Shown: positions 1 through 64,000, counted from the first letter of the stretch. The stretch is DNA of 64,000 nt from Paenibacillus darwinianus (GCF_000598065.1 NZ_KK082171.1:1-64000), one strand, 5' to 3'. Numbers and translations: made by a program. The notes: a model not told the origin generated them from the letters alone.

Positions 1-972
1 TCTCAGAACAAGAAGCAGGTGTACGGCCAAGCATTCGTGATTTATGCGCTTGCCGAATATGTCAGGGCAGATGGGCCGCGTTGCGCAAAAGCGCTGAAGT
101 GGGCGATCGGCATTTACCGTTTGCTTGAAAAGCATGCTTATGACCCGATTCACCTCGGTTACGTAGAAGCGCTGGCGAGGGATTGGTCGGAGACCGATGA
201 CCTGTCCCTCAGCGGCAAGGACTTGAACGAAAGAAAATCGATGAACACTCATCTGCATGTGCTGGAGGCGTATACGAATCTGTATCGGGTTTGGCAGCCG
301 AAAGGGCTTCGCGCCAAGCTGGCGGAGTTGATCGACGTACATCTGGAGCATATCGTCAACGCCGACAATCATCACTTTCAGTTGTTTTTCGACGATACCT
401 GGCATTCGCAGTCCGGGCATGTCTCGTATGGGCATGATATTGAGGGCAGCTGGCTTTTGTGCGAAGCGGCCGAGGTGTTGGGGGATCGGGTGCGGCTCGA
501 CATTGTCCGCAAGGAGGCGCTTGCGATGGCGGAAGCCACCTTGTCGGAAGGCGTGGATGCCGACGGCGGCGTGTTGAATGAGTCGGACGGACAGGGACGC
601 CTGGACGACACGAAGGACTGGTGGCCGCAAGCGGAGGCGATGGTGGGGTTCCTGAACGCCTATCAATTGTCCGGCGATGAGCACTATTGGCAGGCTGCCC
701 GCAAGAGCTGGGCGTTTACGAAGCGATTCATCATCGATCATGAGCATGGAGAATGGCATTGGCAGGTATCCAGGGAAGGTGTGCCCCATCCGGCGTACGC
801 GAGACAGCGAAATCATGAGCGATTTTATGAACCGGCTGAAGCGACTGGCGGCCGATCACAAGCAGCTGTTGAACCGCCCCAATCCCCGCGTGGCGGGCGG
901 AAACGGGCAATACGACCGGCACGAGCATCCGGTATTGACGAGCGGGCATGCTCCGCTTCACTGGCGCTATGA
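1..972 (+). pseudogene. Cellobiose 2-epimerase (AGE family), 5' cut by window edge and C-terminus lost
   Basis: The frame is open from base 1, so the N-terminus lies outside the window. The fold family is the (alpha/alpha)6-barrel N-acylglucosamine/cellobiose 2-epimerases, which convert the reducing glucose of a cello- or manno-oligosaccharide to mannose or back. Visible motifs are YGQAFVIYALAEY near the start, NTHLHVLEAYTNLYRVW and the catalytic-region motif GHDIEGSWLL. Similarity continues to about base 798 (GVPHPAYA) and then stops. The family's last ~25 residues, with the CPYHN-type motif that carries an essential histidine, are absent. The reading frame simply runs on into out-of-frame GH130 sequence until a stop at 970-972. 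The encoded protein is therefore probably inactive. In mannan gene clusters this enzyme normally partners a GH130 phosphorylase, which is exactly what follows here in damaged form. The identity is confident; the broken state is what the sequence shows, though an assembly deletion would look the same. Confidence 0.8.
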
Positions 973-1033
973 TCTGAATCCGGAAATCAATCCGCAGGAC
1001 GGCTTCATCGACACCGGGGCAGGCGGCGGCTAA
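815..1033 (+). pseudogene. GH130 mannoside phosphorylase, N-terminal fragment only
   Basis: ATG at 815 opens a 72-codon frame. Its first ~60 residues match the N-terminus of 4-O-beta-mannosyl-glucose / mannooligosaccharide phosphorylases: a helical start (MNRLKRLAADHKQLLNRPN), then NGQYDRHEHPVLT and HWRYDLNPEINP. Family members then continue with a long five-bladed propeller of roughly 300 more residues. Here the match ends after NPEINP, eleven unrelated residues follow and a stop comes at 1031-1033. The start lies inside the run-on frame of the epimerase, with no spacer and no ribosome site, so bases on both sides have been lost. Directly after the stop is a C-rich then A/T homopolymer stretch (about 1033-1061). 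The enzyme would have phosphorolysed mannosyl-glucose in the cytoplasm; this fragment cannot. Confidence 0.7.
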
Positions 1034-1141
1034 CCCCCCCCACCCCCCAAAAAATTTTTGTAACCTAAATTTATTTTATTATTATCATATTAGGTGACAA
1101 TAAAAACAAATTTAAAGCATTTTCATTAGAAACAAAACAGA

Positions 1142-1167
1142 TATAATGAACGATGTAAGCGATACCA
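1142..1167 (+). promoter_or_regulatory. Promoter -10 box with CcpA cre site at the start point
   Basis: A perfect TATAAT sits at 1142-1147; the -35 region is weak. Seven bases downstream, at 1153-1167, ATGTAAGCGATACCA fits every position of the cre consensus WTGNAANCGNWNNCW. A cre covering the transcription start is the classic arrangement for CcpA repression in the presence of a preferred sugar. It would control the binding-protein gene at 1224. Confidence 0.6.
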
Positions 1168-1223
1168 ATGCGGGTTTGAAACTCGACCGGTACGCGAAAA
1201 TCAGATTTTGGGGGTAGAATGAA

Positions 1224-2528
1224 ATGAAGAAAAATGCTCTAGCAGTTCTTGTGCTCATGTTGGCCATGTCTCTTCTTGCCGCTTGCGGCGGCAACGCCAA
1301 TGGGAACGCTTCCTCTCCGGCTTCCCAGCCCGAATCCGACGGGACAAGCTCCGGAGCTTCAGCCGAAGTAGGCGGTAAAATCAAAGTTTTGACCCACCGG
1401 ACGGATTATGTAAATGACGGCACGATGGACAAGTATGTAGAGAATTTTAAGGAAAAATATCCGAATGCCGAAATCGAGTTTGAAGCCTTAACCAACTATG
1501 CGGCCGACATCAAAGTCCGCTTGACCACGGGCGAAGCCGGGGATGTGAACATGGTTGACGCAAGCCTGGCTTTGAACGAAATGCCGAATTATTATGAGCC
1601 GCTGCCCGACTCGATGTTCGAAAATGTATATTTTGCGGACTACAGAGCGGTTGATGGCAAGCGTTATGCGATTGCGACCGGCGTAAACACGCAAGGCATC
1701 GTTTATAACAAGCAGGCCTTCGCCAAAGCGGGCGTCAACAAGGTGCCGACGACGCTGGATGAGCTTTATGCAGCCGCACAAAAGCTGAAGGACGCGGGCA
1801 TTATTCCTCTTTATATGAACTATGGCGCACAATGGCCGATTGGCAACTGGGCGGAAGGCTCCGTGAAATATGTTGCCGGTGACATGAAATGGTTCGACAA
1901 ACTGGTCACCGACGATGCTCCGTTCAAGGTTGACGGTCCATGGGGCACGATGATCAACATTGCCCGAACTTTCGTTCAGAAGGGCTGGGTAGAAAAGGAT
2001 TTGGCGACGAATAACTGGGAAATGTCCAAGGGCGAGGTGGCTTCCGGTAAAGCTGCGATGTATTTCCTGGGCAATTGGGTCATCCCGCAAGTCATCGGCG
2101 CAGGCGCCAATCCGGACGATATCGGATTTTTTCCGCTGCCTTATGACAACAGCGGCCAATATAATGCTCCGCTCGGACCGGACTATTTCATCGGCGTGAG
2201 CAAGGACAGCAAGAACAAGGAGCTGGCGATTGCATGGGTTGAATTTTTTGTGAAGGAGTCCGGTTACGTCGATCAGTCCGGATTCATGCCGGTCGACAAA
2301 ACCATCGAGCCGCAGGTGCCGCAGTTGGCCGAATTCAAGTCGTTCAACCCGACGTTCCTGGAGGACGAAGCCACCGATCCGAGATTTAACGAGATCGCGA
2401 ACAAAGCGGCAATCGATCTCTATGTAGGCAAAACGACGCAATCGCTGATCGTAGCCAAAGATCTGCAGGCGGAATACGACAAGTTGAACAAAAAATGGGC
2501 GGATTCCCGCAAGGCTCTCGGCTACTAA
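1224..2528 (+). CDS. ABC sugar-binding lipoprotein (family 1 solute-binding protein)
   Basis: This 434-residue extracellular sugar-binding protein starts at ATG 1224, nine bases after a GGGGG ribosome site. Residues 1-20 are a lipoprotein signal peptide and the lipobox LLAAC puts the lipid-anchored cysteine at residue 21, followed by a Gly/Asn/Ser-rich linker. The rest is a type-1 solute-binding fold (MalE/LacE class): an early beta strand KIKVLTHRTDY, the hinge-region motif YAIATGVNTQGIVYNKQAF, and the domain-two motif GKAAMYFLGNWVIPQV. It would capture an oligosaccharide outside the membrane and hand it to an ABC permease pair. No permease genes adjoin it, so it is either an orphan or lost its partners with the deletion seen upstream. 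It is a single-gene unit, with its own cre-controlled promoter and a strong terminator after it. The substrate is unknown; mannan oligosaccharides are suggested only by context. Confidence 0.9.
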   Translation: MKKNALAVLVLMLAMSLLAACGGNANGNASSPASQPESDGTSSGASAEVGGKIKVLTHRTDYVNDGTMDKYVENFKEKYPNAEIEFEALTNYAADIKVRLTTGEAGDVNMVDASLALNEMPNYYEPLPDSMFENVYFADYRAVDGKRYAIATGVNTQGIVYNKQAFAKAGVNKVPTTLDELYAAAQKLKDAGIIPLYMNYGAQWPIGNWAEGSVKYVAGDMKWFDKLVTDDAPFKVDGPWGTMINIARTFVQKGWVEKDLATNNWEMSKGEVASGKAAMYFLGNWVIPQVIGAGANPDDIGFFPLPYDNSGQYNAPLGPDYFIGVSKDSKNKELAIAWVEFFVKESGYVDQSGFMPVDKTIEPQVPQLAEFKSFNPTFLEDEATDPRFNEIANKAAIDLYVGKTTQSLIVAKDLQAEYDKLNKKWADSRKALGY

Positions 2529-2544
2529 GAGAAGCCCAGACACA

Positions 2545-2577
2545 GAAAACCTCCCCGGTCACGGGGAGGTTTTCTCG
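2545..2577. terminator. Bidirectional terminator
   Basis: A perfect 12-bp stem (arms 2545-2556 and 2563-2574) with a six-base loop. A-rich sequence lies on one flank and T-rich on the other, so it can end both the binding-protein transcript and the converging mannosidase transcript. Confidence 0.85.
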
Positions 2578-2591
2578 TACTTATAATGGAA

Positions 2592-5144
2592 TTAACGTTT
2601 GATGAAATCAAACATGGACCGGACGGAAAGCCCGACGGGAGCGGCCGGGACGAACGGGATGGCGCCGTCGTCGCGTTTGCGGAAGGTGACGGTTGTGGGA
2701 AGGCCCGGCACCAAATCAAAAAAGTTCTCGCTGAAAATGCCTTCCGTTTCAGTCTCCAGGTAAACCTGCTTGGCGAGGCGGGAAGCGGTGAACGTAAAGG
2801 AGGGGCCTGCGGCTCCGGCATTCTCCGTGACCGTGATGTGAGGCTCCTCCAGCGCCAGCTGCTTGGCCGGGACGAAATAATACTCGGTCCGATCCAATAT
2901 TTCACCGGACATAACGGAGAATTCCGCGACCAGCACCAGGCTTTCCGCCGTTTCGCCGCCGATCCACTCCTGTGTCGGGATCGCAAATACCCGCTCGGCC
3001 GTATTGGCTTCCATAGACACCGGCTGGGAGGTTTCTTTCAGCAGACGGCCCTGAAAATCGAGAAGCCGGACGGACAAGCTGCCTTCAAGCGGAGAGAGCA
3101 GGTCCGAAATGAGATGGAAACCCGTTTCCCCTTCCGATTCCGCAATAGAAAGAAGAACGTCTTTGCAGCTTTTGCGCGCGTAGTACTGAACCGCTTTCCA
3201 CCGGCCGTAATAGTCCATGCTGGACCAGGAAGCGACTGGCCAGCAGTCATTGATCTGCCAATACAGCGTGCCCATGCAATAGTTCTTGCGGCGACGGTGT
3301 GCTTCAATGGCCATCTTCATGGCCTCAGCCTGCAAAACTTGACTCATGTACAGAAACGAGGGAAAATCCTTCGGTTCTTTGCAGTAGATATCCGAGTACT
3401 CCTTGATGAGTCGGTTTCCGCTTTTGTGCCGTTGGTGATGGAGCATGACCTCGGACTCCAGCTCCATCTCCGTTTCCGCCGCATAAGTGCGGACGGTACG
3501 GTATTCGGGGAACGACTGGAACCCGTATTCGCTCATAAAGCGCCCGATATTCAGGTTGTAGTTCTCGAAAGGCTCGGAAGCGTGCCATACCGACCAGAAG
3601 TGAATATCGCCGCTCGTCGAATTCGTCGTCGCATGCTGCGTATGATCGCCTGTCAACGCCTGCATCGGCGAAGATGGCCAATAGTCGGCACCAGGGATGA
3701 GCCGCTCCACTACCTCCGGCAGCGTCTTGTGAAACACGGCTTCATAATCGGCCCAGATTTTGCCGCGCTGTTCGGCGGTATAGAGCTTTTTCCAGCCCCA
3801 TCCGGCGTCTTCCGTATATTGCGCCCAGGCGCCGTCGATCTCGTTGTTCCCGCACCACAGTGCGATGCAGGGGTGGTTGCGCAGACGACGGACGTTGTCC
3901 TCCGCTTCCCGCCGGACATTTTCCACAAAAGCCTCGTCCCCGGGATACATGCTGCAGGCGAATATGAAATCCTGCCACACGAGCATACCATATTCATCGC
4001 ATAATTCGTAAAAAATATCCTGTTCATAAATGCCGCCGCCCCATACGCGCAGCATATTGAAATTGGACTCTACGGCCGTCGCGATTTCGTGCCGGTAACG
4101 TTCATCCGTCATTTCCGTTGCGAAGCTGTCTCCGGGGACATGGTTGGCCCCTTTGGCGAAGACGGGAACTCCGTTTAGCTCAAAATAAAACGAGGTGCCG
4201 TGCGTGTCGGGATTGCGCACAAGCTTGATATCCCGAAGCCCTGCCCTGACGGTTTTCTCCGCCGCAATAATGCCTGCTTGGGTAAAGGCCGCCTTGAACG
4301 CATGCATGACGGGTTCGCCGTAGCCTCGGCACCACCACAGGGAAGGGGCTGGGATCTCGGCGGGGAGCGATACGGTTTGGATGCCGGCGTGTAGGATGAC
4401 AGGTGTCTCCCATCGATGGCTCCCGCTGCTCAGGCTCAAATTGCCTTCCCACGGCGCTTCCGTTTCAATTTCGAGAACTGCGGCAATTTGCGCCGACACC
4501 GGCGAAACCCGATCCTGTCGGATAAACATATCGCGGATCGTCAAGCCTGACCGGCTTCGCAAATAGACCGGTCTCCAGATGCCGCTCGTGACGAAGCGCG
4601 GACCCCAGTCCCAGCCATAATGGTAGGGAGCTTTGCGGGAGAACATGCTTAACTTCTTGTCCCCCACTCCGCCGGTTTCCGAGTCGTCATTGGGGGCCGG
4701 GAGGCCAAAGCCGTGCCGCTGCAGCTTGTCAAGCCCTTCCCGGATTGGAGAACGGAAGCGAATGGCGAGCTTGTTTCCGCTTTCAAGGAGGAACGGCTTA
4801 ACGTCCGCCGTCCAGGTGCGGAACATATTGTCCGCAGAGAACAAACGATGATCGTTCAGATCAACGTCGGCATATGTATCCAAGCCTTCAAATACGAGTT
4901 CCAGTCCGGATTCGGCGAGCACATCGGCCGGGACGTCAAACATCGTTTCGTAATCCCAATCTTGTTTGTCGATCCACTGCAGCTCTTTTTCATTGGTGCC
5001 GTAAAACGGATCCTTCATTTTGCCGTTACGAAGCAAGTCGGTATGCACGCATCCGGGAACCCTGGCCGGCAGCCATTCCGTCGCCTCCGGCGCCCGTAAA
5101 CGCCAGTCGTTCAACGGCAGTTTTCGCTCATTCATATCACACAT
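2592..5144 (-). CDS. GH2 beta-mannosidase, cytoplasmic
   Basis: This 850-residue exo-beta-mannosidase removes terminal mannose from beta-1,4-manno-oligosaccharides. It has the family 2 layout: an N-terminal sugar-binding jelly roll (LNDWRLR...VPGCVHTDLLRNGKMKDPFYGTNE, with the WIDKQDWDYE motif typical of mannosidases), Ig-like domain, TIM barrel and C-terminal domains. The acid/base is Glu435 in WCGNNE and the nucleophile Glu539 in MSEYGFQSFPE. Spacing and motifs agree with characterised bacterial GH2 mannosidases. There is no signal peptide, so it acts in the cytoplasm. The first ATG (5144) lies only three bases from its GAGGAG site; the ATG nine bases further in (5135) is an equally plausible start. 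It lies 60 bases downstream of the GH9 gene on the same strand and probably shares its transcript. Confidence 0.93.
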   Translation of the reverse strand: MCDMNERKLPLNDWRLRAPEATEWLPARVPGCVHTDLLRNGKMKDPFYGTNEKELQWIDKQDWDYETMFDVPADVLAESGLELVFEGLDTYADVDLNDHRLFSADNMFRTWTADVKPFLLESGNKLAIRFRSPIREGLDKLQRHGFGLPAPNDDSETGGVGDKKLSMFSRKAPYHYGWDWGPRFVTSGIWRPVYLRSRSGLTIRDMFIRQDRVSPVSAQIAAVLEIETEAPWEGNLSLSSGSHRWETPVILHAGIQTVSLPAEIPAPSLWWCRGYGEPVMHAFKAAFTQAGIIAAEKTVRAGLRDIKLVRNPDTHGTSFYFELNGVPVFAKGANHVPGDSFATEMTDERYRHEIATAVESNFNMLRVWGGGIYEQDIFYELCDEYGMLVWQDFIFACSMYPGDEAFVENVRREAEDNVRRLRNHPCIALWCGNNEIDGAWAQYTEDAGWGWKKLYTAEQRGKIWADYEAVFHKTLPEVVERLIPGADYWPSSPMQALTGDHTQHATTNSTSGDIHFWSVWHASEPFENYNLNIGRFMSEYGFQSFPEYRTVRTYAAETEMELESEVMLHHQRHKSGNRLIKEYSDIYCKEPKDFPSFLYMSQVLQAEAMKMAIEAHRRRKNYCMGTLYWQINDCWPVASWSSMDYYGRWKAVQYYARKSCKDVLLSIAESEGETGFHLISDLLSPLEGSLSVRLLDFQGRLLKETSQPVSMEANTAERVFAIPTQEWIGGETAESLVLVAEFSVMSGEILDRTEYYFVPAKQLALEEPHITVTENAGAAGPSFTFTASRLAKQVYLETETEGIFSENFFDLVPGLPTTVTFRKRDDGAIPFVPAAPVGLSVRSMFDFIKR

Positions 5145-5204
5145 CGGCTCCTCACGATTACTATTTTATCGAGCTCCCTATTCAAGATTGCAAAATCATC
5201 GATC

Positions 5205-6827
5205 TTAGCTCAGATCGGCGAACGCGGCCACGAATACCGCCGGAGAATTCCAATATATCGTCATCTCGTTCGTGGAGTAGCTGTCTTTATGATCGATAAA
5301 GCAGGCGGCCGGGGGCTGTCCCCTGAGCAGGGAAGCGGCGGCTTCATCCTGTATGGAGGAATTCGGTCCGCCCGCAACCATGCCCGGAACCGGTTCCGGT
5401 ATGCCGTCGCCTGCAGAAGGCCGGTGATGAGGATTCATTACCGGTTTGGCGCCAAAACCGGTCACGTAGCAATAGCCCAACGTGTTGCGGCCGAGCAGGT
5501 AATGCCACTGGTCGAGCGCCGCGCTTGCAAACGGCGTTCGTCCGGTCAGTCTGGAAGCGGTGATCAACAGCATCGCTCTGTTCATGACCAGCATGTTGCT
5601 TCCCCATATGTATTCATCCGGAAGCAAGGCCACCCCGAACCCGTCCGCAGCACTTCTCCCCACGCACGAATCGGCTTCGGCTGCCCACGCATTCAACAGC
5701 TGTGAGCGAAGCGGTGCCGGCAGATCGCCGGCTTCCATGGACAACAGGCACAACGTGCCATAACCGCCCGTGTCCGCCCAGCCTAACTCGCAGAGAGAAA
5801 AAGCTTCGCTGCCGGCAAGCTCTTGGGCCGCAGCCAAGTACTGCGGCTCCCTGGTCCACCTGTACAGCTCGGCGGCCGCCCAATACTCTTCATCCAGCCG
5901 GCAGTCATCCCCATATTCGCCTGTTTTAATATCAGACGGATTTTTAAAGCCTGCGCCGGAGTGGTTCTCCGTGAGCCATTTCCAGGCGGATTTCGCGGCC
6001 CGGCCATAGTTTTCCGCCATGGAAGCATCCATATCGCGATAGATCCGGGCAGCCATGGCCATAACCGCGGCGAATGCTGCCGTGGAAGTATGGGATATCG
6101 GCGAAAAGATCAAGTCTGCGGTGTCGGATTCCGGCATACAGTCCAAGGCCGGAAACTCCGCGGTCGTCACCTTGTGATAAACGGCGCCGTCCTTGCGCTG
6201 CATTTTCAGCAGGAACAGGAGTTCGAAACGGACCTCGGCTAGCACGTCCGGCATACGAATCTCCGGATCGGGGATCCCGACCGGCTCCCGTAAAGCGGAA
6301 GGGAACCATTCGTAAGCGAGCATGACATCGGCGACGGCTTTCGCCGCGGCCACCGTATATTTTCCGTAGTCGCCCGCATCATGCCAGCCACCCGTCTGCG
6401 AATATCGCTCCTCCGGCTTTCCGTGAACATAAGCATCCGAAAGGTGGCAAGCCTTGTGCGACCATGGGCCGGCATACGCCGATTCCAGCTCGACGCCGCA
6501 CCGCTGGTAGTAAAAGCTTTTTAAGAGCGCGTTTTTGATTGCCTGATAGGGGCGGCCGTCGATTGGAAACACGGGGGACTGCACACCGGCATCCGTCAGA
6601 CGGATAATGTAGCTGCCCGGCGACCGGACAGCCGAAAAGTCGCCGCGTGCGACCGGCATACCGCTTGAATGGTCAGGGTGAAGCGGGGAGGTGCTCCCGG
6701 AATAAACCGTTTCGCCGGAGACGCTGTTCACGACCTCGAATCTGCCCGCGGCATCGGAGGTAAACACTTTCGCTAAGTCCGGCGAATAACCTAATTGATT
6801 CAGATGAATTTGGCAAGTGTGCGGCAA
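5205..6827 (-). CDS. GH9 glycoside hydrolase without signal peptide
   Basis: The 540-residue product carries an N-terminal Ig-like CelD_N domain (about residues 5-90, QIHLNQLGYSPDLAKVF) and an (alpha/alpha)6 GH9 catalytic domain. Catalytic aspartates are Asp150 and Asp153 in GGWHDAGDYGKY; the general acid is Glu521 in TNEMTIYWNSPAVF; NPHHRPS is also present. The family contains endoglucanases and exo-acting beta-glucosidases and glucosaminidases. The lack of any export signal, carbohydrate-binding module or dockerin means it works on imported oligosaccharides, most likely cello- or gluco-mannodextrins, not on polymer. The start is TTG 6827, nine bases after AAGGAG; no better ATG exists nearby. 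It is the first gene of a two-gene unit with the GH2 beta-mannosidase, a pair that would complete glucomannan breakdown. The exact bond cleaved cannot be read from the sequence. Confidence 0.88.
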   Translation of the reverse strand: MPHTCQIHLNQLGYSPDLAKVFTSDAAGRFEVVNSVSGETVYSGSTSPLHPDHSSGMPVARGDFSAVRSPGSYIIRLTDAGVQSPVFPIDGRPYQAIKNALLKSFYYQRCGVELESAYAGPWSHKACHLSDAYVHGKPEERYSQTGGWHDAGDYGKYTVAAAKAVADVMLAYEWFPSALREPVGIPDPEIRMPDVLAEVRFELLFLLKMQRKDGAVYHKVTTAEFPALDCMPESDTADLIFSPISHTSTAAFAAVMAMAARIYRDMDASMAENYGRAAKSAWKWLTENHSGAGFKNPSDIKTGEYGDDCRLDEEYWAAAELYRWTREPQYLAAAQELAGSEAFSLCELGWADTGGYGTLCLLSMEAGDLPAPLRSQLLNAWAAEADSCVGRSAADGFGVALLPDEYIWGSNMLVMNRAMLLITASRLTGRTPFASAALDQWHYLLGRNTLGYCYVTGFGAKPVMNPHHRPSAGDGIPEPVPGMVAGGPNSSIQDEAAASLLRGQPPAACFIDHKDSYSTNEMTIYWNSPAVFVAAFADLS

Positions 6828-7147
6828 GAAGTTCAGCTCCTTATCCTATCGGGCTTGTGCAATGACTTGCTTGAAATCGTCCATCAGGCGAACTCCGTAA
6901 CGATGGGCCAGACTGTTTGTTTGATTTAGTTTAATTATAATAACAAAGTGCATATAAATGATTACAAACCTATTATATACGCCGCATTTACGAAATAACA
7001 AGGTGAAAACTAAGTAGGTATGGATAAAATTTTTATTGATACAAATAACGATTAGATAATAGTAACCTAACAAAGAAGAACACATGATGGTTCGGCACGG
7101 CGGATATGGCATTAGGCTGGATTTAGAAAAATTTTCGTAGAAGTTGC
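6828..7147. other. AT-rich intergenic region, probable promoter of the GH9-GH2 operon
   Basis: About 320 bases without a credible gene. On the minus strand a TATAAT-like box lies near 6933-6940 with no good -35, which suggests an activated promoter. Immediately before the GH9 ribosome site the minus strand can be read as a short peptide end (...MDDFKQVIAQAR, stop at 6846-6848), possibly the tail of a lost upstream gene; I could not assign it. Confidence 0.35.
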
Positions 7148-7384
7148 TGTCTTTTCAGTACTTGCGGGGCGATGATTCAGGCAGGCATCATGTCGATGAT
7201 CGGGGCATTCTGCTAACGGTTGGAGTGACGCTCGCGTTCATTAATGTTTATCCCGCGGCGTTTCTCCTATCCAACGAAACTTCATTGCTGCCCGGATGGT
7301 CCATGTGGCTCGTCCCCGCCGTTTGACCCATTATGTTATTGGCTGGGGTACCGATTCTGGATGTACGGCGTAAATAAATATCAG
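7148..7384 (+). pseudogene. C-terminal remnant of an ABC-2 type permease
   Basis: Three short stretches in shifting frames read as consecutive pieces of one hydrophobic protein: GAMIQAGIMSMIGAF (frame of 7172), then TLAFINVYPAAFLLSNET...LPGWSMWLVPAV ending in TGA at 7324-7326, then YRFWMYGVNKYQ in the first frame again. Together these resemble the last ~70 residues of the ABC-2 family (DUF990-type) permeases, which end in a W-x-x-G-x-x-x-YQ motif. There is no start, no ribosome site and at least two frameshifts plus a stop, so it is dead. The identity rests on motif memory and is moderate. Confidence 0.45.
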
Positions 7385-7411
7385 GACGTGCGGATCGATG
7401 CGGGATCATCT

Positions 7412-8245
7412 TCACAAGGGGATGTTGAGCTCCGAAGCGGTCTTGCGGATGTAATCCGCTGCTTGCCGGTACTCGTCATTCGTCGACAGATGCTCGATAA
7501 TCAGCGTGGTATCCGGATGCAGCTTGTTCAGCTCCGTCAGGAATGTCCGGTAATCCAGCATGCCCCGGCCCGGTATAACCTCGTCCAGATGAACCGTTAA
7601 ATGACTCCGCAGCAGAATGTCCTTGGCGTGGCAATTACGGATATAAGGCCCAAGCTTCGCAAAAAAGTCCCGTATCATCGCACCGTTCCGGTAATAAGTG
7701 CGAGGGCTGCTGACGATATTGACGGGATCGAAGTGGACGCCGAAGCCTTTGCGGTCGATGGCTTTGATCAGAGACAGATAGGAGTCGGCCGAATCAGGGA
7801 ACACCCACGGCATCATCTCCAATGCGAATACGGTGCGTTCCGGTTTGACAGCATCGATAATTGCGCGTGTCGTGTCCACGATCAGCTCAAACGTCTCATC
7901 GGTAAAATTGTCCGGATCGGGACCATCCCATTGCTCGCCGCGGGAACCGGCAATATTCACGCAGCATTGGGCAGCTATCCGTTCAGCCAGCTCCAGCCGT
8001 TTGATGCAATAGGCGATCGCGACGCGCCTTGTTTCCTCGTTCTGGCTGATCGGGTTGCTCCACGCGCCGACCTCGGAGATCAGAATATCATGCTCTGCCG
8101 CCGCCTTCAGGTAGTCGTCGAGCTCGCCGAGATCGTCATCCCCGTTAATTGGGCAGGTCGTCGCGCGAAACCCCGCTTGTTTAAGAGCGTTTGCCCAGCT
8201 CTCCGGATTTTTGTCTTCTACGAACACCTGGCCTCCAAGTCGCAT
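7412..8245 (-). CDS. Sugar phosphate isomerase/epimerase family protein (AP-endonuclease-2-like TIM barrel)
   Basis: The 277-residue product belongs to the xylose-isomerase-like TIM-barrel family (PF01261), metal-dependent enzymes that isomerise, epimerise or dehydrate sugars and polyols. Metal ligands are likely in FALEMMPW (Glu), GVHFDPVNI (Asp), NCHAKDI (His, Asp) and LIIEHL (Glu). The ATG at 8245 follows AAAGGAAGG at good spacing. It is divergent from the LacI-family repressor at 8469, and its own promoter (TTGTAT at 8327-8332, TATACT at 8305-8310 on the minus strand) has an exact 16-bp palindromic operator in the spacer. It should therefore be induced together with the transport operon at 9775, and probably handles the same carbohydrate after import. 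The substrate is unknown. Confidence 0.85.
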   Translation of the reverse strand: MRLGGQVFVEDKNPESWANALKQAGFRATTCPINGDDDLGELDDYLKAAAEHDILISEVGAWSNPISQNEETRRVAIAYCIKRLELAERIAAQCCVNIAGSRGEQWDGPDPDNFTDETFELIVDTTRAIIDAVKPERTVFALEMMPWVFPDSADSYLSLIKAIDRKGFGVHFDPVNIVSSPRTYYRNGAMIRDFFAKLGPYIRNCHAKDILLRSHLTVHLDEVIPGRGMLDYRTFLTELNKLHPDTTLIIEHLSTNDEYRQAADYIRKTASELNIPL

Positions 8246-8304
8246 CGAAATCCCTTCCTTTGGGTGAATTGTATCTGGTCAGCAGGAAAAATGATGATGC
8301 GCCA

Positions 8305-8332
8305 AGTATATCATAAACGCGCGTTTATACAA
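8305..8332 (-). promoter_or_regulatory. Promoter with LacI-family operator O1 (isomerase gene)
   Basis: Minus-strand -35 TTGTAT (8327-8332) and -10 TATACT (8305-8310), 16-base spacer. The perfect palindrome ATAAACGCGCGTTTAT at 8313-8328 fills the spacer. The same sequence recurs before the repressor and before the binding-protein gene. Confidence 0.75.
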
Positions 8333-8398
8333 GAGTAGGTTGCATGTCCAGGAATCGGACTGCGGGAAATTTTTATTTTCTTCATGGTTTAAAAAGGA

Positions 8399-8450
8399 TT
8401 GACAGCGATTTTGGGCATTGTGTATGATGAGACAATAAACGCGTGTTCAC
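8399..8450 (+). promoter_or_regulatory. Promoter with LacI-family operator O2 (repressor gene)
   Basis: TTGACA at 8399-8404, 18-base spacer, TATGAT at 8423-8428. At 8435-8450 ATAAACGCGTGTTCAC matches the palindromic operator O1 at 13 of 16 positions and covers the start point, so the repressor probably limits its own expression. Confidence 0.7.
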
Positions 8451-8468
8451 GAAAGAGGTTGACGACAA

Positions 8469-9509
8469 TTGAAAAAGGCAGATATCAACAGCATCGAAGT
8501 AGCCCGCCTGGCCGGCGTATCCAGAAGCACAGTCAGCAGAGTCATCAACAATTACGCCAACGTTCCGAATGAAACGCGTGAGAAAGTCATGAAAGTCATC
8601 CAGCAGTATAACTACTTCCCCAATGTTTCCGCTCAGGTGCTTGCAGGGAAACGGGCGCGTACGATCGGCCTGTTCCTGATTGCGCCGGGACATGTATCCA
8701 GCGATATTCTGACGAACATGCTGATCGTAAGTGTAATTGAACATGCCTCCGCTTGCGGTTACTACGTGCTGACCCATATCATCCGGGACGCGAAGGATAC
8801 CGAAACGGTCAAGAATGTAAAGGAGATTTTTTTCCAGCGACGGATTGACGGAGGCATCTTCATCGGCGCTGCCAATCATGAGCCGTTCATCGAGGAGCTC
8901 GTTGCCGAAGGCTTCATCGTCGGCGTAGTGGATCAGGAACATCCGGAGATTCCGCAATCCAACCGGATTGTCGCCAATTTCAACAACGATTCCGGTATGA
9001 AGCAAGCTGTCGCTTATCTGGCGGGACTCGGCCATACGAGGATCGGCGTGATCAACGGGGATATGAACCGCTTATCCGGCCCGACGAAATACGAGGGCTT
9101 CCTGAAAGCGATGCAATTGTGCGGTTTGCAAGTCAATCGAGACTGGGTGCTGGAGGGCAGCTTTCATGAAGAAAGCGGGTATGAGGCGATTCATACTTTT
9201 CTTCGTATACAAGGAGAACGGCCTACGGCGATCATAGCCGCCAACGACAGCGTAGCGTTCGGTGCGATCCGGGCGTTGAAGGAACACGGATTGCAGGTGC
9301 CTGAACACATATCCGTCATCGGCTTTGACGATCATGCGCTCAGTGAGAAGCACCATCCCGCCCTCACGACGATCCGGGTCGATTTCAGCGACATGCTCAA
9401 GCAGCTCACCACGATCCTGATCGCCAAAATCGAAAAGCCGAGTTCCGATATAAGAGAAATCACGCTGGATTGCTGTCTTGTGATTCGGGAATCGTGCCGA
9501 AGAGTGTAA
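8469..9509 (+). CDS. LacI-family transcriptional repressor
   Basis: The 346-residue DNA-binding regulator has a helix-turn-helix at the N-terminus (SIEVARLAGVSRSTVSRVINN, about residues 7-27), a hinge helix (NYFPNVSAQVLAGKR) and a periplasmic-binding-protein-like effector domain ending with the typical ISVIGFDDHALSEKHHPALTTIRV. The TTG start at 8469 follows AAAGAGG at ten bases. It lies divergent from the isomerase gene and just before the SBP-permease operon. Three near-identical operators sit in the promoters of all three units, so this is very probably the local repressor. The effector should be the imported sugar or an intermediate. No strong terminator separates it from the next gene, but 265 bases and a separate promoter do. 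Confidence 0.92.
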   Translation: MKKADINSIEVARLAGVSRSTVSRVINNYANVPNETREKVMKVIQQYNYFPNVSAQVLAGKRARTIGLFLIAPGHVSSDILTNMLIVSVIEHASACGYYVLTHIIRDAKDTETVKNVKEIFFQRRIDGGIFIGAANHEPFIEELVAEGFIVGVVDQEHPEIPQSNRIVANFNNDSGMKQAVAYLAGLGHTRIGVINGDMNRLSGPTKYEGFLKAMQLCGLQVNRDWVLEGSFHEESGYEAIHTFLRIQGERPTAIIAANDSVAFGAIRALKEHGLQVPEHISVIGFDDHALSEKHHPALTTIRVDFSDMLKQLTTILIAKIEKPSSDIREITLDCCLVIRESCRRV

Positions 9510-9638
9510 AGGAAAAAAATTTTTATACTGTATCAGAAAGTATAAGAGTTTTGCGCGAAGCAGCAAAGTCACACTTTCTCGATCGGCGATAAAAACTTCC
9601 TTGCTTACGAAGTGGATTGCTCCGCAATCAATGATTAA

Positions 9639-9668
9639 TTGACTTGTATAAACGCGCGTTCATTTAAT
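9639..9668 (+). promoter_or_regulatory. Promoter with LacI-family operator O3 (transport operon)
   Basis: TTGACT at 9639-9644 and TTTAAT at 9663-9668, 18-base spacer. ATAAACGCGCGTTCAT at 9648-9663 lies in the spacer and differs from the perfect palindrome O1 at a single base. Repressor binding would block RNA polymerase directly. Confidence 0.75.
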
Positions 9669-9687
9669 CGTGGAAGGGGGAATTTCT

Positions 9688-9693
9688 ATGTAG
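9688..9693 (+). other. Minimal start-stop element in the operon leader
   Basis: ATG directly followed by TAG, nine bases after a strong GAAGGGGGA site (9673-9681). The context is nearly the same as that of the true GTG start 87 bases downstream. It may be a ribosome-stalling leader or a chance duplicate of the start region. Confidence 0.35.
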
Positions 9694-9774
9694 TTCGCGT
9701 CGGGTTCCGGGAAGGGTGAAAGTCGTATGTTGCGCACCGCAACTGACTATTACTTTTATCAAGGGGGATTTTCC

Positions 9775-11136
9775 GTGAAAAAAGGATGGACGGCATTAGT
9801 CGGCATGATGCTTTCCCTAACGCTGGTGATTACGGCCTGCTCGAGCGGCTCCGATCAAAGTGCCGGCGGCGGCAATTCGGAGAACGCTTCGGCCGACGCT
9901 GTGGCGGCAGAGGACCAAGGCGGCGAAATCAATTACTGGTATCCTTGGGGCGGCGATTCGGAGAAATGGGACAAATGGCGGATGGAGGAATTCGGAAAGA
10001 AGAACCCGGGCTATAAGATCAATGCCACATATGTTCCGCCGGACGGCGGCCTGACGAACGGTAAGCTTGTATCTGCCATTTCGGGCAAGAATCCACCCGA
10101 TGTGGTTATCTCTTCCGAATATGCAAGCGCTTACTCCTTGGCGGCGCAGGGGGCGCTCGAGCCGCTGGACGAGTACCTCGCCGCACTGGACTTCCAAGAG
10201 TCCGACGTTCTGTCTTCTTTCCTGCCGCTGATGAAATATAAGGACACCACGTACCTGTACCCCCAAGATTCCAACGTAAACCTGCTTTACTATAATGTGA
10301 AAATGTTCGAGGAAGCGGGACTGGACCCGGATAATCCGCCGAAAACAATTGAAGAGCTGGACGCTGCAGCGGAGAAGCTGGCGAAGGTGAACGGCAGCAG
10401 CATCGACCGCTTGGGCTTCATTCCGTGGATCGATGCCGGCGACGACGCGTTTCTGTGGGGATGGATCTTCGGCGCTAATTTCATCGATGAAGCGACCGGC
10501 GCCGTCAAGCTGAATGACGACAGCCTGGCCAATTTGTACAACTGGATGAACAAGTATGCCCGAAAATACAATCCGGAGAAAATCAAATCGTTCACGTCCG
10601 GCTTCGGCGGCGCATTCTCGCCGGATCACCCTTTCTTCACGGGTAAAGTGGCCATGACCGTGAACGGCAACTGGTTCGCCAACGCGCTGAAAATTTACGC
10701 GCCGGACCTGGAGTACCGTGTAGCGGCCATTCCGTTCCCGGTAGGCGGACGCGAGAAAGCCACGACGTTCGGCACCAACGTGTTCATGATTCCGAAAGGC
10801 GCGAAAAATCCGCGGAATGCGATGAAATTCATCATGTTTGCCGGCCAGCCGGAGATTCTGGCTGACAACATCAACACCTGGCGGTCCATCTCCATCTACA
10901 CGAAGCCAAGCGATGCGATCAAATGGAATAAAGAGAACGATCCCGTATACAAAGTCGTACGTGAGGTCGCAGCGTCGCCGAACTCCGGACACCCTGCGCT
11001 TACTCCGGTTGCCAAGGAAATGTCCAATGAATTGAAGCTGCTGCGCGATAACGTCATCTATAACAACAAAGATCCGAAGCTGCTGCTCGAGGATGCGGAG
11101 AAGAAGCTTCAAACGGCGCTGGACAAAAAGAAATAA
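9775..11136 (+). CDS. ABC sugar-binding lipoprotein of the LacI-controlled operon
   Basis: The 453-residue type-1 solute-binding protein has its signal peptide up to the lipobox VITAC, with the anchored cysteine at residue 22, then a Ser/Gly/Ala linker. The mature part begins GGEINYWYPWGGDSEKWDKW and includes KYKDTTYLYPQDSNVNLLYYN and GKVAMTVNGNWFANALKIY, regular UgpB/MalE-class features. I start it at GTG 9775, which has AAGGGGGA six bases upstream. An in-frame ATG 48 bases earlier lacks a ribosome site and would put 16 non-signal residues in front. It is the first gene of an operon with two permeases, two VOC proteins and an SDR. A 12-bp hairpin after the stop could protect this message and give more binding protein than permease. 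Confidence 0.93.
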   Translation: MKKGWTALVGMMLSLTLVITACSSGSDQSAGGGNSENASADAVAAEDQGGEINYWYPWGGDSEKWDKWRMEEFGKKNPGYKINATYVPPDGGLTNGKLVSAISGKNPPDVVISSEYASAYSLAAQGALEPLDEYLAALDFQESDVLSSFLPLMKYKDTTYLYPQDSNVNLLYYNVKMFEEAGLDPDNPPKTIEELDAAAEKLAKVNGSSIDRLGFIPWIDAGDDAFLWGWIFGANFIDEATGAVKLNDDSLANLYNWMNKYARKYNPEKIKSFTSGFGGAFSPDHPFFTGKVAMTVNGNWFANALKIYAPDLEYRVAAIPFPVGGREKATTFGTNVFMIPKGAKNPRNAMKFIMFAGQPEILADNINTWRSISIYTKPSDAIKWNKENDPVYKVVREVAASPNSGHPALTPVAKEMSNELKLLRDNVIYNNKDPKLLLEDAEKKLQTALDKKK

Positions 11137-11151
11137 TCGTGCCTGAACCGT

Positions 11152-11198
11152 CCGCGGCAGGACTGAGCCTGTGACGAAGAAGACTCGTCCTGTCGCGG
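11152..11198 (+). other. Intercistronic stem-loop between binding-protein and permease genes
   Basis: Arms 11152-11163 and 11187-11198 pair over 12 bp with one mismatch. No T-run follows, so it is more likely an mRNA-stabilising or attenuating hairpin than a full terminator. Confidence 0.55.
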
Positions 11199-11255
11199 CC
11201 AACGAATCGGTATGGCGTATCCGGTCAGTCAATCGTTATGAGGTGGTGAATTGGT

Positions 11256-12146
11256 TTGAGAAGTTCTCCTTCAACCGTGCAGGTCATGCCGGCGGCTCCC
11301 TCGAGGGTGCGGTCCAAGAAGCTGATGGAACGATTGGAGCTTGCCGCCGTTTACATCATCCTCGGCTTGACGGCGCTGGCTTTTATCATCCCTTTCCTGT
11401 GGCTGGTGTCCGGCTCGCTCAAGAGCAGCAGCGAGTTGTTCGCCAATCCGCCGGTCTGGCTTCCGAGCAAGCCGCAATGGACCAATTTTACGACAGCCTT
11501 CAGTGAATTTCCGTTTCTGCTCTATTTGCGCAACACACTGACGATTGCAGGATTCGGCATTATAGGCGCCGTTTTATCCAATACGTTGATTGCCTACGGT
11601 TTCTCGCGGGTGGAGTGGAAGGGCCGGGACGGCGCATTCGTTCTGGTGCTCGCGACGATGATGCTGCCGTTCCAGGTTACGATGATTCCGCTTTTCATCA
11701 TGTTCCAGAAGCTGGGCTGGATCGGAACGTTTCTTCCGCTCATTGTTCCCGTGTTTTTCGGAAACCCGTTCTTTATCTTTCTGTTGCGCCAATTTTTCCA
11801 AGGCATACCCAAGGAGCTGTCCCAATCCGCAAAGGTCGATGGGGCAAGCGAGTTTCGCATTTACTGGCAGATGATTCTGCCGTTATCGCTGCCGGTCATC
11901 ACAACGGTCATGATCTTCTCCTTCATCGGCTCCTGGGGCGATTTCATCGGGCCGCTTGTGTTTCTGAGCGATAACAAGCTTTATACGCTGTCGCTCGGCA
12001 TCCAGCAGATCATGTCGGTGAATGATCCCCGCTGGCCGCTGCTTATGGCGGTAGGCGTGAGCATGACACTGCCGGTATTGATGATCTTTTTTGTCCTCCA
12101 GAAATATTTCATCCAAGGGATCGCCTTCTCGGGGATCAAAGGTTAG
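11256..12146 (+). CDS. Carbohydrate ABC permease, MalG type
   Basis: A 296-residue inner-membrane subunit with about six transmembrane helices (first at about residues 28-50). The cytoplasmic EAA-type coupling loop near residue 187 reads SQSAKVDGASEFRIYWQMILP. The C-terminus, FVLQKYFIQGIAFSGIKG, is typical of MalG-class permeases. It starts at TTG 11256, six bases after AGGTGGTGA. It forms the channel with the MalF-type subunit encoded next; here the MalG gene unusually precedes the MalF gene. No ATPase gene is present nearby. Confidence 0.9.
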   Translation: MRSSPSTVQVMPAAPSRVRSKKLMERLELAAVYIILGLTALAFIIPFLWLVSGSLKSSSELFANPPVWLPSKPQWTNFTTAFSEFPFLLYLRNTLTIAGFGIIGAVLSNTLIAYGFSRVEWKGRDGAFVLVLATMMLPFQVTMIPLFIMFQKLGWIGTFLPLIVPVFFGNPFFIFLLRQFFQGIPKELSQSAKVDGASEFRIYWQMILPLSLPVITTVMIFSFIGSWGDFIGPLVFLSDNKLYTLSLGIQQIMSVNDPRWPLLMAVGVSMTLPVLMIFFVLQKYFIQGIAFSGIKG

Positions 12147-12157
12147 GGGGTGCGCAG

Positions 12158-13027
12158 ATGAGAAAAAATATACGGACCGGCGTGCTCTTTATTTCCCCTT
12201 GGATTGTCGGATTCCTGTTGTTCACGGCTTACCCGCTTGCAAGCTCGTTTTATTATTCGCTGACCGACTACGACATCATCAATCCGCCGGTGTTTGTCGG
12301 ACTGGAGAACTATAACACGCTCTTTACCGGTGATGACCTGTTTTATAAAGTATTGAAGAACACCCTGTACATGGTTTTTGTCGGCCTCACGGTCATTACG
12401 GCCTGTACCGTGTTCATCTCGATTCTTCTCAACAACAAGAAAGTTAAAGGCATGGCTTTCTTCCGGGTCGTTTTCTTCCTGCCGACGCTGGTTCCGCTCG
12501 TCATCCTGTCGATTCTATGGGTATGGGTGCTGCAGCCGGATTCCGGTATCGTGAACACACTGCTCGGCTGGATCGATATCGACGGTCCCGGCTGGTTCTC
12601 CAGTCCGGCGTGGGCCAAGCCGGCTTTTATTCTCATGGGATTATGGGGTGCCGGCGGATCGATTATCATCTACCTCGCGGGACTGCAGGGCATACCGGAA
12701 TCGCTGTACGAAGCGGCGTCGATCGACGGCGCGAATTCGCTGCAAAAAATTTTATCCGTCACACTGCCCATGCTGCGTCCGGTCATATTGTTCAATGTCA
12801 TCACCGGAATCATCGGCACGTTCCAATCGTTCGCGGAGTCTTTCATCATCACACAGGGCGGACCGGACGGGGCAACCATGTTCTACTCTTTGTACCTGTA
12901 CCAAAATGCCTTCCAATATGCGAAGATGGGCTACGCTTCCGCCATGGCCTGGGTACTGCTGCTCATCGCGCTGACCTTCACGCTGATTCTGTTCAAGGTT
13001 TCCGACCGCTGGGGCAACAACGATTAA
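12158..13027 (+). CDS. Carbohydrate ABC permease, MalF type
   Basis: A 289-residue membrane subunit that starts MRKNIRTGVLFISPWIVGFLLFTAYP, a canonical MalF/UgpA N-terminus. About six helices follow, with the EAA loop near residue 185 (EAASIDGANSLQKILSVTLPML) and a conserved late segment TQGGPDGATMFYSLYLYQNAF. The ATG at 12158 follows AGGGGG, eleven bases after the MalG stop. With the preceding permease and the binding protein at 9775 it makes a complete importer apart from the ATPase. Confidence 0.92.
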   Translation: MRKNIRTGVLFISPWIVGFLLFTAYPLASSFYYSLTDYDIINPPVFVGLENYNTLFTGDDLFYKVLKNTLYMVFVGLTVITACTVFISILLNNKKVKGMAFFRVVFFLPTLVPLVILSILWVWVLQPDSGIVNTLLGWIDIDGPGWFSSPAWAKPAFILMGLWGAGGSIIIYLAGLQGIPESLYEAASIDGANSLQKILSVTLPMLRPVILFNVITGIIGTFQSFAESFIITQGGPDGATMFYSLYLYQNAFQYAKMGYASAMAWVLLLIALTFTLILFKVSDRWGNND

Positions 13028-13063
13028 CGATAAACACTATAAGCCGAAAGGATGTTATCAACT

Positions 13064-13513
13064 ATGGCAGGTCTGTTGGGCAATAACGTCATCACGCAAA
13101 TCGGGATTCTCGTCAACGATATCGACAAGGTAAGCCAGGCATACGCCGATTTCTTCGGTGTCGCCAAGCCGGAAGCGATGATCACCGATACGGTCGACAA
13201 GGCGCAAACCGAATATAACGGCGCTCCCAGCGAAGCCCGGGCGAAGCTCGCATTTTTTGATATGGGTTCACTGCAGTTGGAGCTGATTGAGCCGGACCGG
13301 TATCCTAGCACGTGGCGCGATTATCTGAACGAGCATGGCGAAGGGCCGCACCATATTGCGTTCGTGATTGAGGGCATGAAGGAGAAGGTTACGCTGCTGG
13401 AGAGCAAAGGGTTCCCGCTGCAGCAGAAAGGCGAATATACCGGCGGCCGGTATGCCTATATCGATACCTTCCAAGCGCTGAAGGTGCTGGTCGAGCTGCT
13501 TGAAAACGACTAA
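13064..13513 (+). CDS. VOC-superfamily metalloenzyme (glyoxalase / methylmalonyl-CoA epimerase like)
   Basis: A 149-residue protein with the two beta-alpha-beta-beta-beta units of the VOC fold: TQIGILVNDIDKVSQAYADFFGV, a central acidic strand LQLELIEP, then GPHHIAFVIEGMKEKVTLLESKGF and a final VLVELLE. The likely metal ligands are Gln/His at the strand starts and Glu in LELIEP and VELLE. ATG 13064 is preferred over the ATG twelve bases earlier, which lies inside the AAAGG ribosome site. It sits between permease and SDR genes in the LacI-controlled operon. Such enzymes isomerise, epimerise or cleave small oxo-compounds; the true reaction is unknown. Confidence 0.8.
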   Translation: MAGLLGNNVITQIGILVNDIDKVSQAYADFFGVAKPEAMITDTVDKAQTEYNGAPSEARAKLAFFDMGSLQLELIEPDRYPSTWRDYLNEHGEGPHHIAFVIEGMKEKVTLLESKGFPLQQKGEYTGGRYAYIDTFQALKVLVELLEND

Positions 13514-13595
13514 AAAAGCTTCAGGAGATCGGTCCGAACGGGATTGATCCTGGCTGACGCTTAAGCTGTCCCCCGCCGACAAAGGAGGAAACCTA

Positions 13596-14294
13596 TTGAA
13601 TCTGCTCATAACAGGCGCCAATCGCGGGCTGGGCTATGAGATTGCCGCCGAAGCGCTGGAGCGCGGCCATGCCGTGGTCGCGGGTGTGCGCAATCCCGGC
13701 GAAGCGAATCAGAAGCTGTCGGCACTTGCCGCCGCGCATGGAGAGCGGCTTGCCGTTGCGGAATTGGATGTGACGGACGAGGCGGGACTGTCCGCGCTGG
13801 CCTCCCGGATGAAGCGGGAGGGTAGGACGCTTGGGGCGATCGTCAATAACGCGGCGATCCTAACAGCCCGCAACACGCATATTGAGGACCTTAATATGGA
13901 TGATGTGGCGAGGACATTTGAGATTAATCTCTATGGTCCGATGAGGGTGGTCAAGCATTTTCTGCCGCTGTTAACGGAGAAGGATGGCGCGGTGATCAAT
14001 ATTTCCTCCGAAGCGGGCAGCATCACGAATGCCTATCCGGACGATTATCCGTACGCGATCTCCAAAACCGCGCTTAATATGTTCTCACAGCAGCTGCTGG
14101 CTTATGTGAAAGACCGGGGCATTCAGGTGCTGAGCATTCACCCCGGCTGGATGAAGACGGATATGGGCGGCGAGAATGCGCCGACCGATCCGCGCAGCAG
14201 CGCCCGCGGCATCGTCGACCAGATCGAACGGCGAATCGTTCCGGAGAGCCGTTTCCGGTTTGTCGATTATTTCGGCAAAGCAATGCCCATATGA
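13596..14294 (+). CDS. Short-chain dehydrogenase/reductase
   Basis: A 232-residue Rossmann-fold NAD(P)-dependent oxidoreductase. The dinucleotide motif TGANRGLG is at residues 6-13, the NNAAI motif follows mid-sequence, the catalytic Ser lies in INISSEAGS and the YxxxK pair in YAISK. Its size is usual for classical SDRs. TTG 13596 follows AAAGGAGGA at six bases. It lies in the same operon as the binding protein and permeases, between two VOC proteins. That suggests oxidation or reduction of a sugar or sugar derivative taken up by the transporter. The substrate is unknown. Confidence 0.85.
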   Translation: MNLLITGANRGLGYEIAAEALERGHAVVAGVRNPGEANQKLSALAAAHGERLAVAELDVTDEAGLSALASRMKREGRTLGAIVNNAAILTARNTHIEDLNMDDVARTFEINLYGPMRVVKHFLPLLTEKDGAVINISSEAGSITNAYPDDYPYAISKTALNMFSQQLLAYVKDRGIQVLSIHPGWMKTDMGGENAPTDPRSSARGIVDQIERRIVPESRFRFVDYFGKAMPI

Positions 14295-14330
14295 AGACCG
14301 CAGTCAAAACTCGTTCAGAGGAGAATGCCT

Positions 14331-14738
14331 ATGATCAAAGGTATTGCCCATAACGCCATCCGTGTTACGGATATGGGAAAATCGCTGCACTTTTACTGCG
14401 ACATCGCGGGGCTGACCAAAGCCTTCGAGATTCACGACGATAACGATAAGCCCTGGATCGTTTATTTGAAGGTAGCGGACGGACAATTCATCGAATTGTT
14501 CTATGGCGGCCGGCGCGAGTATGTCCAGCACCCGAGAAACGCGGGCTCCACCCACATTTGCTTCGAGGTGGACGATATCTTTACAACGGCCGATCGCCTC
14601 AAGCGGCATGGCTTCAAACTCGATATCGAGCCTATGCGCGGCAAGGATTATAACTATCCATGCTGGACCAAGGATCCTGACGGTTTTCCGATCGAATTCA
14701 TGCAGCTCGATCCGCGTTCGCCGCAAAGCAACAGCTGA
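14331..14738 (+). CDS. Second VOC-superfamily protein
   Basis: A 135-residue glyoxalase/dioxygenase-fold protein: GIAHNAIRVTDMGKSLHFYCDIAGL, then DGQFIELFYGG, GSTHICFEVDDIFTTADRLKRHGF and the closing DPDGFPIEFMQLD. Metal ligands are likely the His residues of GIAHNAI and GSTHICF and the Glu residues of FIELF and IEFMQ. ATG 14331 has AGAGGAG seven bases away; the ATG six bases upstream would overlap the ribosome site. It is the last gene of the operon, just before a strong terminator. It is only distantly similar to the VOC protein at 13064, so the pair is probably not a recent duplication. Confidence 0.8.
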   Translation: MIKGIAHNAIRVTDMGKSLHFYCDIAGLTKAFEIHDDNDKPWIVYLKVADGQFIELFYGGRREYVQHPRNAGSTHICFEVDDIFTTADRLKRHGFKLDIEPMRGKDYNYPCWTKDPDGFPIEFMQLDPRSPQSNS

Positions 14739-14769
14739 ATATCCGGTATTCCAAATGACACTGACATGG

Positions 14770-14811
14770 ACATGGCAAAAAACCTTGGAAAGGGTTTTTG
14801 CCATGTTTTTT
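14770..14811 (+). terminator. Terminator of the LacI-controlled operon
   Basis: A near-perfect 15-bp stem (14770-14784 with 14792-14806) followed by a T-run. Confidence 0.85.
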
Positions 14812-15134
14812 GGACATTAAGCCATTAATCTCTTTTCGGGCACCTCCTCTTCATGCGTGCTGATTTTCGCGATCTATCCATTTACCGGGAAAAAGTCGAT
14901 ATAATACTGCACTGGTATTCTGGTCTACTGTCAAGGCAGAAATCATTCAGAGTCTATGCTAACAAAAAAGTATTTCATTTACCTAACGTTATGTTGTAAA
15001 ATAACAATGGATGGCGATACATGTAAGATGAAATAGGCTTGATCAGATAGGAGCAGCTTGTGGCAGACGGCGCGGCAACGCAATTGCAGCATTTTACCTG
15101 CCCGTCGCTGCTTGGAGATTACAGGGGGACTAGG
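14812..15134. other. Intergenic region before the second LacI-family gene
   Basis: About 320 bases with no credible gene. TATAAT at 14900-14905 and TAAAAT at 14997-15002 are possible -10 boxes, both with weak -35 sequences. Confidence 0.3.
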
Positions 15135-16175
15135 ATGATGGCGATGAGGGGCAAAGTAACCGTACAGGAAATAGCCGATTTGGCGGGTGTGTCCAAATTT
15201 GCTGTTTCGAGGGCGTTATCCGGAAAATCGGGCGTCAGCGCGCAAACGCGGGAAATGATTCTTCGTGCGGCCGGACAGCTCGGGTATTTCAAGAACGAAC
15301 CCAAAAGCTTCACCAACGAACTGAACGAATACAGCGGCAAAAAAGTGTCGGGTACCGTCGTCGTATTGTTTCCGAATATCCGGTACCAGAACAACGAGTC
15401 GGTCTATTGGGGGCCGGTGTTCGACGGAATCTCCGCCCGCTTGAACCAGCGAGGCATGGATATTCTGACCCTGACGGAACCTTCAAGCGATCATGTATTC
15501 TCGCTGCTTAATCCGGACGCGATTCAGGGAATCATTACGGTCGGTACGATTTCGACGGCGATTCTGCTCGACATCAATCGGCTCAATATTCCGGTGGTCA
15601 TGGTGGATCATCAGGATCCGGCTTTCCATTGCGATACCGTCTTTACGGATAATTTCACATGCATGAAGGAATTGGTCACCAAGCTCGTCAGCAAAGGCTA
15701 TAAAGACTTTCAATTCGTCGGCGATATCGGGGACGCACAAAGCTTCTACGAGCGCTGGCTCGCGTTCAAATCGACACTGGAGCAATTCGGGATTTCGTAT
15801 CAGCCGATAGCAGAGCTTATCGGCCCGCCGGTGAGGGAAGTCCATGTCGTAATGGCGGATATCGCCGAAAAACAATTGCCGGAAGTGCTGGTCTGCGCGA
15901 ACGATATTAATGCGGCCGTCACGATTGAAACGCTGCAGAAAAGAGGCATAATGATCCCGGAGCGGTGTGCCGTTACGGGCTTTGACAATACATTCGATAC
16001 GCTGCCGATTCTGGCCACGGTGAACGTCAACAAGGAGCTGCTCGGCATGAGGGCCGTCGATCAAATGCTCTGGCGAATCGCAAACAAGGAGTCGAGCGTG
16101 GAGAAAAAGCTGATTTACGGCGATATCGTCATGCGTGAACAGCATTCTTTTCAGCTCACGGGATCAACACAATAG
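15135..16175 (+). CDS. LacI-family transcriptional regulator
   Basis: A 346-residue regulator. The helix-turn-helix near residues 8-28 (TVQEIADLAGVSKFAVSRALSG) is followed by TREMILRAAGQLGYF and a sugar-binding-protein-like domain with AVTGFDNTFDTLPILATVNV. The hinge region is longer and more polar than usual (KSFTNELNEYSGKKVSGTVVV). ATG 15135 has AGGGGG six bases upstream. The in-frame GTG 75 bases earlier would add 25 residues unlike any LacI N-terminus. It is followed by a terminator and then the binding protein at 16542, which has an inverted repeat AAGCG-TAAA-CGCTT in its leader (16441-16454) that may be this regulator's operator. Confidence 0.9.
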   Translation: MMAMRGKVTVQEIADLAGVSKFAVSRALSGKSGVSAQTREMILRAAGQLGYFKNEPKSFTNELNEYSGKKVSGTVVVLFPNIRYQNNESVYWGPVFDGISARLNQRGMDILTLTEPSSDHVFSLLNPDAIQGIITVGTISTAILLDINRLNIPVVMVDHQDPAFHCDTVFTDNFTCMKELVTKLVSKGYKDFQFVGDIGDAQSFYERWLAFKSTLEQFGISYQPIAELIGPPVREVHVVMADIAEKQLPEVLVCANDINAAVTIETLQKRGIMIPERCAVTGFDNTFDTLPILATVNVNKELLGMRAVDQMLWRIANKESSVEKKLIYGDIVMREQHSFQLTGSTQ

Positions 16176-16189
16176 CATCCCGATCAACG

Positions 16190-16226
16190 ACCGCCGGCCA
16201 TCGGATAAGATCCGGTGGTTTTTGTT
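16190..16226 (+). terminator. Terminator after LacI-family gene
   Basis: 8-bp stem with one wobble pair (16190-16197 with 16212-16219), then a T-rich stretch. Confidence 0.65.
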
Positions 16227-16282
16227 TTATTTATAAAGGCAAGTGTGAAATCGCTGATACTGCTGTGGGTCGATTCCGCGAT

Positions 16283-16319
16283 GAACATAACGAACATAAC
16301 GAAAATAACAAATAATAAC
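16283..16319 (+). repeat. Tandem 9-base repeats upstream of the promoter
   Basis: GAACATAAC, GAACATAAC, GAAAATAAC and the diverged AAATAATAAC follow head to tail and end about 40 bases before the -35 box at 16359. The position suits binding of an activator. There is no sign of a replication origin. Confidence 0.55.
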
Positions 16320-16358
16320 GAATTTAAAAAATAAAATAAAAATGTTAGTCAAAATCGA

Positions 16359-16454
16359 TTGACGATTTCTGAACTTGGATGGTAATATTAGCTTGTCATT
16401 GAGCAAAACAAAAATACTGGTGGTGATGTCATCCGTAAAGAAGCGTAAACGCTT
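16359..16454 (+). promoter_or_regulatory. Promoter and leader inverted repeat for the binding-protein gene
   Basis: TTGACG at 16359-16364, 18-base spacer, TAATAT at 16383-16388. In the leader, at 16441-16454, lies the inverted repeat AAGCG-TAAA-CGCTT, a LacI/CcpA-like operator shape. Confidence 0.55.
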
Positions 16455-16541
16455 TATCGTGGAATTCGACGGGGGTCAGACCCACAGAACGGTGCTTAAC
16501 GGGTAACAATCGCCCGCAAAATGAGAACTGGAGGTCAGACG

Positions 16542-17909
16542 ATGAAAAAAATGAAAGTGCTTTCGCTGGTGCTGATGGCGCTCATGTTGATCGTTACGGC
16601 TTGCGGCGGCAATAACACAGGGAGCAATAATCCCGCGAATGAAAATGTAAACGCAAACAATGGTGCTGCGACGAACGCCGAAGCACCCGCGGAGGATCCG
16701 AAAGAAGAAGCGGCGGCGGATCTTGGCGGGCGCGTCATCAGAATGGCGGCTTGGTGGGACATGACACCGAAGGGTGAGACCGCCGGCGAGAAAGCGCGGC
16801 TTGAAAAAATCGCCGAGATCGAGAAGAAATACAACGTGAAAATTGAGTTTGTCAACGTGCCTTTCGAGGAATACATGAACAAATTCACGACCACCGTGCT
16901 TGCGGGCGAACCGTTTGCGGACATTGTTCAGTTGGAGTACAAAAGCGCGATTGCGCCGGTACTGAAGGGCCAACTCCTTCCGCTCAGCGAATTTACCACG
17001 GCGGATAACGACATCAATAACGCGCAGAAGCTGACGATTAAATTGCCTCCGCTGGCTGGAGGAGAATACGGCTTCGATACCCCGGGACTGTCCTCGGTAG
17101 GCATTCACTATAACCGCGATCTTTTCAAAAAGCTTGGTTTGCCTGATCTTCAGGATGTCTATAACAGCGGCGAATGGACATGGGACAAGTTCCTCGAGAT
17201 CGCCAAGCAAGCGACCCGCGACACCGACAACGACGGTAAAACCGATACGTACGGATTTTCTGGCTGGACCGGCAACATCGTAACGAACTTCGCAGCTTCC
17301 AATGGCGGCAAAATTGCCGACGATGAAACGGGGAAGGAAGGTCTTTCCGATCCGAGAGTGATCGAGGCGCTGGAGTTTGTCAATCGTCTCTACAACGAGG
17401 AGAACGTCGTATTTGTCAAGGGCGGCAACAAAACCGATTATAACGAGTTCAACACGTATAAAGACGGCAACGTGGCGATGTTTATCGGTTACGAGTGGAT
17501 GCTGGGCGACCAGCCTTTTGAAGTCGGTGTCGTTCCGATGCCGATTGGGCCGCAGGGCACGAAAGATTTCACCTATGCGAATACCGCATTGGGCGGCAAA
17601 TTCATCCCGAAAGGCATAAAAGATCCGCAAGTCGTCTACCAGATCTTCGAAGAGATGCAGGACGTTCCGCCGACAGAGGAGTATGTAGGCCAGGATTACA
17701 TGGAATCGAAGTATTCGACGGAAGCTGATATCCAGATGATTCGCGATAACATCCAAGGCACAGGCATGGTGTATGTGCACGAAGGCTATCCGGACTTCCC
17801 GATCGGAGCGGTGATGGAGGACATTATCGTGAATAACGTATCGGTATCGTCCACGGTTGAGAAATACAAGCAGCAAGCGCAGGCATCGATGGATAAGCTG
17901 AAACCATAA
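16542..17909 (+). CDS. ABC sugar-binding lipoprotein, orphan
   Basis: The 455-residue type-1 solute-binding protein has a lipobox IVTAC with the anchored cysteine at residue 21. An Asn/Ala/Glu-rich linker follows, and then the fold (GGRVIRMAAWWDMTPKGE; FVNVPFEEYMNKFTTTVLAGEPFADIVQ; YKDGNVAMFIGYEWML). Start ATG 16542 lies six bases after GGAGGT. Its own promoter, tandem repeats upstream and a terminator at 17935 make it a single-gene unit. The nearest permeases belong to the module at 21109-29546; it might feed the second pair there (27622/28545), which has no binding protein beside it. Substrate unknown. Confidence 0.9.
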   Translation: MKKMKVLSLVLMALMLIVTACGGNNTGSNNPANENVNANNGAATNAEAPAEDPKEEAAADLGGRVIRMAAWWDMTPKGETAGEKARLEKIAEIEKKYNVKIEFVNVPFEEYMNKFTTTVLAGEPFADIVQLEYKSAIAPVLKGQLLPLSEFTTADNDINNAQKLTIKLPPLAGGEYGFDTPGLSSVGIHYNRDLFKKLGLPDLQDVYNSGEWTWDKFLEIAKQATRDTDNDGKTDTYGFSGWTGNIVTNFAASNGGKIADDETGKEGLSDPRVIEALEFVNRLYNEENVVFVKGGNKTDYNEFNTYKDGNVAMFIGYEWMLGDQPFEVGVVPMPIGPQGTKDFTYANTALGGKFIPKGIKDPQVVYQIFEEMQDVPPTEEYVGQDYMESKYSTEADIQMIRDNIQGTGMVYVHEGYPDFPIGAVMEDIIVNNVSVSSTVEKYKQQAQASMDKLKP

Positions 17910-17934
17910 CGGCAATCGGCAATTCCGGACAGGA

Positions 17935-17974
17935 AGAGAGGGTTGCGTCAAAGGGACGCGGCCCTTTCTGTTTG
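17935..17974 (+). terminator. Terminator after orphan binding-protein gene
   Basis: 15-base arms 17935-17949 and 17955-17969 pair with a few wobble positions; a T-rich tail follows. Confidence 0.7.
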
Positions 17975-18150
17975 TGAAGATCATAACGGTGCGAAAAACA
18001 AAAAGCATAATGTTCAGGTGAAAATGACTTATATAAACAGCGAAAATAATGATCAAACAAGATCCTAAACAATTAACAAAAAGCTTGATAATATGAAGCC
18101 TGAAACCGAATCGTGGATCGTATGGAGCTTATTCGATAGGGGGGCTGGCT

Positions 18151-21093
18151 TTGAAGAGTAAAGCAAGACTCAAGAGATGGGCATCGGCAACGATCGGCAT
18201 ATGCCTGGTTTCGGGGGTATTGATGACCTCGCCGCCTGTGTACGCTTTGGAAGCCGGGAAGTCCGCAGCACCGGACAACGCGGCCGGCCCATTGTCAGGC
18301 AACGACCGGCTATTCGAATTGCTGGAGGACAAACCGGCCTACTCCGATTATGTGGCGAAGTATGAAAGCGCTGTACAACCGGAACGGGAGATCGTGCTGG
18401 AAGGCACGGATTATACGCGTGTCGAAGGCAGAGGCTTCAAATCGGTACAAGCTTTCGATGGGCAGAGCGGCTCTTCCCTGCTCACCGGGGAGCAAGGCGA
18501 GGTGGAATGGACCTTTCAAGTGCCGGAAGCCGGATTCTATACGATTTCGATGCTCTATTACCCGATTGAAGGGAAAAGCTCAAGCATCGAACGCACGGTA
18601 TTGATCGACGGTGCCATACCATTCGAAGAAGCGGCCTATGTGCAATTCGACCGTATTTGGGACAACGAGTACGACGAAATTCAGCGGGACAATCGCGGGA
18701 ACGACCTTCGGCCTCAGCAGGTCGAGAAGCCCGCTTGGCGTGCCGCAGTCTTTAAGGATTTCGAGGGCTATTATGACAAACCTTTCCAATTCTACCTATC
18801 AAAAGGTACGCATACCTTGACGTTGATCTCGCAGCGTGAGCCGATGATCATCCGGAATCTGAAACTGTTTCCATATAAGGACCCCGCTTCTTATGAGGAC
18901 ACGTTAAAGCGCTATCAGGCAGAGGGGCAGGAAGAAACCGAAGGATTATTAATTGAAGTTCAGGGGGAAGACGCGATTGCGAAATCGTCTCCGACGCTGT
19001 ATCCGGTAAATGAACGGACGAGTCCCGCCGTCTACCCGTACAGCGCGAAGGAAGTTCGCATCAATACGATCGGGGGTTACAACTGGCGCATCCCCGGTCA
19101 ATGGATCGAATGGGAAATCGACGTACCGGAAACGGGCTTATATAAAATCGCCTTCAAGGCACAGCAGAACTTCGTGAGAGGCATCTATTCGACCAGGCAA
19201 TTGACGATTGACGGAGAGGTGCCGTTCAAGGAAATGGAGAAGGTTGCGTTCCGGTTCAAGAATGGCTACCGGATGGACGTGATGGGCGCCAAGGAGCCCT
19301 ATCTGTTCAAGCTGGAGAAGGGTAAGCATATCCTTCGCCTGGAGACGAGCCTCGGCGAATTCGCGCCGCTCATCCGTGAGGTCGAAGACAGTCTGTTCAA
19401 TCTGAATGCGATGTATCGAAAAATTTTGATGGTTACCGGCACCGCGCCGGACGAGGTCCGTGACTACAGTGTCGAGCAGCGGATTCCGAATTTGTTGGAA
19501 ACCTTCCAGGCTGAAAGCGATCGGCTGAAAGAAGTAGGCAAGCAGCTGAAAGCGTTATCCGGAGGAAGCAGCGACTCCGAGGCGCTGCTGAAGACGATGT
19601 CCGTCCAACTGGATGAAATGATCAAGGATCCCGATACGATTCCGAGAAGGCTGACAGCCTATAAAACCAATACCGGAGGCCTCGGAACCTGGATCCTGAA
19701 AGCGCGGGAGATGCCGCTGGAGATTGACGCCATCTATGTCTTGTCTCCGGACAAGAAGCTGCCGAAAGCCGGGATGGGGTTCTTCGCGGAACTATGGCAT
19801 GAGATCGCAACGTTCTTTTATTCGTTCGTCATCGACTACAACCAAATCGGCAACGTGACAGAAGCGGAAGACCGGCGGTCCGTTACGGTCTGGATCGGCA
19901 GCGGCAGGGATCAGGCAAATACGCTGAAATCGATGATCGACGAAACCTTCACGCCGCTAACGGGCATTAACGTGAATTTGAAGCTGGCACAGATGCAAAC
20001 TTTGCTTCCCGCCACGCTGGCGGGTCAGGGGCCGGACGTGGCGATGCAGATCGGGAACGATCTTCCTGTGAACTATGCAATGCGGAATGCGGCGGCCGAC
20101 CTGACGCAGTTCCCGGATTTCGAAGAGGTATCGAAACGGTTCAGGGAAAGCGCCTTCGTTCCTTACTCTTATCAGAAAGGCGTTTATGCGTTGCCAGAAA
20201 CGCAAACCTTCAACATGCTGTTTTATCGGAAAGACGTGCTGAAGGAGCTTGGACTGGACATTCCGCATACGTGGGGTGACGTCTCCAACCTGCTGGCGGT
20301 CCTGAACAAGAACCAGATGCAATTTGCGCTCCCGCTCGTGCTTCAGCCGTCCTACCCGGGGGAAAACATCCCGCCGAATTCCGTGTACGCAACGCTGCTC
20401 ATGCAGAACGGCGGGCAATTCTATCGCAACGGGGGTAAAGAATCCGACCTGGATTCCCGGATCGGCGTTGAGACGTTTAAGGTGTGGACGGAGTTTTATA
20501 CCGATTACAGGCTGGAGCGGGAATTCGATTTCCCGAACCGGTTCAGGACCGGCGAGATGCCGATCGGACTGGCGGATTATACAATGTATAACCAATTGTC
20601 GGTGTTTGCGCCGGAAATCCGCGGTATGTGGGGATTCGTTCCCGTACCGGGAACCGTGCAGAAAGATGGCGCCATCAACCGTGAGGTTCCAAGCGGCGGC
20701 AGCGGTACCCTGATGCTCGAAAGCGCCGAAGACAAAGAAGCGGCTTGGGCGTTCATGAAATGGTGGACCGGCGATGAGACGCAAACGCAGTTCGGCCGTG
20801 AGATGGAAGGCTTGATGGGCGCAGCGGCCCGTTATCCGACGGCGAACATCAACGCATTGGACAGCCTCCCTTGGACGGTAGGCGATTACCGGAATCTGAA
20901 AGCCCAGTTCGAGTGGGTGCGCGGCATTCCAGAGGTGCCGGGCGGCTATTTCACCGGTCGACATTTGTTCAATGCGTTCTACAGGGTCGTCGTTAATGCG
21001 AAGACCCAGCCGAGAGAAGCCATGATGGATTATGTCCAGTATATTCAAGACGAGATCAGCACCAAACGGAAAGAATTCGGTCTGGCTGACTAA
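18151..21093 (+). CDS. 980-residue exported solute-binding protein with carbohydrate-binding-like N-terminal domains
   Basis: The protein is more than twice the usual length of a sugar-binding protein. Residues 1-32 are a Sec signal peptide ending near PPVYA; there is no lipobox cysteine. Two similar beta-sandwich units follow, about residues 70-245 and 268-430. Each has a strand pattern IVLEGTDY / WTFQVPEAGFYTISMLYYP / RTVLIDGAIPF and WIEWEIDVPETGLYKIAFKAQ / RQLTIDGEVPF, reminiscent of CBM35/CBM6-type modules. A helical stretch and an amphipathic segment (543-565) lead into a type-1 solute-binding fold from about 575 (RRSVTVWIGSGRDQANTLKSMID) to the end. The TTG start at 18151 follows AGGGGGG. 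It heads a tightly spaced eight-gene run with two permease pairs. It probably grips a long glycan with the N-terminal domains and delivers it through the C-terminal lobe; this role is inference. Confidence 0.85.
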   Translation: MKSKARLKRWASATIGICLVSGVLMTSPPVYALEAGKSAAPDNAAGPLSGNDRLFELLEDKPAYSDYVAKYESAVQPEREIVLEGTDYTRVEGRGFKSVQAFDGQSGSSLLTGEQGEVEWTFQVPEAGFYTISMLYYPIEGKSSSIERTVLIDGAIPFEEAAYVQFDRIWDNEYDEIQRDNRGNDLRPQQVEKPAWRAAVFKDFEGYYDKPFQFYLSKGTHTLTLISQREPMIIRNLKLFPYKDPASYEDTLKRYQAEGQEETEGLLIEVQGEDAIAKSSPTLYPVNERTSPAVYPYSAKEVRINTIGGYNWRIPGQWIEWEIDVPETGLYKIAFKAQQNFVRGIYSTRQLTIDGEVPFKEMEKVAFRFKNGYRMDVMGAKEPYLFKLEKGKHILRLETSLGEFAPLIREVEDSLFNLNAMYRKILMVTGTAPDEVRDYSVEQRIPNLLETFQAESDRLKEVGKQLKALSGGSSDSEALLKTMSVQLDEMIKDPDTIPRRLTAYKTNTGGLGTWILKAREMPLEIDAIYVLSPDKKLPKAGMGFFAELWHEIATFFYSFVIDYNQIGNVTEAEDRRSVTVWIGSGRDQANTLKSMIDETFTPLTGINVNLKLAQMQTLLPATLAGQGPDVAMQIGNDLPVNYAMRNAAADLTQFPDFEEVSKRFRESAFVPYSYQKGVYALPETQTFNMLFYRKDVLKELGLDIPHTWGDVSNLLAVLNKNQMQFALPLVLQPSYPGENIPPNSVYATLLMQNGGQFYRNGGKESDLDSRIGVETFKVWTEFYTDYRLEREFDFPNRFRTGEMPIGLADYTMYNQLSVFAPEIRGMWGFVPVPGTVQKDGAINREVPSGGSGTLMLESAEDKEAAWAFMKWWTGDETQTQFGREMEGLMGAAARYPTANINALDSLPWTVGDYRNLKAQFEWVRGIPEVPGGYFTGRHLFNAFYRVVVNAKTQPREAMMDYVQYIQDEISTKRKEFGLAD

Positions 21094-21108
21094 AGGGAGG
21101 ATGCAAGG

Positions 21109-22074
21109 ATGTCAAACGCGAGTCTGCCGCATACGCCGCCCGCCGCGGCCGCTAAACCGGCGGTCCGGCGCGAGACCTGGTGGACGATCAGGAAGAAGGC
21201 GATGAAGGCCCATAAACACTCTTACATATTGATGGCGCCTTACATGCTGTTGTTCGGGCTGTTCACCATCCTGCCGGTCGTCATGTCTATACTGATCGGC
21301 TTTACGTATTTCAATATGCTCGAGTTTCCGCGGTTCATCGGATGGCAGAACTACACGCGCCTGTTCCTCGAGGACGATGTTTTCCTGATCGCGATCAAGA
21401 ATACGCTGTTGTTCGCTGCCATAACCGGTCCGCTCAGCTATCTGGCCAGTTTTGTTTTTGCTTGGATCATTAACGATTTACGGCCGAAGATGAGGGCGTT
21501 CATGACGCTGATTTTCTATGCCCCTTCCATTTCCGGCAACGTGTTCTTTATCTGGCTGATCATTTTCTCCGGCGATCGTTACGGAATCGCCAACGGCTTC
21601 CTCATTAATTTAGGGATGATGCTGGAGCCGATTCAATGGCTCAAGACGGAAAAGTACATTTTGCCGATCATCATTCTTGTTCAACTGTGGCTCAGTCTGG
21701 GCACCGGCTTCCTGGCTTTCATCGCCGGTCTGCAGACGGTCGATCGCACCTTGTACGAAGCCGGTGCGGTAGACGGCGTGAACAACCGTTGGCAGGAGTT
21801 GTGGTATATTACGCTCCCGTCCATGAAACCGCAGCTGATGTTCGGAGCTGTCATTCAGCTCACCGCCTCATTCGCGGTGGCGGATGTCTCCATCGCGCTC
21901 GCCGGGTTTCCGAGCGTCAACTATGCGGCGGAAACCATCGTCACCCATCTGATCGACTTCGGCACGATCCGATTCGAGATGGGCTTCGCCTCCGCGATTG
22001 CGACCGTGCTGTTCATGTTGATGGTCGGCACGAATTTGATCGTTCAACGACTTCTGCGGAAGGTGGGTGAGTAA
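21109..22074 (+). CDS. Carbohydrate ABC permease, MalF type (pair 1)
   Basis: A 321-residue membrane subunit. A positively charged cytoplasmic N-terminus (WWTIRKKAMKAHKHSYI) is followed by about six helices starting at residue 40, with the EAA loop near residue 217 (EAGAVDGVNNRWQELWYITLPSM). The start ATG 21109 is 15 bases after the binding-protein stop, with a clear GGGAGG. It should form the channel with the next gene and receive substrate from the 980-residue binding protein. Confidence 0.9.
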   Translation: MSNASLPHTPPAAAAKPAVRRETWWTIRKKAMKAHKHSYILMAPYMLLFGLFTILPVVMSILIGFTYFNMLEFPRFIGWQNYTRLFLEDDVFLIAIKNTLLFAAITGPLSYLASFVFAWIINDLRPKMRAFMTLIFYAPSISGNVFFIWLIIFSGDRYGIANGFLINLGMMLEPIQWLKTEKYILPIIILVQLWLSLGTGFLAFIAGLQTVDRTLYEAGAVDGVNNRWQELWYITLPSMKPQLMFGAVIQLTASFAVADVSIALAGFPSVNYAAETIVTHLIDFGTIRFEMGFASAIATVLFMLMVGTNLIVQRLLRKVGE

Positions 22075-22078
22075 GCGT

Positions 22079-22951
22079 ATGAATAATTCCGCATTCATGC
22101 TTAGGGGCAAAAAACGCGTGAACCGTTCGTTCATGGGAAGCTTCTGGTTATTCCTGCTGCTCGCGCTTATGGGGGCTTTCATGGCTTTGCCTCTCGTGTA
22201 CGCGATCAATGCCGCCTTCAAGCCTTTGGACGAGGTATTCCTATTCCCGCCGACGCTTTTCGTCCGGAATCCCACGATGACCAACTTCGTCGATCTGGTC
22301 AATCTGCTAGGTAATTCCTGGGTTCCGTTCTCGCGTTATCTATTCAACACGGTATTCATTACCGGGATGGGCATAGCGGGCCACGTCCTTCTGGCATCGG
22401 CGGCGGCTTATCCGCTTGCCAAGCATTATTTTCCGGGCAAAACGATCCTGTTCACCACCGTTGTCCTGTCGCTTATGTTCACGCCGCAGGTTACCGCGAT
22501 TCCGAACTATATGATCATGTCTTGGATCGGTTTGATCGACACGTACTGGGCGGTCATCGTGCCCGCATTCGCATTTCCGTTAGGCCTGTATCTGATGAAG
22601 CAGTTCATGGAGCAGATGCCCGACGCCCTGATGGAAGCGGCCAAAATCGACGGCGCCAGCGAATATCGGATTTTCTGGCAGATTGTCATGCCTAACGTCA
22701 AGCCGGCTTGGCTGACGCTGATCATCCTGCTTTTTCAAATGCTCTGGGGCTCGGACGGGAACGGCTTCATCTACAGCGAACAGCTCAAAACGCTGCATTA
22801 CGCTTCAAACCAGATCATTCAAGGCGGCATTGCCCGGGCCGGCGTGGGCGCCGCGGTAGCGCTGATCCTGATGAGCGTGCCGATCACCCTGTTCATGTTC
22901 TCGCAGAGCCGCATCATTGAAACCATGGCCACTTCCGGCATGAAGGACTGA
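22079..22951 (+). CDS. Carbohydrate ABC permease, MalG type (pair 1)
   Basis: A 290-residue subunit with six predicted helices, the EAA loop near residue 185 (EAAKIDGASEYRIFWQIVMP) and a MalG-like C-terminus (SQSRIIETMATSGMKD). ATG 22079 lies four bases after the stop of the previous permease and eight after GGTGGGTGA. An in-frame GTG at 22067 would overlap the upstream gene and is a less likely start. Confidence 0.9.
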   Translation: MNNSAFMLRGKKRVNRSFMGSFWLFLLLALMGAFMALPLVYAINAAFKPLDEVFLFPPTLFVRNPTMTNFVDLVNLLGNSWVPFSRYLFNTVFITGMGIAGHVLLASAAAYPLAKHYFPGKTILFTTVVLSLMFTPQVTAIPNYMIMSWIGLIDTYWAVIVPAFAFPLGLYLMKQFMEQMPDALMEAAKIDGASEYRIFWQIVMPNVKPAWLTLIILLFQMLWGSDGNGFIYSEQLKTLHYASNQIIQGGIARAGVGAAVALILMSVPITLFMFSQSRIIETMATSGMKD

Positions 22952-22964
22952 GGGGGGTCGACGG

Positions 22965-24431
22965 ATGCTGCTGAAAAAAGCGATTCTCGTATTGGCTGTT
23001 GTTTCCCTTCTGGCAATCGATGCCGTCCCGGCTGCGGCGTCCGCGCCTTACGACAGCTATACCTACAATTATTATGAGGACGGTGTCCGGATTCCGGCGC
23101 CGTTCCTCCCCGACCGTTCCGTATCGGGTGCGGATCTCGGCGTCGGTGACTTCGTCGATCCGAACGACATGTATGTAACGGTTGACGGCCAGATTTATAT
23201 TCTCGACAGCGGCAACCGCCGCATCATCAGCTTGGATAAGAATTGGCGTCTCATCCGCGAGATCGCGGTTTTCGACAACAACGGCAAAGAGGACGGCTTC
23301 GCCAACCCGGGCGGCATTTTCGTGACCGAAGATAAACGGATCTATGTCGCGGACACCGAGCGTCAACGCATTGTTGTGCTGACGAACGAAGGGGATCTCG
23401 TCAACATCATCGAGAACCCGGCGTCCGACATTCTGCCTCGGGATTTCAAGTTCGTCCCGCTGAAGGTGACGGTGGACAAGGCGAACCGCGTGTTCGTCGT
23501 CGTGCGGGGGGTATTCGAAGGGCTGATGCAGTTCGACGAGAACGGCGCGTTCATCGGATATGTCGGAACCATCAATCTGACGCAGAATCTGTGGGATAAA
23601 ATGTGGAGGCTCGTGGCAACGGATGCGCAGAAGCGCCAGATGCGGTTGTATATTCCGACCGAGTTCGTGAGCGTCGATATCGACCAAAAGGGCTTCGTCT
23701 ATTCGACCAACATCGATCTGGAGACCCAAAAGCCGGTAAAACGGCTCAACCCTTCCGGCCAGGACGTGTTGAAGCGGTTCGGCCGCCATCCCGTAGTCGG
23801 CGATGTGCGTTACCGGATTTTCGGCAACAATGCCGGGCCTTCGAAGCTCGTGGACATCAAGGTGCTCGGCGACGGCATGTATACCGTGCTCGATTCGTTC
23901 CGAGGCCGGCTATTCACGTACAACGACGAGGGCGAGCTGTTGTACGTTTTCGGCGGCAAAGGCACGCAGCTCGGCACCTTTAAGACCCCTGTCGCCGTTG
24001 AACGAGTGGGGGATAAGCTCGCCGTGCTGGACCGCGGCAAGAACAGCATAGCCGTGTTCAAGCCGACCGCGTTCGGCAGAAGCGTCCATCAGGCGGTAAG
24101 GCTTCAGTATAACGGCAACGATGCCGAATCGGTGAAGATGTGGAAGGAGGCGCTTCGCATGAACGCCAACTACGACATTGCCTATATCGGGATCGGCAAA
24201 GCGATGCTGATGGAGAAGAAGAACAAGGAGGCACTGGAATATTTCAAGCTCGGCATGCAGCGGAAGTATTATTCGGTCGCTTACAAGCGATACCGCAGAG
24301 AGGTAATGAAAGAGTATTTCGGCACCTTCCTAACCGTGCTGATGGCGGCCGTAGCCGCGCTGGCGGCATTCCGGCTGACGAAGAGAGGGAGAACGAGGAG
24401 GGCTGAGCGCCGTGAAGCAGGACTTTATTAA
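22965..24431 (+). CDS. Exported NHL-propeller/TPR protein with C-terminal membrane anchor
   Basis: This 488-residue protein has a signal peptide at residues 1-25 (ending AAASA). At least six beta-propeller-type repeats follow (GQIYILDSGNRRIISLD, KRIYVADTERQRIVVLT, KLAVLDRGKNSIAVF and others). A short TPR-like helical part comes at about 375-450 (YDIAYIGIGKAMLMEKKNKEALEYFKLGMQ), then one transmembrane helix (about 452-470) and a basic tail. The architecture implies a surface-exposed propeller tethered to the outside of the membrane with its tail in the cytoplasm. NHL propellers bind proteins, RNA or glycans; which applies here is unknown. The gene lies inside an ABC transport operon, between permeases and a Yip1-like membrane protein, and its end overlaps the next start by 20 bases. 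It is therefore probably a structural part of the uptake complex. Confidence 0.8.
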   Translation: MLLKKAILVLAVVSLLAIDAVPAAASAPYDSYTYNYYEDGVRIPAPFLPDRSVSGADLGVGDFVDPNDMYVTVDGQIYILDSGNRRIISLDKNWRLIREIAVFDNNGKEDGFANPGGIFVTEDKRIYVADTERQRIVVLTNEGDLVNIIENPASDILPRDFKFVPLKVTVDKANRVFVVVRGVFEGLMQFDENGAFIGYVGTINLTQNLWDKMWRLVATDAQKRQMRLYIPTEFVSVDIDQKGFVYSTNIDLETQKPVKRLNPSGQDVLKRFGRHPVVGDVRYRIFGNNAGPSKLVDIKVLGDGMYTVLDSFRGRLFTYNDEGELLYVFGGKGTQLGTFKTPVAVERVGDKLAVLDRGKNSIAVFKPTAFGRSVHQAVRLQYNGNDAESVKMWKEALRMNANYDIAYIGIGKAMLMEKKNKEALEYFKLGMQRKYYSVAYKRYRREVMKEYFGTFLTVLMAAVAALAAFRLTKRGRTRRAERREAGLY

Positions 24432-25032
24432 GTTTCCGCTTCATGTCATCCTGCGTCCGTTCGACGGATTCTGGGACATGAAATACGAAGCGAAAGGCAA
24501 GATGAGGGTAGCGCTGTCCGTGCTGTTCCTCGTCGTGATCACGATGATCCTGCAGAAGCAATACGCGGGGTTCTTGGTGAACTTCAATGATCCGCGGTAT
24601 CTGAACAGTCTTAACGATCTGCAATATATCGTACTGCCGTTCTTCCTCTGGTGCATCGCGAACTGGTCGATCACGACGTTGATGGAGGGAGAAGGCAATT
24701 TCAAGGAGATCGTGATGGCTTCGGCCTATGCGATGGCGCCGCTCATTCTGATCTACTTGCCGACGACATTCTTGAGCCGGTTCATGGCTGCCGAAGAAAC
24801 GGCATTTTATTATCTGCTGAATTCGATTGCCGTCATCTGGTTTCTGTTCTTGTTATTCGTCGGCATCATGACGGTGCATCAGTATACGGCGGCCAAGACC
24901 GTGCTGACGATGGTCCTTAGTGTCGTGGCGATGGGCATCATCGTCTTCCTGGGCACGCTGGCTTACAGTATGATCATGCAGATGTACTGGTTTGTGATTG
25001 ACATCTACCGGGAACTGATATTCCGGGCATAA
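24412..25032 (+). CDS. Yip1-family integral membrane protein
   Basis: A 206-residue polytopic membrane protein with about five helices (residues 31-50, 71-90, 100-118, 130-150 and 165-190). The N-terminal cytoplasmic piece FPLHVILRPFDGFWDMKYEAKGKM is the recurrent start of bacterial Yip1-like proteins. GTG 24412 overlaps the NHL gene end, a sign of translational coupling. No enzyme motif is visible. In this module it could scaffold the NHL and DUF5696 proteins at the membrane; that is a guess from position alone. Confidence 0.75.
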   Translation: MKQDFIKFPLHVILRPFDGFWDMKYEAKGKMRVALSVLFLVVITMILQKQYAGFLVNFNDPRYLNSLNDLQYIVLPFFLWCIANWSITTLMEGEGNFKEIVMASAYAMAPLILIYLPTTFLSRFMAAEETAFYYLLNSIAVIWFLFLLFVGIMTVHQYTAAKTVLTMVLSVVAMGIIVFLGTLAYSMIMQMYWFVIDIYRELIFRA

Positions 25033-25046
25033 GGAGGCCGCCCCCC

Positions 25047-27629
25047 TTGATAAAACAAAAAAAATGGCTAGCGGTGGCGGCCTGCGCCGCAATTGCCGGA
25101 ATCGCAGTCTTTTTCATTATTCTCAACACGCGCGGCGTACCGGCCATCGATGCGGCTTCTTATACGCAAGGTACGGCTGAGCTTGCGCGAGCGGCGGCGC
25201 TTAAGGCGCTTCCGGGCGGCTCGGACGCAGTCCCGGGCATGAAGCTCGTTGCGCAGACCGACGATCTGGCTTTGTATTATCATGCCGATACGACAGAGTT
25301 CGCTGTAGAGGATAAGCGCAGCGGCAAGATATGGCGCAGCAGCCCGGCCGAACGCGATTCGGATGCCAAAGCGTCGCCGTTCGAGAAGGAGTCCATGGCC
25401 TCTCCGGTCAACATTTCCTTCCGGGACGCGGTTGGTAACCTGAACACGTACACCAGCTTCGGACAGAGCGTCAGCAAGCAGCAGTTTACAGCGGAAAGCA
25501 TCGAGAACGGGGTCCGGGTCACCTATACGCTCGGGGACATGTCGCTCGGGATTGAAGCGCTGCCCCGGCTGATCAGCAAGAAACGGCTGGAGGAGAAGGT
25601 TCTCAGTAAATTGGACGAAGCGACTGCGCGTTACGTCGGTTTGCGCTATTATCCGCTATCTTCAAATAAGGAAGTGCTGGAGCGTATGGACGCCCAACTT
25701 GCCCGGCAGCTGGTGCTGAACAAAATGCTGGCCGCCTTCGAAAAAGCGGGTTACACGACGGACGATTTGGCGCTCGACAACGAAGAGAACGGGATTGCCG
25801 GGGGCGCGGCTTCCGATCGGCCCAACTTCACCGTACCGCTCGAATACAGGCTGGACGGCGATTCCCTGCTGATCTCGGTGCCAGTCGCGCAGATCAAGGA
25901 AAGCGAAGCCTATCGCATCCGCTCGATCGAGCTGCTCGGTTATTTCGGAGCCGCAGGCATGGAGGAGAACGGCTACATGTTCGTGCCGGACGGAACGGGT
26001 AGCCTGATCTATTTAAACAATGGCAAAGTGAAAAACGAACTGTATGCGCAGCGTTTGTACGGCGACGACTACAACGATAACAGCGGCCGCCGCGGCCAAG
26101 TCGCCCAAAGCGCACGAATGCCGGTATTCGGCTTGAAGTCGGGCGGCGACGCCTGGTTCGCGGTCATCGAACAAGGAGACGGAATCGCCGGCATCAACGC
26201 CGATATTTCCGGCAAACAAAACTCCTACAACCATGTGTACAGCAGCTTTGCCGTTCGCGGAGAGGACTCGCTGGATCTCTACAAGGGCAATCAAGTAGAG
26301 TCCATCAAACTGTTGTCGGAGCGGCGGTATGAAGGCGACATCAAGGTTCGGTACAGTTTCCTGTCCGGTGAAGACGCGGATTATTCCGGCATGGCCAAGC
26401 TCTACCGCAACCGGCTTACGGAGACAGGCGTTCTGAAGCCGCTCGAAGAAAGCGCTGCAATCCCGTTCTATGTGGATATGTTGGGGGCGATCGAGAAGAG
26501 GCGAACCTTCCTGGGCATTCCTTATGATGCACTGGTGTCGATGACCTCCTTCGAACAGGCCGGGCAAATCGCCGAAAAGCTTCAATCGGACGGGATCACC
26601 AATATCCAAATGCGATTTATGGGCTGGTTCAATAAGGGTTTGAACCATAAGCTGCCTGTGAACGTGAAGGTGGACGAAGTGCTTGGCGGGAAGCCGGAAT
26701 TGAAGGCGCTCGAGGACAAGGTGGCCGAAATCGGCGGTAGGCTGTACCCGGATGTGTCCTTCCAGCAAGTGTACCAAGATGACCGCTATTTCACCCCTTC
26801 TTCGGATGGGGCAAGGTTTCTTACCCGGGAAGAAGCGGCGCGTACAGCGTTTAATCCCGCGTTCAACGCCATGGACTTCGATTTGGGCATCTATTATCTC
26901 CTGTCCCCCGCCAAGCTTCCGTATTATGTCGATCAGTTCATCGACAGCTACGCTTCGTACGGGACGGACGCCGTTGCTCTTCGCGATCTCGGAGATTTGG
27001 TCTATTCGGATTACCGCGTAAATCGCGTCATTTTCCGTGAAACCGCCAAGAACATCATTACTGGGCAGCTCGGGAAGATCAAGGAGAAATACCCGAATAC
27101 GTTACTGACCGGAGGGAACGCCTTTGCGCTGCCATATGCCGATCAGGTTATCAATGTGCCGACTTCGACCAGTAAATTCAATATTACGGATGAGGAAGTG
27201 CCCTTCTATCAGATGGTGCTGCATGGATTCGTCGACTATGCCGGATCGGCGATCAATCTGGACGACGAGCAGGACATGAAACGGCAAATGCTTCGCAGCC
27301 TAGAACTCGGTGCGGCTCCTCATTTCCTGTGGTCCTACGAGCCGTCGTCCAAGCTGAAGTACACCCGCTTCGATACCATGTATTCCACGGATTACGTGGC
27401 ATGGTATGACGATGCCGTTGCCATGTACAAAGAAGTAAACGCGGTGCTCTCCGGCTTACGGACGCAAGCGATCAAACGTCATACGCGGCTTGCCGACGGA
27501 CTCGTGGAGGTTCAATATGAGGACGGTGCATCCGTTCTCGTCAACTATACCGAACAGCCCGTCATGATCAAAGGGACTCGCGTAGATGCGCAAAGTTATG
27601 CGCTCGTAAGGGGTGGCAAAGATGAATAA
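25047..27629 (+). CDS. DUF5696-type membrane-anchored protein, possible uncharacterised glycosidase
   Basis: This 860-residue protein has an uncleaved-looking membrane segment at residues 6-27 (WLAVAACAAIAGIAVFFIIL) and a large extracellular part. An N-terminal beta-rich domain (to about 470; LALYYHADTTEFAVEDKRSGKIW, YLNNGKVKNELYAQRLYGDDY) resembles the beta-sandwich before many glycosidase barrels. Then comes an alternating alpha/beta stretch consistent with a (beta/alpha)8 barrel (about 485-775), with acidic positions at putative strand ends: Asp647 and Asp650 in RDLGDLVYSD, Glu765 in LWSYEPS. A small C-terminal beta domain (VEVQYEDGASVLVNYTEQPV) follows. This three-part plan is that of several retaining glycosidase families, so I suspect a novel hydrolase or a catalytically dead relative. 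The TTG start at 25047 follows AAGGAGG; the end overlaps the next permease by eight bases. Confidence 0.7.
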   Translation: MIKQKKWLAVAACAAIAGIAVFFIILNTRGVPAIDAASYTQGTAELARAAALKALPGGSDAVPGMKLVAQTDDLALYYHADTTEFAVEDKRSGKIWRSSPAERDSDAKASPFEKESMASPVNISFRDAVGNLNTYTSFGQSVSKQQFTAESIENGVRVTYTLGDMSLGIEALPRLISKKRLEEKVLSKLDEATARYVGLRYYPLSSNKEVLERMDAQLARQLVLNKMLAAFEKAGYTTDDLALDNEENGIAGGAASDRPNFTVPLEYRLDGDSLLISVPVAQIKESEAYRIRSIELLGYFGAAGMEENGYMFVPDGTGSLIYLNNGKVKNELYAQRLYGDDYNDNSGRRGQVAQSARMPVFGLKSGGDAWFAVIEQGDGIAGINADISGKQNSYNHVYSSFAVRGEDSLDLYKGNQVESIKLLSERRYEGDIKVRYSFLSGEDADYSGMAKLYRNRLTETGVLKPLEESAAIPFYVDMLGAIEKRRTFLGIPYDALVSMTSFEQAGQIAEKLQSDGITNIQMRFMGWFNKGLNHKLPVNVKVDEVLGGKPELKALEDKVAEIGGRLYPDVSFQQVYQDDRYFTPSSDGARFLTREEAARTAFNPAFNAMDFDLGIYYLLSPAKLPYYVDQFIDSYASYGTDAVALRDLGDLVYSDYRVNRVIFRETAKNIITGQLGKIKEKYPNTLLTGGNAFALPYADQVINVPTSTSKFNITDEEVPFYQMVLHGFVDYAGSAINLDDEQDMKRQMLRSLELGAAPHFLWSYEPSSKLKYTRFDTMYSTDYVAWYDDAVAMYKEVNAVLSGLRTQAIKRHTRLADGLVEVQYEDGASVLVNYTEQPVMIKGTRVDAQSYALVRGGKDE

Positions 27630-28524
27630 ACGAAGTTTGACCCTTACCCGGCGGAGAGCTTTGCTTGGCGTCGCATTCATTCTCCCTTGGCTGCTCGGAT
27701 TTTTGTTCCTGTTCGCGATACCGCTCGTGCAGTCCGTCAAGTTCAGCTTCAACGAACTGATCATTGCACCCGGCGGATACGAATTGATGAATGTCGGCTG
27801 GAAAAACTTCAACGACGCCTTATTCGTCGATGCGAATTTTAACCGGATTCTTACGGATTCCGTGGCAGCGATGCTCGTGGATGTGCCGTTGATTTTGTTC
27901 TTCAGCCTGTTCGCGGCAACGCTGCTTAATCAGAAGTTCAAGGGCCGGGGCTTCGCGAGAGCGGTTTTTTTCCTGCCGGTTATTCTGGCCTCCGGCGCGA
28001 TTGCGTCGGCCGAAGCGGCGGGCCTTATCAACCTGGTCGGCAATTCGGAGGCGGCAAAAGAGGTCGGAGACGCCCAATCCGGGGTCGATATCCTGTCCAT
28101 GGTCATCATGCTGGATGAAGCCGGTATGCCGCGGTGGTTCATCGACTATATTATCGAAGCCGTCATGCGGATTTATGAAATTATCCGCAGCTCCGGCGTA
28201 CAGATTCTCATTTTCCTGGCCGCCCTGCAGTCGGTTCCTGCCGCGATGTACGAAGTGGCCAAGATGGAAGGCGCAACGCCTTACGAATCATTCTGGAAAA
28301 TTACGTTTCCGATGGTGAGTCCGCTTATTCTAACCAATGCCATTTATACGATTATCGATTCGTTCACGGACAGCCCGGTTACCCAAACGATATTCGCGAC
28401 GGCGTTTCAGACGCAGAATTTCGGTCTCAGCGCCGCCATGTCCTGGCTGTATACGCTGGTCGTCGGCGTCCTGCTGCTTATTGTCGGCGTGCTGATTTCC
28501 AGAAAAGTGTTCTACTATAACTGA
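27622..28524 (+). CDS. Carbohydrate ABC permease, MalF type (pair 2)
   Basis: A 300-residue membrane subunit (LTRRRALLGVAFILPWLLGFLFLFAIPLVQSVKFSFNEL) with the EAA-type loop near residue 211 (EVAKMEGATPYESFWKITFPMV). Compared with the other MalF-type permeases it has an extra ~40-residue periplasmic insert between the middle helices (LVGNSEAAKEVGDAQSG onwards). ATG 27622 lies nine bases after AAGGGG and overlaps the DUF5696 stop by eight bases. It has no binding protein of its own beside it. Confidence 0.88.
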   Translation: MNKRSLTLTRRRALLGVAFILPWLLGFLFLFAIPLVQSVKFSFNELIIAPGGYELMNVGWKNFNDALFVDANFNRILTDSVAAMLVDVPLILFFSLFAATLLNQKFKGRGFARAVFFLPVILASGAIASAEAAGLINLVGNSEAAKEVGDAQSGVDILSMVIMLDEAGMPRWFIDYIIEAVMRIYEIIRSSGVQILIFLAALQSVPAAMYEVAKMEGATPYESFWKITFPMVSPLILTNAIYTIIDSFTDSPVTQTIFATAFQTQNFGLSAAMSWLYTLVVGVLLLIVGVLISRKVFYYN

Positions 28525-28544
28525 TTCGAGGGGAGAGGCGAATC

Positions 28545-29546
28545 TTGGATGCCAAAAGGGCACGCAGCGAAGCGGTAATCTATTACAAGTTCAGGAAGAC
28601 CAAGAACAAATCGCTGGAGTGGCTATGGGCCGCATTCCGGTATGCGCTGATTATCGGGATCTCGTTCGTCATCCTCTATCCTTTGCTGCAGAAAGTGTCG
28701 GTTGCCGTTAAAGCGAAAGAGGATATTTATAATCCGACGATCTATATGGTGCCCGTAAACTTCACGCTTGACAACATCCGCATGGCGATCGAGCTGCTCG
28801 ACTATTGGCCGCTTCTTGGAAATACGCTCTTATTCGTGACGGTGATTACCTTGCTGCAGGCCGCTTCGTGTGCGCTTGCGGGCTATGGCTTCGCCCGGTT
28901 TGATTTTCCCGGAAGCAACGTGTTGTTCACACTGGTCATTCTTACCATCCTGATCCCGATGAGCACCTTGATGGTTCCGATGTACCTTCATTTCCGAAGC
29001 TTCGACATTCTCGGCATCGTCAGTCTGTTGACCGGTAAGGACGGCGTGAATTTGCTGAATACGTTCTGGCCGTCCATGATCACGGCAGCAACCGCAAACG
29101 GATTGAAGTCGGGTCTGTTCATCTATATTTTCCGTCAATTTTTCCGGGGGCTGCCCAAGGAAATCGAGGAAGCGGCGCTCATCGACGGGGCGGGAGGGTT
29201 CAAAACCTTTTTTCGGATCATGCTTCCCAATGCTGTTCCGCCGCTGCTTACCGTGATTCTGTTCGCCTTCGTCTGGCAGTATAACGACACGTTCTTCACC
29301 ACGCTGTTCATGAGCGAGAGCAATCTGATGCCGGTGAATATCGCCGCGCTTCCCGCAGATGCGAGCCAACAGATTCCGCTCATGCTCGGGGTCGGGACCA
29401 ATCCGAATGTGAAGGCGGATCCGAATTATGTGGCGATGGTCGTCGACACCGGTATCCTGCTCGCCATTCTGCCTTTGATCGTGATGTATTGGTTTGTGCA
29501 GCGTTATTTTGTGGAAAGCGTGGAGCGCACGGGCGTTGTCGGCTAA
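28545..29546 (+). CDS. Carbohydrate ABC permease, MalG type (pair 2)
   Basis: A 333-residue subunit, longer than usual because of an N-terminal cytoplasmic extension (DAKRARSEAVIYYKFRKTKNKSLE) and a C-proximal loop (DASQQIPLMLGVGTNPNVKADPNYV). The EAA loop is near residue 207 (EEAALIDGAGGFKTFFRIMLP). TTG 28545 follows GGGGAGAGG at a normal distance. It is the partner of 27622 and ends the eight-gene uptake module; the mannanase gene at 29662 follows after 115 bases without a visible terminator. Confidence 0.88.
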   Translation: MDAKRARSEAVIYYKFRKTKNKSLEWLWAAFRYALIIGISFVILYPLLQKVSVAVKAKEDIYNPTIYMVPVNFTLDNIRMAIELLDYWPLLGNTLLFVTVITLLQAASCALAGYGFARFDFPGSNVLFTLVILTILIPMSTLMVPMYLHFRSFDILGIVSLLTGKDGVNLLNTFWPSMITAATANGLKSGLFIYIFRQFFRGLPKEIEEAALIDGAGGFKTFFRIMLPNAVPPLLTVILFAFVWQYNDTFFTTLFMSESNLMPVNIAALPADASQQIPLMLGVGTNPNVKADPNYVAMVVDTGILLAILPLIVMYWFVQRYFVESVERTGVVG

Positions 29547-29661
29547 ACGGATCGCTCCGCAATCCTGCAGGTTCGCCCGTCTTCGTATGATCGCGATCGA
29601 CGTTGTTCTCACCGAAGTGGATGACGATTCAGACTTAAGACGCAATAGGGAGTGGCTGACC

Positions 29662-30693
29662 ATGATCAATCTGACAAGCGACGCAAATTTTCGGGTCGAA
29701 CCGAACTTGATTAATCCGGACGCATCGGATAACGCGAAGCGGCTGATGGCTTTTCTCTGCGATATGTACGGGAAGCGTATGCTGACCGGCCAGCAAGCGG
29801 GAGTCGGGCGCAACCCGGAGCCGGAGATCATCCTTGAAGCGACGGGAAAATACCCGGCTGTAATGGGATTCGATTTGATGGATTATTCGCCGGGACGGAC
29901 GGAGCGCGGCGCCGTTTCCCAGGATACCGATCTCGCGATCGACTGGTGGAAGCAAGGCGGGATTGTGACGTTCTGCTGGCATTGGGGGGCCCCGAAGGAT
30001 CTGCTGGATCGGGATCCTGACCAGCACTGGAGCAAGGGGTTCTATGCGAACGCGACCGCCTTCGATATCGAAGCGGCGATGAAGGATCCGTCTTCGGAAT
30101 CATTTGCTTTGCTACTTCGCGATATCGACGCGATCGCCGAAGAGCTACGCCGGCTTCAGGACGAGGGCGTGCCGGTGCTGTGGCGTCCGCTGCACGAGGC
30201 GTCCGGCGGCTGGTTCTGGTGGGGCGCGAAAGGCCCTGGGCCCTGTATTGCGCTTTGGAAGCTGATGTACGACCGGTTGACGCGGCTTCACGGACTGAAT
30301 AACCTGATCTGGGTCTGGAACGGCCAGCACGGCGATTGGTACCCGGGCGACGAATATGTGGACATCATCGGCGAAGACATTTATCCGCCGGAGCGAAATT
30401 ATGAGTCGCAAGTCGACCGGTTCCGTCAGGCGTTGTCCTATACGTCCGCCAATAAGATCATTACGCTGTCCGAGAACGGACCCCTGCCGGACCCTGACCT
30501 GCTGATTCAGGACGGCGCACCCTGGTCTTGGTGTTGTACGTGGTACGGAACATTCGTGTACAGAGAGGATAACGGACGGCTGGTATACTCCGAGAAATAT
30601 ACGGAACTCAAGATGCTGCGGAAATTATACGATCACCCGTTTACCTTGACGCGGGAAGATTTGCCGGATCTGACGGCCTACCGTCTCCCCTAA
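29662..30693 (+). CDS. GH26 beta-mannanase, cytoplasmic form
   Basis: A 343-residue single-domain GH26 enzyme without a signal peptide. The acid/base is Glu179 in WRPLHEASGGWFWWG and the nucleophile Glu271 in TLSENGPLPDP; both motifs are complete. It also has GFDLMDYSPGR and FCWHWGAPKDL, which line the substrate cleft in bacterial mannanases. It should cut imported beta-1,4-mannan or glucomannan oligosaccharides inside the cell. I start it at ATG 29662, ten bases after AGGGAG; the frame is open further upstream without similarity. It is clearly paralogous to the secreted GH26 at 35264 (the block around the acid/base is nearly identical), so the pair arose by duplication and one copy lost or gained export. 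Confidence 0.92.
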   Translation: MINLTSDANFRVEPNLINPDASDNAKRLMAFLCDMYGKRMLTGQQAGVGRNPEPEIILEATGKYPAVMGFDLMDYSPGRTERGAVSQDTDLAIDWWKQGGIVTFCWHWGAPKDLLDRDPDQHWSKGFYANATAFDIEAAMKDPSSESFALLLRDIDAIAEELRRLQDEGVPVLWRPLHEASGGWFWWGAKGPGPCIALWKLMYDRLTRLHGLNNLIWVWNGQHGDWYPGDEYVDIIGEDIYPPERNYESQVDRFRQALSYTSANKIITLSENGPLPDPDLLIQDGAPWSWCCTWYGTFVYREDNGRLVYSEKYTELKMLRKLYDHPFTLTREDLPDLTAYRLP

Positions 30694-30723
30694 GCGGCAA
30701 ACAGACAAGAAGGAGCAAATAAG

Positions 30724-31824
30724 ATGACGCTGCAGATTTGGAAGCATCGCAAAGCACTGACCGGCACGTTCCGCAAGTTGAATGAGGGAAGAATCACCCT
30801 CGGATTTATCGGCGGCTCCATCACGGACGCCAGACCCAGGCACAACTGGCCTGAGCCGGTTATTGCCTGGTTCGCCCGGAGCTTCCCTGAGGCGAGAATT
30901 GCGGTCGAGAATGCCGCGATCGGAGCGACGGGAAGCGACCTCGGCGTCTTGCGGGCTGAGCGGGATCTCATCCACCGAGGCTGCGACATCGTGTTCGTCG
31001 AATATGCGGTTAACGATCACGATACGCCCTCCGAGCGGCGCAGGCGAACGCGGGAGGGCTTGATTCGGAAGCTGCTCGCTGACGGGGAACGGGATGTGGT
31101 GTTCGTATACACTTTTTGTCAGGATATGTACGAGCCGATGGCAGCCGGCCGGGAGCCGGATTCAATTCGGGAATTGGAAGAGCTCGCGGAGCATTACGGA
31201 ATCGGCTCGGTCTGGATGGGGCTGCACGCGCTGGAGGAAGTCCGGAAAGGCGCTATCCGTTGGGAGGAATGGCTGCCGGACGGTCTCCATCCGACCGCCA
31301 GGGGCAGCATGAGCTACGGCGAAAGCGTAATCGCCTTCTTGAAACAGGATTCATCGCGTGCGGGCGACCCGTACTGGGTTGAAAGGCAGTCGGCGGCAAT
31401 GGTGAAGCCGCTTGACCTGTTGCATTGGGGGGAATCAATCCAATTGCCTCTGGATGAGGTGAGTACGGAAGGTCCTTGGACGATCCGTCGATGGCCTTAC
31501 TATGAATGGATTGACCGCGTGCTGGAAACGGCTGCGGTAGGAGCGAAGCTGGCATTTACGTTTGACGGCAGGGGAGTTGCCCTGGGATTCGATTTCGGGC
31601 GGACGTCCGCCGAGTTTCGTTACCGGATCGACGGCGGCGAATGGGTATCCGTTGCACGGGATCGCCCGGATTGGGTCGGCGACGATGGCTGGTACCGGCT
31701 GTGGGTACACGGAGACGATCTGAACCGCGAGGCGCACCGTTTCGAGCTTGAGGTCATTCACGGCAACCGGACCGAATGCCGGGGCACCAACTTCAGGCTG
31801 GGCATGATTTGCGTTATTCGCTGA
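30724..31824 (+). CDS. SGNH-type acetyl esterase with C-terminal beta-sandwich domain (CE17-like architecture)
   Basis: A 366-residue protein with an N-terminal SGNH hydrolase fold: nucleophile Ser32 in GFIGGSIT, block III AVNDHD, and Asp186/His189 in DGLHPT. A second domain (about 215-366) is beta-rich (AKLAFTFDGRGVALGFDFGRTSAEFRYRIDGGEW) and resembles a carbohydrate-binding sandwich. Catalytic domain first and CBM35-like domain second is the arrangement of the CE17 mannan acetylesterases described from Roseburia, which pair with a CE2 enzyme. Here a ruined CE2-like gene lies three kilobases downstream. It has no signal peptide, so it would deacetylate imported oligosaccharides. ATG 30724 follows AAGGAG. 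The CE17 assignment is from architecture, not from a search. Confidence 0.75.
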   Translation: MTLQIWKHRKALTGTFRKLNEGRITLGFIGGSITDARPRHNWPEPVIAWFARSFPEARIAVENAAIGATGSDLGVLRAERDLIHRGCDIVFVEYAVNDHDTPSERRRRTREGLIRKLLADGERDVVFVYTFCQDMYEPMAAGREPDSIRELEELAEHYGIGSVWMGLHALEEVRKGAIRWEEWLPDGLHPTARGSMSYGESVIAFLKQDSSRAGDPYWVERQSAAMVKPLDLLHWGESIQLPLDEVSTEGPWTIRRWPYYEWIDRVLETAAVGAKLAFTFDGRGVALGFDFGRTSAEFRYRIDGGEWVSVARDRPDWVGDDGWYRLWVHGDDLNREAHRFELEVIHGNRTECRGTNFRLGMICVIR

Positions 31825-31857
31825 TGAAGGAAACCAATCGATTGGAGGAGATTGACC

Positions 31858-32934
31858 ATGACAAATGAGAATAAAATCAGACTTGGTATGATCGGCGCGG
31901 GCAACATCGGAGGCGTGCACATCGGAGAATTCTCCAAACTGTCGGACGAATGCGAAATCGTGGCGATCACCGACATCGATCAAGCCAAAGCCCGGAAGCG
32001 TGCCGAGGCGAACGGGATTCCGATCGTGACGGCAACCAATGAGGAGCTCATCGGCCATCCGGAAGTGGATGCGGTGATCGTGGGGGTGCCTAATCAGCAT
32101 CATGCCCCGCTTGCTGTTCAAGCGCTCGAGGCCGGCAAGCATGTGCTGTTGGAGAAGCCGATGGGCATCAGCGGCGATGCCGCCCGGCAAATCCTGCAGG
32201 CGAGCCGCAAGTCGGATAAGGTGCTGATGGTGGCCCATCAAATGCGGTGGGAATCGGTTCCGTTGCAAATCAAGGAGCAGGTGGATCGAGGAGAATTAGG
32301 CCGTATCTATGCCGCGAAGACCGGCTGGTTCCGCCGCAAAGGCATCCCCGGCTGGGGCACCTGGTTCACGCAAACCGAGCAGTCGGGCGGCGGTCCGCTG
32401 ATCGACATCGGCGTGCATATGCTGGATCTGGCGCTCTTCCTGATGGGGAACCCGAAGCCTGTGTCCGTTTTCGGATCGACCTATGCGGAATTCGGGCCCA
32501 AGCGGAGAGGGATCGGCGCATGGGGGACGCCGGATTGGAACGGTGTTTACGACGTCGAAGATTTGGCGATGGCGCTCATCAAAATGGAGGACGGAAGCTC
32601 TCTCACGCTGGAGGTGAGCTGGGCCGTTCATATGGATACGGACAATACGCCGTTCATCCATCTGATGGGTACCGAAGGGGGCGCAGCCTACCGTGGCGCG
32701 AGCGGCAAGCTGCTGACGGAAAAGTTCGACCGGCCGTCGGAGACGGAGCTGCGCAAGCCGGACAACGACGAAGGGGAACGGCTGCGTCTTAGCCGCCACT
32801 TCCTGGCGTGTATCCACGACGGCAAGCAGCCGATCAGTTCGGCATTGACCGGGTTTACCAACAATCTCGTTCTGGACGCGATCTACGAGTCGTCCCGCAC
32901 GGGGGATGAAGTCAAGCTCAACTGGAATGCGTAA
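31858..32934 (+). CDS. Gfo/Idh/MocA-family oxidoreductase
   Basis: A 358-residue NAD(P)-dependent sugar oxidoreductase. The Rossmann motif LGMIGAGNIGGVH is at the N-terminus, EKPMGISGDAARQ follows the nucleotide-binding half, and a C-terminal alpha/beta domain has GPLIDIGVHMLDLALFLMG, whose His is usually catalytic. ATG 31858 is seven bases after GGAGGAG. It lies between the esterase and an isomerase gene with short gaps, so it is part of the mannan operon. Such enzymes oxidise or epimerise a sugar or sugar acid; the substrate is unknown. Confidence 0.88.
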   Translation: MTNENKIRLGMIGAGNIGGVHIGEFSKLSDECEIVAITDIDQAKARKRAEANGIPIVTATNEELIGHPEVDAVIVGVPNQHHAPLAVQALEAGKHVLLEKPMGISGDAARQILQASRKSDKVLMVAHQMRWESVPLQIKEQVDRGELGRIYAAKTGWFRRKGIPGWGTWFTQTEQSGGGPLIDIGVHMLDLALFLMGNPKPVSVFGSTYAEFGPKRRGIGAWGTPDWNGVYDVEDLAMALIKMEDGSSLTLEVSWAVHMDTDNTPFIHLMGTEGGAAYRGASGKLLTEKFDRPSETELRKPDNDEGERLRLSRHFLACIHDGKQPISSALTGFTNNLVLDAIYESSRTGDEVKLNWNA

Positions 32935-32959
32935 GATTCGAAAGGAAGGAGGCCTAGCC

Positions 32960-33823
32960 ATGTTATACGGACTCACGCGCGCCGGCTTAGGCGATATCGG
33001 AAGTGACGAGCAGTTCCTCAAGAAGGCGGCGCACTACGGTTTTGAAGCTGTCGACATCGATGCTTTGGGACTTATCAAGCGGCACGGCATTGAGAACGCC
33101 CAAGAGCTGCTCCGGCAGAATCAGATGGTTATCGGTTCGATCGGATTGCCTGTGGAGTGGCGGCAGAGCGATGCGGTGTTTCGGGATGGATTGACCGGCC
33201 TGACCGAGGCCGCCGAGGCGGCCGCCGCGCTCGGCTGCACCGCTTGCTGCACCTATATTTTGCCCTCGACCGATCAGAAGGCGTCGCATTTTATGGCGCT
33301 GGCCACGAAACGGATGCGAATCGCAGCCCGGATTCTCGATGCTTACGGCATTCGGCTGGGCCTGGAATTCGTCGGTCCGCATCACTTGCGCACCGGATGG
33401 GCGAATCCGTTCATCTGGACGATGGAGGAAACGCTGGATTGGATCGATGCGATCGGCGAGCCGAATGTGGGACTTCTATTCGACGCTTATCACTGGCATA
33501 CGAACGGATCGACGGTTGAGGACATTTATAAGCTGCGTGCTGACCAGATCGTTCATGTCCATATCAATGATGCCCCGGACGTGCCGGTGGAAGACGTGCT
33601 GGACAATGCCCGATTGTATCCGGGAGAAGGAGTTATCGATTTGCCCGGTTTTCTGCACGCTCTCCATCATATCGGGTATGCTGGCGTTGTGGCGCAGGAA
33701 ATATTGACGCAGATGGCGCCGTCCGACTCCTCCGAAACGCTGTTGAATCGTTCCAGCAAAGGCTTCGACAAGGTATTCCAGGCTGCTGCGATTCGTCGGA
33801 CTAAGAGAGGCGATGGCGAATGA
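32960..33823 (+). CDS. Sugar phosphate isomerase/epimerase family protein
   Basis: A 287-residue TIM-barrel protein of the AP-endonuclease-2-like family: DEQFLKKAAHYGFEAVDID, the metal-site Glu in GLEFVGPHH, Asp in LLFDAYHWH, HVHINDAP and a late Glu in VVAQEIL. ATG 32960 follows AAGGAAGGAGG. It starts 25 bases after the oxidoreductase gene, a frequent pairing in inositol-like and rare-sugar pathways. Its stop codon overlaps the start of the damaged CE2-like gene (ATGA at 33820-33823). Confidence 0.87.
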   Translation: MLYGLTRAGLGDIGSDEQFLKKAAHYGFEAVDIDALGLIKRHGIENAQELLRQNQMVIGSIGLPVEWRQSDAVFRDGLTGLTEAAEAAAALGCTACCTYILPSTDQKASHFMALATKRMRIAARILDAYGIRLGLEFVGPHHLRTGWANPFIWTMEETLDWIDAIGEPNVGLLFDAYHWHTNGSTVEDIYKLRADQIVHVHINDAPDVPVEDVLDNARLYPGEGVIDLPGFLHALHHIGYAGVVAQEILTQMAPSDSSETLLNRSSKGFDKVFQAAAIRRTKRGDGE

Positions 33824-34204
33824 ACCCGAAAGTCATCGGGATCGGCCATACTACCTGGTTTCAAGAATACGTTCGCGTTATATGTGACGACGACGGAAAG
33901 CCATGGATCCAATTTGTCAGGAAAGCTGGCTGCCAGTTTATCGTGTTATAATTCAGCTCCCGGAAGGCGGACGGTTTATGACGCCGCCGCCGCGCCGGGA
34001 GCACAGACTCGAGATCATCGGCGATTCCATCAGCGCCGCGTTCGGGCAACGAAGGGAAAAACGGCGATCCGAATATTCCGGCCGACGTGAAGCGGGACGG
34101 TCTCGGCGAAACCGGCCATCCGAATGTCATTACGCACCGCCTTATGGCCGAGCAATTGATCCGCGTACTGCAGAGAGACGCCGGCTGGCAGCAGCAGGAA
34201 TAAA
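33820..34204 (+). pseudogene. CE2-type acetyl esterase, both ends present but middle deleted and frame broken
   Basis: ATG 33820 overlaps the preceding stop and opens MNPKVIGIGHTTWF..., which ends at a stop near 33950. In a second frame from about 33930 comes RVIIQLPEGGRFMTPPPRREHRLEIIGDSISAAFGQ: the junction between jelly roll and SGNH domain of CE2 esterases, with the nucleophile motif GDSIS. The SGNH core that should follow (about 150 residues) is missing. In a third frame, from about 34050 to the TAA at 34202-34204, reads NGDPNIPADVKRDGLGETGHPNVITHRLMAEQL, the C-terminal block with the catalytic Asp-His pair (normally D-x-x-H-P). At least one large internal deletion and frameshifts are needed, so no active enzyme can be made. 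Confidence 0.65.
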
Positions 34205-34252
34205 AACAGAGGGCACGTCAACTTGGTGTGCGACCTTCCGGAGGACAACAGA

Positions 34253-35224
34253 TTGAATCGGATGTTCATAAAAGGCATGACATGGGGTTGGAATAGCACC
34301 CGGGGGGCCTATCGGACGCCGGAAGCGGCGGACTCCATCATAAAGCTGCGTGAAACGGGCAGCGAATGGATCGCCCTGTCGTTCTATACGCGGCAAGAGT
34401 CGGTTCATTCCACGGAAATTCCTTTCGAATACGGCTATACCATGACCGACCGGGACATCGCGTTCGCGGTCGCCGAGGCCCGAAAGGCGGGGCTGAAGGT
34501 ATGCTTGAAGCCCGTCGTGAATTCAAAGGACGGCATATGGCGGGCGCACATCGGATTCCCGGATGAAGAAAGCGCGACGCAGCCTTACTGGGACAAATGG
34601 TTCGAATCCTATACGTATTTCCTGCTGCATTACGCGGAATTGGCGGAGGAGCTCGGCTGCGAAATGTTCTGTGTCGGCTGCGAAATGGTGAAAACCGAAT
34701 CGCAAACGGCCAGGTGGACCACGCTGATCGCGCGCGTCCGGGAGGTTTATTCGGGACCGCTCATCTACAATGCCAATCACGGCAAGGAAGAAGGCGTGGC
34801 CTGGTTCGATCAGGTGGATATGATCGGAACGAGCGCCTACTACCCTGTCGGCAGCGTTCCTGGCGATACGGAAGACAATATGATCGCAAAATGGCTGCCG
34901 GTTCGCGATAAGCTAGCAAAGCTTCACCGCAGGTTCAACAAACCGGTCGTCTTTATGGAAATCGGCTGCCGCAGTGCGCATGGCTGCGCGACGATGCCAT
35001 GGGAGTTCTCGCATACCGAGTTGTCCTTCAATGAAGAAGAGCAAGCGAATTTTTACAGCTCGGCAATAAAAGTATTCTGGGATCAAGAGTGGTTCGGTGG
35101 ATTTTTCTGGTGGGACTGGAGCGTGAAGCTTTATCCCCGATCGGAAGCCAAGAACGACCGCGGCTTCGATATTTACGGCAAACAAGCGGAGACCGTCCTG
35201 AAGCATTGGTATTTGGCTAAATAA
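34253..35224 (+). CDS. GH113 beta-1,4-mannanase, cytoplasmic
   Basis: A 323-residue TIM-barrel enzyme of family 113: the opening MFIKGMTWGWNSTRGAY, the acid/base Glu144 in FCVGCEMVKTE, the nucleophile Glu236 in VFMEIGCRS and a closing FFWWDWSVKLYP. Spacing of the glutamates agrees with the characterised Alicyclobacillus mannanase. There is no signal peptide. The TTG start at 34253 has GGAGGA seven bases upstream; ATG 34262 is an alternative. It would hydrolyse and possibly transglycosylate manno-oligosaccharides inside the cell, alongside the GH26 at 29662. It follows the ruined CE2 gene by 48 bases. Confidence 0.85.
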   Translation: MNRMFIKGMTWGWNSTRGAYRTPEAADSIIKLRETGSEWIALSFYTRQESVHSTEIPFEYGYTMTDRDIAFAVAEARKAGLKVCLKPVVNSKDGIWRAHIGFPDEESATQPYWDKWFESYTYFLLHYAELAEELGCEMFCVGCEMVKTESQTARWTTLIARVREVYSGPLIYNANHGKEEGVAWFDQVDMIGTSAYYPVGSVPGDTEDNMIAKWLPVRDKLAKLHRRFNKPVVFMEIGCRSAHGCATMPWEFSHTELSFNEEEQANFYSSAIKVFWDQEWFGGFFWWDWSVKLYPRSEAKNDRGFDIYGKQAETVLKHWYLAK

Positions 35225-35263
35225 GCCGTCCGGGAAGTTGAAAATCGGAGGGAGGCAGGTTAT

Positions 35264-36784
35264 GTGTTCAGAAAATTAGGTAACGGATTGCTCATTCTCG
35301 CACTCATTGCTGCCGTCGCACCCGGCTTGGACAAAAAGACAGAGGCGGCGTCGGTAACCTATGAAGCGGAGGAGGGCGTACTAACGGGTGTAAGCGTATC
35401 TTCCGAGACGGCAGGCTACTCCGGCAACGGTTACGTCACGGGCTTCAACGAAAACTCCGATTCGGTTGTCATCACTGTGAACGTTCCTGCAACGGGGCTG
35501 TATGCATTAACCGTTCGTTATCATTCGCCGTACGGAGATAAGAAGACAAACCTGTTTTTGAACGGCAATCCGAGCGGCGAACTTACGTTAAGACAGAGCG
35601 TCGGGTTCGAAGAAGCGCAAGGCGGCAAGCTATTATTGCAAGCCGGGAACAACACCATCGGCTTCGTCAGCAACTGGGGGTGGTACAACATCGACGCGAT
35701 CCGTATCGAACAAGCACCGACGCCTCTTCCCCATCAAGTGACGAAGGACCTCGTCAATCCGAAAGCTTCCAAAGAAGCCGAGGCGCTGTACCGGTATCTG
35801 AGATCCGAGTACGGCAATCGTATCCTGTCGGGGCAGCAGACCTTGGCCGATGCGAATTGGGTTTATAACACGACGGGCAAAAAACCGGCCGTTCTCGGTC
35901 TCGACCTGATCGACTACTCGCCCTCCCGCGTTGAATACGGTGCGTCTTCAACAGAGGTGGAGGAGGCGCTCGAATGGGATGAACAAGGCGGGATCGTCAC
36001 GTTCGCCTGGCATTGGAACGCGCCGAAGGGACTGATCAATCAACCCGGCAAAGAGTGGTGGAAAGGCTTCTACACCTATGCGACGACATTTGATGTCCAA
36101 TATGCGATGGACAATCCGCAGTCGGAAGATTATAAGCTGCTGGTGCGTGATATCGATGCGATCGCCGTTCAACTGAAACGTCTGCAGGAAGCGAAGGTTC
36201 CCGTTCTCTGGAGGCCCCTTCATGAAGCGGAGGGCGGCTGGTTCTGGTGGGGAGCGAAAGGCCCGGAGCCGGCAAAGAAGCTATACCGCCTCATGTATGA
36301 CAGACTTACCAACTATCATAAGCTGAACAACCTGATTTGGGTTTGGAATTCCGAGAACCCGGCATGGTACCCTGGCGACGCGTACGTGGACATTGTGAGC
36401 ATCGACAGCTATCCGCAGGCGGGGGATTACGGTCCGCTAAGCAATCGATATGACAATCTGAAGGGACTGGTGAACGACCGGAAGCTCATTGCCCTTACCG
36501 AGAACGGGCCGATTCCGGACCCCGAGTTGCTTGAGTTGTACAGTGCGCATTGGAGCTGGTTCGTAACGTGGTCCGGTCCATTTATACAAGACGGCATTCA
36601 GAATGATCGTCAGCATCTGATTGAGGTATACAATCATCCCTATGTGCTGACATTGGATGAGTTGCCGGACTGGAAGAAGCGCGGGTACAAGGAAAAGGAC
36701 AACGAAAACGATAGAGTTCGTGAAGAAGAGAGCGGAAATAGGGACGAATTCACCCGGCGTTTCTTTTATTTTTCCTCAAAGTGA
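35264..36784 (+). CDS. Secreted CBM35-like + GH26 beta-mannanase
   Basis: A 506-residue exported enzyme. The signal peptide covers about residues 1-28 (cleavage near TEAAS). A carbohydrate-binding module of the CBM35/CBM6 type spans about 30-150 (TYEAEEGVLTGVSVSSETAG, GWYNIDAIRIEQ). The GH26 catalytic domain spans about 160-470, with acid/base Glu321 in WRPLHEAEGGWFWWG and nucleophile Glu413 in LTENGPIPDPE. The C-terminal tail is strongly charged (residues ~474-506, many Glu/Asp/Arg/Lys). GTG 35264 follows GGAGGGAGG; the ATG two bases earlier is out of frame and leads to a stop within six codons. It is the only obviously exported hydrolase in the cluster, so it makes the oligosaccharides the importers take up. 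Confidence 0.92.
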   Translation: MFRKLGNGLLILALIAAVAPGLDKKTEAASVTYEAEEGVLTGVSVSSETAGYSGNGYVTGFNENSDSVVITVNVPATGLYALTVRYHSPYGDKKTNLFLNGNPSGELTLRQSVGFEEAQGGKLLLQAGNNTIGFVSNWGWYNIDAIRIEQAPTPLPHQVTKDLVNPKASKEAEALYRYLRSEYGNRILSGQQTLADANWVYNTTGKKPAVLGLDLIDYSPSRVEYGASSTEVEEALEWDEQGGIVTFAWHWNAPKGLINQPGKEWWKGFYTYATTFDVQYAMDNPQSEDYKLLVRDIDAIAVQLKRLQEAKVPVLWRPLHEAEGGWFWWGAKGPEPAKKLYRLMYDRLTNYHKLNNLIWVWNSENPAWYPGDAYVDIVSIDSYPQAGDYGPLSNRYDNLKGLVNDRKLIALTENGPIPDPELLELYSAHWSWFVTWSGPFIQDGIQNDRQHLIEVYNHPYVLTLDELPDWKKRGYKEKDNENDRVREEESGNRDEFTRRFFYFSSK

Positions 36785-36837
36785 TGAGCGTGGTGTACGG
36801 CGAGACCGATTTGGCTCAGTTCTATTTTATGAAAAAT

Positions 36838-36873
36838 GAGGCCGCCAAGACGTTATGGCGACCTCGTTTTTTT
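36838..36873 (+). terminator. Terminator of the mannan gene cluster
   Basis: 10-bp stem with one mismatch (36838-36847 with 36856-36865), followed by a run of seven T. Confidence 0.8.
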
Positions 36874-37076
36874 ACATACAAATTTGCAGTCGGATTTGGG
36901 TGCCTGAACGCCGATCGTGGAAAAAGTACTGCATTTCGTTGTTTTCCGTGATGTCGGGCTGCAAGGGCAAAGATTTACAATATGCATGAAAACGCAATAG
37001 GTCCCCGCATGTTTATTTATGTCGAGAAGGAAGGTAAGATAAGAATACAAATTACCGGTTATAAGGATGTCAGACG

Positions 37077-38813
37077 ATGAAAGCCTACTTTCCATTCACG
37101 TATAAAATGATGGTGCCGTACCTGACTTTGGTGCTGTTAACAGACGTGCTTATCGGTTACATTTCATATACGATGCTCATCCGATCCCGGACGGAGATGG
37201 CGGAGACGAACATCCGGACCGCCATGGAGCAGACGAGAAACAACCTGGAGTACCAAATGGACGAGATCCGCCGCATGTCCGACACGCTGTTCGGCAGCCT
37301 GTCTTTTCAGCGCGCGCTGCAGAAGAAGGGGGATTCGCTGGATATCTATCTGACCATGATGGATGAAATCGTTCCGCAAATCCAGGCGCCGATGCAGTTG
37401 TTCGGGAATAATATCCGGTTGATACTGTACACGCTGAACGAAGATCTCAATTATGTGGCCGGCGACAATATGGCGGAGCCCATCAAGGACAGCGATTATT
37501 ATGTGCTGCCCTTCGCCGAGGTTCGGGACACCGATTGGATGAAAACCATCCAGGCGGATGGACTGGACAATTTGTGGCTTCAGGTGGGCACCGACCGGCC
37601 GTTATCGAATATTTCCCATTTCCGCAAACTGGTGTCTTACAGTGATTATCAAACCGTGATCGGTTACGTCAGAATCACAGCCAGTCTGGAGGATTTGCTC
37701 GGGGATTTCGTCGCCTACCCGGTTGAAGAGGGCGTTTCCTTGCGGTTGACCGACGTGAAGACGGGAGTTTCTCTGTATCAGCGCGGGCCAGCCGATGTCG
37801 GAACGGGCTCCAGAGCCTCGCTTCGCCTCACGGAACGGATTCCCGGTGTCGATTATGTGATCGAAACATGGGTGCCCCACTCCTACCTGAACAAAGACGC
37901 CGCCCGGCTGAGGCAGGTTATTGTGATGGTCTGCGCCGTTAGTTTTCTGGTTATGGCCTTTATCGGATACATCGTCGCGCGTCTGTCGGGGCGGAAGATG
38001 AAGCGGATCGTTGCGTTGATCCGATCGTTTCAGGAAGGCAATTTTCAGAAACGGATCCGATTTGCCGGCAACGACGAATTCGTCCAGATCGCAGATGCCT
38101 TCAATACAATGGCAGCCAATATTCAAGAGCTTATCAACAACGTATACATACAAGGTATTCAGAAAAAGCAGGCGGAGCTTGAGGCGCTTCAGGCGCAGAT
38201 CAACCCCCATTTTCTGTACAATACGCTGTCGGCCGTCAGCAGCTTGGCCAATCTGGGTGAAACTCGGAAGGTAACGGAGATGGTCCGGGGGCTTTCCAGG
38301 TTCTACCGGTTGTCTCTTAATCAAGGACAAGTTTTGATTCCGCTAACCAAGGAATTGGAGCAGGTGGGCACCTATCTCGAGATTCAACAGGTCAAATATG
38401 CGGATGCGTTCACCGTCTATTACGATGTGGAGCCGGAAATCATGGACATCCCGGTCATCAAATTAATTTTGCAGCCGTTCGTCGAAAATATATTCAAGCA
38501 TGCGTGGTTCGGGGATACGATCGCGATCCGTATTACCGGCAGGCGGATCGGCAACCGGATTGAGCTGAAAGTGATCGACAACGGAATCGGCATGAAGCCG
38601 GAAGCGCTGAAAAGCATGCCGTACCGGTCAAGCGAATCGGGTGGGTATGGCTTGAAAAACGTGGTGGACCGCATTAAGCTCAGTTATGGTGAGGAATCGG
38701 GCATTCACATCGCCAGCATATACGGCGGAGGAACCACCGTGCAAATCCTGCTTCCGATCAACGAAAGCGGGGAGCAGGACGGACAAAGCGAGGGGGGGAA
38801 AGGTCATTTATGA
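37077..38813 (+). CDS. YesM-type sensor histidine kinase
   Basis: A 578-residue membrane kinase. TM1 is at about 13-35, then an extracellular sensor region with a dCACHE-like look to about 280, TM2 at about 283-305 (VIVMVCAVSFLVMAFIGYIVA) and HAMP (about 305-360). The His_kinase (LytS/YesM type) domain has phospho-acceptor His378 in QINPHFLYNTL, and the ATPase domain has FVENIFKHA, DNGIGM and GGYGLKNVVDR. ATG 37077. It overlaps the response regulator by four bases (ATGA). Together they should sense an extracellular sugar or binding-protein complex and switch on the transporter at 40560. A cre-like sequence with one mismatch lies upstream (36986-37000). Confidence 0.93.
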   Translation: MKAYFPFTYKMMVPYLTLVLLTDVLIGYISYTMLIRSRTEMAETNIRTAMEQTRNNLEYQMDEIRRMSDTLFGSLSFQRALQKKGDSLDIYLTMMDEIVPQIQAPMQLFGNNIRLILYTLNEDLNYVAGDNMAEPIKDSDYYVLPFAEVRDTDWMKTIQADGLDNLWLQVGTDRPLSNISHFRKLVSYSDYQTVIGYVRITASLEDLLGDFVAYPVEEGVSLRLTDVKTGVSLYQRGPADVGTGSRASLRLTERIPGVDYVIETWVPHSYLNKDAARLRQVIVMVCAVSFLVMAFIGYIVARLSGRKMKRIVALIRSFQEGNFQKRIRFAGNDEFVQIADAFNTMAANIQELINNVYIQGIQKKQAELEALQAQINPHFLYNTLSAVSSLANLGETRKVTEMVRGLSRFYRLSLNQGQVLIPLTKELEQVGTYLEIQQVKYADAFTVYYDVEPEIMDIPVIKLILQPFVENIFKHAWFGDTIAIRITGRRIGNRIELKVIDNGIGMKPEALKSMPYRSSESGGYGLKNVVDRIKLSYGEESGIHIASIYGGGTTVQILLPINESGEQDGQSEGGKGHL

Positions 38814-40384
38814 GTACGATCAACATTCTTTTGGTGGACGACGAGGCCATCGATTTGGAATGGCTGAGACGCCGGGTATCCGGCTTCGACTTGCCGTTGA
38901 ACGTGATCGGCACTGCCCATAACGGATTCCATGCGCTGAAGCGGATGGAAGCATCCCGAACCGATATCATCCTGTCCGATATCCGAATGCCGATTATGTC
39001 GGGGATCGAGTTCGCCCGCCAAGCGAAGGAGATCCATCCATCCGTCAAAACCGTCTTCATCAGCGGACATGAAGATTTCGGCTACGCGAAGGAAGCTATT
39101 CAACTCAATGCTCACGGTTATTTGCTGAAGCCGGTGGAAGATACAGAGCTTTACGAGATGCTTAAGGCATTATGCGCGAAGGTGGAAGAAGAATGGGAAC
39201 AGAACCGTTCTTTAACGGAGGCTCTTTCGCTCGTCCAGCAAGAACTGCTGCTGCGCTGGTTCAACGAGGCAGCCCAGGGAACGGTCGAGCAGCATATCCG
39301 CAACGTGCTGCTGCCTTTGCCGGGCACCGGATCCGCAGCGGCCATCATCGAACCGGACGATCTGGAGTGGAAAACGCGCGACATGACAGAGGATCAGCGG
39401 CGGGCGTTGATCGCCGGTCTCGAGCGGTTCATAAGGAAATATGCCGAGGATATGCAGCTCGGAACGTTCATCCCCGATCATCACGCGCGCTATGTCGTGC
39501 TGGCCGGACAGCAGGAGGAGCGGTTTACGACGCTGCTTGATAGCTTGATTCAGGCGGTGAGGGACGCTTTTCCGCTGACTGTTACGATCGGGATCGGGAA
39601 GTTTGCGTATGAGCTGGAGCCGCTACATAAGTCCTATCGACAGGCCCAGGCGGCGCTAAGCGCCAAATGGCTGCTTGGCAAAAACCGGATCATTCGGGAA
39701 GTGTCGGATCCGGCGTCGCAACAGACGTTCAGCTTGAATCTGGAACCGACGGTCGACCGCATGCTTAAGGCCATCCTGGAGTATGATCTGGTTGCGATCG
39801 ACGATTGTCTGCTGCAGCTGTTCGGTAAAGATGTGCCGTTAACCCGCATAACGGATGTGTATGATCTAATCATTCGCATTACCTCCAAGCTGCATGCGGA
39901 TCTTCAGCAAATGAACGAGAGTTTGTACGAGCTGCTGAAGTGGGAGTCCCATCAGCCGGTCGTACTGTTCCAATTTGAGACGGTTCACGATATCCTGTCG
40001 TGGCTGCGGCGCAGATTTTTCGAGCTCTCCGAGCTGCTGTACATGAAGAGGCGGAAGCAAAAAAGGAAGCTGATCGAGGGGATTATGCAATATGTGGAAG
40101 ACCGTATGGAGCAGAAGATCACGCTGAAAGAGGTTGCGGCGCATTTCGATTTTACGCCCAATTATCTCGGCCATTTGTTCAAAGAGGAAACAGGCACGCA
40201 TTTCAGCGATTTTCTGAACGAGCGCCGGACGAAGCATGTTTGCGGGCTCCTGTCCGACCCGACGCTGAAGATTTATGAGATTGCCGAACGCTGCGGCTAC
40301 AAGAACATCATCTACTTCAATCGGCAGTTCAAGCAGTCGACGGGCATGGCGCCCGGCGAATACCGGAAAAAGCATAAAATTTAA
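38810..40384 (+). CDS. YesN-type response regulator with AraC DNA-binding domain
   Basis: A 524-residue regulator. The receiver domain (1-125) has the phospho-acceptor Asp57 in ILSDIRMP and the conserved Lys in LLKPVED. A long central domain follows (about 130-410), then two AraC-type helix-turn-helix motifs at 420-524 (ITLKEVAAHFDFTPNYLGHLFKEETG; KIYEIAERCGYKNIIYFNRQFKQSTGMAPGEYRK). It is translationally coupled to the kinase. The target is almost certainly the permease operon beginning 176 bases downstream, whose promoter has a good -10 but poor -35, as expected for an activated promoter. Confidence 0.93.
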   Translation: MSTINILLVDDEAIDLEWLRRRVSGFDLPLNVIGTAHNGFHALKRMEASRTDIILSDIRMPIMSGIEFARQAKEIHPSVKTVFISGHEDFGYAKEAIQLNAHGYLLKPVEDTELYEMLKALCAKVEEEWEQNRSLTEALSLVQQELLLRWFNEAAQGTVEQHIRNVLLPLPGTGSAAAIIEPDDLEWKTRDMTEDQRRALIAGLERFIRKYAEDMQLGTFIPDHHARYVVLAGQQEERFTTLLDSLIQAVRDAFPLTVTIGIGKFAYELEPLHKSYRQAQAALSAKWLLGKNRIIREVSDPASQQTFSLNLEPTVDRMLKAILEYDLVAIDDCLLQLFGKDVPLTRITDVYDLIIRITSKLHADLQQMNESLYELLKWESHQPVVLFQFETVHDILSWLRRRFFELSELLYMKRRKQKRKLIEGIMQYVEDRMEQKITLKEVAAHFDFTPNYLGHLFKEETGTHFSDFLNERRTKHVCGLLSDPTLKIYEIAERCGYKNIIYFNRQFKQSTGMAPGEYRKKHKI

Positions 40385-40400
40385 TACCGCTTCAGCGTTG

Positions 40401-40425
40401 GGCTCCGGTCGGTAGACACGGAGCC
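40401..40425 (+). terminator. Hairpin after the two-component genes
   Basis: A perfect 7-bp GC-rich stem (40401-40407 with 40419-40425), followed only by TTTGA. It is probably a weak terminator that partly separates the regulator from the transport genes. Confidence 0.5.
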
Positions 40426-40521
40426 TTTGACTGCTTATCAGGTCGAAGAAAATCAATAAATCGTAGAAAGTGTATTCGTTTTAGTTGCTTCTCTGAATCC
40501 AAAAGGACTCTGCCGCCGCAC

Positions 40522-40527
40522 TATACT
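40522..40527 (+). promoter_or_regulatory. Candidate -10 box of the activated transport operon
   Basis: TATACT about 35 bases before the permease start, with no recognisable -35 at 16-18 bases. This suits activation by the AraC-type response regulator next door. Confidence 0.45.
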
Positions 40528-40559
40528 AAGGACATAGAGACAACGAGAGGAGCAGAGTG

Positions 40560-41480
40560 ATGAACCGACACGGCTTTTGGCGCGATGTTGTTAAACACCG
40601 GACCTTACTGCTGATGCTTGCACCCGCCGTCCTGTATTTCATTTTATTCGCCTATGTGCCGATGGCAGGCATCGTACTGGCATTCAAGCAGTTTAATTAT
40701 GCCGGCGGAATCTTCGGCAGCCCGTGGAACGGGTTAGACAACTTCCGCTTTTTCTTCGAATCGGGCGATGCCTGGCGTGTCACGCGTAACACCGCCCTGT
40801 ACAATATCGCCTTCATCGTGGTGAACAACGTGCTGCAGATCGCAGCGGCGATCCTGCTGTTCGAAGTTGCGGGGAAATGGTTCCGGAAGATCACCCAGAC
40901 CGTGCTGTTTCTGCCGTACTTCATTTCCTGGGTAGTCGTCGGCGCGATCGCCTATAACCTGTTCAACTACGACGTCGGCACGGTCAACGTGCTTCTGAAA
41001 GCGACAGGCATGGAGCCAGTTGACATTTACAACACGGCTGCTTACTGGCCCGTCATTCTCGTTATTGTCTCGGCGTGGAAGGCGGTAGGCTACGGTACGA
41101 TCATGTACTTGGCCGCCATCACGGGAATCGATACCGAAATGTACGAGGCGGCCGAGATCGACGGCGCGAACGTGTTTCAGCGGATCCTGAATATCACGAT
41201 CCCGAACCTGTACCCGACGGTGATCATTCTGGTGCTGCTGGCGATCGGCAATATTTTCCGCGGCGACTTCGGATTGTTCTACAACATGGTTGGCAATAAC
41301 GGACTTCTGTTCTCGTCCACCGACGTCATCGATACGTTCGTGTTCCGTTCGCTGACGACGTCGAATGAGATCGGCATGTCGGCCGCTGCAGGCTTCTACC
41401 AATCCGTCCTCGGTTTCGCAACGATCATGCTGGCCAACTGGGCGGTACGCAAATACGACAAAGACCGCGCTTTGTTCTAA
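40560..41480 (+). CDS. Sugar ABC permease, LplB type
   Basis: A 306-residue membrane subunit (RTLLLMLAPAVLYFILFAYVPMAGIVLAFKQFNYAGG, the standard LplB-class start). The EAA loop is near residue 196 (EAAEIDGANVFQRILNITIPN) and the C-terminal part reads DTFVFRSLTTSNEIGMSAAAGFYQSVLG. ATG 40560 is seven bases after GAGAGGAG. It is the first gene of the operon controlled by the YesMN-type pair and couples to the LplC-type subunit that follows. Confidence 0.93.
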   Translation: MNRHGFWRDVVKHRTLLLMLAPAVLYFILFAYVPMAGIVLAFKQFNYAGGIFGSPWNGLDNFRFFFESGDAWRVTRNTALYNIAFIVVNNVLQIAAAILLFEVAGKWFRKITQTVLFLPYFISWVVVGAIAYNLFNYDVGTVNVLLKATGMEPVDIYNTAAYWPVILVIVSAWKAVGYGTIMYLAAITGIDTEMYEAAEIDGANVFQRILNITIPNLYPTVIILVLLAIGNIFRGDFGLFYNMVGNNGLLFSSTDVIDTFVFRSLTTSNEIGMSAAAGFYQSVLGFATIMLANWAVRKYDKDRALF

Positions 41481-41492
41481 GGAGGAAACTCA

Positions 41493-42425
41493 ATGAGTAC
41501 AACCGGTATTAACACCGGCGGTAATGTCCAGATGGCCGCCGGCAAAACGCAAGCCGACCGTCGATTGCTGGCCGTCGTCGGCTATCTTTTCCTCGCGTTA
41601 CTCGCGGTCTTCTGCATCTTTCCGTTCCTTCTGGTGGTGTCTTCCTCGTTGACGGAGGAAAGCAAGATCATCGAAGACGGGTTTCAGTTGATCCCGACGG
41701 CGTTCTCCACGGAGGCCTACGGCATTCTGTTTCAGTTTCCCGACCAGATGCTGAAGGCTTACGGAGTAACGATTGCCGTTACCGCCATTGGTACGCTGCT
41801 CGGCCTGTTCCTGACGGCAATGACCGCTTATGTGCTGGCCAGAAAGGATTTCAAATGGCGCGGCCACTTCTCCTTTTTCTTCTTCTTCACGACGCTTTTC
41901 AGCGGCGGTCTGGTGCCTTGGTACCTGCTGATCGTGAATGATCTGGAGTTGAAGGATAGGCTGATCGTATTGATCCTTCCGATGCTGCTGAACGTCTTCT
42001 ATCTGATTGTGATGAAAACGTTCATGAGCAGCATACCCGAAGCGATAACGGAGTCGGCCAAGATCGACGGCGCGGGTGATTTCCGGATTTTCCTGCAGCT
42101 GATCATCCCGCTGTCCAAGCCGGCTCTGGCCACCATCGGTCTGTTTATCGCGCTGGGCTATTGGAATGACTGGTACAATGCGCTTCTCTTTATTACCAAT
42201 GAGAATCTGATGCCGCTGCAATATTACCTGTATAAAATGCTCGGCAATATGGACGGCATCCGCAAGGCGATGCTCGGCTCCGGCGCCGTGGTGACCGCAA
42301 GCATACCGACCGAAAGCCTTAAAATGGCGATGACGATCGTGGCAACCGGCCCGATACTGCTCGCGTATCCGTTCATCCAGCGGTATTTTGTGCAAGGCTT
42401 GACGATCGGGGCCGTGAAAGGATGA
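41493..42425 (+). CDS. Sugar ABC permease, LplC/YtcP type
   Basis: A 310-residue subunit with a polar cytoplasmic N-terminus of about 30 residues. First helix VGYLFLALLAVFCIFPFLLVV, the EAA loop near residue 187 (ESAKIDGAGDFRIFLQLIIP), and a C-terminus PFIQRYFVQGLTIGAVKG diagnostic of this class. ATG 41493 follows AAGGAGG, twelve bases after the LplB-type gene. Confidence 0.93.
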   Translation: MSTTGINTGGNVQMAAGKTQADRRLLAVVGYLFLALLAVFCIFPFLLVVSSSLTEESKIIEDGFQLIPTAFSTEAYGILFQFPDQMLKAYGVTIAVTAIGTLLGLFLTAMTAYVLARKDFKWRGHFSFFFFFTTLFSGGLVPWYLLIVNDLELKDRLIVLILPMLLNVFYLIVMKTFMSSIPEAITESAKIDGAGDFRIFLQLIIPLSKPALATIGLFIALGYWNDWYNALLFITNENLMPLQYYLYKMLGNMDGIRKAMLGSGAVVTASIPTESLKMAMTIVATGPILLAYPFIQRYFVQGLTIGAVKG

Positions 42426-42477
42426 CCTCAGGGCAACCTGGTTATCAATATAACAATTATTTTAGGGGGATTCAGCC

Positions 42478-44043
42478 ATGCAAAACAAGAAAAAGTCCGC
42501 TATGCTCGTCCTTACGATTGTCATGGCGTTGGTTCTGTTTGTTACCGCCTGCGGCGGCAATAACGGGGCGCAAGACGGTAACCAAATGGCCGAGGGTAAC
42601 AAAGCACCGGCCGCCGGCAACGGGGGCACGGATACATCCGAGGAGCTGCAGTTGAAAATCGTTATGGTCGGCGCTAAACCGGTCGATTATGACATCGTGT
42701 TCACGGAACTGAACAAGAAGCTGAAGGGAAAAATCAATGCGACCGTGGAAGCGGAATTCCTGGATTGGTCCGACTGGACGCAGAAGTATCCGCTGAAATT
42801 CGCAGCCAATGAAGATTTTGACATCGCTTACACGGCAAACTGGGCTTTCTATAACGATCAGGCGCTGAAGGGCGGTTTCCTCGAGCTTACCGAGGATATG
42901 CTGTCCAAGTATATGCCGCAAACCTGGGCTGCGATGCCGAAGGTTGCTTGGGAGCAAGCGAGAGTGAATGGCAAGCTGTACATGGTGCCGAATAACAACA
43001 CCGAAGTCACGGATAAGTCAGTGATCATCCGTGAAGATCTTCGGAAGAAATACAAGCTCGAGCCGGTCAACAGCCCGGAGACCTTCGCAGCCTATGTGAA
43101 GACTGTCGCGGCTAATGAGAAAGGCATGAGCGCTTACGGCGCCAAAGCCGCCGACGGCTGGAAGTGGCACGAGCTCGATCAAATCCTGCTGGAGCAGCAG
43201 AACGAATGGAACCTTGTGGATTACAACATTCCGCTCGCTTACAAACTGGACGACAACACCGGCAAGCTGTTCAATGTCTACGATACGCCGGAGTTCAAGT
43301 CTCTGCTCGACTACTATAAAGACCTGGCGGACAACAACGGCTGGTCAAAGAACGTCGTCAGCAACAAAAACGACGTGTGGCAGGACATGAAAGCAGGCAA
43401 GGTAGCCTCCTATGCCCAGAATCTCGGCACCGTTGCCGCGAACGTGGCGGAAGCCCGCAGAGATACGCCGCAAATCGAGATGGCGATCGCGGATTTGACG
43501 CCGGACAAGAAGAAAATCGGCGCGATCTCGACACAGAACGGCATGGCCATCCATGCGACGTCCAAAAAGGTCGAGCGCTCGCTGATGTTCATCGACTTGA
43601 TACAGAATGACAAAGAACTGCATGACCTGATGATGTACGGGATCGCCGGCACGCATTACGAGCCGGTCGGCGACGACAAGTACAAGGCAGGCCCGAGCGC
43701 GGCGAATTATACCGGTTTCTCGAACTGGGGCTTCAACTCTCCGCTCAATCGGACGGACGCTTCCTATCCGCAGGAAGCGATCGACATGGCCGCCGAGTGG
43801 GAATCGAAACTGTACAATTTCCCGCTGGAAACGTTCGTATTCGACGATTCCAAGGTGAAGAACCAGGTGGCCGGCGTCGGCAATGTGATGCTTCGTTACG
43901 CGATTCCTTTGGAATACGGCCTGATCAAAGATCGCGATAGAGGGCAAGAGGAGCTGCTGAAGCAATTGAAGGCAGCGGGCATGGACGAGATTCAGCAGGA
44001 GATGCAAAGCCAGGTCGACGCTTTTCTTGCTGTTCAAAAATAA
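42478..44043 (+). CDS. ABC sugar-binding lipoprotein, LplA-type with C-terminal DUF3502-like region
   Basis: The 521-residue binding protein has a lipobox FVTAC with the anchored cysteine at residue 25. The mature domain begins LQLKIVMVGAKPVDYDIVFTELNKKLK. The last ~140 residues (NWGFNSPLNRTDASYPQEAIDMAAEWESKLYNFPLETF onwards) match the extra C-terminal region that follows the binding fold in LplA-type proteins (DUF3502). It is the usual partner of LplB/LplC-type permeases. ATG 42478 follows AGGGGGA. A hairpin near 44051-44073 lies before the GH42 gene. The substrate may be a galactose-bearing oligosaccharide, judged from the GH42 neighbour. Confidence 0.92.
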   Translation: MQNKKKSAMLVLTIVMALVLFVTACGGNNGAQDGNQMAEGNKAPAAGNGGTDTSEELQLKIVMVGAKPVDYDIVFTELNKKLKGKINATVEAEFLDWSDWTQKYPLKFAANEDFDIAYTANWAFYNDQALKGGFLELTEDMLSKYMPQTWAAMPKVAWEQARVNGKLYMVPNNNTEVTDKSVIIREDLRKKYKLEPVNSPETFAAYVKTVAANEKGMSAYGAKAADGWKWHELDQILLEQQNEWNLVDYNIPLAYKLDDNTGKLFNVYDTPEFKSLLDYYKDLADNNGWSKNVVSNKNDVWQDMKAGKVASYAQNLGTVAANVAEARRDTPQIEMAIADLTPDKKKIGAISTQNGMAIHATSKKVERSLMFIDLIQNDKELHDLMMYGIAGTHYEPVGDDKYKAGPSAANYTGFSNWGFNSPLNRTDASYPQEAIDMAAEWESKLYNFPLETFVFDDSKVKNQVAGVGNVMLRYAIPLEYGLIKDRDRGQEELLKQLKAAGMDEIQQEMQSQVDAFLAVQK

Positions 44044-44107
44044 TGAATAAGAGGGAGGTGACGAGCGTCTCCTCCTTTCTTGTTCACGACAAAGGAGACT
44101 TACGCAG

Positions 44108-46171
44108 ATGCACAAGAAATTACCGCCGATCAGCGGCAAGCTGCCGGTCTTCATGCACGGCGCGGATTATAATCCCGATCAATGGCTGCATGACCCGAAG
44201 GTGCTTGAGGAAGATATCCGCTTGATGAAATTGGCCAATTGCAACGTCATGGCGGTCGGCATTTTCTCGTGGTCCTCGCTCGAGCCGGAAGAAGGGACGT
44301 TTACATTCGAGTGGCTGGACCGCGTCCTGGATACGTTCGTTGAGAACGGCATCTATGCATGGCTCGCCACACCGAGCGGCGCGCGTCCGGCCTGGATGTC
44401 GCAAAAGTATCCGGAGGTGCTGCGCGTTCAGAAGAACCGCGTCCGCAACCTGCACGGTTTCCGTCACAATCATTGCTTCACCTCGCCGGCCTACCGCGAG
44501 AAGGTCACGATCATGAACGGCAAGCTGGCCGAACGCTATGCTTTCCATCCTGCGGTGGTGGGCTGGCATATCTCGAACGAGTTCGGCGGCGACTGCCATT
44601 GCAATTATTGCCAGGATGCTTTCCGTGCATGGCTGAAGCGCCAATACGGCACTTTGGACGCGCTTAACCTGGCGTGGTGGACGACCTTCTGGAGCCACCG
44701 CTATACGGATTGGGCGCAAGTCGAGTCGCCTGCTCCCCACGGAGAGACGCAGGTTCACGGACAAAATCTGGACTGGAAGCGCTTTGTGACCGATCAGACG
44801 ATCGATTTCTACAAGCACGAAATTGCGCCGCTCAAGGCTGCGAATGCGGAGCTGCTGTGCACGACGAATATGATGTATATGTTCTATGACCTGGATTACC
44901 GGAAGTTCGCCGATGTGGTTGACGTCGTTTCGTGGGATGCGTATCCCACCTGGCATGAAGCGGACTCCGATGCCGGCGTCGCCTCATCATTTGCCTTCAA
45001 CCATGATCTGTTCCGCACGTTGAAGCAAAAGCCGTTCATGCTCATGGAGAGCACGCCGAGCCTGACCAACTGGCAGCCCGTCAGCAAGCTGAAGCGCCCC
45101 GGCATGCACCGGTTGTCTTCGCTGCAGGCCGTGGCGCACGGCTCGGATACGGTGCAGTATTTCCAATGGCGCAAAAGCCGGGGCTCCAGCGAAAAGTTCC
45201 ACGGCGCGGTCGTCGATCACGTCGGCCATGAGCATACGCGGGTATTCCGGGATGTCGCGTCGCTCGGCGGGACGCTGTCCAAGTTGACGGAACTGATCGG
45301 CACGACCGTTCCGGCGGAAGCGGCGATCCTGTTCGATTGGGATAACTGGTGGGCGGTGAATGATGCCCAGGGACCGCGCAACGGCGGCCTCCATTACGAG
45401 AAAACGGTGATGCAGCATTACCGCGCCTTGTGGGAGCTTGGCGTTCCGACCGACATTATCGGATCCGACGACGACCTGTCGACGTACAAGCTTCTCGTCG
45501 TGCCGATGGCCTATCTGCTGCGCGAGGATGCGGGCGCGCGGATCGAGCGGTTCGTCCGCGGCGGCGGAACGATTGCCGTTACGTATTGGTCCGGTATCGT
45601 TAATGAGAACGATCTGTGCTACTTGACCGGCTTCCCGGGGCCGTTGCGGAAGACGCTGGGCATTTGGGCGGAAGAAATTGAAGGACTCCACGATCACGAC
45701 CGGAACGGGATCGTTCTGCAAGCCGGCAATCCGCTCGGCCTGGAAGGCGCCTTTGACGTGCACGAGCTTTGCGAACTGATCCATTCGGAGGGCGCTGACG
45801 TCCTTGCTGTCTACCAGGACGATTTCTATGCCGGCCGTCCGGCGTTGACGGTTAACGCACTGGATCAAGGAAAGGCTTATTTCCTGGCTGCTCGTGTCAG
45901 TGAACCGTCGTTCTACGACTCCTTCTACGGCAAGCTGGTCACCGATGCGGGCGTCCGCCGGGCTATCGAGGCGGAATTGCCCCACGGCGTCACGGCGCAG
46001 CTCCGAACGGATGGTGAGCAGGATTATGTCTTTATTCTTAATTTCTCGGGTACAGGAGCGACGGTGAAGCTCGATGAACAGTGTTATACGGACGTCGAGA
46101 GCGGTGAAGCCGTAACGGGCAGCGTGTCGCTGCCGCTGTACGGGCTGAGGATTTTGAAGCGGAAAGCTTGA
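44108..46171 (+). CDS. GH42 beta-galactosidase
   Basis: A 687-residue cytoplasmic enzyme with the three GH42 domains: a TIM barrel (1-390), a class-I-amidotransferase-like trimerisation domain (about 395-600, FDWDNWWAVNDAQGPRNGGLHYEKTV) and a C-terminal beta domain. The acid/base is Glu158 in WHISNEFGG and the nucleophile Glu314 in FMLMESTPS. The CHCNYCQDAF motif supplies clustered cysteines as in zinc-binding GH42 enzymes. ATG 44108 follows AAAGGAG. It is the last gene of the YesMN-controlled operon. It would cleave beta-galactosyl ends from imported oligosaccharides such as galactan or arabinogalactan pieces. Confidence 0.94.
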   Translation: MHKKLPPISGKLPVFMHGADYNPDQWLHDPKVLEEDIRLMKLANCNVMAVGIFSWSSLEPEEGTFTFEWLDRVLDTFVENGIYAWLATPSGARPAWMSQKYPEVLRVQKNRVRNLHGFRHNHCFTSPAYREKVTIMNGKLAERYAFHPAVVGWHISNEFGGDCHCNYCQDAFRAWLKRQYGTLDALNLAWWTTFWSHRYTDWAQVESPAPHGETQVHGQNLDWKRFVTDQTIDFYKHEIAPLKAANAELLCTTNMMYMFYDLDYRKFADVVDVVSWDAYPTWHEADSDAGVASSFAFNHDLFRTLKQKPFMLMESTPSLTNWQPVSKLKRPGMHRLSSLQAVAHGSDTVQYFQWRKSRGSSEKFHGAVVDHVGHEHTRVFRDVASLGGTLSKLTELIGTTVPAEAAILFDWDNWWAVNDAQGPRNGGLHYEKTVMQHYRALWELGVPTDIIGSDDDLSTYKLLVVPMAYLLREDAGARIERFVRGGGTIAVTYWSGIVNENDLCYLTGFPGPLRKTLGIWAEEIEGLHDHDRNGIVLQAGNPLGLEGAFDVHELCELIHSEGADVLAVYQDDFYAGRPALTVNALDQGKAYFLAARVSEPSFYDSFYGKLVTDAGVRRAIEAELPHGVTAQLRTDGEQDYVFILNFSGTGATVKLDEQCYTDVESGEAVTGSVSLPLYGLRILKRKA

Positions 46172-46200
46172 AGCATCGACCACCTTGTCGGAATAAAGAA

Positions 46201-46233
46201 ACGGTCTGTCCCCCAGCAGGGGCAGGCCGTTCT
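46201..46233 (+). terminator. Terminator after GH42 gene
   Basis: 12-13-bp stem with two wobble pairs (46201-46213 with 46219-46230), then a short T-rich tail. Confidence 0.65.
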
Positions 46234-46412
46234 TCGATGGATTCTTCCACGAGCCGGCACCGGCCGGCAGATAGATTTTATCGTCAATAAAATGGGGCCG
46301 CATCGTTCGGATTGCACCACAATTGAGCCGGGAGACAGAGGGCTCTTGTCAGGGTTTTCGTCAATCTTGTTGTGACGTTAGAAAAATAGTACGTTTTTGT
46401 TCCGGATTAAGA

Positions 46413-46440
46413 TACAATAAACGCGAAACGAGTCTCAAAT
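46413..46440 (+). promoter_or_regulatory. Promoter -10 and auto-operator of the third LacI-family gene
   Basis: TACAAT at 46413-46418. At 46423-46440 GCGAAACGAGTCTCAAAT resembles the three strong operators downstream of the gene (consensus TTGAAACCGGTCTCAA) in most positions, which suggests autoregulation. Confidence 0.5.
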
Positions 46441-46464
46441 TTACTGCCTACTGGAGTGATTGAA

Positions 46465-47463
46465 TTGGCAAACATCTCTGACGTGGTGCGTTTATCGGGT
46501 GTGTCGAAATCGACCGTCTCCCGCGTCATAAACAACTATCCCCATATTTCAAAGGAAAAGAAAGAACGGGTTTTGAAAGCGATGGAGGAGCTCGGCTATA
46601 CGCCGAACCTTTCGGCGAGAAGATTGAGAGGGCAATTCACGACAACCATCGGCGTCATTGTACCGCGAATCGTGAATCCCTTTTTCTCCAACCTGGTGGA
46701 TGCGATCGAGAAGGTCAGTTATCAAAACGGCTATCAAACAATTATTTGCCAGAGTAATCTGGATAAGGAAAAAGAGTTGACGTTTTTGAACTTGTTAAAG
46801 ACGAAACAAGCGGACGGCATCATCATGACGGCCATTGAGAATGATTGGTTGGCCGTTGAGCCGTTTACCGAGTATGGCCCCATTGTGTTATGCAATGAAT
46901 ATGTAAGTGATGCCAATGCAAATGTCTCCATGATTCGTTTGGATCAATTCAAGGGGGCATACATGGGGGTAAAGCACTTAATTGAAAGAGGGCACCGAAA
47001 AATTGCCTACTGTACGGGGGGGTCATTTACCGACATCGATAAAGACAACGATCGCAATCTGGGTTATCGCAAAGCGCTGGAAGAGGCGGGAATCGAGATA
47101 AACCCGAATTGGATTATCCTCAATCAACATACGATTCAAGACGGAAAAAAAGTAATGAAATACTTACTTGAACTGAAGGATCGCCCGACAGCCGTTTTTA
47201 CGGGAAGCGATGAGGTCGCGGGGGGGATATTGAGCGCTGCCAAACAGTATGGATTCTCTATTCCTGGCGATTTGGCCATTGTCGGCTTCGATGATCAGCC
47301 CGCAGCGGAGCTGCTGGATCCGGGACTGACGACCATTCGTCAACCTGTCGATCAGATGGGGAAAAAGGCAGTGGAAGTTCTTGTCGGGCATCTCAATAAC
47401 GCCGGCATGGCCACAGCCACGTACGAACTCCCGATCGAGCTTGTCATTCGGGAATCCACATAG
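46465..47463 (+). CDS. LacI-family repressor (MalR-like)
   Basis: A 332-residue regulator: the helix-turn-helix at the very N-terminus (NISDVVRLSGVSKSTVSRVINN), the hinge YTPNLSARRLRGQ and an effector domain with VPRIVNPFFSNLVDAIEK and AIVGFDDQPAAELLDPGLTTIRQP. TTG 46465 follows GGAGTGA; the GTG three codons earlier overlaps that site. Downstream, three copies of a near-palindrome TTGAAAyCGGTCyCAA precede the binding-protein gene, one of them overlapping the -35 box. This regulator very probably represses the alpha-glucoside operon at 47691-52585. Its codon usage is somewhat more AT-rich than that of its neighbours. Confidence 0.92.
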   Translation: MANISDVVRLSGVSKSTVSRVINNYPHISKEKKERVLKAMEELGYTPNLSARRLRGQFTTTIGVIVPRIVNPFFSNLVDAIEKVSYQNGYQTIICQSNLDKEKELTFLNLLKTKQADGIIMTAIENDWLAVEPFTEYGPIVLCNEYVSDANANVSMIRLDQFKGAYMGVKHLIERGHRKIAYCTGGSFTDIDKDNDRNLGYRKALEEAGIEINPNWIILNQHTIQDGKKVMKYLLELKDRPTAVFTGSDEVAGGILSAAKQYGFSIPGDLAIVGFDDQPAAELLDPGLTTIRQPVDQMGKKAVEVLVGHLNNAGMATATYELPIELVIREST

Positions 47464-47486
47464 ATTTGCAAAGGCAAAAATGATAA

Positions 47487-47515
47487 TTGAAACCGGTCTC
47501 AATTCGTGCTACAAT
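47487..47515 (+). promoter_or_regulatory. Promoter overlapped by operator A of the alpha-glucoside operon
   Basis: TTGAAA at 47487-47492, 17-base spacer, TACAAT at 47510-47515. The operator TTGAAACCGGTCTCAA (47487-47502) starts exactly at the -35 box; extended by two bases each side it is palindromic except for one pair. Confidence 0.75.
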
Positions 47516-47576
47516 ACAGGTGATCACGACGCAGTCAGGTGAGGAGCTTGAATCGAAGAAGGATCTTCGACAGCAT

Positions 47577-47624
47577 TTGAAACCGGTCCCAATTATTCCC
47601 GGCTACGGTTGAAATCGGTCCCAA
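47577..47624 (+). promoter_or_regulatory. Downstream operators B and C
   Basis: TTGAAACCGGTCCCAA at 47577-47592 and TTGAAATCGGTCCCAA at 47609-47624. Their centres are 90 and 122 bases after the centre of operator A and 32 bases (about three helix turns) from each other. The same-face spacing suits cooperative binding or looping. Confidence 0.7.
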
Positions 47625-47690
47625 ATCTCCGGTGTTAGGGCCTTAAACGGCCTGACATAAATTTTAAGCAGAAAGATGGAGGGGTTTTGT

Positions 47691-49025
47691 TTGAAGAAAA
47701 CGTTAGTTCTAATTCTCGTCGTGATGCTGGCCGTCACATTGGCGGCTTGCGGTGGATCGAACTCGAAAGAACCTGCCAAAGAGTCGAACACAACCGGCAA
47801 TGCGGCAAATGGCAGCAAGGAAGCCAGCCCGGAACAAGAGAAAGTGGAAATCATCATCACCAACGGCAAGGGTGAAATCGCTTCCCAATGGGAGCAAGCG
47901 GCTAAAGATTTTATGGCGGAGAACCCGAACATCACGGTTGTGGCCCAGTCGCAAGCGGTCGGCGATACGCTGAGCATTCTGGATAAGCTGACGGCGTCCG
48001 GCGAGACCGTAACGGTTGCCATGCTGGAGCCCAGCGGTGTGCTGAACAAATACAAAGACTTCGGCATCGATCTTTCGAATGAAAAATGGAATGAAGAAAC
48101 GAAAGACGGATTCAAAAACGCGGACGGCCAAATTGTTGGCTTCCCGTTTGCGATCGAAGGTTTCGGACTCGTTTATAACAAGAAAGTGGTTGAGAAAGCG
48201 GTAGGCGGCACTTTCGATCCGTTCTCCATCAACACTCGCGATAAATTGAAAGAGCTGCTCGACAAAATTAAAGCTTCCGGCGTAAAATATCCGATCGCTT
48301 ACCAGACGGAAGCTTGGTCCGTAAGCAATCACTACAGCACGCAATTCCTGAACCAGGTTGAAGACGGCAGTACGATCGTGGCTCAATTGAAGGAAGGCAA
48401 GTTCGATTTGGCAGGCAACGCGGTCTGGAACGGTTATTACGACACGATGGATTTGCTGGCATCGGCGGATTATAACAAATACGGCGAGCGTCCTCTCGGC
48501 CAATATTACGACGATGCGCACCTGTCGGTCGGCAAAGGCGAATCGGCCATGCTGTTCAACGGCAACTGGGCATTCGATTCGCTGAAAGCGGTCGCCGGCG
48601 ATTCTTTCGGCTTCATCCCGGTACCGGTGGACAACAACCCTGACAATCCGCTCAACAACAAAATCGTCGCAGGTCCTACACAAATCCTGGTCATTAACAA
48701 AGATGCGACACCTGCCCAGCAGGAAGCAGGTAAGAAATTCCTTAACTGGCTTGTGTACGAAAAGGCAGGACAAGATTTCCTGGTGAACAAATCCCAGATT
48801 ATCTCCGCATTCAAGAATAACCCGAACAAAGTTACGAACCCGCTTGGCGCGGCGATAGCGGATGCGGTTGCGCAAGGCAAAACGATGCCGTTCAGCACGA
48901 ACTATGTAACCGCTGACGACTGGTACAAGATTATCGGTCCGGACGTTCAAAAGTATATCGTCAAAAAACAAACCCGCGAGGGTCTTGCAAAGGCCATTCA
49001 AACCTATTACACAAGCAAAAAATAA
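47691..49025 (+). CDS. ABC sugar-binding lipoprotein of the alpha-glucoside operon
   Basis: The 444-residue type-1 solute-binding protein has the anchored cysteine at residue 20 in TLAAC and a Ser/Asn/Lys-rich linker. The mature part starts VEIIITNGKGEIASQWEQAAKDF and includes GQIVGFPFAIEGFGLVYNKKVV and GESAMLFNGNWAFDSLK. TTG 47691 follows GGAGGGG at six bases. It is the first structural gene of an operon with two permeases and a GH13 alpha-glucosidase, so maltose or isomalto-oligosaccharides are the likely cargo. Confidence 0.93.
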   Translation: MKKTLVLILVVMLAVTLAACGGSNSKEPAKESNTTGNAANGSKEASPEQEKVEIIITNGKGEIASQWEQAAKDFMAENPNITVVAQSQAVGDTLSILDKLTASGETVTVAMLEPSGVLNKYKDFGIDLSNEKWNEETKDGFKNADGQIVGFPFAIEGFGLVYNKKVVEKAVGGTFDPFSINTRDKLKELLDKIKASGVKYPIAYQTEAWSVSNHYSTQFLNQVEDGSTIVAQLKEGKFDLAGNAVWNGYYDTMDLLASADYNKYGERPLGQYYDDAHLSVGKGESAMLFNGNWAFDSLKAVAGDSFGFIPVPVDNNPDNPLNNKIVAGPTQILVINKDATPAQQEAGKKFLNWLVYEKAGQDFLVNKSQIISAFKNNPNKVTNPLGAAIADAVAQGKTMPFSTNYVTADDWYKIIGPDVQKYIVKKQTREGLAKAIQTYYTSKK

Positions 49026-49042
49026 GACCTTGGATTCTCAAT

Positions 49043-49082
49043 TGATCAAACGGGTGAGTATACGCGCTCACCCCTTTGATCA
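49043..49082 (+). other. Intercistronic stem-loop after binding-protein gene
   Basis: 16-base arms (49043-49058 with 49067-49082) with one mismatch and no proper T-run. As in the operon at 9775, a hairpin separates a binding-protein gene from its permeases. Confidence 0.6.
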
Positions 49083-49111
49083 TTAATTTCGTTTTAGGAT
49101 GTGGAGAAGTT

Positions 49112-49996
49112 ATGATAGCGGAAAAAAGTATAATCAAACGACTTGGCAACCAGCTGTTTTTCACGGGCCCCACGATGGTTTTGTTTACCGTCGCCGTACT
49201 CGTTCCGTTTGCGTACGGTTTTTATCTCACCTTGATGAAAATGACGTCTCCGGTAAGTCCGCTCGAATTTTCGGGAATTGCCAATTATAGATCGGCATTT
49301 AACGATCCGCAGTTCTGGGATTCCATGTGGCTAACCGTAAAATACGTAGGAGCAACCATCGTCTTTGTAAATGTGATCGGGTTTGCTCTGGCTTATCTGG
49401 TTACTTCCGGAATAAGAAGCCAAAACTTTTTCAGAACCGCGCTCTTTACCCCGAACCTCATCGGAGGATTGGTTTTGGGTTATATTTGGCAGTTTATTTT
49501 TGTGCAATCATTGCCGATGATCGGAGAAAAATTAGGAATCGAGGTGTTGCGCCTGGGATGGCTCGGGGATGAGCTTCTGGCTTTCTGGGCTTTGGTTATT
49601 GTAACGATCTGGCAATCGGCCGGATACATGATGATCATTTTTATCGCAGGCTTGATCAGCGTTCCGCGGGACATTATTGAAGCGTCTACCATCGATGGCG
49701 CAAACGGATGGCAGCGCTTGGTCAAGATGACGTTGCCGCTGATGATTCCTTCGTTTGTCGTTACCGTATTCCTGACTTTGAAAAACGCCTTTATGGTTTA
49801 CGATATAAACTTTGCATTGACGGAAGGCGGACCATACAACAGCACCATGATGGTGTCGATGCATGTTGTGCAAAAAGCGTTTCTGGAAGTCAACTATGGC
49901 GTGGGGCAGGCCGAAGCCATTATCCTGTTTGTCATCGTTGCGGTTGTGACCGGATTGCAGGTTTATTTCAGCAAGAGAATGGAGGTTCAGGCATAA
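49112..49996 (+). CDS. Sugar ABC permease, MalF type
   Basis: A 294-residue membrane subunit: LFFTGPTMVLFTVAVLVPFAYGFYLTL as first helix, the EAA loop near residue 190 (EASTIDGANGWQRLVKMTLPLM), and YDINFALTEGGPYNSTMMVSMHVVQKAF in the last third. ATG 49112 lies six bases after GGAG. Its stop overlaps the next start by one base (TAATG). It works with the next gene and the binding protein at 47691. Confidence 0.9.
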   Translation: MIAEKSIIKRLGNQLFFTGPTMVLFTVAVLVPFAYGFYLTLMKMTSPVSPLEFSGIANYRSAFNDPQFWDSMWLTVKYVGATIVFVNVIGFALAYLVTSGIRSQNFFRTALFTPNLIGGLVLGYIWQFIFVQSLPMIGEKLGIEVLRLGWLGDELLAFWALVIVTIWQSAGYMMIIFIAGLISVPRDIIEASTIDGANGWQRLVKMTLPLMIPSFVVTVFLTLKNAFMVYDINFALTEGGPYNSTMMVSMHVVQKAFLEVNYGVGQAEAIILFVIVAVVTGLQVYFSKRMEVQA

Positions 49997-50832
49997 TGGC
50001 AGTCCGCAGGCTCGCATCGTTATCGATCACTTACGCGCTGTTGGTTGTTGCTTTTGTGTGCTTTACCTTTCCGTTTTTCCTTCTCATTGTGAACTCATTC
50101 AAGACGAACGGCGATATTCTTGAAAATCCTTTTTCGATCCCGAAGGTGCTCGACTTCAGCCGCTTCAGCGAAGTCATCGAAAAGATGAACTTCCTCGTTA
50201 CGTTTAAAAATACGTTTGTAATCACGACGCTCAGCGTCATTCTCATCTTGATCTTGTCGGCCATGACCGCACATTACCTGGTGAGAAATGCTACGAAGTT
50301 CAATCAGACTTTTTTTGCGATTCTGGTCGCTTCGATGATCATTCCGTTCCAATCGATTATGATTCCGCTGATTTATATTTACGGCGCCAAATTGAATTTG
50401 ATCGAGACGGCGCCGGTAACGCTGCTGATTGCCTTGTACATCGGATTCGGCAGCGCGTTCTCGGTGTTCATCTATCATGGCTTCATCAAATCGATTCCGC
50501 TCGAGCTGGAGGAAGCTTCCTTGATCGACGGATGTACGCGAAGACAGACTTTTTTCAAAATTGTGCTGCCGATGCTCGCCCCGACCTCGGTGACGATCGC
50601 CATTCTGAATGTGCTATGGATCTGGAACGATTATCTGCTGCCTTCGCTGATTCTGACCAAAGAACAGGATTTTACGATGCCGATCAAAATGAAAGTGTTC
50701 AATGGTACGTATATGAACGACTGGCAATTGTTGATACCGGCCATCCTGTTGACGATTCTGCCTATTCTGGTTGCGTATCTGATTGGCCAGAGATATATCA
50801 TCAGGGGTGTCATGCAAGGGGCAATCAAATAA
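49996..50832 (+). CDS. Sugar ABC permease, MalG type
   Basis: A 278-residue subunit beginning MAVRRLASLSITYALLVVAFVCFTFPFFLLIVNSFK. The EAA loop is near residue 172 (EEASLIDGCTRRQTFFKIVLPML) and the C-terminus IGQRYIIRGVMQGAIK is typical. ATG 49996 overlaps the previous stop and has GGAGG eleven bases upstream. Confidence 0.92.
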   Translation: MAVRRLASLSITYALLVVAFVCFTFPFFLLIVNSFKTNGDILENPFSIPKVLDFSRFSEVIEKMNFLVTFKNTFVITTLSVILILILSAMTAHYLVRNATKFNQTFFAILVASMIIPFQSIMIPLIYIYGAKLNLIETAPVTLLIALYIGFGSAFSVFIYHGFIKSIPLELEEASLIDGCTRRQTFFKIVLPMLAPTSVTIAILNVLWIWNDYLLPSLILTKEQDFTMPIKMKVFNGTYMNDWQLLIPAILLTILPILVAYLIGQRYIIRGVMQGAIK

Positions 50833-50857
50833 TGGACGGCCATCCAGAGGAGAGAAC

Positions 50858-52585
50858 ATGATGGGCAGCAATTGGTGGAAAGAAGCGATAGCGTATCAAA
50901 TTTATCCGCGCAGTTTTATGGACAGCAACGGGGACGGAATCGGCGACTTGCAGGGTGTTATTTCGCAATTGGATTATTTGCAGCAGCTTGGAATTGACGT
51001 CATCTGGATCTGTCCGATATACAAATCCCCGAATGATGACAATGGATATGACATATCGGATTATCAGGGGATCATGGAAGAGTTTGGGTCAATGGACGAT
51101 TTCGATCGACTTCTTGAGCAGGTACACCAAAGAGGAATGAAGCTGATTCTGGATTTGGTCATTAACCATACCTCGGACGAACATCCCTGGTTTATCGAAT
51201 CCCGATCGAGCATCAATAACCCTAAAAGGGACTATTACATCTGGAGAGACGGGAAGGACGGCGCCGAGCCGAACAACTGGGAAAGCATTTTCGGCGGTTC
51301 AGCCTGGGAATACGATCCTCATACCGGACAGTATTTTATGCACATATTTTCCCAGAAGCAGCCCGATCTGAATTGGGAGAATCCCGAGGTCCGCCAAGCG
51401 TTATATTCGATGGTCAACTGGTGGCTTGATAAAGGAATAGACGGTTTTCGAATCGATGCGATCACGCATATCAAAAAAATCCCGGGCTTGCCCGATCTGC
51501 CTAATCCGGAAAAGCTGCCTTATGTTTGTTCATTTGAAGGACATCGCAACCGCGAAGGCATTCATGTTCTGCTCGAAGAGCTGAAGCGCGAGACCTTTGA
51601 TAACTATGATATTATGACCGTCGGGGAGGCAGGCGGTGTAAGCATCGATGATGCCGGGCATTGGGTCGGGGAGCGGCAAGGGAAATTCAACATGATTTTC
51701 CAGTTTGAAGTGAATGGACTTTGGAATAAAGGCCGGGAGGGCGGCTTAGACCTATATGCGTTGAAAAAAACGCTTACCCGGTGGCAAAAGGGGCTGGAGG
51801 GAATCGGGTGGAACGCGTTGTTCATGGAAAACCATGACTTGCCCCGCTCGGTCTCCGTCTGGGGGGATGATAATGCCTATTGGGACAGGTCCGCTAAAGC
51901 TTTGGCTACGATGTATTTCCTTATGCAGGGAACCCCTTTTATTTACCAAGGCCAGGAAATCGGCATGACTAATGTGCAGTTTGAGTCGATCGAGGATTAC
52001 AACGATGTTTCGGCGAAAAATCTGTTTCGAATCGAAAGGGAAGCCGGCAAGAGCCATGATGAGATTATGCGGATTATCTGGAAAAACGGTCGGGACAATT
52101 CCCGGACGCCGATGCAGTGGAACGACGGGCACGAAGCCGGCTTCACGTCGGGAACCCCTTGGTTGAAAGTAAATCCGAATTACAAGGAAATAAACGTTGA
52201 AAAGGCTATGCAGAACCCCGACTCCATTTATCATTATTACAAGAAATTGATCCGGCTGCGAAAAACCGATCCGGTCGCCGTATACGGAACCTATGATCTC
52301 ATCCTGCCGAATCATAAGACAATCTACGCGTATACAAGAACGCTCGGTCTCGAGAAGCTGCTGGTCATTGCAAATCTTTTTCCGGAAGAAACAACGTTCG
52401 ACCTGCCCAGAACCATCAAATATGAGGCGTCGGAGCTGGTGGTGGCCAATTATCCGGAGAACCTCGGGGCGACCGTCCGGAAAATCTTTTTGAAACCTTA
52501 TGAATCGAGAGTCTATCGTTTAGTATGCGCTCCGGAACCTGCTCAAAAGGCCGAACAACCTCCGTTGGCGGAGATGCTGTCTTGA
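50858..52585 (+). CDS. GH13 alpha-glucosidase (oligo-1,6-glucosidase subfamily)
   Basis: A 575-residue cytoplasmic exo-alpha-glucosidase with all GH13 regions. The N-terminus is WWKEAIAYQIYPRSFMDSNGDGIGDLQG. The nucleophile is Asp200 in GFRIDAI, the acid/base Glu257 in VGEAGG and the transition-state stabiliser Asp327 in ENHDLPR; QPDLNWENPEVR is region V of this subfamily. The residue after the nucleophile is Ala, not the Val typical of strict alpha-1,6 enzymes, which points to alpha-1,4 activity as well or instead. ATG 50858 follows AGAGGAGAG. It closes the operon and would release glucose from imported maltodextrin-like sugars. Confidence 0.94.
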   Translation: MMGSNWWKEAIAYQIYPRSFMDSNGDGIGDLQGVISQLDYLQQLGIDVIWICPIYKSPNDDNGYDISDYQGIMEEFGSMDDFDRLLEQVHQRGMKLILDLVINHTSDEHPWFIESRSSINNPKRDYYIWRDGKDGAEPNNWESIFGGSAWEYDPHTGQYFMHIFSQKQPDLNWENPEVRQALYSMVNWWLDKGIDGFRIDAITHIKKIPGLPDLPNPEKLPYVCSFEGHRNREGIHVLLEELKRETFDNYDIMTVGEAGGVSIDDAGHWVGERQGKFNMIFQFEVNGLWNKGREGGLDLYALKKTLTRWQKGLEGIGWNALFMENHDLPRSVSVWGDDNAYWDRSAKALATMYFLMQGTPFIYQGQEIGMTNVQFESIEDYNDVSAKNLFRIEREAGKSHDEIMRIIWKNGRDNSRTPMQWNDGHEAGFTSGTPWLKVNPNYKEINVEKAMQNPDSIYHYYKKLIRLRKTDPVAVYGTYDLILPNHKTIYAYTRTLGLEKLLVIANLFPEETTFDLPRTIKYEASELVVANYPENLGATVRKIFLKPYESRVYRLVCAPEPAQKAEQPPLAEMLS

Positions 52586-52620
52586 TCTGAAAGCGCGGTT
52601 GAACAATACGAATATACAAG

Positions 52621-52652
52621 GAAAGAGGCCGGCGATCAGTCGCGGCCTCTTT
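52621..52652. terminator. Terminator, usable from both sides
   Basis: 10-bp stem with A-rich and T-rich flanks between the GH13 gene and the converging SET-domain gene. Confidence 0.75.
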
Positions 52653-52721
52653 TCATTCCGGCGCTCGGGTGCTTACGCTGAATCGGGTGCCGTGCCAGCT
52701 GCCCCTACATTCGCGAAACGT

Positions 52722-53108
52722 CTATTTCGTATCTTTTTCGTTAAACCACAGAGGGTCATCGCAATCGACTTCCCCGTTATAATTGATCAGAATCTCATCC
52801 CCGGCATTGATATCCGTATGCGCGTAGAAGTCAACCGTGTGGTTGTCGAAGTTAAGCTCGTAGATGGCGTTCGGCTGATAGGAATGGTTAAACAGCATGC
52901 CATAGCCGAGAAGCAGCGCCGTGTGGTTCGCTCCATACTCGAACGCGTAATCTGCCAGCAGCGTTTTCTCTATGAACTCATGCTCTTCATTCGGATATGG
53001 AATGACCGGCGCTTCATGGATCAGTTCACCTTTTGCAATGTTGCGCGTCGCAAATACCCCTCTATTAAACTCTCCGTCGCTTAGTTTGGACGTTTTTATC
53101 TCGATCAT
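52722..53108 (-). CDS. SET-domain protein
   Basis: A 128-residue protein consisting of little more than a SET fold. It begins with a strand and turn GEFNRGVFATRNIAKGELIHEAPVIP. The cofactor motif LFNHSYQPNA (the NHS core) and the closing AGDEILINYNGEVD, with the Tyr seen in lysine methyltransferases, are both present. It would use S-adenosylmethionine to methylate protein lysine, though bacterial members are mostly uncharacterised. ATG 53108. It does not belong functionally to the sugar operons around it. Confidence 0.85.
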   Translation of the reverse strand: MIEIKTSKLSDGEFNRGVFATRNIAKGELIHEAPVIPYPNEEHEFIEKTLLADYAFEYGANHTALLLGYGMLFNHSYQPNAIYELNFDNHTVDFYAHTDINAGDEILINYNGEVDCDDPLWFNEKDTK

Positions 53109-53305
53109 GTTAGCGTAGTTCCCTTCAGCCGCTGTATTTATGCATTATTTTTATAACCCCGACCGGATCAAACCAGACGATGGCGGGATCAGCTTAGCTT
53201 CATTATACACGAAACCCAGATGAAAGTCGGCGCTGATTCGGATATGATGGAACAGGGAATATTAGCCGCGTTTTCCGCCTTAAGCGCGGATCTTGACGGG
53301 CAGAG

Positions 53306-53416
53306 AGCGGCAGGGGTACCGTGGCTGGTTACTTGTCGCATCTGGCAGCCGATACCTGGTCCCCGAGCGGCGTTAAATGGCTGTATCCACTCTTCCCAAA
53401 AACGTTTAGGCTCTGA
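53306..53416 (+). pseudogene. C-terminal remnant of a YdjM-like membrane metal-dependent hydrolase
   Basis: In one frame, ending at TGA 53414-53416, reads AGYLSHLAADTWSPSGVKWLYPLFPKTFRL. This matches the GYLSHxxADxxTPxGVxLLWP signature near the active site of YdjM (DUF457) membrane hydrolases. Upstream the frame has no start and no continuous similarity; the histidine-rich N-terminal half is gone. The surrounding stretch 53109-53422 holds no other recognisable gene. Confidence 0.5.
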
Positions 53417-53422
53417 CCAAGC

Positions 53423-53698
53423 TCAGGTTGGCTGTGACCCTTTTTTGAAATCGTCCAGAAGCCGGGCGGCCTGATCGGCGTCCTTTTTCGCTACCTTCAG
53501 CTTTGCCGTGTCGCTGTCATCCCGATAAAGCTTGGTTTGAAATCCCCGGGACTTCATCTCCGCGTCGAGACGGTACAGCCAATCCGCACGCTCACCGCGG
53601 TCTGACGCCAGAAGCACCCATCTGTTCGTTCCCTGTGCGGCCACAATGACAAGCGCGATGACAAGAACGGCTCCACCTGCGAACCATAGCCATTCCAT
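53423..53698 (-). CDS. Small single-span membrane protein, unknown function
   Basis: 91 residues, starting at ATG 53698 after AAAGGTGGTG. Residues 4-24 form one transmembrane helix (LWFAGGAVLVIALVIVAAQG). A short cytoplasmic or extracellular domain follows (LLASDRGERADWLYRLDAEMKSRGFQTKLYRDD...LKVAKKDADQAARLLDDFKKG) whose shape recalls small SPOR/ACT-like alpha-beta folds. I do not recognise a family. Confidence 0.6.
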   Translation of the reverse strand: MEWLWFAGGAVLVIALVIVAAQGTNRWVLLASDRGERADWLYRLDAEMKSRGFQTKLYRDDSDTAKLKVAKKDADQAARLLDDFKKGSQPT

Positions 53699-53816
53699 AT
53701 GCCTGCACCACCTTTCTACGGTATTTTTATTTTTATTCATGTCTGCTTGTCTGTCATGACAAATACCGGATGACTTTTCGGAAAAATATTTTGTGCGAAC
53801 AACAGCCTTCACAACA

Positions 53817-53854
53817 AACAACCTTGGTCCGGCGGAATCCGAACCAAGGTTGTT
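53817..53854 (-). terminator. Terminator of the catalase gene
   Basis: Perfect 12-bp stem (53817-53828 with 53843-53854), T-rich in the direction of catalase transcription. Confidence 0.75.
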
Positions 53855-53887
53855 TCATAGCAGATATAGATATGTTTATAATGCCGG

Positions 53888-55351
53888 TTACACGCCTTGC
53901 GGGACAGGCAGTCCAAGTCCTTCTGCGATCCGTTGTCCGAGCTCCGGATCCGCTTTGAACCAGTGTCCGATTTGGCGGACTTTGATCTCGTCCTTCTCCA
54001 CGGGTTTCATGGCGCCGACGATGTTGCGCACGAGACGGGTACGTTCCTCTTCGCTCATTAGGCGGTAGAGATCGCCCGGCTGGGTATAATGATCGTTATG
54101 ATCGTATGCGGCGCTGTCGGCAAGGCCGGTTACCGCGTATGGAGCGGGCTTGTTTTGCGGCGACTCGGTTGCTCCGCCGTAGCTGTTCGGCTCGTAATAG
54201 ACGGAAGCCCCGCCATTGCTGTCGGCCCGCATTTGTCCGTCACGCTGGTTGTTGTTGACCGGCGCTACCGGGCGATTGATCGGCAGCGTGTTGTGATTTG
54301 TGCCGACGCGGTAACGATGGGCGTCCGAGTAGGCGAAGAGACGTCCTTGCAGCATTTTGTCCGGCGATGCTTCGATGCCCGGTACGAAATTGCCGGGGGA
54401 GAAGGTTGCCTGTTCGACTTCTGCGAAGTAGTTCTCCGGATTGCGGTCGAGTACCATGCGGCCGACCTCGATGAGCGGATAGTCCTTCTGCGACCACACC
54501 TTTGTGACATCGAACGGGTCAAAACGGTACGTATTCGCGTCCTCGAGCGGCATGATCTGCACGTACAATTTCCAGGCAGGAAAGTCGCCGTCCTGTATAG
54601 CGTTGAACAAATCCTCCGTATGGTAATCCGGATTCTCGCCGGCCAATTGGGCGGCAAGATCGACATCGAGATTCCGTATCCCCTGCTCGGTTTTGAAGTG
54701 GTATTTTATCCATACGCCCTGCCCCTCGGCATTCACCCATTTGAAGGTGTGGCTGCCGAAGCCGTGCATATGTCGCAGCGTTGCCGGAATACCGCGGTCG
54801 GACATCAGTATGGTCACCTGGTGCAAGGATTCCGGCGATAAGGACCAGAAATCCCAGACCGCATTCGGGTTTTTCAGATGGGTTTGCGGATGGCGTTTCT
54901 GCGTATGAATGAAATCCGGGAATTTAATCGCGTCGCGAATAAAAAATACAGGCGTATTGTTGCCGACCAGGTCATAATTGCCTTCTTCCGTGTAAAACTT
55001 GACGGCGAAGCCGCGCGGGTCGCGCACGGTGTCGGCGGAGCCGAGCTCGCCCGCAACCGTGGAAAAACGAATAAACATCGGCGTACGCTTGCCGACTTCC
55101 GATAAAAAGGCGGCTTTGGTGTAGGGTGTCAGATCGTTCGTGACTTCGAAGTAGCCATGTGCGCCTGCGCCTTTTGCATGGACGACACGCTCGGGAACAC
55201 GTTCCCGATTGAAATGGGCCAGCTTTTCCAGCAGGTGAACGTCCTGAATCAGGGTGGGTCCCCGATAGCCGGCAGTCATAGAGTTTTGGTTGTCTCCAAC
55301 GGGAGCGCCCCAACTGGTTGTCAAGTTGTTGTGGTTGTTGTTAGTGGTCAT
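53888..55351 (-). CDS. katA: Catalase (monofunctional, haem)
   Basis: A 487-residue enzyme that splits hydrogen peroxide. The distal His58 is in [12 protein letters not shown], the catalytic Asn in [12 protein letters not shown] and the proximal haem Tyr in [14 protein letters not shown]. Its length and the short C-terminus are those of small-subunit Bacillus-type catalases. The N-terminus is Asn/Thr-rich. ATG 55351 follows GAGGTGA. Upstream on the minus strand there is a promoter-like pair (TTGACT ... TAAATT) and a 15-base PerR-like box at 55471-55485, so induction by peroxide is likely. It is unrelated to the sugar genes. Confidence 0.96.
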
Positions 55352-55470
55352 CCTACCGTCACCTCACGAATATAATATGCCATTCAAGCGATCGATAACG
55401 TGATTGAGAATGGCTATCAATCGATCTTATATCTAATTTAATCTAGCTTCTTATTATAGTCAATACTTTT

Positions 55471-55485
55471 TTATAAATATTATAA
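55471..55485. promoter_or_regulatory. PerR-like operator upstream of catalase
   Basis: TTATAAATATTATAA differs from the PerR consensus TTATAATNATTATAA at one position and lies just upstream of the presumed -35 of the catalase promoter. Confidence 0.55.
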
Positions 55486-55535
55486 TGTGGGTAAGGTGAT
55501 GTCCGGTGAGCGTTAATTCACGGTCATTCAATCTA

Positions 55536-56243
55536 TCAATTCGGCCCCAGATCACGGAGCAGGACCGGCTTTATCACGGATGTCCATATCTCATAGCCAC
55601 GCTTGTTCGGATGCAGCCGGTCGGGCTTATATAACAAGGTGTCGGGTGCGCCATTCTCATTCAGCAGATTGGGGGTTATATCGATAAAATGTAAGCTTTC
55701 ATGCTTCCGGCAATAAGCTTGTATCCGGGCATTCGCTTGCTGCGCCTCCGGCCAAACGTGCCATCTCAATTCAGTCGGGGTAATGGAAATGTAGTAGATG
55801 GGGACCGACGGCAGCCGTGAACGCACCTGGTCGAAGAGCGCAATCACATCCCGAACAACCTGGTCCGCACTATGCGATTTGCCTGGGATGCCGTTGATGT
55901 CGTTCGTTCCGGCGAACAATACGACGGCTTTCGGTTTGAAAGGCGCGATGATTCGGTCTGCATAGCGCGTGACGTCGCTTACCTTGGCCCCGCTGAATCC
56001 ATGATTCAGAACCGCCAGGGGATCCATGTCCCCGGCTAATGTTTTCCAGGCTGCAATACTGGAGCTTCCTGTAAATACGACCAGGCCTTCAGGGTATCGG
56101 CCGTTATACCGGTTCTCTATAGACACGATTTCTGTCTGCCATGCGCCGGTATGAGTCGAATGAGCAGCCAGGCTTTCATACGTAACGCCCAGAGCTAATA
56201 TAACAATCACGATCACCAGCTGCGGCAAATTAATCCTGTTCAT
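55536..56243 (-). CDS. SGNH/GDSL-type esterase with N-terminal membrane anchor
   Basis: About 235 residues from ATG 56243; in-frame ATGs upstream (56264, 56285) are possible because no clear ribosome site decides. A hydrophobic segment (LPQLVIVIVILALGVTYESLAA) anchors or exports it. The hydrolase has the nucleophile in VVFTGSSSIAAW, block III LFAGTNDING and the Asp-His pair in DRLHPNKRGYEIW. The closest type is PAF-acetylhydrolase-like lipase/esterase. The substrate is unknown; a cell-wall or surface ester is plausible. Confidence 0.8.
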   Translation of the reverse strand: MNRINLPQLVIVIVILALGVTYESLAAHSTHTGAWQTEIVSIENRYNGRYPEGLVVFTGSSSIAAWKTLAGDMDPLAVLNHGFSGAKVSDVTRYADRIIAPFKPKAVVLFAGTNDINGIPGKSHSADQVVRDVIALFDQVRSRLPSVPIYYISITPTELRWHVWPEAQQANARIQAYCRKHESLHFIDITPNLLNENGAPDTLLYKPDRLHPNKRGYEIWTSVIKPVLLRDLGPN

Positions 56244-56344
56244 ATTTTTATTGTTCCGGATCATTATTTTTCTATGTATGCTTTGCATTTGCTTTCGCAA
56301 ATCGGATATGGTATCATCATTCCTATAAGCAAATTTGAACCTCT

Positions 56345-56400
56345 ATCACATATTGAAAAGGGTCGTCATTTTTGTAATGGTACCTTTTTCAATGTGTGAT
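56345..56400. repeat. Large inverted repeat upstream of the cold-shock gene
   Basis: 18-base arms (56345-56362 and 56383-56400) match in 16 positions around a 20-base loop, ending 53 bases before the cold-shock start. It could form a leader-RNA hairpin that changes with temperature, or be a DNA operator. Confidence 0.55.
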
Positions 56401-56452
56401 TTTTGTTCTTATCAAAAAAAACATGTTAAATAAAATCTTGGAGGTAATCTTC

Positions 56453-56653
56453 ATGCAAACAGGAACAGTGAAATGGTTTAACGCAGAGAAAGGCTTTGGT
56501 TTTATCGAAGTGGAAGGCGGAAATGACGTATTCGTACACTTCTCCGCAATTCAAGGCGAAGGCTTCAAATCGCTGGACGAAGGTCAGCGCGTTGAGTTCA
56601 ACGTAGTACAAGGCAACCGCGGACCGCAAGCCGAGAACGTTGTAAAGCTGTAA
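56453..56653 (+). CDS. Cold-shock protein (CspA/CspB family)
   Basis: A 66-residue OB-fold RNA chaperone with both RNP motifs, KGFGFIEV and DVFVHFSAI. It binds single-stranded RNA and keeps mRNA translatable in the cold. ATG 56453 follows GGAGG at eight bases. It is a single-gene unit with a strong terminator right after. Confidence 0.96.
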
Positions 56654-56666
56654 GCCATAGCAAGCA

Positions 56667-56703
56667 AGCCGCCCTTAACGAATGTTAAGGGCGGCTTTTT
56701 TAT
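56667..56703 (+). terminator. Terminator of the cold-shock gene
   Basis: Perfect 14-bp stem (56667-56680 with 56685-56698), four-base loop, then a T-run. Confidence 0.9.
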
Positions 56704-56811
56704 GATGACTGGCGGCCTTGTGCTCTTGTTTTTTTTGACAGATATATGTTACGGAGCCTACGGTTAAGGGTAATCACATTTTTGGGAGTGTTTGAGTAGG
56801 GGGAGAGCGCC

Positions 56812-56886
56812 TTGGAGTTGGAACAAACCGTGTAGGAGCTGCAAAAGGCGCACGCGGATAAGCGGCCTGCGATCGCAGAGGACTAA
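56812..56886 (+). pseudogene. Short interrupted reading frame before a terminator
   Basis: TTG 56812 after AGGGGGAGA opens LELEQTV, then an amber stop at 56833-56835, then ELQKAHADKRPAIAED in the same frame to TAA 56884-56886. It looks like a degraded gene end or tiny peptide; I do not recognise it. A terminator follows directly. The rest of the stretch 56703-57007 shows nothing else, apart from an isolated TTGACA at 56735-56740. Confidence 0.3.
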
Positions 56887-56917
56887 GAGAGCATCGGCTC
56901 TCCTGGTCCTTTTTTTC
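56879..56917 (+). terminator. Terminator after the interrupted short frame
   Basis: A stem with a three-base internal bulge (arms 56879-56892 and 56896-56910), followed by seven T. Confidence 0.7.
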
Positions 56918-57007
56918 TTTAATAATCGAATATGGATGGAAGGATTGGGACAATCATGTCATAATCTTTGTATCTGTGAACTGGGGTGTTGGGAATGATG
57001 ACGATCG

Positions 57008-57640
57008 ATGCGATTTAAAAAAATCCAGACCAAAGTGTTCATCGCCATGTTGATTACGTCGTTGATACCGGTAGGCATTATATCGGCCATTCTTTTATTT
57101 ATGATAACGCAAACCATTCATACGGAAGTATCCGTTTCGACCAACCGTACAGCCGTGGATATACAAGAAAAAGTGGAAGATTATTTTCTTAATTTAAACA
57201 ACGGGGTTTACAACATCTATTACAACACCAAATTGTTGAAAGCGCTTCAAAACGGAAGCGGGATTCAGGCCGTCAATACGGACGACTACGAGGTTTCGCA
57301 GGACATCCGGCGATTCTTCGCGTCCCTATATAACTTCAGCAAAATTAACGATATTCTGGGTATTTATCTGTTCAACCAGAAAGGGGATTTGGTGGACTAT
57401 TTCACGATTATCGTCCTTCATATCATCTGGACGAGCATCAATTTCGATTTTATCTGGATTATGACGCAGGGCGGGCCTCTGCATTCCTCGGAGACACTGC
57501 CGGTCCTGATTTATCGCATGGCGATGAAGGAATACAATTACGGCGGGGCATCGGCGTTGTCCTCTATGATGATGGGCCTGATGATCGTCTGCGCGTTCGC
57601 TTATTTCATGTATAACCGTACGCACAGGAATGGGAGGTGA
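57008..57640 (+). pseudogene. Chimeric gene: histidine-kinase N-terminus fused in frame to permease C-terminus
   Basis: The 210-codon frame starts as a YesM-type sensor kinase: MRFKKIQTKVFIAMLITSLIPVGIISAIL as first membrane helix, then a sensor-domain start to GIYLFNQKGDLVDYF (about residue 132). It continues without a break as the last ~75 residues of a MalF-type sugar permease (IIVLHIIWTSINFDFIWIMTQGGPLHSSETLPVLIYRMAMKEY...). The join is near base 57403. The rest of the kinase, probably a response regulator, a binding protein and the permease N-terminus are missing, as if one deletion of several kilobases had removed them. The product lacks the EAA loop and the kinase core, so it should be non-functional. 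ATG 57008 follows GGGA. Confidence 0.8.
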
Positions 57641-57647
57641 GGAAGCT

Positions 57648-58493
57648 TTGCTCATCGAAAAAAAATATCAGATTTGGATCAAGGTACTGACCTACGCGGT
57701 TTTGCTGGTTTTCGCCGTTTATACTTTGTTCCCGTTTCTGTGGATGGTTTCCACCTCCATTAAACCGCCGGAAGAGGTACGCAGCGCTTCGCCGAGCTTT
57801 TTCACGTCGAACCCCACGGCCGAGCACTATTACAATATTTTGGCATTGTCGAAGTTTCCTTTGTACTTTGTGAACAGTTTGAAGGTGGCCGCCATTACGA
57901 CTGTGCTTGCAATCCTGCTCTCCATTTTCTCCGCATATGCGCTCAGCAGGCTGACTCGGGTGCGGGGAGTGCGTTACGTCTCCACGGGCATGATGATGAC
58001 GCAGTTGATTCCCAGTGTTTTGCTCGTGCTGCCATTGTATGTATTTATGATGAAAACGCAGCTGCTGGACACGTTTTACTCGCTCATTATCGCATACACC
58101 ACGTTTATGCTGCCGATGTGCGTGATGATGCTGAAAGGCTTCTTCGACTCCATTCCCTACGAGATGGAGGAGTCGGCGATGATTGACGGCTGCAGCCGTC
58201 TCGGCATCGTGATCCGGATGATTATACCGCTGTCGCTTCCAAGCATTATCGCGACCTCGCTTTTTGCTTTTGTCGGTGCCTGGAATGAATTTTTGTTCGC
58301 GTTTACGTTTATCAACAAGGACGAATTCCGAACGCTTACTCCTGGCCTGTCGCTGCTGCGCGGTCTGTTTACCACAGACTGGGGCAGTCTGATGGCAGCG
58401 TCTGTTCTCTCGGTCATGCCTATCGCCCTTTCGTTCGCTTACTTGCAGCGCTTCCTAGTGGCGGGCCTCACGGCGGGATCGGTCAAGGGCTAG
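57648..58493 (+). CDS. Sugar ABC permease, MalG type, without intact partner
   Basis: A 281-residue subunit: first helix LTYAVLLVFAVYTLFPFLWMV, the EAA loop near residue 174 (EESAMIDGCSRLGIVIRMIIP), C-terminus LQRFLVAGLTAGSVKG. TTG 57648 is seven bases after GGAGGTGA; an ATG at 57630 lies before the ribosome site. Its MalF-type partner survives only as the tail of the chimera upstream, so the importer cannot assemble unless another MalF-type subunit substitutes. Confidence 0.9.
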   Translation: MLIEKKYQIWIKVLTYAVLLVFAVYTLFPFLWMVSTSIKPPEEVRSASPSFFTSNPTAEHYYNILALSKFPLYFVNSLKVAAITTVLAILLSIFSAYALSRLTRVRGVRYVSTGMMMTQLIPSVLLVLPLYVFMMKTQLLDTFYSLIIAYTTFMLPMCVMMLKGFFDSIPYEMEESAMIDGCSRLGIVIRMIIPLSLPSIIATSLFAFVGAWNEFLFAFTFINKDEFRTLTPGLSLLRGLFTTDWGSLMAASVLSVMPIALSFAYLQRFLVAGLTAGSVKG

Positions 58494-58568
58494 CGGGAAT
58501 GCGAAATGCCTTGATTGTCGTGACCAGTGCATGACCAATGAAACTATCATGAAGCGGAGGGTTTTCAG

Positions 58569-60074
58569 ATGTCTTTTAAAACCGCTTTTATCGGCGCCGG
58601 CAGTATTGGTTTCACGAGGGGGCTGCTGCGGGATCTTTTGTCCGTGCCCGCGTTTCGCGATATCGACATTTCGTTTACCGACATCAATCGGCATAATCTC
58701 GATATGGTTGCCCAGCTGTGCCAACGCGATATTGAGGAAAATGGGCTGCCCGTTCGCATTCACGCAACGACCGACCGGCGCGAGGCGTTGAAAGGGGCCA
58801 AATACGTCATTTGCACGTTTCGCGTCGGCGGACTTGAGGCATTCGCAACCGATGTCGACATCCCGCTGAAGTATGGCGTCGATCAATGCGTCGGCGATAC
58901 GTTATGCGCCGGGGGCATCATGTACGGTCAACGCGGAATCGCCGTCATGCTTGAAATATGCAAAGATATCCGCGAGGTCGCGGCCGAGGACGCGCTGCTG
59001 CTCAATTATGCGAACCCGATGGCGATGCTGACATGGGCATGCAGCAAGTACGGCGGTGTGCGGACGATCGGGCTGTGCCACGGCGTGCAGCACGGACATC
59101 GGCAAATTGCCGATGTCTACGGTTTGAATCAGGAAGAGGTCGATATTATATGCGCAGGCATCAACCATCAGACCTGGTATATACAAATCCGCAGCAATGG
59201 GAAAGACCTGACCGAAGGATTGCTGGAGGCATTCGAGCAGCATCCGGAATTCAGCCGCACGGAGAAGGTCAGGATCGATATGCTGCGCCGTTTCGGTTAT
59301 TACAGCACGGAATCGAACGGTCATCTCAGCGAATACGTGCCGTGGTACCGCAAACGCCCGAATGAGATTATGGAATGGATCGATCTAGGGTCATGGATTA
59401 ACGGGGAAACGGGCGGTTATCTGCGCGTATGCACGGAAGGGCGAAGCTGGTTCGAAACCGATTTTCCGAATTGGATGAAAGACCCTGCACTGGTTTACGC
59501 GCAGGAGAATCGGGGACAGAAGCATGGCTCCTATATCGTCGAAGGCCTGGAAACGGGACGCGTCTACCGCGGGCATTTCAATGTCGTGAACAACGGGATC
59601 ATTTCCAATCTGCCGGACGATGCGATTATTGAAGCGCCGGGTTATGCGGACGGGAACGGCATCTCCATGCCGCATGTCGGAGCGCTTCCGCTCGGTCCGG
59701 CTGCGGTGTGCAATGTCAGTATTTCCGTGCAGCGCCTGGCTGTCGAGGCGGCGGTAACCGGAGATGACAAGCTGCTCCGTCAGGCGTTCATGATGGATCC
59801 GCTTGTCGGAGCGGTATGCAACCCGAAAGAGATAGGTCAGATGGTCGATGAGATGCTGGTGGCGCAGGAACAATGGCTGCCGCAATACGGTCCGGCCATC
59901 GCCGCCGCGAAAGCGCGGCTGTCGGAGGGCCACTTGATTCCGACACGCAATTATGAAGGCGCGGCGCGCATCAAGGTGAAATCGATAGAGGAAATGCGGC
60001 AGGATCGTGCGGCCGCCAACCGCAACGCGGGAGAATCCGACAAAGGCAAGGATCGAGCGGCTATCGTGAAATAA
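58569..60074 (+). CDS. GH4 NAD- and metal-dependent alpha-glycosidase
   Basis: A 501-residue family 4 enzyme, which cleaves glycosides by oxidation-elimination with NAD and a divalent metal. The NAD motif GAGSIGFTRGLLRDL is at the N-terminus, LLNYANPMAMLTWA follows, and the metal-binding signature Cys170-His171-Gly172-Val173 is in GLCHGVQHGHRQ, with AGINHQTWYI after it. The CHGV signature is neither the CHSV of MelA alpha-galactosidases nor the CHEV of alpha-galacturonidases, so the sugar specificity is open. An alpha-galactosidase would fit galactomannan use. ATG 58569 follows GGAGG. It lies in the transporter operon damaged by the kinase-permease deletion. Confidence 0.9.
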   Translation: MSFKTAFIGAGSIGFTRGLLRDLLSVPAFRDIDISFTDINRHNLDMVAQLCQRDIEENGLPVRIHATTDRREALKGAKYVICTFRVGGLEAFATDVDIPLKYGVDQCVGDTLCAGGIMYGQRGIAVMLEICKDIREVAAEDALLLNYANPMAMLTWACSKYGGVRTIGLCHGVQHGHRQIADVYGLNQEEVDIICAGINHQTWYIQIRSNGKDLTEGLLEAFEQHPEFSRTEKVRIDMLRRFGYYSTESNGHLSEYVPWYRKRPNEIMEWIDLGSWINGETGGYLRVCTEGRSWFETDFPNWMKDPALVYAQENRGQKHGSYIVEGLETGRVYRGHFNVVNNGIISNLPDDAIIEAPGYADGNGISMPHVGALPLGPAAVCNVSISVQRLAVEAAVTGDDKLLRQAFMMDPLVGAVCNPKEIGQMVDEMLVAQEQWLPQYGPAIAAAKARLSEGHLIPTRNYEGAARIKVKSIEEMRQDRAAANRNAGESDKGKDRAAIVK

Positions 60075-60105
60075 CAATTAGAGAATCAGTGTTTAATGAC
60101 CAACA

Positions 60106-60145
60106 AGCCCGGGAACCTGTAAAGCGGGTTCCCGGGCTCTTTTTG
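60106..60145 (+). terminator. Terminator after GH4 gene
   Basis: Perfect 12-bp GC-rich stem (60106-60117 with 60127-60138), then TTTTT. Confidence 0.85.
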
Positions 60146-60168
60146 CCGATCATCGAGCTATGATGCTC

Positions 60169-61104
60169 CTATTCCGTGGTGCTGCGAATGAAAGACAATA
60201 CGATATCCTGCGGATGGTCGCCGAAGCTGCTGCCGAACAGATTGAGGCCTCGTTTATTCACCGCATCCTCACGAACCTCGAAGCGGACGCGGATCGGCTT
60301 GTTGAACGCCAGATCAAGGGCATCGATTGTTGTCGGCGCGGACAATCGATCATTCACACGGCTGCCTTCTCGGGTAACATGCCATTCGGTAAGCATTCCG
60401 TATTCAGTGCCGCCTTTCCATCGCTCGGGCGTTAGTTTTCCCTTGCGGTCTCCAAAGTCGGCAGGGCTGGTCCAGGTGCCGATGGGCTTATCGTTAATGG
60501 TGAGCGATATATCGGAAGGCCAGTCTTCCCGGAAAGCGACAGCCTCGGAGCAAAGCTCTGCCCGTATGCGAAGCTCCTCCAGCTTAACGCCCGGCGGAAG
60601 CGGGTTGGCAAAATAATATTCCACGTAACCGGCTTCGGCAAACCATAAGAGGGCGGCCTCTGTCCGCTCAGGCATATAGAATACGCGAGGATCGTCCTGG
60701 GATCCGATGAGCATGCCGTCCCGATTGATCATGCCGCAAGGCGGCCGGATCGAACATTGTGAGTACATGCCGATCGGCATGTGTATTTCTTCAATCTGGT
60801 GTAACCCTTCGCCAGGCTTTGCAGGCAGCTCAAGCAATATCGAGCGGCAGGTGACGGAGCAGATTTTCTCCCGATTCGCGCCCTGCGTGGATACGACGAG
60901 CTCGGCCTGCTCCAGCGTCTGCACATTGATGGAGATGGTCGGCTGGGCAACGCCAAGCGCCTCGGCGAGCTGATTAATGCTCATCGGCTGGTTGCCCAGC
61001 GCTTCAAGTATGCGGACACGAACGTCGCCGGAGAGCGCTTTCGCCACATCGAGAATACGGGAGGCGGGATAACGGATGGTGTCCTGTCGATTGATATCAG
61101 TCAT
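60169..61104 (-). CDS. ArsR-like winged-helix regulator with large C-terminal domain
   Basis: A 311-residue regulator. The winged helix is at about residues 18-85 (SRILDVAKALSGDVRVRILEALGNQPMSINQLAEALGVAQPTISINVQTLEQAELV). A ~210-residue C-terminal part follows that is unlike ordinary ArsR proteins. It contains MPIGMYSQCSIRPPCGMI with two cysteines, FYMPERTEAALLWFAEAGYVEYYFANPLPPG and a beta-rich stretch with DISLTINDKPIGTWTSPADFGDRKG, resembling a jelly-roll ligand domain. ATG 61104 follows GAAAGGAA. It is divergent from a GH2 gene across 143 bases that hold a palindrome; control of that gene by a sugar bound to the C-terminal domain is likely. Confidence 0.82.
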   Translation of the reverse strand: MTDINRQDTIRYPASRILDVAKALSGDVRVRILEALGNQPMSINQLAEALGVAQPTISINVQTLEQAELVVSTQGANREKICSVTCRSILLELPAKPGEGLHQIEEIHMPIGMYSQCSIRPPCGMINRDGMLIGSQDDPRVFYMPERTEAALLWFAEAGYVEYYFANPLPPGVKLEELRIRAELCSEAVAFREDWPSDISLTINDKPIGTWTSPADFGDRKGKLTPERWKGGTEYGMLTEWHVTREGSRVNDRLSAPTTIDALDLAFNKPIRVRFEVREDAVNKRGLNLFGSSFGDHPQDIVLSFIRSTTE

Positions 61105-61148
61105 TGCAGGATTCCTTTCTCAAAGGAGGTCAAGTGAATTTAGTTTAC

Positions 61149-61176
61149 TATAAATTATTGATATTGTAAATTTATA
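61149..61176. promoter_or_regulatory. Palindrome between the divergent regulator and GH2 genes
   Basis: TATAAATT (61149-61156) and AATTTATA (61169-61176) form an 8-bp inverted repeat with a 12-base centre in a very AT-rich region. It is the likely operator of the ArsR-like regulator, overlapping both promoters. Confidence 0.5.
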
Positions 61177-61247
61177 ATATACATTGCGTAAACATAATAC
61201 ATATGTTAAGATGATGTCGAAATCATAAATGAAAGGTAGTGCTCGTA

Positions 61248-64000
61248 ATGGTTACAGAAGCTATGACATCCGGGACTGCAACGATGCCGCGACCGGAATA
61301 TCCCCGTCCGGATTGGCAGAGGAGCGAATGGCTCAATCTGAACGGTGTATGGTCGTTTCGATTCGATCCAAACAACGAAGGTATCGGTCATTGTTGGCAG
61401 ACGATAGATGAAACCGCTTACGATCAAGCGATTACGGTTCCGTTCTCCTGGACAAGTCCCTTGTCCGGCATCGGTAAGGACGTGAAAGGGATCGGCTGGT
61501 ATCGTCGTACGCTGAACTGGAAGCCGTCCGAAGCCGGTTCGCGCATTTTCCTGCGTTTCGGCGCCGTCGACTATTCCTGCGATGTCTGGGTCAATGGCGC
61601 ACATGCCGGTTTCCATAAAGGCGGATACGGAACATTCGAGTTTGATATAACGGACACATGGAAGCCGGACGGAGACAATACGATCGTCGTGCGTGCGGAG
61701 GATCACGACAACGACTACCAAACGCGCGGCAAACAGGGCTACGGCGAAATCCGGGGAATCTGGCAGCCGGTTTGGTTGGAAGCGCGGCCGCAAGCTTATG
61801 TGCGGGATGCCAAGTTTGTGACATCCCTCGACGGGCGAGTCGATTTGACGGTTGCCGTGCAAGCACACAAAGCCGGCCCTGCGGAATTGACGCTCAGGTT
61901 CGCGGAAGGCGCGGTAACGCATACGCAGCAGCTGACGGTTTCCGCAGGCGAGAACAAGATTACCGCGTCGTTTACGGTCAACGATCCACAGCTATGGAGT
62001 CCGGAAACGCCGTATTTATACGAAGGAGAAATAAGGTTGTCGGGCGATTTCGGCTTGGATACCGTCAGCACCTATTTCGGCATTCGCGAGATCGGTACGT
62101 CGAGGTTCGGCGGCAGAGGCTACCGGTGGATTACGCTCAACGGTAAACCTGTGTATCTGAACGGTACGCTGGACCAGTCGTTTCATCCGACCGGCTACTT
62201 CACCTATCCGTCCGATGATGAAATGAGAGATGAAATCTTCCTCATGAAGCGGCTTGGACTTAACTTCGTCCGCATTCACATCAAACCGGAAGAGCCGCGC
62301 AAGCTGTACTGGGCCGACAAGCTCGGCATTCTGGTGATGGAGGACATGCCCTGTTTCTGGGGACGTCCGGACGAAATTGCACGCGCTGCATATGAGCATG
62401 AAGCGCGGGAAGTCATCGACCGGGACTACAATCATCCGTCCATCTTCTCATGGGTGATGTTTAATGAGACCTGGGGCCTGATGTCGGGCGATATGACGCC
62501 GGGGCTGGCGAGCGATATCACCAAGCGCGACGGCTTTCTGCCCGAAACCCAGCAATGGGTGCGGGACATGTACCGCTGGGCGAAGCGGATCGACCCGTCA
62601 AGAATCGTGGAAGACAACTCGCCGTGCAACGGGGACCATGTCGAGACCGACATTAATACGTGGCATTTCTATATCAACGGCTATGACCAGGTTCGTGCGC
62701 ATGTGAGTGAAGTGGTGGAGAAAACGTTCCCCGGCTCCGACTTCAATTACATCGGAGGCAATGTACAAACGGATGCTCCGCTTATGAACAGTGAATGCGG
62801 CAACGTATGGGGTATCGATCACGGCGCTGGCGACAGCGACCTCGCATGGCATTACCGCTATATGATGAACGAATTCCGGCGGCACGACAAAATGTGCGGC
62901 TTCGTGTTCACCGAATTCCGCGACGTTACCAATGAGTTCAACGGCTATTACCGGCTGGATGGCTCCGACAAGCATTTCGGATATGAAGCTTTCGTGCCGG
63001 GCATGACATTGGCCGATCTGCATTCACCGGACTTCCTTGTCATCGACGCGCCGCCGTCCCAAACGGTGGAAGCGGGAGAGAACGTAACCGTGCCGCTGCT
63101 GCGTTCAAGCTTCTCGGACCGGTATCACGGTCATACGCTCAAGGTCTCATGGGAGCTGCATTACGACAATCTCGGCACACGCACTGTAGCCGATCGCGGA
63201 ATCGCCGACGCCGCTTGGGACGGCTACGGCGTGGCAGCCATAGCGCCGCTCACGGTCGGCATGCCCAAGCAGGATGCCGTCGCCGTGCTGGCGATCCGTT
63301 TGTTGAACGAAGCAGGGGAAACCGTTACGAGAAATTTCATTACGTTCGATGTGCGCGGGGGCGAAGAGAGTGGCGTGTACGATGCCGAAGGAGCTTTCGT
63401 TGGCATCCCTGTCGGCAGCTTTGCCGGAAATTCCTTCTCTCACCAATGGGAAGCGATTCAAGGGGCGAAAGTGAACGGCGCCGGGCACGGGAAATTCGTG
63501 TATGACGTTAAGCTCCCGGACCAATCGGTGCAGGAATTCATCGGGGACATCGAAATCCTGTTCGAAGCGAGCGCCAAGCGCGTATTGACCCGAAACGTGG
63601 AGGGTGTAAAGGAGCAAGCGATGGGCGTTCATTATATGCACGGCGCTGCGGCGAACGTAGAGCATAATCCGAACACCTATTACATGACTGACGACGAGCT
63701 GCATGAGTCGAAGGTAAATGTCCTGATCGATGGGGAGCGGATCGCATCGGTATCGCTGCCTGACGATCCGGCCGACAGTAGAGGCGTGCTGTCATGGCAC
63801 TATCAGCCGGTGGCGAACAAGCTGGATGAAGCGGGTTCTTACGGTTATTTGTGCAAAATCACCGTGCCGGGCCGCGTGGCCGCCGTGCTCGACCGAAGCC
63901 GAAACTTCCGTTTGGAACTTGAAGCGGACGAAGGCGGACTTGCGCTGTACGGGCGCAATGCCGGCCGTTATCCAATCGACCTGTTGATCCGTTATCGCTG
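61248..64000 (+). CDS. GH2 glycoside hydrolase, runs off the window end
   Basis: 917 codons are visible from ATG 61248, and the last two bases (TG) may begin a stop codon, so the protein may be essentially complete. The layout is family 2: a jelly roll (RPDWQRSEWLNLNGVWSFRFDP), an Ig-like domain, a TIM barrel with acid/base Glu407 in VMFNETWG and nucleophile Glu556 in FVFTEFRD, then additional C-terminal beta domains (about 600-917). There is no signal peptide. The family includes beta-galactosidase, beta-glucuronidase and beta-mannosidase; the sequence differs clearly from the mannosidase at 2592 and I cannot name the substrate. It is transcribed divergently from the ArsR-like regulator, which probably controls it. 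Confidence 0.88.
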   Translation, partial: MVTEAMTSGTATMPRPEYPRPDWQRSEWLNLNGVWSFRFDPNNEGIGHCWQTIDETAYDQAITVPFSWTSPLSGIGKDVKGIGWYRRTLNWKPSEAGSRIFLRFGAVDYSCDVWVNGAHAGFHKGGYGTFEFDITDTWKPDGDNTIVVRAEDHDNDYQTRGKQGYGEIRGIWQPVWLEARPQAYVRDAKFVTSLDGRVDLTVAVQAHKAGPAELTLRFAEGAVTHTQQLTVSAGENKITASFTVNDPQLWSPETPYLYEGEIRLSGDFGLDTVSTYFGIREIGTSRFGGRGYRWITLNGKPVYLNGTLDQSFHPTGYFTYPSDDEMRDEIFLMKRLGLNFVRIHIKPEEPRKLYWADKLGILVMEDMPCFWGRPDEIARAAYEHEAREVIDRDYNHPSIFSWVMFNETWGLMSGDMTPGLASDITKRDGFLPETQQWVRDMYRWAKRIDPSRIVEDNSPCNGDHVETDINTWHFYINGYDQVRAHVSEVVEKTFPGSDFNYIGGNVQTDAPLMNSECGNVWGIDHGAGDSDLAWHYRYMMNEFRRHDKMCGFVFTEFRDVTNEFNGYYRLDGSDKHFGYEAFVPGMTLADLHSPDFLVIDAPPSQTVEAGENVTVPLLRSSFSDRYHGHTLKVSWELHYDNLGTRTVADRGIADAAWDGYGVAAIAPLTVGMPKQDAVAVLAIRLLNEAGETVTRNFITFDVRGGEESGVYDAEGAFVGIPVGSFAGNSFSHQWEAIQGAKVNGAGHGKFVYDVKLPDQSVQEFIGDIEILFEASAKRVLTRNVEGVKEQAMGVHYMHGAAANVEHNPNTYYMTDDELHESKVNVLIDGERIASVSLPDDPADSRGVLSWHYQPVANKLDEAGSYGYLCKITVPGRVAAVLDRSRNFRLELEADEGGLALYGRNAGRYPIDLLIRYR

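Follow-up and report, generated by a model that had tools for sequence, protein, structure and literature searches.

The DNA analyzed here (the window) is a 64,000-nucleotide stretch of the soil bacterium Paenibacillus darwinianus (GCF_000598065.1 NZ_KK082171.1:1-64000). It contains a cluster of nine genes, designated s (binding protein, SBP), S (big SBP), F and G (permeases 1), N (NHL), Y (Yip1), D (DUF5696), and f and g (permeases 2). The cluster and its surroundings have the following features.

15060-16175, plus strand: LacI-family regulator gene, upstream of the cluster (Pfam LacI and Peripla_BP_3)
16542-17909, plus strand: s, conventional lipoprotein SBP, cluster gene 1 (SBP_bac_1, E 3e-26; lipobox; conserved neighbor of the big SBP)
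17935-17969, plus strand: 15-bp stem-loop between the s and S genes (fold of the gap, z -2.3)
18151-21093, plus strand: S, 980-residue SBP with a signal or anchor segment (SBP_bac_8; model pLDDT 87)
18370-18885, plus strand: jelly roll 1 of S, CBM35/6-like, residues ~74-245 (profile against CBM35/CBM6 structures, E ~1e-3)
18934-19365, plus strand: jelly roll 2 of S, CBM35-like, residues 262-405 (profile against 5x7g, E 3e-9; duplicate of roll 1)
19873-21081, plus strand: canonical sugar SBP domain of S, residues 575-977 (Z 37 to sugar-binding proteins)
21109-22074, plus strand: F, MalF-type permease 1 (BPD_transp_1)
22067-22951, plus strand: G, MalG-type permease 1 (BPD_transp_1)
22965-24431, plus strand: N, with signal peptide, NHL propeller, weak TPR and C-terminal TM helix 450-473 (NHL in Pfam; NHL structures matched)
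24412-25032, plus strand: Y, Yip1-domain protein with ~5 TM segments (Yip1, E 2e-14)
25047-27629, plus strand: D, DUF5696 protein with N-terminal membrane anchor and predicted GH129-fold ectodomain (PF18952, E 9e-225; fold Z 29.6)
27613-28524, plus strand: f, MalF-type permease 2, adjoining D (BPD_transp_1; adjacency in 160/161 loci)
28545-29546, plus strand: g, MalG-type permease 2 (BPD_transp_1)
29494-30693, plus strand: GH26, apparently without signal peptide, probable start near 29662 (Glyco_hydro_26, E 2e-80; translation)
34223-35224, plus strand: GH113, apparently without signal peptide (PF22612, E 2e-124)
35264-36784, plus strand: GH26-CBM35 with signal peptide, secreted (Pfam; translation)
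37077-40384, plus strand: pair of histidine kinase and AraC-type response regulator (Pfam)

An earlier note on this DNA described the eight genes from S to g as one operon. Each of the eight ORFs is open at its coordinates above, with a few bases of gap or overlap between neighbors, and Pfam concurs with the families that the note named for all eight products: SBP_bac_8/1 is found at residues 589-883 of the 980-residue protein, and the other cluster products include four BPD_transp_1 permeases and an NHL protein (E 9e-13) with a weak TPR match. Strong ribosome-binding sites lie ahead of most cluster genes. The start of the operon should be noted. The note placed it at the 980-residue SBP gene, but the cluster begins one gene earlier with s, whose ORF (16521-17909) has a likely ATG at 16542 preceded by AGGAGG, and a lipobox (LIVTAC). 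The claim that one binding protein serves four permease subunits has to be given up as well, since s is a second SBP. The putative operon thus encodes two full importers, and the combination of an SBP and two BPD_transp_1 permeases that makes up a CUT1 importer is present twice (two SBPs, two pairs). The permeases of pair 1 are only 22-26% identical to those of pair 2.

In the model of S (pLDDT 87), the SBP domain is accompanied by two jelly rolls, an amphipathic helix, and a helical bundle. Aligned by hhalign (E 1e-25), the rolls prove to be a duplicated pair. Foldseek matches of S are filled by the SBP domain, and the likeness of the rolls to CBM35/CBM6 comes from sequence profiles, which match roll 1 with CBM35 2vzp (E 1e-3) and roll 2 with a region of 5x7g (E 3e-9). 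Unlike CBM35/CBM6, the rolls fall below Pfam thresholds (no CBM_35 match in the 980-residue protein at E up to 0.1) and are joined to an SBP domain. The profile similarity suggests that the rolls may bind glycan.

We compared 161 loci, i.e., the window copy and 160 others, all chosen through DUF5696. Those that are named (80 of the 161) are mostly from Paenibacillus and Cohnella, with some from Bacillaceae and Clostridia. Because of this sampling and the predominance of Paenibacillaceae (132 of the 161, group f1 being taken as the family), the locus counts do not represent independent events. The order sSFGNYDfg is unbroken in 94 loci, and sSFGNDfg is found in 26. D is preceded by Yip1 or NHL in 160/161 loci and is followed by f in 160/161, the exception being at a contig end; the D and f genes typically overlap by 4 bases. 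The gene order is conserved outside the host genome, as the same order occurs in relatives and in other Bacillota families far above chance. Conserved order had been set beforehand as a check capable of refuting the earlier note, and the outcome clearly favors that note.

In the host family, a DUF5696 match at E 0.001 is present in 105 of the 150 sampled genomes (97 above the cut-off) and in 17 of the 19 genera. DUF5696 is often present in multiple copies there, with up to 7 matches per genome. Across Bacillota, 26 of 299 genomes have DUF5696 above the cut-off, and each of the 26 also encodes the big SBP. Three further genomes have the big SBP only on contigs too short for judging. The co-occurrence gives a Fisher p of 2e-34 with relatedness ignored.

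Yip1 is found in 161/161 loci, as a separate gene in 125 and fused in 36. In all 36 fusions, Yip1 follows the C-terminal end of the NHL protein, joined at an identical point, and such a fusion is a good indication that the two proteins work together. Two of the 125 loci with separate Yip1 are on short contigs without an NHL gene or NHL match. An apparent absence of Yip1 from many loci was rejected, as it is caused by NHL-Yip1 fusion or by overlap in ORF picking.

The two modules are separable. N-D-f-g occurs without adjoining S-F-G in some Clostridia-type genomes (L061, L063, L064, and L078), and S-F-G occurs alone at L201, L203, L207, and L213. Two importer modules that are found alone yet usually together thus make up the cluster, and N, Y, and D belong to the second. 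Their separability counts against an obligate supercomplex. From the gene order, SBP s would pair with f and g.

CUT1 ABC sugar importers are of the MalEFGK2 type and are energized by MsmX in Gram-positives. The cluster is like them in its SBPs, its MalF/MalG pairs, and probably a shared unlinked MalK-type ATPase. It differs in having two pairs and two SBPs with NHL, Yip1, and DUF5696, and in the fusion of one SBP to two CBM35-like rolls. Only one MalK-type ATPase (an OB_MalK protein) is found in the host assembly, unlinked on another contig; the assembly is 75% complete, so further ATPases could be missing. This ATPase is a candidate for energizing both permease pairs.

We consider the cluster to be a composite CUT1 system that imports polysaccharide fragments, with NHL, Yip1, and DUF5696 as a membrane-held module of its second importer that would bind or process the glycan (probability about 0.6). 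The observations behind this reading are the gene order, the modules, the folds, the fusion, and a DUF5696 tree sorted by substrate, as described later. A less probable but serious rival is that two ordinary CUT1 importers are inherited together for different products of one glycan (e.g., short versus long or branched ones), with N, Y, and D as minor accessories and no joint machine. The occurrence of both modules alone in some Clostridia-type genomes agrees with such a pair of importers, as do the SBP and permease pair that each module has of its own and the low identity between the pairs. However, in most loci, and across families, the modules lie side by side in a constant order, and none of the 26 Bacillota genomes above the DUF5696 cut-off is without the big SBP.

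D matches PF18952 with an E value of 9.2e-225 over residues 240-851, covering positions 3-612 of the 612 in the profile. In the DUF5696 model (AlphaFold2, 26 sequences, pLDDT 88), nearly the whole ectodomain resembles GH129 enzymes, with Z scores of 29.6 for NagBb (5wzn; rmsd 4.2, 577 aligned) and 29.5 for ZgGH129. Scores against other glycosidases are lower (Z ~20 for GH101, Z ~18 for GH36). The sequence profile matches ZgGH129 (E 1e-12) and NagBb (E 2e-8), and that of the C-terminal half gives only chance matches against the PDB. Pfam lists only DUF5696 in D and no GH129 (PF11308) at E up to 0.1. A GH129 search of 199 Bacillota genomes gave no match; the controls were silent too, so it is uninformative on absence. 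The extracellular glycan role that the earlier note gave to DUF5696 fits the GH129 fold seen in the predicted structure and profile. While DUF5696 is like GH129 (NagBb, ZgGH129/DagB) and GH101 in fold over nearly the whole ectodomain, it differs from them in being membrane-anchored and encoded inside an ABC operon, and in that an acid/base Glu was not found.

The positions of the acidic residues should be noted. ZgGH129 is a 3,6-anhydro-D-galactosidase, and Asp486, equivalent to Asp435 of NagBb, is among its catalytic residues; of the catalytic Asp435 and acid/base Glu478 in NagBb, only Asp435 is kept in ZgGH129 (PMC5698469). In the DUF5696 model, Asp569, Asp647, and Asp715 come after strands 3, 4, and 6 of the barrel, as counted from the listed secondary structure. 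Among 147 distinct copies, these positions at the barrel rim carry Asp in 129, 128, and 136, respectively, and they do so in 62/62 mannan- or xylan-linked copies. Asp647, at the end of β4, is a candidate counterpart of NagBb Asp435. It is absent in some copies with unchanged neighbors, including both other DUF5696 copies of the host genome. An aligned acid/base Glu was not found in DUF5696, and position 691 after β5 is Asn in 97% of the copies. The idea, based on 26 diverse sequences, that DUF5696 lacks acidic active-site residues was dropped, because Asp647 is present in 87% of the 147 copies and in all mannan- or xylan-linked ones. In the model, the Asp pattern fits a glycan-binding site, with catalysis possible in some copies or absent from all.

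It has also to be considered whether DUF5696 is an active membrane-bound α-glycosidase that would strip α-linked side groups before import, such as galactose on galactomannan and glucuronate or arabinose on xylan. The GH129/GH101/GH36-type fold and the three Asp residues kept throughout the mannan- and xylan-linked copies suggest such an activity, since retaining α-glycosidases of this fold have their nucleophile at the end of β4. However, the missing acid/base Glu with Asn at 691, and the loss of Asp647 in copies whose neighbors are the same, make this activity rather unlikely.

The mannan hydrolases that the earlier note placed next to the cluster are there, with GH26 directly after g and both GH113 and GH26-CBM35 downstream of it; two more genes, one of GH2 mannosidase type and one of GH9, are located earlier in the window. 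Inspection of the translations suggests that GH26 and GH113 are cytoplasmic and GH26-CBM35 is secreted. A split between cytoplasmic and secreted hydrolases is the usual layout for oligosaccharide import. As a class, however, the system is not mannan-specific, since other copies adjoin hydrolases for xylan, fructan, and other glycans. The genes after g vary: GH26 is found in 40 loci, and the other families are GH113, GH2 mannosidases, GH10, GH43, GH30, GH9, GH5, GH38, and GH32. Pectate lyase and alginate lyase are each found once in the sampled representatives. On the DUF5696 tree, mannan and xylan neighbors are separated by 1 change in 62 rows, while 2000 shuffles of the labels never gave fewer than 12 changes. 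The window copy is located in the mannan clade, which agrees with the GH26, GH113, and GH26-CBM35 genes that follow the cluster and with the GH2 mannosidase-type and GH9 genes earlier in the window. The tree can be used to predict the glycan of a copy.

Taken as a composite import system, the cluster probably catches and imports plant polysaccharide fragments, those of mannan in the host copy. Secreted GH26-CBM35 would make oligosaccharides. In module 1, the jelly rolls of S would hold the glycan and pass it to the SBP domain for import by permeases F and G. Module 2 would comprise lipoprotein SBP s, permeases f and g, and the three membrane-attached partners N, Y, and D. The NHL propeller is predicted to be extracellular, and its C-terminal TM helix would join polytopic Yip1 to form one unit, which is sometimes one polypeptide, as a membrane scaffold of DUF5696. 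DUF5696 itself most likely binds α-linked parts of the glycan at the f/g entrance, and its main clade may cleave them. Both permease pairs would use the one unlinked MalK-type ATPase, and cytoplasmic GH26 and GH113 would finish the breakdown. Different copies would serve different glycans in this manner.

Bacteroidetes Sus systems encode surface glycan binding, processing, and import together and are re-used for many glycans. The cluster would be a works-like analog in which binding, processing, and import are co-encoded, but its products include no TonB-dependent transporter/porin or SusD, and it would be energized as ABC importers are. By this analogy, the cluster might be a Gram-positive counterpart of Sus, in which the NHL-Yip1 scaffold holds two ABC importers in one assembly, a GH129-fold docking or debranching gate sorts long branched glycan between the permease pairs, and the chassis is re-used with different hydrolases (mannan, xylan, others) across Bacillota; we regard such an assembly as speculative and unlikely. 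A transmembrane glycan sensor made of NHL, Yip1, and DUF5696, controlling the operon or importers from outside the transport path, accords with a polytopic membrane protein that is linked to ectodomains of propeller and glycosidase fold and with the substrate-sorted tree, but is improbable, as Pfam finds no cytoplasmic signaling domain in the cluster products, the window already has the LacI regulator and the histidine kinase/response regulator pair, and DUF5696 adjoins f and g, not a regulator, in all loci but one.

Judged from its genes, the composite system is a widespread, modular, and substrate-sorted variant of ABC glycan importers with an uncharacterized partner of predicted GH129 fold. 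It appears not to have been studied before. DUF5696 is named in no paper of the open-access literature searched, and nothing relevant on NHL or Yip1 with an ABC transporter was found there; the Paenibacillus polysaccharide papers examined mention none of these names. No experimental description emerged from this literature, in agreement with the earlier note, and none of the nine proteins is named by an NCBIfam model at that model's cut-off. The capture and import of long or branched plant glycans by Gram-positives are poorly known compared with Bacteroidetes Sus. The cluster is common, gives roles to three uncharacterized protein families at once, and opens direct tests in genetically tractable Paenibacillus.

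The gap between the s and S genes should also be noted. It is 241 nt long and contains the 15-bp hairpin at 17935-17969, a possible attenuator or RNA stabilizer. Of 116 loci, 96 have a strong hairpin here (z below -2 versus shuffles), as would be expected if lipoprotein s is made in excess.

Two further copies of the system are present in the host genome (G000), both on one other contig.

G000:C39:1-20000, system copy at locus L033
G000:C39:27001-47000, system copy at locus L034

Position 647 of the DUF5696 protein carries no acidic residue in either copy, and the cluster is retained at both loci despite this loss.

A strong RNA hairpin is found in the gap between the genes for the lipoprotein and the 980-residue binding protein (window 17910-18150) in 96 of the 116 loci having such a gap. 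This hairpin may set the level of the lipoprotein relative to the remaining products. The putative cspA thermoregulator at window 56325-56698 matches its Rfam model not far above the cut-off (84.5 versus 78 bits).

In one subclade of the DUF5696 proteins, a 965-residue protein follows the cluster in every row (7/7).

L093:1061-3955, minus strand, 965-residue protein (locus L093), also found at seven other loci

This protein has no Pfam match and possibly represents an undescribed hydrolase family. Pfam matches are likewise absent for a short ORF in the window, which may encode a shortened or unusual MalF.

57008-57640, 210-residue ORF, immediately before a MalG-type permease gene and a GH4 gene

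Another importer, in which MalG precedes MalF (binding protein, MalG, MalF), is located at window 9727-13027, near two glycoside hydrolase genes.

2592-5144, GH2 mannosidase-type gene
5205-6827, GH9 gene

Behind the histidine kinase/response regulator pair, an LplB/YtcP-like permease pair and a DUF3502 binding protein (window 40557-44043) are followed by another glycoside hydrolase gene.

44108-46171, GH42 gene
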